From a virus, in the IMG/VR virus record IMGVR_UViG_3300023292_000069, positions 1 through 20,387 of that record: DNA of 20,387 nt; one strand, written 5' to 3'. A program made the position numbers and the translations under genes. Under the pieces are notes generated by a model that was not told where the DNA came from, ran no database searches, and was given only the letters and a program-made list of their open reading frames with translations. Positions 1 through 20,387 of the stretch are shown piece after piece; the stretch's first letter is position 1; every line of letters starts with the position of its first letter.

Positions 1-1
1 C

Positions 2-313
2 GTACAAGCTGGTCTTGCGGTCATATGTACCCACGGATATATTAATCATTATTATGGGGATGGGAGCGGTGATATTAGAGGACTATGGCATCAAGGGTAT
101 ATCGGTATTGAGGGAACAGAAGTAGCTTTCCGGCTGATGGACTTGTTTATCTCTAATGCTTGGGCGAAGAGCAACGAGTGGAAGTATGTCAAGGCAATCA
201 AGAAACTATCCAAGTTACAGCAAAAACCAGCCAAGCCGAAGAAAGTCAAGTGGAAGAAGTCAAGCGGATTAAAAGAGAAGAAACAGGCTTTCGAGGGGGT
301 GGCGGGTGAATAA
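2..313 (+). CDS. C-terminal part of an unrecognised protein, possibly a glycosyltransferase
   Basis: The frame is open from the left edge to a TAA at 311-313 and gives the last 103 residues of a longer protein. The first half holds an aromatic- and His-rich segment (ICTHGYINHYYGDGSGDIRG) followed by LWHQGYIG. The last 45 residues are very Lys-rich (QQKPAKPKKVKWKKSSGLKEKK) and look like a basic, flexible tail. No family is certain. The pattern of a hydrophobic strand, then H-Y-Y-G/D and R-G, resembles the C-terminal end of some phage GT2 glycosyltransferases, and related genes lie 4 kb downstream, so a fifth glycosyltransferase is possible but weakly supported. The stop overlaps the GTG start of the next gene by 8 bases, so the two are probably translationally coupled. 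The start and N-terminus are outside the window. Confidence 0.6.
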   Translation, partial: VQAGLAVICTHGYINHYYGDGSGDIRGLWHQGYIGIEGTEVAFRLMDLFISNAWAKSNEWKYVKAIKKLSKLQQKPAKPKKVKWKKSSGLKEKKQAFEGVAGE

Positions 314-2813
314 GTTCCTAAATGTAATTTCCCTTCTGATTGCCCTGATGGTGATTGTGCCTCTTGCTGTGGCTACCACTTATTATGTTGATGGCCTAAA
401 CGGCGACAACGGAAATACAGGACTTAGTTCTGACGGTACGGCGTGGGCAACGATAGACTATGCCACTAATACCATAACTGTAGGTGATACTTGCTGGATT
501 CGGCTTACGGCTTATTCTGAATATGTACAAATATATACCTCATCTGACAGTGGGACAAGCTGGACAGAGGGGAGCTTCATCGCTTTATATGGGGACACCA
601 ATGGTGTAGTTTGGAGTGATTCTACTGACCCGGAAGGGCCGGTAATCAATGCGGCAGGTAGGGCTGGTTTACTTATTTATCAAAGTTATTGGGATATTTC
701 TGGATTAAAAGTAGTCGGAGGAACGATTGATTGCATAGAATTTGGTAATTGTAATAATGTTAAACTATCTGACTTTACTGCTCATTCCGCAACAGGAACA
801 AACTATGGAAATATAAGGTTTTATCAGTCCCATGACATAACAGTATCTAACGGAAAAATAGCACATGGAGATGGTGATGGGATTCTTATCGGGGATTTCG
901 GTGGAGTCAACTATAATATTACAATAGATAATTGCGAAGTTTGGGATATGCCATGGGACAAAAAAGGCATAAACATGGACCACACCACAGATTACTCTGT
1001 AACGATACAGGATTGTTCTATTCACGATGGAGATAATTACGGAGTTTTACTGAGAGGGGATGATATCCACCTACTTCGTAGTGAGATATACAATTTCACT
1101 ACTTTTTATGGCGTTGTATTAGATACCCCCGATGAAGTTGCAGGATCAAATTCCGTTGTATCTAATGTTATCTATAATTGCAATTATGGAATTATTACTT
1201 CTACAAAATCAATTTGTTCAATTCTCAATAACTCTATTTATGGTATCACTAAATACGGGATATACAGCCAAAACATAATTGATGAATTAATCATAAAGAA
1301 CAACATCATAGAAGATGCAGGACGGGGATTCACGACACTCACGGATGTAGTGGATTTGACGAACAACTGTATGTGGGATATCTCTGGGGCAACCTATTTC
1401 GGATGCGAGACAGGGACAGATGATATATTTGCCGATCCCAACTTTACTTCTGCCACTGAACTTACTCGTACTACCCCTGATCCATGCTGGCAAGCTGGGA
1501 CAGACGTTGGAACGGTACTCGACTTCAATAGCCAGACATTCCCAGACCCTCCGGCAATAGGGGCATACTATGGGCCGGAGCCGACTGCATCACCATTCCC
1601 GGTTGATTCTCCTCCACCGACGCCCTATTTCCCTACACCGACCCGGACCCCAACGACTCCCACTCCGAGCCCGAGTCCGACATCGGCATTAACTCCGACA
1701 CCACAACCCACGCCGACAAGCGCGTTGACCCCGACTCCCCCACCAACGGTGACCCCGACTCCGAGAGTAATCACGCCTACTCCATCGCCATCTCCGACAA
1801 GCGCATTAACTCCAACTCCCAGCCCCAGCCCCAGTCCGGCAGATTTTAAGTATTGGCTAACATCCGGGGTAGGAATTACCAGGACAGTTTATTTTCATTG
1901 GACCGGCGGTGGAAGTTCTCCGTGGGGACCGTATGATATTACGACCACTCCGGCCTATTTGCATGACCGGCCTGAAACCGGAGGGTACTTTCTGTCTATG
2001 GTAGATGGGGTTCCGGGACCGTGGAAAACCAGACCGGAAAGGACGATGCTTGAATTTTGGTCGCCTCCAACTCCGACACCCACACCGAGCGTTACGCCTA
2101 CACCATCCACCACGCCTACCCCGAGCGTTACACCTACTATGACGCCGTCTCCGTCTCCAACTTCCGGGCCGGTATCAACACCGATAGCTGATATTTATAA
2201 TGGGTTCGATGACTTCGATATTGGGGTGAGAAAAAGCGGCTGGACGTTCAGTGGGATAGGAAACGCAGACGTTTACATCCACGAATATTATTACGGCCTG
2301 AACCGGCCGGGATTACAACTGGCGGATGATGGGGATTACTTTACTTCGGAGGCCCTGGTGGGAGTAGACAGAGAGCTGGGTTATTGGATGAGAGGGAGCG
2401 GCACAGGATCGGATAGCTATTTGAGTATCGATGGGAGAGTATATTTCGACCCGTATTATTATTGGTCAAATATTCAAGAGGTTAAGCCATTGCCGCAGGT
2501 GGAGACAAGCACAAGCGGGATCGAGATAATGGATGATGTTCTTTCTTTGAGATTTACCTATCACAAAACTACCGGGGAACTGGCATTGGATGATTTTCTG
2601 TATAATGCAATAACTCCGACTGTAACCCCGACGCCGGTGGGGTACTTGACACCCACCCCGACGCCGGTGGGATATCATACGCCGACACCTACAATCACCC
2701 CGGTCCCGTCACCTTCGGTCGCTCCGACTCCATCGCCGACGCCGGAGGATCAAATGTATAGTATTATTGTTTTACCATTCCAATTCAAGGGCACTCTTAT
2801 AATTGCCGACTAG
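306..2813 (+). CDS. Secreted right-handed beta-helix protein with three Pro/Thr/Ser-rich linkers
   Basis: 835 residues from a GTG start with a G-rich ribosome binding site at about 293-298. Residues 1-24 look like a Sec signal peptide (MNKF, then a hydrophobic stretch ending AVATT). Residues 25-45 have the YYVDGLNGDNGNTGLS opening typical of pectate-lyase-like beta-helix proteins. Residues about 100-400 carry irregular repeats rich in Asn and Ile (such as NNSIYGI and IKNNII), as expected for parallel beta-helix coils. Then come linker 1 (about 425-512), a small beta domain of about 70 residues, linker 2 (about 585-628), a jelly-roll-like domain (about 634-768; the motif LALDDF near its end recalls MAM-like domains), linker 3 (about 770-815) and a 20-residue hydrophobic tail. 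Beta-helices in phages usually bind or cut glycans, but a signal peptide is unusual for a tailspike. No catalytic residues can be assigned. It could be a lysogenic-conversion or exported accessory protein rather than a virion part. Confidence 0.85.
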   Translation: MNKFLNVISLLIALMVIVPLAVATTYYVDGLNGDNGNTGLSSDGTAWATIDYATNTITVGDTCWIRLTAYSEYVQIYTSSDSGTSWTEGSFIALYGDTNGVVWSDSTDPEGPVINAAGRAGLLIYQSYWDISGLKVVGGTIDCIEFGNCNNVKLSDFTAHSATGTNYGNIRFYQSHDITVSNGKIAHGDGDGILIGDFGGVNYNITIDNCEVWDMPWDKKGINMDHTTDYSVTIQDCSIHDGDNYGVLLRGDDIHLLRSEIYNFTTFYGVVLDTPDEVAGSNSVVSNVIYNCNYGIITSTKSICSILNNSIYGITKYGIYSQNIIDELIIKNNIIEDAGRGFTTLTDVVDLTNNCMWDISGATYFGCETGTDDIFADPNFTSATELTRTTPDPCWQAGTDVGTVLDFNSQTFPDPPAIGAYYGPEPTASPFPVDSPPPTPYFPTPTRTPTTPTPSPSPTSALTPTPQPTPTSALTPTPPPTVTPTPRVITPTPSPSPTSALTPTPSPSPSPADFKYWLTSGVGITRTVYFHWTGGGSSPWGPYDITTTPAYLHDRPETGGYFLSMVDGVPGPWKTRPERTMLEFWSPPTPTPTPSVTPTPSTTPTPSVTPTMTPSPSPTSGPVSTPIADIYNGFDDFDIGVRKSGWTFSGIGNADVYIHEYYYGLNRPGLQLADDGDYFTSEALVGVDRELGYWMRGSGTGSDSYLSIDGRVYFDPYYYWSNIQEVKPLPQVETSTSGIEIMDDVLSLRFTYHKTTGELALDDFLYNAITPTVTPTPVGYLTPTPTPVGYHTPTPTITPVPSPSVAPTPSPTPEDQMYSIIVLPFQFKGTLIIAD
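1591..1841 (+). repeat. Pro/Thr/Ser linker 1 with repeated SPTSALTPTP unit
   Basis: This in-frame low-complexity stretch encodes Pro alternating with Thr or Ser. The decapeptide SPTSALTPTP or a close variant occurs about three times, near 1674-1702, 1709-1738 and 1790-1819. The copies differ in wobble positions. The top strand is C-rich here, whereas most of the operon is G-rich. Such linkers form extended stalks between domains and, in exported proteins, are frequent O-glycosylation targets; the glycosylation is inference. Confidence 0.85.
2073..2190 (+). repeat. Pro/Thr/Ser linker 2
   Basis: An in-frame run of TPTP and PSVTPTPS units separates the roughly 70-residue middle domain from the jelly-roll-like domain of the same protein. 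It is shorter than linker 1 and built from the same kind of units, which suggests expansion by slippage or recombination. Confidence 0.75.
2613..2750 (+). repeat. Pro/Thr/Ser linker 3 with 30-bp direct repeat
   Basis: The 17-base string accccgacgccggtggg occurs at 2625-2641 and again at 2655-2671, giving two copies of a ten-residue unit TPTPVGY(L/H)TP. The rest is irregular TPTP and PSP units. The linker joins the jelly-roll-like domain to a short hydrophobic C-terminal tail. Confidence 0.8.
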
Positions 2814-2817
2814 GAGA
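2812..2817 (+). promoter_or_regulatory. Ribosome binding site that fixes the start at 2824
   Basis: AGGAGA lies six bases before ATG 2824. It overlaps the stop of the upstream gene and excludes the in-frame TTG at 2803 as the likely start. Confidence 0.75.
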
Positions 2818-2823
2818 TTAGAT

Positions 2824-3207
2824 ATGAAAGATCAAGTTATGTTATGCGCTTTAATTATGGGGATAATCCTCGGAGCCGTGGGGGGCGTTCTGGTAGGTTT
2901 AGCATTCGGGGAGGCGTTGATATTCTCACCGGGAGAGGAGAAGAACGTCTGGATACAGGTAGAAGAGAGAGAAGGCGGATCGTTTACAATAGACACCGCT
3001 ACAAGCTGGATCGAGATGAGCGACGGGACAAGCTATGTGGCGGAGACTAGTGCGGTAATTAGCGGCAGCCGGGTATACGCCCCGGTAGACGGAAGCAGCT
3101 GGACCACGGGCAGCGAGTATCATTTATTCATCCATTACGGGACGGATAAGACGAACGAGGTTTATATCAATGGGATACAGATACAAGTTGAGGAGGATTT
3201 CGAATGA
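2824..3207 (+). CDS. Small membrane-anchored or exported protein with Ig-like beta domain
   Basis: 127 residues from ATG 2824. Residues 5-30 form one strongly hydrophobic Gly-rich segment (LIMGIILGAVGGVLVGLAFG), a membrane anchor or uncleaved signal. Residues about 38-125 look like a single beta-sandwich: alternating hydrophobic strands, a central FTIDTATSWIEM, and an ending EVYINGIQIQVEE. This pattern resembles the Ig-like N-terminal domains of several phage fibre and baseplate proteins, but no exact family can be named. The gene overlaps the next by 4 bases (ATGA), so it belongs to the same translational unit as the head-tail connectors. A membrane segment in a protein placed at the head-tail junction is unusual. 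It may be a partner of the secreted beta-helix protein encoded just upstream. Confidence 0.7.
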   Translation: MKDQVMLCALIMGIILGAVGGVLVGLAFGEALIFSPGEEKNVWIQVEEREGGSFTIDTATSWIEMSDGTSYVAETSAVISGSRVYAPVDGSSWTTGSEYHLFIHYGTDKTNEVYINGIQIQVEEDFE

Positions 3208-4028
3208 GTTTAATAACGGTAGCAGAGATGGCGTCGTATCTTGAGTGTGAAACAGATGATGCTTTTATGCTGTTGATTCAGGACCCGACGGAAGATTGGT
3301 TCGACCAACAGGTCAATAGGGCGTTAGGCGAAACGGATTATACTTTAGAGCGATATGACGGCACGGGAGATAGCTGGCTGGAGCTTCGTAATTACCCAGT
3401 AACAGCGGTGACCAGGTTAAGCATGGGAGTTCGGGACGGGTTGTGGGTTAAGAATGGCAATACTGATTTAACCCTAGCCAGTGCGTCGATTACCGGAAGC
3501 AATCTGGTTCTAACCTCTTCGGGCGGCGCAGATCCCCATAGCGCGACTATTGCGATCGGGGCCGAGACACTAGCAACGCTGGCGGCTCTGGTGATAGCAG
3601 AGGGACACGGATGGACGGCGGGGGTGAGTGATTCGGCTAACGATGACATCCTGGCAACGGAGATGTTTGACCGGCTGGGGGGTAATGCTAATAATAATAA
3701 GTGTGAGTTTGATATGCCGGATTCCCCATCGGAGGAGAAGTTTGAGATTGACGGAGAGGGGAGCATAAAGCTGAGGGACGGAGTATTTTGTATGGGGACA
3801 AATAATATCTCGGTCACTTATAAAGCGGGGTACACGACTACAACGGTGCCGGGATACCTGAAGCTGGCTATCTTAAAAATGACGAAGGTATTTTATGAGA
3901 TGGTCGATCAGAATATGGAGAACTTTAAGAGCTTTAAGGCAGGAGATGTTTCGAGGGTATTAAAAGATGACCAGGTGCCGAAATTCGTACAGGGTGTAAT
4001 TGCGATGATGCGGAGGCAATCTTTATAA
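3204..4028 (+). CDS. Head-tail connector protein (gp6/gp15-like adaptor)
   Basis: 274 residues, with GAGGAGG just before the ATG and an ATGA overlap with the upstream gene. The N-terminus (LITVAEMASYLE, then a short helical stretch) and the C-terminus (VTYKAGYTTTTVPGYLKLAI, then helices) match the usual pattern of the adaptor that sits below the portal in HK97- and SPP1-type phages: N-terminal helix, beta core ending in V-x-Y-x-A-G-Y, then P-x-x-L-K-x-A. Known members are often 100-200 residues. Here an extra segment (about residues 85-205), containing ETLATLAALVIAEGHGWTAG, enlarges the middle. The protein likely assembles as a ring at the capsid portal and receives the next adaptor, which is encoded immediately downstream with an overlapping start. 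Confidence 0.75.
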   Translation: MSLITVAEMASYLECETDDAFMLLIQDPTEDWFDQQVNRALGETDYTLERYDGTGDSWLELRNYPVTAVTRLSMGVRDGLWVKNGNTDLTLASASITGSNLVLTSSGGADPHSATIAIGAETLATLAALVIAEGHGWTAGVSDSANDDILATEMFDRLGGNANNNKCEFDMPDSPSEEKFEIDGEGSIKLRDGVFCMGTNNISVTYKAGYTTTTVPGYLKLAILKMTKVFYEMVDQNMENFKSFKAGDVSRVLKDDQVPKFVQGVIAMMRRQSL

Positions 4029-4360
4029 TGGGAGTGCCGGGCAAAAAGACAAGTATCACCTTTCAAACCGTGGCGACATCTTCGGACGGAGCGGGCGGCC
4101 AGATCGAAGCGGCTCCGGTATTATATGATACGATCCGGGGGGTATGGTCAACGCTGAGCCGGTACGAGAGATTGATAGTAGGCGCTCCGGGGGAGGCGGC
4201 AGAGTTTATCGCATACTTGAAATATAATGCAACTACCGCCGGAATAACGACGAAGATGGAGGCAGTGGTGGGATCGGATAGGTACGAGATTATGGATATA
4301 GATAATCCGGGGAACCTTAACGATCATTTAGAGATCGGTTGCCGAAGGAAAATCACTTGA
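4028..4360 (+). CDS. Head-tail joining / head closure protein
   Basis: 110 residues, a typical size for the phage head-tail joining family (HK97 gp7 / SPP1 gp16 type). Visible hallmarks are an early beta region (ITFQTVATSSDGAGGQ), a G-V-W-S-T-L strand, and the late sequence DRYEIMDIDNPGNLNDHLEI, which follows the family pattern Y-x-I-x-x-I-x-N-P. The start overlaps the stop of the connector gene by one base (TAATG). The protein probably closes the portal channel and offers the surface to which the tail docks. Its 3' end overlaps the first glycosyltransferase gene by 4 bases. Confidence 0.75.
   Translation: MGVPGKKTSITFQTVATSSDGAGGQIEAAPVLYDTIRGVWSTLSRYERLIVGAPGEAAEFIAYLKYNATTAGITTKMEAVVGSDRYEIMDIDNPGNLNDHLEIGCRRKIT
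4345..4349 (+). promoter_or_regulatory. Ribosome binding site that fixes a TTG start at 4357
   Basis: AAGGA lies seven bases before TTG 4357, which overlaps the upstream stop as TTGA. The earlier in-frame TTG at 4339 has no such site. The favoured start gives an N-terminus MKRLAVISAYNE that matches the first strand of GT2 enzymes. Confidence 0.7.
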
Positions 4361-4968
4361 AAAGATTAGCAGTAATATCAGCTTATAACGAGATCGATTT
4401 TATAAGCGGCGCGATTAAAAGCGTGAGAGGATGGGCGGATAGGATAATTGTAGTGGATGGGGCATGGACGGGATTCCCGCTAATCAATAATGATTTCAAG
4501 AGCACGGATGGAACGATTGAGGAGGCCAGAAGATGGGGGGCCGAAGTCATAATACCGAAGAGAGTTTGGATTAATCAAGTAGAAAAAAGGAACGTATATT
4601 TATTGGCAGAGGATCCGGAAGATTGGTATTTGATTCTTGACGCTGATGAGCGACTGGCAGGTTGGCCGGAATATCCGTTATGGGGCCGGGCATACAATAT
4701 CATAATCATTGGCAACCGGATGAACCCGAGAGCGTATAGTATTGGACTTAGGTTGGTACGCAATACGATCGGTTTGCATTATGAGATGGTGCATAATTAT
4801 CTTGTTGATAATAACGGAGTAGTGGAGTCCGGGGGTACGATAAAGGATTGTATTATTCAACATCTATCTTATCTCCGAAGCGGAGAAAGAAATAAACTAA
4901 AAGATATCTACTCAAATATTCAGTGGGATGAAGAGATATCACGGAGGAGAGAACTTGGAATTGCCTGA
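4357..4968 (+). CDS. GT2-family glycosyltransferase (1 of 4)
   Basis: 203 residues from TTG 4357. The GT-A fold signature is clear: an N-terminal strand KRLAVISAYNE (residues 2-12), a second strand RIIVVDGAW with the STDGT loop typical of nucleotide-sugar binding, and a D-A-D-E motif at residues 95-98 that would coordinate the metal and sugar nucleotide. A later RLVRN (132-136) followed by YEMVHNYLVDN follows the R-L-F-R ... V-H-E pattern of GT2 enzymes related to WaaE/SunS types, with Asn in place of the usual Glu. There is no membrane segment, so it should act in the cytoplasm on a soluble acceptor. It is embedded between head-tail and tail genes and coupled to its neighbours at both ends. 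Donor sugar and acceptor are unknown. Confidence 0.8.
   Translation: MKRLAVISAYNEIDFISGAIKSVRGWADRIIVVDGAWTGFPLINNDFKSTDGTIEEARRWGAEVIIPKRVWINQVEKRNVYLLAEDPEDWYLILDADERLAGWPEYPLWGRAYNIIIIGNRMNPRAYSIGLRLVRNTIGLHYEMVHNYLVDNNGVVESGGTIKDCIIQHLSYLRSGERNKLKDIYSNIQWDEEISRRRELGIA
4943..4948 (+). promoter_or_regulatory. Ribosome binding site that fixes a TTG start at 4955
   Basis: GGAGGA lies six bases before TTG 4955. The alternative in-frame ATG at 4928 has only a poor upstream site, so the TTG is preferred although ATG is generally the stronger codon. Confidence 0.65.
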
Positions 4969-5833
4969 AAAAATTAGAATAGAGTTCAAGCCGTCAGCGG
5001 AGATGGATAGTTACCGGGGGCAAGGTATCGATACCAGGGAAGGGCAGCTGATTTGGACGGTAGAGTGGCGAGTGGGGGTAAGGCTAATAAAGCAATGGCC
5101 GGGAAAATGGAGAAAGGCAACAGAGAAACAGTCAGGCAAACGGCTAGTAACGGCAGTAATGCCAACGACAAAAGGCCGGGAGAAGATGGCCTTACATGCG
5201 ATTGAGTGTTTCTTGCGCCAGGAATGGGAGAACAAGGAACTGGTAATTGTGAACGAAGGCGATGCCTTTTTAATGAAACAGTCTAACCCGATAGTAAGGG
5301 AGGTTCTGGTGGAGAGGGGCCGGAACAATGGCTGGATGCGAAATATCGGGGATCGGCTGGCGGACGGGGATTATATTATCCGGTGGGATGATGATGATAT
5401 CCACCACCCCGGCAGGATCCGGGCGCAGATGAACGCGGTCGAAACGATCGGAGCGGTAGCAACGTCTTTAAAATATCGGATACATTATTTTATAGATACT
5501 GATCAAGCATATATATTCTCTTGTAAGGGGGAGGGATTAATACTCTATAAAAATGAGGGGCATAGATACTTCGAGGAAAATGAAGAGCTGGGCGGTACGG
5601 ATGGCGCGTTTTACGGAGAATACGCCGGGGAGGTATGTACTAAAGATAACTGGCCGGGATTATATATCAGGATTTACCACGGGACTAATATTTGCTCAAG
5701 AGATCATATCGCGAAACGGATGCCGAAGGATTTAAAGAAAGGAGAATGGAGACTGGCGGGGCCGTGGAACGAAAAAGGATTGAAGATATACTTGAAGAGT
5801 GCTGTAGATAATTTCAAAAAGGCCATAAAATAA
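4955..5833 (+). CDS. GT2-family glycosyltransferase (2 of 4)
   Basis: 292 residues from TTG 4955. An N-terminal extension of about 60 residues, with no recognised domain and ending in basic residues, precedes the GT-A domain. That domain begins at RLVTAVMPTTKGR (around residue 69). It has a second strand ELVIVNEGD, the segment ERGRNNGWMRNIGDRLADGD typical of GT2 enzymes, and four consecutive aspartates at 145-148 in IIRWDDDDIHHPGRI, the DxD metal site. The C-terminal third contains a FSCKGEG strand and several Trp residues, perhaps the acceptor side. No transmembrane segment is visible. The gene overlaps the previous one by 14 bases and is followed by a 33-base gap, the longest in the window. 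A cytoplasmic role in modifying a virion component is inferred from position only. Confidence 0.85.
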   Translation: MELPEKIRIEFKPSAEMDSYRGQGIDTREGQLIWTVEWRVGVRLIKQWPGKWRKATEKQSGKRLVTAVMPTTKGREKMALHAIECFLRQEWENKELVIVNEGDAFLMKQSNPIVREVLVERGRNNGWMRNIGDRLADGDYIIRWDDDDIHHPGRIRAQMNAVETIGAVATSLKYRIHYFIDTDQAYIFSCKGEGLILYKNEGHRYFEENEELGGTDGAFYGEYAGEVCTKDNWPGLYIRIYHGTNICSRDHIAKRMPKDLKKGEWRLAGPWNEKGLKIYLKSAVDNFKKAIK

Positions 5834-5866
5834 TTATGGTCTAACCGAAAAAAGGAGAAGAGGTAA

Positions 5867-6511
5867 ATGAAAAAGGTGGCGATATTATTGCCGACAATGA
5901 AAAAGTTTGTCATGACCCTGCCGGATACCCTGAAGCAGCTGGATAAAAAAACAGTATATCCAGAGGTGGGGGTGTTCGTGTTTTATGACGCGGACCCGGT
6001 GGGATTCAGGAATCTTGACTCATCGGAATATAAGATGAGCGTGGCAGGAATTACTAGCGATCGGATCGTCGAGAGGGTAGGGGCAATAAATAAATTGTAT
6101 GAGGGGCTGGATAGCAAGGCTGATTTATATTTGACCTGGATGCCGGATGCTGATCCGTGGGAGAAAGGTTGGCTGGCTAAGGCGGTGGACTTGTTTGATG
6201 ATAAGTTCGGGCGCGGAGCGGGTTTGCTTGAGCTGAGAGGGGAGATAATAATGTTTAACAAAAAATTCATCCGGGTAATGGACCTGCCGGAGAATACCTG
6301 CGTCCCCCCGAATTATATCCGGTACAACTGGGACAAAGAATTGATTGACCGGGCGAAGATTATGGAGATTTACGCGAAGGGGAAGGGACCCCGGAGAAAG
6401 CCGGAAGAGATCAGTCAAATCCGTGATACTCATATCCGGGTTAATGACAATGTCGTATTCAACCGGCGGGAACGGAACTGGCTTATGGCGGAGGCTACCA
6501 ATAATGAATAA
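5867..6511 (+). CDS. Glycosyltransferase-like protein, GT-A type (3 of 4)
   Basis: 214 residues from ATG 5867, with AAGGAG nine bases upstream. It starts with the strand KKVAILLPTMKKF. A second strand is VGVFVFYDADP. A third region, DLYLTWMPDADPWEKGWL, contains an Asp-x-Asp (D94, D96) at the place where GT2 enzymes hold the metal. This is followed by a helix and a strand GLLELRGEIIMFNKKF that resembles the acceptor-loop strand. The C-terminus (HIRVNDNVVFNRRERNWL) contains VNDN, close to the motif that often ends the catalytic core. The sequence is more divergent than the two upstream genes, and it could be an inactive or specialised member. It overlaps the fourth glycosyltransferase gene by 8 bases. 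Confidence 0.65.
   Translation: MKKVAILLPTMKKFVMTLPDTLKQLDKKTVYPEVGVFVFYDADPVGFRNLDSSEYKMSVAGITSDRIVERVGAINKLYEGLDSKADLYLTWMPDADPWEKGWLAKAVDLFDDKFGRGAGLLELRGEIIMFNKKFIRVMDLPENTCVPPNYIRYNWDKELIDRAKIMEIYAKGKGPRRKPEEISQIRDTHIRVNDNVVFNRRERNWLMAEATNNE
6490..6494 (+). promoter_or_regulatory. Ribosome binding site that fixes the start at 6504
   Basis: GGAGG lies nine bases before ATG 6504. The frame is open further upstream to 6345, but that part lies inside the previous gene and encodes Arg-rich sequence without family features, so the start at 6504 is preferred. Confidence 0.75.
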
Positions 6512-7178
6512 CACGCTGGCAATACTGATACCGACCCGACATCGACCAGAGATATTGAAACAATGCCTGGCTGACTTGAAGTGGCGGGTAGCATATAGAC
6601 CGGTAATGGTTTATCTGGTATTTGACGGAGACTGGGAAGGGTATAAGGATTTTGATCAGCAGATATTCAATCAGAGCTTTGCCGGTCAGATATTTCATAT
6701 CGAACACTCGGAATATATAGAGGCAATCAATGATATGGCAAAGCTGGCTTATGCCGCCGGGCATAAATATTTCCTACCGTGGAGCGATGATAGTTTCTTA
6801 AAGGGGGAAAGACCGCTAAGGAAGGCGATAGACGCGCTACGGGTGGCTGAGGGGCCGGGCAACCCCGTTGTTATGGCGATGAACAATCCTTACTGGGGAG
6901 ATCGGCTGGGGACTCATGCAATACTTAACCGGGCGATGGTGGATTATCTGGATTACGGCAATGGCGAGATATTCTATCCGAGGTACAGGCACTATGGCGG
7001 GGATAATGAGCTGACGGCTCGGGCGAAGAGGGGAGGTTATTTTCATTTCATCGAAGAGGTGGGGATAGAACATCCACCGCCGACAGAGACGCAGGGCAAT
7101 CCGTCGATGGTGCATAAGGACCATGATGGAAAACTATGGAGGGAGAGAAAGAGAGCGATAGATGCCGGCGCAGTCTAA
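6504..7178 (+). CDS. GT2-family glycosyltransferase (4 of 4)
   Basis: 224 residues from ATG 6504. The first strand TLAILIPTRHRP and the following helix are typical of GT2 enzymes. The strand VMVYLVFDGD comes next, then a helix SEYIEAINDMAKLAYAAGHK and the motif WSDDS (94-97), which stands in the DxD position. Near the C-terminus, HYGGDNELTARAKRGGYF with D167-N-E169 fits the acceptor-side acidic motif and its downstream Arg. A final EVGIEHPP strand completes the fold. No membrane helix is seen. It overlaps the upstream gene by 8 bases and the downstream tail gene by 17, so it is co-translated with structural genes. It probably uses a nucleotide sugar, but donor and acceptor cannot be read from the sequence. 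Confidence 0.8.
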   Translation: MNNTLAILIPTRHRPEILKQCLADLKWRVAYRPVMVYLVFDGDWEGYKDFDQQIFNQSFAGQIFHIEHSEYIEAINDMAKLAYAAGHKYFLPWSDDSFLKGERPLRKAIDALRVAEGPGNPVVMAMNNPYWGDRLGTHAILNRAMVDYLDYGNGEIFYPRYRHYGGDNELTARAKRGGYFHFIEEVGIEHPPPTETQGNPSMVHKDHDGKLWRERKRAIDAGAV

Positions 7179-7809
7179 AGTTAAAGTAATATGGAAGGGT
7201 GAAGATTTTAAACGAGCTTTGCACTTCGATATGAAAAAGAAGATGGAATTGTGCTGCCGCAAGATTGAAGCTGATATCAAGATATCAATATCAGGCCCGC
7301 CGAACACGGTCAATTATCAAAGTTCGATGGTAGGGACGCGATCCGGGGCACTAAGGGCAAGTATCACGAGTAACTGGACGGGAGGGGGATCGGGATCACC
7401 GCCGGGAGCAAAGGCAAAGGCGCGAGGGGCGACAAGCATACCGGATCCAGGGGGGACAGTTACAGAGGTTCGGGGGGTAGTCGGGACTAACCTGGTATAT
7501 GGTCCGTTACACGAGTTCGGGGATACGATTACCCCGAAAAAAAGAAAGTGGTTAACAATACCGTTCCCAAAGGAATGGGGTGGTGGTGCAATGACAGGTC
7601 TCAGTGTGGGACGGGGATCGGCCAGGGAGTTTAAAGATACATACATACATAATAATATTATATTTGCCTCACCTAAAGGCAGGGCGAAACCAGTACCGCT
7701 GTTTATTTTGAAGAAGAGCGTAACAATTAAACCCAGGCCATTCATCCGCCCGGCAATAGACAGAAATGCCTCAAATGTCAGAAGAGTATTTTTGGAGTTA
7801 AAGAAATGA
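7162..7809 (+). CDS. HK97 gp10-like tail completion protein
   Basis: 215 residues. The centre and end show the family pattern: a YGPLHEFGDTITPKKRKWL segment (Y-G-x-x-x-E-F-G) and a C-terminal RPFIRPAID, which in gp10-type proteins reads P-R-P-F-x-x-P-A. The N-terminus is a helix with a Lys-rich region. Gly- and Pro-rich loops (GGGSGSPPGAK) probably flank the beta core. Length is somewhat above the usual 120-170 residues. The protein typically sits at the head-proximal end of the tail. The ribosome binding site is weak (GAGAG at 7151-7155), so expression may rely on coupling with the overlapping glycosyltransferase gene. It overlaps the next gene by 4 bases. Confidence 0.75.
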   Translation: MPAQSKVKVIWKGEDFKRALHFDMKKKMELCCRKIEADIKISISGPPNTVNYQSSMVGTRSGALRASITSNWTGGGSGSPPGAKAKARGATSIPDPGGTVTEVRGVVGTNLVYGPLHEFGDTITPKKRKWLTIPFPKEWGGGAMTGLSVGRGSAREFKDTYIHNNIIFASPKGRAKPVPLFILKKSVTIKPRPFIRPAIDRNASNVRRVFLELKK

Positions 7810-8240
7810 CAGTATTAGATGACAATGCAGTGGCAACGGGGATCTACTCGAAGCTGACCACGGGGACGGAGGGGGTCGCCCTGATGGTTTTACTGACCGC
7901 CATATACCGGGATGAGATACCGGAGGGGGCTGTGCTTGATTATGTAAGATTTTTCAAGGTAAGCGAAGCAAGTCAGAATACCTTCTCAAATAAGTATTGG
8001 CCTTTAAAATTTCAGTTTGATATCTATGGCAAAAAAATAATCGGAGAGTCGGCGTCCCATAAGGCGTCGAGAATAAAGAAAGCATTAACCACCGCGATGG
8101 AAAGTAACAGCGCGGTGTTGACAATAGCAGGATTCAATTCGGTGTGTTGCCGATTCGATTTTGCCTCGGGGGACTATTCATGGGAGGAAGGTGTGAAGAG
8201 GATTATTGTGCAATACTCAATTTTAGTTGGGGAAGGATAA
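7806..8240 (+). CDS. Tail terminator protein
   Basis: 144 residues starting at an ATGA overlap with the gp10-like gene. An N-terminal helix (DDNAVATGIYSKL) precedes a beta sheet containing KFQFDIYGKKI, a helix SHKASRIKKALTTAM, and a final strand KRIIVQYSILVGE. This strand-helix-strand order and the F-D-I-Y-G motif fit the DUF3168/gpU-like tail terminators that cap the tail tube and bind the head connector. Its position directly before the tail tube gene is the standard one. The stop codon falls in a hairpin described separately. Confidence 0.7.
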   Translation: MTVLDDNAVATGIYSKLTTGTEGVALMVLLTAIYRDEIPEGAVLDYVRFFKVSEASQNTFSNKYWPLKFQFDIYGKKIIGESASHKASRIKKALTTAMESNSAVLTIAGFNSVCCRFDFASGDYSWEEGVKRIIVQYSILVGEG

Positions 8241-8248
8241 CTTTCCCC
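8229..8248 (+). promoter_or_regulatory. RNA hairpin at the tail terminator stop, upstream of the tail tube gene
   Basis: GGGGAAGG and CTTTCCCC form an 8-bp stem (one G-U) with the loop ATAA. The loop contains positions 8237-8240, and the terminator stop TAA is 8238-8240. Only two T follow, so it is unlikely to be a strong intrinsic terminator. It may slow ribosomes, stabilise the downstream tail tube message, or end part of the upstream transcript. Confidence 0.5.
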
Positions 8249-8260
8249 TTGCATAATACC

Positions 8261-8267
8261 AGGAGGT
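8261..8267 (+). promoter_or_regulatory. Very strong ribosome binding site of the tail tube gene
   Basis: AGGAGGT is the closest match to the full anti-Shine-Dalgarno complement in the window, four bases before ATG 8272. It fits the need for many tail tube copies. Confidence 0.75.
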
Positions 8268-8271
8268 AATT

Positions 8272-8667
8272 ATGAGCACGAGTGCAATTTGTGGAGAAAA
8301 TGGAAGTGTGGCAGTCGGGACCCTTGACGTCGCCGAAATCTCGAACTTTGAGATCAATATCAGCAGGACGCCGGTGGACGTCCCTAAGTATGGTACTACC
8401 AGAGATAAGTTACTCTGCGGCCCGTATGAATGGGATGGTAGTTTCAGCGGCAACTGGTACATGACCACTACCAATCAGCAAAAAGCGTTGCAAGACGCGC
8501 TGACTGGCGGGACTACCGTAACGCTGTTTGGTTACGTTGACGCGACTAAATGCTACACCGGAACCGTTTATATCACGGCGGTAAACGTGAGTGTTCCCTA
8601 CGACGGATTGGTCTCTGTGACCTTTAACTACGTCGGGACCGGGGTGCTTACTACTACCCTGGCGTAA
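8272..8667 (+). CDS. Major tail tube protein
   Basis: 131 residues, nearly all predicted beta. Features are an N-terminal ICGENGSVAVGTLDVAEISN, the segment INISRTPVDVPKYGTTRDK (tube proteins often have a strand followed by a loop with basic residues here), EWDGSFSGNWYM, a short helix QQKALQDAL, and a C-terminal strand pair SVPYDGLVSVTFNYVGTGVL. This pattern is typical of siphovirus tube subunits, which form hexameric rings stacked along the tape measure. Four Cys residues are present, which is many for this family. The preceding gene is the terminator and a strong ribosome binding site leads the gene, both consistent with a highly expressed tube subunit. Confidence 0.75.
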   Translation: MSTSAICGENGSVAVGTLDVAEISNFEINISRTPVDVPKYGTTRDKLLCGPYEWDGSFSGNWYMTTTNQQKALQDALTGGTTVTLFGYVDATKCYTGTVYITAVNVSVPYDGLVSVTFNYVGTGVLTTTLA

Positions 8668-8685
8668 ACAGGAGCTCCAGACATA

Positions 8686-9033
8686 ATGGAACATTACGGT
8701 AAATTTGTTGGTATCTTTTTTGAGGGTCGGCAGATAGGCGCCGGAAGACGCTGGAAGCTGACCCGGATACCAATGTCTGAGCCGGATAGCGAAAGGCCCG
8801 TGTCATCTAATAACCCGAACATGATTATTATGAAGGGATGGGTGGCACGGGTCTTAAGTTATCATTTAGATGAGAAAGTCAAAGGGCGGGAGTTAGAGTT
8901 TAGATTCGCCAATCAGTTTATGTATTTTAAAACGCTGGGAAAGATCCTGGCAGATATCAAGGTGGGGGGAAACATTGGAGAGGAACTAAAAATGGAAGGC
9001 AGCGCGCCGGTGGCAGCGGTCTTCGTCGAATAA
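8686..9033 (+). CDS. Small tail protein of unknown function
   Basis: 115 residues between the tail tube and chaperone genes. It is not confidently recognised. Visible parts are an N-terminal strand YGKFVGIFFEGRQIG, a central WVARVLSYHLDEKVKGRELEF, a short helix KTLGKILADIKVG, and a C-terminal strand ELKMEGSAPVAAVFVE. The last third resembles the end of tail tube proteins (a helix, then G-x-x-x-E-x-x-x-x-G-S-A-P), so a second tube-like or tube-associated beta-barrel is a reasonable but unproven idea. The likely ribosome binding site GGAG (8671-8674) is eleven bases from the ATG and lies in the palindrome GGAGCTCC, which may lower translation. Confidence 0.6.
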   Translation: MEHYGKFVGIFFEGRQIGAGRRWKLTRIPMSEPDSERPVSSNNPNMIIMKGWVARVLSYHLDEKVKGRELEFRFANQFMYFKTLGKILADIKVGGNIGEELKMEGSAPVAAVFVE

Positions 9034-9044
9034 GGAGAGAGAAG

Positions 9045-9512
9045 ATGACAGAAGAGAAAAAGAATTTGGACACGATGACGGCGCAGCCGCTGGTCGTGGA
9101 GATAGAGGGGAGAGAGTTAGAGTTCACGAGATTATCGCTTGATGATTTCGGGGCGTTGGAAATGAAGATCAAGCAGACGCTAGCAGAAAGCACAGCGGCT
9201 GTGATGAAGGGGATCAGTGAGCCTCGTGCGGAGATAATGAAAGAGATCAATACGATCCTTACCGGGGACGTAACCCCGAAGGAATGGACCCAGGCTCTGA
9301 AATCCCCGGAGAATCAGGCGTATCTACTTTATCGGAGTGTGGCCAGGAAGCATCCGGATATTACAAAGGATGAGTTTTTCACGATGCTCCCGGTGAGTCA
9401 GCTGAAAGAGCTTATGACCAAGCTAATCCAGCTGGATAACCAGGGCAAGAAGAAAGCAAAAAACTCCCCAGGGGCCTTCGGGGGGAAGGTTCCGGCAAAG
9501 AAAAAGAAATAG
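9045..9512 (+). CDS. Tail assembly chaperone, short form (lambda gpG-like)
   Basis: 155 residues from ATG 9045, preceded by AAGGAGAG. The N-terminus contains LVVEIEGRELEFTRLSLDDF, a common opening of siphovirus tail chaperones, followed by helices (ALEMKIKQTLAES and ELMTKLIQLD). The C-terminus is Lys-rich and ends at TAG 9510-9512. The gene lies directly before the tape measure gene, as expected. Chaperones of this kind bind the tape measure protein and recruit tube subunits, and are not part of the finished virion. A -1 frameshift near its 3' end makes a second, longer product. The short form should be the major one. Confidence 0.85.
   Translation: MTEEKKNLDTMTAQPLVVEIEGRELEFTRLSLDDFGALEMKIKQTLAESTAAVMKGISEPRAEIMKEINTILTGDVTPKEWTQALKSPENQAYLLYRSVARKHPDITKDEFFTMLPVSQLKELMTKLIQLDNQGKKKAKNSPGAFGGKVPAKKKK
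9458..9493 (+). promoter_or_regulatory. Programmed -1 ribosomal frameshift signal
   Basis: The heptamer A AAA AAC at 9458-9464 is in phase with the chaperone codons (gcA AAA AAC), a canonical slippery site. Six bases later a hairpin can form. 9471-9479 pairs with 9485-9493 over 9 bp, including two G-U pairs, around a five-G loop. The -1 frame has a stop at 9437-9439 and is then open to 9742, so the slip must occur between these points, exactly where the signal lies. Confidence 0.87.
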
Positions 9513-9742
9513 GGGATTGGTCGTATTGGTATGCGCTGTTTGCTCACTTTTATAATCTGAAACCAGAGGAGGTTAAACGATTATCATGGGGGCAATTTAA
9601 CGGGTACGCGTCGCAGATTGATACGATAATAAAATTGGATCATCCAGAATTAAAGTTCAAAAACAAACTACCGAGAGGGGGTGGTAATACAGGCAAAAAA
9701 GATATACTAGAAATAGCGGAGATAAAAACCTATGGCCTTTAA
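9464..9742 (+). CDS. Frameshift extension of the tail assembly chaperone (lambda gpGT-like T domain)
   Basis: After the -1 slip, translation resumes at 9464 in the new frame and adds 92 residues to the first 140 of the short form, giving a 232-residue fusion. The added part begins with a Gly- and Lys-rich linker, then DWSYWYALFAHFYNLKPEEV and a helix WGQFNGYASQIDTII, typical of the second domain of these chaperones: a W-rich start and the motif L-x-P-E-E-V. There is no suitable start codon with a ribosome binding site for separate translation, so frameshifting is the best explanation. The stop overlaps the tape measure start by 11 bases. In lambda the GT form binds the tape measure while the T part contacts tube subunits; the same role is inferred here. 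Confidence 0.85.
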   Translation, partial: LPRGLRGEGSGKEKEIGDWSYWYALFAHFYNLKPEEVKRLSWGQFNGYASQIDTIIKLDHPELKFKNKLPRGGGNTGKKDILEIAEIKTYGL

Positions 9743-12700
9743 CGTCGGTGGAATATATTTAGATATCAAGGCGGATGCCAGGCAGGTGATCCAGTCTCTT
9801 GACAAGCTCCACAAGAAAGTTACGGTCGGGGCAAAGGAAATGTCCTCGGCCTATAATGCAGTAGCGTCCTCCATGTCCGGTATCAGCAGAACCGGGCGGA
9901 GGGCGCTTCTTGCTATTACGGGGGCTGTAACGGCGGCGACTTATGCCTCCGCTAAATATGAGAAGCAGCTAGCCCAGGTCAGTACGATGCTATCCGGGGA
10001 GGGGATGGATTCGATGGAGGCGTACAAGGCCCAGATCCTTGACTTAGGGGTAGCTATGGGTGAGAGTACCGGGACATTATCCAAAGGATTGTATGACATA
10101 CTATCCGCAAGTGTAGCACCGACGGAGGCGTTAGGGGTTCTGGAAGTTTCGGCCAAAGCGGCAGCGGCAGGGCTGACGGATACCGGCACGGCGGCGGACG
10201 CTGTTACTACGATCATGAATTCTTACGGGATGGCTGCCGCTGATGCAACGGTTATCTCTGATAAGCTGTTCGCCACGGTTTATCGGGGGAAAACTGATTT
10301 TGCGCAACTGGCTCCAGCTATAGGTATGGTGGCTTCTACCGCGGCGCAGTCTGGACTTAGTCTTGATGAATTGTCGGGGGCGTTGTCAACGGCAACCAGG
10401 AACGGTGTTAAAACACGGGTAGCGATCACCGGGGTAAACTCGATGATGATGAGTTTTCTGAAGCCGACGGAAGATGCAAAGGTCGCGGCCAGGGAATTAG
10501 GCTTTGAGCTAAATACACAGACACTCAAGACCATTGGATTGGCCGGAGTGATTGATATATTATCCGGGGCGACGAAAGAGCAAGTCGCCAGTGTCATAAC
10601 CAACCGCCGGGCTCTAAAAGTACTTATGCCGATACTCGGTGATGTAGATGGATTCTATGAGGATATCGCGCTATCAGCCGGATCCGCTGGGGCAGCTCAA
10701 GCGGCGTTCGAGAAGCAGACGGGGACACTGGCTTTTCAGATGGGGCAATTAACGCAGGCGGGATTTAAGTTATTGGTGGGGCTGGGGGATATCTTCAATG
10801 AAGCGATACAGGGGAGCGGGGTAGTCGCTGGATTGACAGATATGCTATCCGGGTTGGGAGAGACGTTCAGTGATCTTGGGGGGACGGGCAAGACATTCGT
10901 GATTGTTATTACCGGCATTGCGGCGGCGGTAGCGGCTTTGATGGCAATAATACCGACGTTACTGGCATTGCTGGCGGCGGCGAAGGTGGCAGTAGCAATA
11001 CTCGGGACACAAGTTGCGATAGCTACCGGGGGGATATCTTTATTGGTCGCGGCAATAGTGGCCGGGGGATTAATCTTTGCTTTATCCGGTGCGGTCACTG
11101 AAAGCAAAAAAGCCTCGTCAGCAATAAATGAACTGAGCGGCGCGCTAAACTCCCAGATGGCGGTGATTGACGCGGTAACGAAGAAGCACCAGGGTCTCAA
11201 AAAACTACTCAGCGCATACGACAAGTTGGTTGAGAGAGAGAAAAAAGCGGTTGCGGCCGGGAAGAGCGTTACAGCAATACAGGCTCAACAGCAGGTAGCA
11301 CTAGTTAATCTGAGAAATGCAACCGACACCCTGTCAGTGGCATATAATACGCTTACGGGCAAGTACGAACTAAACCGGGCGGAGGTAGATAAACAGATAG
11401 GTAAAAATAATGAGTTGGCTATCAGTGAGATAGATACAGCACTGGTAATAATACGAGCGAAGAAATCGGTTACTGACGAAGAGGTTGATGCACTAAAGGA
11501 ATCCACGAAAGCAGCCGAAGTCAGAATGGCCGAGCTAACAGAGATAAGCAGAATAGACGAAGAGAACGCAAAGCTAAAGAAAAAGTATCTTGCCGAAGTA
11601 GCCAGGGCAGAGAAAGAGGGAACCGAGAGTACTTTAAGGGATGCAAGGATTAAACTCCAAGCGGTAGAGTACGCAATAATATGGGGAAAGAAGTGGGATG
11701 AAGAGGCAAAGGCGGAGCAGATTGAGTTAATAAAACTCCATTCGACGAATATAGCTATAATAACAACGTATAATAATCTCAAAGCCGAAGAGATAGAGTA
11801 TCAAAAATTATCGAATGACGCTCACGCCAAAGGTGCAGGCGAGAAAGAGAAAGAGAATGAGGAGATAGCCAAGGGCGAAGCAATACAAGCCAGTGTACTA
11901 AAGATAGCCAGGGAGAATGTCCAGGTCCGGGAACTATTAAACTCGATGGGGTGGGATATCGCCCCGCCTCCAGAGGATATTGATGTTGCAAAAAAGTCAG
12001 TAGCTGATTTAGAGGCCGCAGTGGAATCAATGGCGGATACGGCGGAAGAGGGTGGGGATAGATGGTTATCTACATTGACCCGGTTGGGTGTTGCCTATGG
12101 TGTGTTAGCGGATGAGGAGAAGGTACTAGCCGACGAAAGGGAAAAAGCATACGATGAAGCAAGCGATACGGTAGAGACATATTACGATGACCTCCGGAGT
12201 AATAGCGACTGGACAACGGATGCGGTAGTTGCAGACATCCAGGCCAGAATGGATAAGTTAAAAGAGGAGGGCAAAGAAGGCGGGGCGGTATATGAAGCAC
12301 TATCTGCGAAGATCATTATTGAGACGAAGAAGCAAGGCGCTGCATATACGAAGATATGGGATGGAGTTGTTCAGGATATAAACTCGGCAATGTCGGATTC
12401 TATCGCCGATATGATAAAGGGGAATAAGGATCTGGAAGAATCATTTAGGGATTTAGGGGACACGATTGTAGATAGTTTTGTTGATGCGTTCGCCGAGTCT
12501 ATCGTAGAAAAACTAGGCTTCGATAAATTATTTGAAGAAAATATACTTGGACTAGGGGGGATCGTGGAGGGTCTTGGGGATACTATTACAACTGCTATTG
12601 GAGGAGCATTTAGTGGTATTTTCGGTGGTGGTGCCACTGTGGTAACAGGAACTACAGGTGCGGGTGCCGTGGCCACAGGAGAGGCATCCATCAGCACGGC

Positions 12701-14228
12701 GGCAGCAGCGTCAGCCACCGCCGCCGCCGCAGAAGCCACAGCAGCGGCAGCGACAGCTACAGCGGTTTCAGCGACAGCTAGCGCAGGGGCAGTAGCAGCA
12801 GGATCGGCAGCCGTATCTGCGGCATCAGTTGTTTCAGGAACAGCACTTCCATCAATGGCCGGGCCAGGCGCGGCAGGAGGATTGGCTGCAGGAGGACTTG
12901 GGGCCGCAGTTGTAGGTTTAGCACTTGTATCACACGCAATAATGGGGGGTTTCTCGGAACTCACTACCCGTTATGATGACTGGTACGATTCGATCGAGAA
13001 TATACAGTTTGTCGGGGATGCTTACGCTCAACAATCGATTGAAAAACTGGACGAGATGGTTAACGCCACAAAGGAATTTGATTTTGTTCTTGATGATGAT
13101 ATCTCAAAGAGAAACCTATGGTATAGGCATTATGTGGAGGCAACGGGAGCATTCTCAGAAGAGCAGCTAAAACAAGCCAGGATGATATTCGGAATATATG
13201 AGTCCGCCGCCGAAAAGGCTGAACTGGCGGCCTCCGGATTCGACATGAGCAAAATTGAGCAGGACGCTGATAACTGGAGAAATAAATCTCAAGAGATTGT
13301 TGACGCTATCGCCGCAGCCGGAATATCTGCTCAAGATTTTGCAGGTGATACACAGGAGGCTATCAACTACTGGATGAGCCACGAACAGCGAGACCAGATG
13401 CCGCTGGAAGGTGTGTTAGAGAATGTTGTGGGGATGACTGATGCGTTCGCTGAATCGTTAGCGAGAGAGATTAGAATGATGGATGATTGGGCTCTCCATC
13501 AGTTTGATCTAAACGATGATTTTATTAACGAACTTATATCCGGAACCCCCGGTATGCCACGGGGCGGAATCACTTCTGAAACAGTACCAGGTCCAGATTA
13601 TTCATTAAGTTTGGAGAAAGAGAGTGCAGATACAGCTTTACTGCTGGATAATTTAAAAGTCATCGTCGGGGAGTTTATGGATGCTGGGATGACAATGACA
13701 GATGCGATGGGAGCAGGCACGGATGAAATGCGTAAGCTAACTATAGGAGAGAGGGAGCAGAGCGGAGCAATACAACAAACGATATCGGATATATTAGGTT
13801 TGGGGGATGCTTCTCTGCTAACAGAGGATGGGTTCAATAAGTTGCTTGCTGAATCAGATTCATTCGCGAATGTAATGGGTGGATTCACTTTTGATGAGTA
13901 TATGGATGAGCTGGACTGGTATGAGTTTATCAGGTCAGTAGATCTGAATAATTTTGTAACACGGGCGGACACACAAGGGGGCGAGACTTTCAATGATTTC
14001 ATTTCACGGCCAGGCAGAGGTGTGGTAGGCTTCTCTCCTAACGATACTATTATTGGAATGAAGAGGCCGGGTGATTTGAACATAGCCGGGAGCGGAGGGG
14101 GGGGCGGGATAACAATTCAAAAGGTGACGATGACTTTCAATGGTGATATCAGGACTGACGCGGACTATGAAGAGATAGAACAGAGAATGACTGATTCCCT
14201 GAACAACGCACTCAAAGGGGTGTCGTAA
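9732..14228 (+). CDS. Tail tape measure protein
   Basis: 1498 residues. The N-terminal 330 residues have the conserved core of TP901-type tape measure proteins, including KYEKQLAQVSTML, LSKGLYDILSASVA, AADAVTTIMNSYGM, KTDFAQLAPAIGMVAS and SGLSLDELSGALSTATRNGV. Residues about 386-457 are strongly hydrophobic (two to three membrane segments), as expected for a protein that helps DNA cross the host membrane. Residues about 460-800 are largely helical and charged, probably coiled coil. Residues about 977-1072 are an Ala-rich low-complexity segment ending in a hydrophobic Gly/Ala stretch. No lysozyme or peptidase domain is evident. With the usual 0.15 nm per residue, the tail would be about 220 nm. 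A run of eight G (14097-14104) encodes a Gly stretch near the end. Confidence 0.92.
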   Translation: MAFNVGGIYLDIKADARQVIQSLDKLHKKVTVGAKEMSSAYNAVASSMSGISRTGRRALLAITGAVTAATYASAKYEKQLAQVSTMLSGEGMDSMEAYKAQILDLGVAMGESTGTLSKGLYDILSASVAPTEALGVLEVSAKAAAAGLTDTGTAADAVTTIMNSYGMAAADATVISDKLFATVYRGKTDFAQLAPAIGMVASTAAQSGLSLDELSGALSTATRNGVKTRVAITGVNSMMMSFLKPTEDAKVAARELGFELNTQTLKTIGLAGVIDILSGATKEQVASVITNRRALKVLMPILGDVDGFYEDIALSAGSAGAAQAAFEKQTGTLAFQMGQLTQAGFKLLVGLGDIFNEAIQGSGVVAGLTDMLSGLGETFSDLGGTGKTFVIVITGIAAAVAALMAIIPTLLALLAAAKVAVAILGTQVAIATGGISLLVAAIVAGGLIFALSGAVTESKKASSAINELSGALNSQMAVIDAVTKKHQGLKKLLSAYDKLVEREKKAVAAGKSVTAIQAQQQVALVNLRNATDTLSVAYNTLTGKYELNRAEVDKQIGKNNELAISEIDTALVIIRAKKSVTDEEVDALKESTKAAEVRMAELTEISRIDEENAKLKKKYLAEVARAEKEGTESTLRDARIKLQAVEYAIIWGKKWDEEAKAEQIELIKLHSTNIAIITTYNNLKAEEIEYQKLSNDAHAKGAGEKEKENEEIAKGEAIQASVLKIARENVQVRELLNSMGWDIAPPPEDIDVAKKSVADLEAAVESMADTAEEGGDRWLSTLTRLGVAYGVLADEEKVLADEREKAYDEASDTVETYYDDLRSNSDWTTDAVVADIQARMDKLKEEGKEGGAVYEALSAKIIIETKKQGAAYTKIWDGVVQDINSAMSDSIADMIKGNKDLEESFRDLGDTIVDSFVDAFAESIVEKLGFDKLFEENILGLGGIVEGLGDTITTAIGGAFSGIFGGGATVVTGTTGAGAVATGEASISTAAAASATAAAAEATAAAATATAVSATASAGAVAAGSAAVSAASVVSGTALPSMAGPGAAGGLAAGGLGAAVVGLALVSHAIMGGFSELTTRYDDWYDSIENIQFVGDAYAQQSIEKLDEMVNATKEFDFVLDDDISKRNLWYRHYVEATGAFSEEQLKQARMIFGIYESAAEKAELAASGFDMSKIEQDADNWRNKSQEIVDAIAAAGISAQDFAGDTQEAINYWMSHEQRDQMPLEGVLENVVGMTDAFAESLAREIRMMDDWALHQFDLNDDFINELISGTPGMPRGGITSETVPGPDYSLSLEKESADTALLLDNLKVIVGEFMDAGMTMTDAMGAGTDEMRKLTIGEREQSGAIQQTISDILGLGDASLLTEDGFNKLLAESDSFANVMGGFTFDEYMDELDWYEFIRSVDLNNFVTRADTQGGETFNDFISRPGRGVVGFSPNDTIIGMKRPGDLNIAGSGGGGGITIQKVTMTFNGDIRTDADYEEIEQRMTDSLNNALKGVS
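12661..12945 (+). repeat. Ala-rich low-complexity segment of the tape measure protein
   Basis: This in-frame stretch is rich in GCN codons and encodes Ala alternating with Thr, Ser and Gly (such as ASATAAAAEATAAAATATA), then a Gly/Ala-rich hydrophobic segment. It lies between two helical regions. Mixed codons at the Ala positions argue against simple recent triplet expansion. It may be a flexible or membrane-active part of the tape measure. Confidence 0.7.
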
Positions 14229-15103
14229 TGGCAGTAACAATTAGAAATAGTAGTGATGGCATAAAATATACCTTCCCGCCAAAGACAGATTTATATGGTG
14301 GATTTGCGATGGAGGAGGAGTCTGTAATTCAACGGGTTGCAGTATCGGAAAGACTGTACTCTCATGGTGGCGCGATTACCGGAGATGGAAAGGTGGCGAG
14401 TCGAACGATACAGCTGAATGGAGTTATCCAGACCACGGGTGCGGGTGCGCCGGCGGCATTGGAGACAGAGCTTGACGCTATGAAATATCACTGCACCTAC
14501 GGAGATACATTTAACGTGGAGAGAAGATTATATCTACCCCAGTATAGCAGCAAGAAATATTATCTTCTGGGTGGCATGGCTGATTTTTCGGTAGAGAGGT
14601 TATCATCGATTGGGGCGCAAGTACAGATATCCTGGGTGATCCCGGATCCCTTTCTTTATGCGAGAAATGACGATAGGCAGACATGGACATATCAAATAAC
14701 GATCCCGGCGTCTGGAGGAGTTTCTAAACACCCTGAGATAACATCCAATAATGTGGGAGGAGATTCATGTTATCCGGTATGCCCGTATTCGGTTGATGTA
14801 ACGGTAACAAGCGGAACGATGAATATATTCTATATCAGGAATAGTACGGATAGCATGAGGGCTGTGCGTTTCGTCAAGGCAATGTCGGCAAGCTCAAATA
14901 ATAGGTTCGTGCTGGATTATACAAACGGAACCGCGACGGGATACGGGGGGATATGGGGAACGGGATTAGATGTTATCAGGCATATAACATCGGCGAACTG
15001 GTGGAGCATAATACCCCACGGTAATCACCTGGCAATATATGTTCAGGGATCAGCGGGAAGTGTAATTGATATCGAAATGAAATGGAGGCCAAGATGGCTA
15101 TAG
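14228..15103 (+). CDS. Distal tail protein (Dit-like)
   Basis: 291 residues; the start overlaps the tape measure stop by one base (TAATG). The position between tape measure and hub genes is that of Dit. The N-terminal half (about 1-140) contains SRTIQLNGVIQ and a helix ALETELDAMK followed by RRLYLPQ and a late VQISWVIPDPFLYA; this order (strand G-x-I, helix, strands, then a P-D-P-F/L) is characteristic of Dit belt domains that form the hexameric ring under the tube. The C-terminal half (about 155-291) is beta-rich and probably a galectin-like domain. It includes a CYPVC pair of Cys. The protein would connect the tube to the giant hub/fibre protein encoded next. Confidence 0.78.
   Translation: MAVTIRNSSDGIKYTFPPKTDLYGGFAMEEESVIQRVAVSERLYSHGGAITGDGKVASRTIQLNGVIQTTGAGAPAALETELDAMKYHCTYGDTFNVERRLYLPQYSSKKYYLLGGMADFSVERLSSIGAQVQISWVIPDPFLYARNDDRQTWTYQITIPASGGVSKHPEITSNNVGGDSCYPVCPYSVDVTVTSGTMNIFYIRNSTDSMRAVRFVKAMSASSNNRFVLDYTNGTATGYGGIWGTGLDVIRHITSANWWSIIPHGNHLAIYVQGSAGSVIDIEMKWRPRWL
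15084..15088 (+). promoter_or_regulatory. Ribosome binding site that fixes the hub/fibre start at 15094
   Basis: GGAGG lies five bases before ATG 15094, inside the last codons of the Dit gene. The two genes overlap by 10 bases. Confidence 0.75.
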
Positions 15104-18100
15104 TTGATTTAAAACCGCAACTGAAAATATCACGGCTACCGGATGGAGTTGCCCCGGAAAAACTATCCTATGATGCGTGGGAGCAGGTGCTTGTCCTTGA
15201 CGCCGTCCAGGGCAACTTCCCGGTACAAGCACTGAGTTATACCTCCGCGAAACAGGGGGGATGCCGGAACTTAAAGATGACACTGGACCGAATGGTAGAT
15301 ATCAAGTACGGGGATCTACTCCAATTAAAAGCACGGGGAGAATGGGTTTATGGCGGGATAATAAATAATATCCCGAAGCAGGGAACGAATACAACCTATA
15401 ATTATACTGCTTACGGTTTGGCTGACCAACTAAAATGGAACTTGATTGAAGAGTTCAGTGTCGAGAATATGACGTTGCGGGCAGCGGTAAAGAAGTTGCA
15501 CCGTGATTATATATGGCCGAGTACCGCATTGCAATATGGTTTATCCGCACCGTATTTCGATATCCCATCAATGATAGGAGACTGGGATACAATCATCGAA
15601 AATATGGTATTTGAGTGGAAGTACCCGCAGGAAATATTAGAGATTCTCCGAAGGATGGGGGGAGAGATGGAGTTCGGGGTAAACTGGGACCGGAGGCTAT
15701 ATTTCAGAATGAAGAACCCGGATTTTCCGGCAGCAGAATCTCCGGTGACAACGTGGACAGTGGGCAAAAACGGAGTGGGTTCATTTCAACCCCAGGAAGA
15801 TTCAGGCAAGATTATAAACAAGATATATTTGGATTGTGGGACATTGAGTGAAGGGTCAAACTATATCCGAAATTATGAGGAGGAGGTGAGTACCGGGCGA
15901 AAATTTGGAACCAGGGAAGCGAAGGTATCTCTGGCGGATAGTTTCCCCATGTACAAAAAGACGAACATTCTCCAGGGGAGAGCGTTAACGGTAGAGAATC
16001 TAGGTTCGGCAACGGGCCTGGCAAACGCAACAGATGATGACCCGGATACTTATTTCGATTCAGGGGAGGCCCAGGAAGGTGGGGCTGTATGGTATAGCAA
16101 GTTGGGTTCGACAGGAGACATTACTACTCCAGAGGTCGGGGTGGAAGGGGGAACTATTATAGGCTCGATGAATTTCGGGACGCCGGAGGGCGGAGCTAAA
16201 TACGGTAACGCTTGCGAACCGGGAACCGGACATATCACGTTACCGATTGAGAATAATGGAATCACCATGAAGCAGGGGACGCTATCGGTCTGGTGGTATA
16301 GCCCGTATGATTCCGGATCCTTCCCGGTGACTGGGGATGGTGGAGTTATCTTTGATCTTTTTGAAGTAAGTGATGAGGGGAGAGTGAATGGCCTGAGGAT
16401 GATGATAATCGATTCTGGTGGAGGCAGTCCGACTATATGCCTGGCCGTCTTAGAGAATAGCACGCCGACCCACCGATGGATAGCGGATTCCCCGATTTTC
16501 TCCATAGGCTGGCACCATATACAATTCGCGTGGGATTCGAGCGGAGAAGTTCTGGCGAACATAATAGAGGGAGACTATACTAAACTAGGCGCGGTAACGT
16601 GGTTTGATGGGGTAATAGTTCAGAGGCTACAGAAAACGTGGAGCGGCTGGGATGCCGGTGAGAATCAAACTATGCTATTGAATTGCCTGGGTTGGTATGA
16701 TGATCTTCAGATATATGATTACCCGAAGGGCGATGCAGACGGTAGGACGGTAGAGGGCCCGGGGGCACGGCAGAGAATTACTTGTTCGCTAACGCTTGGT
16801 AAGGGTGGAGGATATCATATTGGAAGGATCGTTATAAACAGCGAGGGGGAGGATGATCAGGACCATGGAGCAGCGGGAATATTAGTAGAGTGCCGTCGAG
16901 CAAATGGAACATGGGATGAGGTTTATCGGAGTGAAGAAAATAATGAAACTGCCCTGGATTTAAGGATCAATCCGAGTGAATTAACGACACGGATCAGGAT
17001 TACCATTCTCGCCGCTGATGAAAATTATTTCAGGATTTACAACCTGGAAGCATACGAGTTCGCGTTCGGAGATGTTGACCAATACGCGGCAAGTTGGCTG
17101 GAGGAGAATGCCTTCCCGTCAGAATCAGCTAATCTTACGATAGTAGGGGAGGAGGATCTGATAACACCACGGGGTACGGGTAGGGTATTCGCTGAGTCCG
17201 GGGAGAAATATGAGTATGAGATATCAGAGGTAACTGACACGCTTAATGGCAATCAGATAAAATTGAAGCTGGGCGATATCCCTCCGACGGTATCGCAGTT
17301 GATTGATGGGATCAATCGGGGGATGTTAGAGGCGCAATACCAGGCGGAGAAGAATACCGCAAATGTCAGCTCGGGGGACGGGATGCAGGCTAACGCTATC
17401 GGGCCGTCGGAGATCGACCATATCCTTGCGAACCAGATTACGGCGGGGATACTAAAGAGTCAGAACTATTCTACTACTACCGGGATAGCCTTTCTATTAA
17501 ACGAGGCGAAATTGTATGTCAGAGACGCCGATGGCTTCGAGATTATTGGCGGGGGAGGGGTGAATGTATCGGGAGCCGGGAGTAATATCAGAGGGGGGCA
17601 AACAACATATAATACCGGGGTAGGATTCTGGCAGGGAGACGATGGAGGGGTATATAAGTTTTCAGTAGGCAGTCCGGGCGTTTACGGGATGACGGTAGAC
17701 GATACTGGGGCAAACTTTCTTGGCTCAATATCAGCTAGCACCATAGATATAGGTGGTTCGGATGCGACATCCTTTCATGTTGATATAAACGGCAATATGT
17801 GGCTTGGGGCGGCAACCTATAATATCGCGACTAATCCCTTTGCGGTGAGTAGTGCCGGGGCAATGAGAGCGGTATCTGGGAAGATCGGGGGCTGGACATT
17901 ATCAACCACAGCGATCACCGGGGGCGACTCAACACTACATTCAACTGGTTATCTCAATCTTGGTACGGGCAATGATATAGTCAAACTATCATCCGTTGAC
18001 GGGACTTATCGAATCTGGGCCGGTCATGCGACTGCGGCGTCGGCCCCATTTTCAGTAACGAAGGCCGGAGCATTAGTAGCGTCTTCAGCTACGATCAGCG

Positions 18101-20387
18101 GGATAATCAATGCTTCAGGGGGAGTCTTTACCGGAAGCGTTACCGCAGGGACGGCTAAGTTCGGAGTTAATGTTACCGCTGGCAATGACGGCCTCTGGCT
18201 TGATGCGAACAATTATTGGTATACGGACGGGATAAAAGCCCAGACCGGAATAATCGGAGGGTTTACCATTAACGGATCCGATGGACTATACGCAGGTTCA
18301 GCCGCGACCAGAGTACAGATGCAACCGGGGGTCGGAATATGGTGTGGTGCCACGGCGATAGGATCAGCTCCATTCAGCGTTGATGAAGCAGGAGCATTGG
18401 TCGCGGAAAGTGGAGTCATCGGGGGGTGGGTTATTGCCGCAGATAGTATCAAGGACGTTGCGGGTGTCGTGGGTTTATCAAGTGCCGTAACCGGTGGCGA
18501 CGATATAAGGTTCTTTGCCGGTCACGCGACAATGGCGACGGCTCCGTTCAGCGTTTCGGAGGCGGGGGTGTTGTTAGCATCGAGCGGGACGGTGGGCGGA
18601 TGTACGCTGGCGGAAACATCTATCGGGTCCACCACTTTTGTTAGCGGACCGCTTGGCTCTGGTTGGAATATAAGTAACACCGGATACGCTGAATTTCAAC
18701 ATGCTTTTATTCGGGGAACGCTGAGTTGTACAGTCTTTGAAAAGGATACTATATCTTGTATAAACGGGCAAGTATTGGTATCTAAGGCCGATGTATTAGA
18801 CGCCGACATGACGGCATTGGACGCGTCAACCCTGACTATCACCGGGGAAACCACATTTGTAAATAACGAAGTTCTCAGAATAAAAAACGGGCTCGCAAAT
18901 GACGAATGGCTATTGGTTACCGATGACTCTGCTGCCCCGACTTATACCGTGACCCGAGACCTGGCGGCGTCGTATGGCGCAGACTCAAATCCTATCTGGA
19001 CAGAGGGGCAAACAGTCGTCTCTATGGGAGTAGGGACAGGAGATAAAACAGGGTTTGTCTTAATGGATGCCTCTTCTGCTAATAGTCCATACCTCGATGT
19101 TTACGGTAGAAATTCAAATACATACGATGATTACACTTTACACGCTCGAATAGGTTGGTTGCAGGGGATTACAGATGCCGACGTTGGACTTGCCACGGAT
19201 GACGTATGGGGGATATATACAGATAACGCATTTATAAAAGGGACTGTAGTTGCCGACCTCGGGAAAATAGGAGGCGATACTGGGTGGGTTATTTCATCAA
19301 ACTATATTAAGGATGTAGCTGGAGTAGTTGGACTATCTTCTGTTGTCACGGGAGGTGACGACATCCGGATATGGGCGGGACACGCAACGCCGGGGTCAGC
19401 GCCATTTCAATTGACAGAGGCGGGGGCGCTGGTTGCAACGTCGGCAACAATTACAGGAAGCATCACCGCAACCACCGGGGCTATCGGTGGGTTCACTATC
19501 GGGGCAACTACTATCGCCACTGGAACTGATCTCGTTATGGATTCAGGGAATAAAGCTATTTATCTGAACTCCACCACATTCGGAAATGAAGGAATCCAGA
19601 TTGAATATAATAATGGTTACCCGCGAATGTATATGGGTGATGGGGTAAACTCTTTCTTCCGGTTTGAGTGGACTTCGCTTGTAAATGCTACCTATAAATG
19701 GACTGCCTCCGGTTCTGGAACGAATGAATATTATTGCGAACTTGCCGCAGGTGGTGACCCTTCGTTAGAGCAACCAGCCAGTGTATTTATTAACGCCGCG
19801 AATGCTGATGTAGCAAATCTCGGAAGCCTGGACGCCGGGGATTGGGGATACGGGGACAATGACACTCTTGGTTATCAAACAGTTTATGTTCGCCTATCTG
19901 ACGGAACCGACCCGGACACTAAGGCCGATGATTATGTTATGATGAACAAAACGACAATCGGGGCGGCGCAGGTCACAGTCAACGGCGCGCCGTGGTTATC
20001 GGTTAAAGGCGAATTTAATATTTTTACTGGAGAGGGTGCAGGGGGAACCGTCCTTTCTTCTGCTTCGGCCAATACCGCTATTGGGTATCATTCTCTACAT
20101 AATTTAACAACTGGCAACGGGAATGTTGCTGCCGGAAGCCAATCTCTCTATAACAACACCACCGGGACTTCTAACGTCGCCAGTGGAAATCAGGCCCTCT
20201 ATAGCAACACGGAGGGAAATCACAACATCGCCAGCGGATACCGCGCCCTCTATAGCAACACCACCGGGAGTCACAACGTCGCCAGTGGAAATCAGGCCCT
20301 CAACAGCAACACCACCGGGAGTTACAACGTCGCCAGTGGAAATCAGGCCCTCAACAGCAACACCATCGGAGATAACAACATCGCCAG
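15094..20387 (+). CDS. Giant tail hub / receptor-binding fibre protein (Tal-like), 3' end outside the window
   Basis: The frame is open from ATG 15094 to the right edge (1764 codons, no stop). Residues 1-290 look like a gp27/Tal hub: ISRLPDGVAPEK, a strand WVYGGIINNIPK, NYTAYGLADQLKW, and a helix QEILEILRRMGGE. Residues about 294-330 and 560-660 together resemble one discoidin (F5/8 type C) domain. Between them, about 353-545, lies a LamG-like domain containing GTLSVWWY and GWHHIQFAWDSSGE. Residues 660-820 close the hub and include LANQITAGILKS. From about 820 the chain is Gly/Ser/Thr-rich with repeated modules of the type IGGW..., AGHAT..., APFSV...AGALVASS. The end is an array of 17-residue repeats. 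No peptidase domain is seen. The role is likely tail tip assembly and surface glycan binding; a C-terminal chaperone domain may follow beyond the edge. Confidence 0.85.
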   Translation, partial: MAIVDLKPQLKISRLPDGVAPEKLSYDAWEQVLVLDAVQGNFPVQALSYTSAKQGGCRNLKMTLDRMVDIKYGDLLQLKARGEWVYGGIINNIPKQGTNTTYNYTAYGLADQLKWNLIEEFSVENMTLRAAVKKLHRDYIWPSTALQYGLSAPYFDIPSMIGDWDTIIENMVFEWKYPQEILEILRRMGGEMEFGVNWDRRLYFRMKNPDFPAAESPVTTWTVGKNGVGSFQPQEDSGKIINKIYLDCGTLSEGSNYIRNYEEEVSTGRKFGTREAKVSLADSFPMYKKTNILQGRALTVENLGSATGLANATDDDPDTYFDSGEAQEGGAVWYSKLGSTGDITTPEVGVEGGTIIGSMNFGTPEGGAKYGNACEPGTGHITLPIENNGITMKQGTLSVWWYSPYDSGSFPVTGDGGVIFDLFEVSDEGRVNGLRMMIIDSGGGSPTICLAVLENSTPTHRWIADSPIFSIGWHHIQFAWDSSGEVLANIIEGDYTKLGAVTWFDGVIVQRLQKTWSGWDAGENQTMLLNCLGWYDDLQIYDYPKGDADGRTVEGPGARQRITCSLTLGKGGGYHIGRIVINSEGEDDQDHGAAGILVECRRANGTWDEVYRSEENNETALDLRINPSELTTRIRITILAADENYFRIYNLEAYEFAFGDVDQYAASWLEENAFPSESANLTIVGEEDLITPRGTGRVFAESGEKYEYEISEVTDTLNGNQIKLKLGDIPPTVSQLIDGINRGMLEAQYQAEKNTANVSSGDGMQANAIGPSEIDHILANQITAGILKSQNYSTTTGIAFLLNEAKLYVRDADGFEIIGGGGVNVSGAGSNIRGGQTTYNTGVGFWQGDDGGVYKFSVGSPGVYGMTVDDTGANFLGSISASTIDIGGSDATSFHVDINGNMWLGAATYNIATNPFAVSSAGAMRAVSGKIGGWTLSTTAITGGDSTLHSTGYLNLGTGNDIVKLSSVDGTYRIWAGHATAASAPFSVTKAGALVASSATISGIINASGGVFTGSVTAGTAKFGVNVTAGNDGLWLDANNYWYTDGIKAQTGIIGGFTINGSDGLYAGSAATRVQMQPGVGIWCGATAIGSAPFSVDEAGALVAESGVIGGWVIAADSIKDVAGVVGLSSAVTGGDDIRFFAGHATMATAPFSVSEAGVLLASSGTVGGCTLAETSIGSTTFVSGPLGSGWNISNTGYAEFQHAFIRGTLSCTVFEKDTISCINGQVLVSKADVLDADMTALDASTLTITGETTFVNNEVLRIKNGLANDEWLLVTDDSAAPTYTVTRDLAASYGADSNPIWTEGQTVVSMGVGTGDKTGFVLMDASSANSPYLDVYGRNSNTYDDYTLHARIGWLQGITDADVGLATDDVWGIYTDNAFIKGTVVADLGKIGGDTGWVISSNYIKDVAGVVGLSSVVTGGDDIRIWAGHATPGSAPFQLTEAGALVATSATITGSITATTGAIGGFTIGATTIATGTDLVMDSGNKAIYLNSTTFGNEGIQIEYNNGYPRMYMGDGVNSFFRFEWTSLVNATYKWTASGSGTNEYYCELAAGGDPSLEQPASVFINAANADVANLGSLDAGDWGYGDNDTLGYQTVYVRLSDGTDPDTKADDYVMMNKTTIGAAQVTVNGAPWLSVKGEFNIFTGEGAGGTVLSSASANTAIGYHSLHNLTTGNGNVAAGSQSLYNNTTGTSNVASGNQALYSNTEGNHNIASGYRALYSNTTGSHNVASGNQALNSNTTGSYNVASGNQALNSNTIGDNNIA
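17884..19482 (+). repeat. Repeated beta modules in the fibre part of the hub protein
   Basis: A module of the form I-G-G-W/F-x-I, then a variable stretch, then I-W-A-G-H-A-T-x-x-x-A-P-F-S-V-x-x-A-G-A-L-V-A-S-S occurs in full or degraded form about four times: starting near 17884, 18253, 18418 and 19267. A shorter VGG start at 18592 and an IGG start at 19483 mark further units. Such modules build long trimeric fibres. The copies have diverged strongly in DNA. Confidence 0.75.
20053..20387 (+). repeat. Array of 17-residue (51-bp) fibre repeats running off the right edge
   Basis: Units begin at 20104, 20155, 20206, 20257, 20308 and 20359 (partial), preceded by one degenerate unit from 20053. 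The consensus is NTTGSxNVASGNQALxS. Copies are close to identical in DNA, especially the last three. This unit is typical of beta-prism fibre repeats near C-terminal peptidase-S74 intramolecular chaperones and resembles trimeric-autotransporter head repeats. Confidence 0.88.

Follow-up and report, generated by a model that had tools for sequence, protein, structure and literature searches.

What is a series of four glycosyltransferase genes doing among the head and tail genes of a tailed virus, and on which molecule would the encoded enzymes act? The question is raised by an uncultured virus known from environmental DNA, whose IMG/VR record IMGVR_UViG_3300023292_000069, positions 1 to 20,387, constitutes the window analyzed here. 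The explanation that fits best is a phage-encoded, cytoplasmic protein-glycosylation set belonging to the late virion operon and acting most likely on a virion protein, a reading to which a probability of roughly 0.62 is assigned.

Organization of the Cassette

The region 4357-7178 is occupied by four tightly packed genes on the + strand, termed GT1 to GT4, which are located between a head-completion gene and a Neck1/tail-completion gene. On the upstream side, a head-tail adaptor gene (3204..4028, +; phrog_442, E 4e-19) is followed, directly 5' of GT1, by the head-completion (Hc1) gene (4028..4360, +), which is recognized by PF05521 with 26.2 bits at a cut-off of 25. GT1 (4357..4968, +; 203 aa) and GT2 (4955..5833, +; 292 aa) both start with TTG, that of GT2 at 4955 being preceded by the ribosome-binding-like GGAGGAGAG. 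GT3 (5867..6511, +; 214 aa), which is separated from GT2 by a 33-base gap, and GT4 (6504..7178, +; 224 aa) start with ATG. The cassette is succeeded by the Neck1 gene (7162..7809, +; start ATG; phrog_5, E 7e-10), the tail-completion gene gp17 (7806..8240, +; PF11367, 32.6 bits), and the gene of the major tail (tube) protein (8272..8667, +; phrog_1407, E 1e-10), a candidate acceptor. A preliminary description of this DNA had held that the cassette overlaps virion genes at both ends, which was confirmed: GT1 shares 4 bases with the head-completion gene, ending at 4360, and GT4 shares 17 bases with the Neck1 gene.

Enzyme Families and Fold

The acidic motifs ascribed earlier to the four enzymes, DADE in GT1, DDDD in GT2, DAD in GT3, and SDDS in GT4, are all present, and their key aspartates are kept in relatives. 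In the alignments, D97 and E98 are invariant across seven GT1 proteins, the DDDD motif is retained in GT2, and one motif Asp is invariant across five GT3/GT4 proteins. With PF00535 (cut-off 23.3 bits), GT2 scored 44.8 bits, GT1 and GT4 remained under the cut-off with 17.5 and 13.0 bits, and GT3 gave no match. GT1 and the glycosyltransferase-like GT4 match phage glycosyltransferase PHROGs (phrog_7009, E 2e-6, and phrog_14945, E 1e-4, respectively), and GT2 carries a conserved N-terminal extension of ~60 aa.

GT3, the most doubtful of the four, matched no family among the Pfam and PHROG profiles. The lack of a GT-A fold had been named beforehand as a result that would overturn the reading of the cassette; the predicted structure (pLDDT 60.5, pTM 0.66) resembles the mannosyltransferase 6yv7 (Z 15.0, rmsd 2.3, 140 aligned), with many further GT-A enzymes next, so GT3 is, as modeled, a GT-A-fold protein. 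GT3 and GT4 are 26% identical to each other (E about 4e-9). The earlier statement of four GT-A-type enzymes holds, but "four different" is not strictly right, because GT3 is a diverged paralogue of GT4. The profile built from GT3/GT4 also matched ferritins, in alignments that were attributed to chance. The reading of GT1-GT4 as apparently genuine GT-A-type glycosyltransferases whose genes are coexpressed with virion genes is supported.

The best NCBIfam match of GT2 is WcaA, a surface-polysaccharide enzyme, and the fold neighbors of the GT3 model include GtrB and ArnC, which would agree with enzymes that modify host surface polysaccharide or a lipid carrier, in superinfection exclusion or serotype conversion, the operon position then being incidental. 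Such a role is improbable in view of the coupling of the cassette to late virion genes and of the hydropathy scan, which, in agreement with the preliminary description, found no peak at membrane level in GT1-GT4; moreover, no flippase or GtrA-like partner was recognized within 20 kb. Neither the four proteins nor their neighbors thus correspond to Gtr-type serotype conversion, in which a membrane-anchored GtrB is combined with the flippase GtrA.

Affinity of GT1 to Protein Glycosyltransferases

The profile of the GT1 family (A6) matched, among solved structures, GmaR (PDB 22ao) with E 9e-10 and SunS (PDB 7msp, 7msn) with E 4e-4, and these two protein glycosyltransferases are its nearest characterized relatives by profile. 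The result needs the profile, since a single-sequence PDB search with GT1 returned a sole match that was judged spurious. The SunS peptide S-glycosyltransferase model TIGR04195 is also the top NCBIfam model for two members of the family, with its curated cut-off of 350 bits far from reached (17.4 bits for the GT1 of the distant virus L018, 42.7 bits for that of L115, and no match for GT1 itself). GmaR, which places GlcNAc on flagellin (PMC9638930), and SunS share with GT1 a soluble GT2-type domain, although the similarity is distant and under the family cut-off, and GmaR, unlike GT1, possesses extra TPR and antirepressor domains (PMC9638930). On profile evidence, GT1 is distantly akin to peptide glycosyltransferases.

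This affinity argues against another target, namely modified bases of the viral DNA, whose glycosylation would block restriction. Hypermodification of DNA by glycosyltransferases is known in phages, according to PMC12619734, which cites Pyle et al. 2024, and the present record is a 20 kb fragment, so that base-modification genes could be located elsewhere. Nonetheless, no base-modification gene was recognized within these 20 kb, and the cassettes of several unrelated lineages reside among virion genes rather than replication genes; hence DNA is considered an improbable acceptor.

Recurrence of the Cassette and of GT1

The search for the same cassette in related viruses, proposed in the preliminary description, was successful in L018 (IMGVR_UViG_3300031601_000617), an environmental virus that shares with this one no more than 26-63% protein identity. 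L018 harbors the same flanking genes, with homologues of the adaptor (36%), head-completion (29%), Neck1 (32%), gp17 (35%), and major tail (63%) proteins, and it has GT1, GT2, and a GT4-like gene in the same order. The GT2 orthologue is 46% identical over the full length and the GT4 homologue 26% (E 8e-24). Unlike in this virus, GT3 is absent and a Rhamno_transf-like (PF11316-like) gene is added. At least two glycosyltransferase genes are thus found within the virion structural operon of both viruses. In comparison with L008, a relative of 84% identity, dN/dS amounted to 0.10 for GT3 and 0.14 for GT4, similar to tail genes, and these two genes are under purifying selection. The cassette is consequently not a product of chance, because it recurs in the distant L018 with one enzyme exchanged and because dN/dS of GT3 and GT4 is low.

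Among annotated phages, tblastn detected no relatives of GT2, GT3, GT4, or the Rhamno_transf-like gene of L018. Relatives of GT1, 26-41% identical, were found in cluster J mycobacteriophages, two prophages, and several environmental lineages, L018 among them. They are located in structural operons in Baka (gp20), the L044 and L053 prophages, and the phage contig L034, as well as in L028, L115, L120, L123, L128, and L133, and they often adjoin other glycosyltransferases (GT2-family genes) and sometimes UDP-sugar dehydrogenases. In the records with a detectable capsid gene, which are short and partly related contigs, all 28 of 28 relatives lie on the capsid strand, and 13 of the 28 lie no more than 3 kb from the capsid gene, compared with 7.1 expected under uniform placement. 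For marking structural regions in the set of relatives, PF05521 proved too narrow (3/50). The GT1 profile gave 78 genome hits; many of them are of partial coverage, were ordinary chromosomal GT2 enzymes where inspected, and were not counted as cassettes. GT1 is the recurring core member of these cassettes.

Proposed Pathway and Acceptor

As members of the late virion operon, the four genes would yield enzymes that act in the cytoplasm before or during assembly. GT1 most likely takes the first sugar from a nucleotide sugar of the host and attaches it to a virion protein side chain, and GT2, GT3, and GT4 would then lengthen or branch it into a short oligosaccharide. That the product would be an ordered oligosaccharide is plausible, because the first enzyme is conserved and recurs while its partners are exchanged. 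The likeliest acceptor would be an abundant surface protein, for example, the major capsid protein or the tail tube protein, and the glycan would change the exterior of the virion, with effects on adsorption, stability, or shielding. A cytoplasmic and probably virion acceptor had been anticipated before, and it remains the best fit to GT-A-type genes that lie with virion genes and encode no membrane segments, although the operon position could reflect late expression instead of a virion target.

The main rival acceptor would be the virus's own exported proteins. Three proteins encoded in the interval that separates the capsid and adaptor genes, namely, a beta-helix protein (306..2813, +; PF13229, 51.1 bits) and the products of two genes upstream, have signal-like N termini and Thr/Pro-rich segments, and the beta-helix gene, which encodes 55 S/T-P dipeptides, is strongly strain-variable. 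These exported proteins might be glycosylated before or during export, which would give rise to mucin-like surface or secreted glycoproteins. This alternative would demand that cytoplasmic enzymes and exported acceptors meet before export, and cassettes elsewhere, such as those of Baka and Wildflower, have no such genes in the annotated neighborhood; it is therefore deemed unlikely, albeit somewhat less so than the host-surface and DNA targets.

Relation to the Mycobacteriophage Systems

The locus had been put forward as an undescribed system, a claim that the evidence does not support. In 2013, five glycosyltransferases together with methyltransferase and kinase genes were reported between the capsid and connector genes of cluster J mycobacteriophages (PMC3706429), and a GT1 homologue is among them (Thibault gp19/Baka gp20, the latter 27-28% identical over 91% of GT1). 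Gene sets of this kind are thus already described in mycobacteriophages and are here extended to unrelated viruses. The cluster J insert (Baka gp11-gp20, Thibault gp11-gp19) resembles the present cassette in having several glycosyltransferases within the structural operon, whereas it is located before rather than after the head-tail adaptor genes, contains extra kinase, methyltransferase, and protease genes, and has other glycosyltransferases with no detectable relation to GT2-GT4.

In the literature found, phage virion glycosylation is shown only for a few mycobacteriophages. Freeman et al. 2023, as relayed in PMC12363180, PMC11256854, and PMC12619734, reported glycosylated virion proteins in Che8, Corndog, and Myrna, with modified capsid and tail tube proteins and phage-encoded glycosyltransferase genes, and Che8 gp110 is reported as essential for capsid glycosylation (PMC12363180). 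Those systems were tested by experiment, whereas the present cassette is known from its genes.

We tentatively suggest that GT1 represents a family of protein glycosyltransferases that is widespread in phages and initiates glycosylation. Together with extension enzymes that are exchanged freely, and in some cases with nucleotide-sugar dehydrogenases encoded by the phage, this family might build lineage-specific oligosaccharides on virion proteins in many uncultured viruses. If so, virion glycosylation would be a general and rapidly diversifying trait rather than a mycobacteriophage speciality. A first enzyme that recurs among the structural genes of phages unrelated to one another offers a sequence handle for finding glycosylated virions, and it bears on the question, left by the cluster J paper (PMC3706429), of viral versus host targets of such enzymes.

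None of GT1-GT4 matched Che8 gp110 at E 0.05, and none is a clear homologue of gp109 or gp110; the sole match to Che8 gp108-gp110 is a weak one between GT2 and gp108 (E 5e-4). A link to the tested systems is provided by Baka, whose gp16 shares 70% identity with Che8 gp109, the neighbor of gp110, and in Wildflower a gp110 homologue is situated among three glycosyltransferase genes in the head operon, between portal and protease.

Organization of the Cassette and Identity of Its Enzymes

Four plus-strand genes, GT1 (4357-4968), GT2 (4955-5833), GT3 (5867-6511) and GT4 (6504-7178), are located between a head-completion gene and a Neck1 gene, both recognized by Pfam and PHROGs as virion joining genes; the start of GT1 overlaps the former by 4 bases, and the end of GT4 overlaps the latter by 17 bases. 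The gene calls agreed with the coordinates and acidic motifs of the preliminary description, and its count of four glycosyltransferase genes stood, while the assertion that all four are different did not, GT3 and GT4 being diverged paralogues (26%).

GT2 exceeded the Pfam cut-off for PF00535 (44.8 vs 23.3 bits), with WcaA as its best NCBIfam model, and GT1 and GT4 matched PHROGs families annotated as glycosyltransferases (phrog_7009, E 2e-6, and phrog_14945, E 1e-4, respectively). No family match was found for GT3 in Pfam or PHROGs, and its structure was therefore predicted on the basis of five sequences (mean pLDDT 60.5, pTM 0.66, weak region at residues 147-196). The model was aligned with PcManGT (6yv7; Z 15.0, rmsd 2.3, 140 residues), followed by many GT-A enzymes among the structural neighbours, so that the core of GT3 is predicted to adopt the GT-A fold, as had been proposed. 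In comparison with L008, an 84% relative whose sequence includes only GT3 and GT4 of the cassette, GT3 (dN/dS 0.10) and GT4 (0.14) are under purifying selection, with values similar to those of the tail genes nearby (0.05-0.16).

Distribution of the Cassette and of GT1 Relatives

The search in related viruses, suggested earlier, recovered the complete cassette in several contigs of near-identical strains and an altered version in the distant virus L018, which keeps the adaptor (36%) and head-completion (29%) genes. There, GT1 (39%) and GT2 (46%) are followed by a GT4-like gene (26%) and a gene resembling the putative rhamnosyltransferases of PF11316 (20.5 bits against a cut-off of 23), and then by Neck1 (32%), gp17 (35%) and the tail tube protein (63%). 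The location of the cassette and its first two enzymes are thus conserved, and it is the later enzymes that are exchanged.

GT1 is the cassette member that recurs; in the contigs described here, structural roles were read by eye from sequence unless a family search is given. A Fodinicola prophage (L053) has its GT1 relative immediately after the capsid gene. In the Mycolicibacterium prophage L044, the relative is preceded by two other glycosyltransferase-like genes and a UDP-sugar dehydrogenase and followed by a connector-like gene, and in L034, a phage contig that had been binned with a bacterium, it is preceded by terminase, portal, UDP-sugar dehydrogenase, protease and capsid genes. Further relatives occur in the environmental contigs L028, L115, L120, L123, L128 and L133, among which L120 much resembles the window, with four glycosyltransferase-like genes in a row between connector-like and tail genes. 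Where a capsid gene was identified by a match to PF05065 (28 records), the relative is always on the capsid strand, within 10 kb of the capsid gene in 27 and within 3 kb in 13, against 7.1 expected under uniform placement, which is supportive rather than strong since the records are fragmentary and partly related.

Extra PF00535 genes and UDP-sugar dehydrogenases are found near several relatives. UDP-glucose/GDP-mannose dehydrogenase-like genes adjoin them within structural operons in four contigs (L034:4597-5364; L123:7289-8023; L128:5145-5891; L044:6377-7603), three being short (244-255 aa). In L028 (6001-7720), the relative and a second sugar-transferase-like gene, for which a Pfam match was not found, lie between capsid-like and connector-like genes, and membrane segments in several neighbours suggest an unusual, possibly archaeal, host.

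Probable Acceptor and Known Phage Systems

The top PDB match of a seven-sequence GT1 profile was GmaR (E 9e-10, nearly full length), whose glycosyltransferase domain transfers GlcNAc to flagellin (PMC9638930), followed by a Glyco_trans_2-like protein and SunS, whose family is named as a peptide S-glycosyltransferase (E 4e-4 and 7e-4). A profile of the window and L018 sequences alone also matched GmaR (E 9e-5), and SunS was the best NCBIfam model, far below cut-off, for the L115 and L018 members. These resemblances favour a protein acceptor over DNA or lipid and suggest that GT1 acts first, both points being inferences. The cassette is most likely a system of cytoplasmic virion-protein glycosylation, in which a conserved GT1-type enzyme would act first and exchangeable enzymes would extend the glycan. 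The window holds 20,387 bases from an IMG/VR virus record and is a fragment; on this partial sequence, DNA and the host envelope appear to be less likely targets. The main rival acceptor is the set of exported Thr/Pro-rich proteins encoded by the virus just upstream, in favour of which this set is variable between strains whose cassettes are nearly identical.

The cassette had been put forward as a candidate for an undescribed system, but virion modification by glycosyltransferases encoded in the head-tail operon is a known kind of system. A 2013 study of cluster J mycobacteriophages described an insert of 8-10 genes that separates capsid from connector genes, five of them coding for glycosyltransferases, alongside methyltransferase and kinase genes, and left viral versus host targets open (PMC3706429); Thibault gp19/Baka gp20 is the GT1 homologue in this insert. 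One later paper reports glycosylated virion proteins in Che8, Corndog and Myrna and names Che8 gp110 and Corndog gp38 as essential for glycosylating the capsid (PMC12363180), and another places the glycans at the C-terminal ends of the capsid and tail tube subunits (PMC12619734). Baka gp16 shares 70% identity with Che8 gp109, and Wildflower encodes a protein 47% identical to Che8 gp110, its gene lying among three glycosyltransferase genes flanked by portal and protease. With the cassette, a type of system already described reaches viruses that are unrelated and uncultured; it is no new type.

Other Loci

Three genes that separate the capsid gene from the head-tail adaptor code for proteins in which the N terminus is signal-like and some segments are Thr/Pro-rich (window 306-2813; L010:2428-2877 and 3869-4447; L009:5478-6740). 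This locus differs among near-identical strains, being fused or shortened in L009 and differing at dN/dS 0.48 in L006, whereas the glycosyltransferases of these strains are almost identical. A very long tail-fibre-like gene (15082-20385), open at the window end, carries near its end NVASGNQALYSNTTG-type repeats resembling adhesin head repeats. A late segment of the tape-measure gene (window 12557-13633; L005:14287-15438) is replaced between strains otherwise >99% identical.
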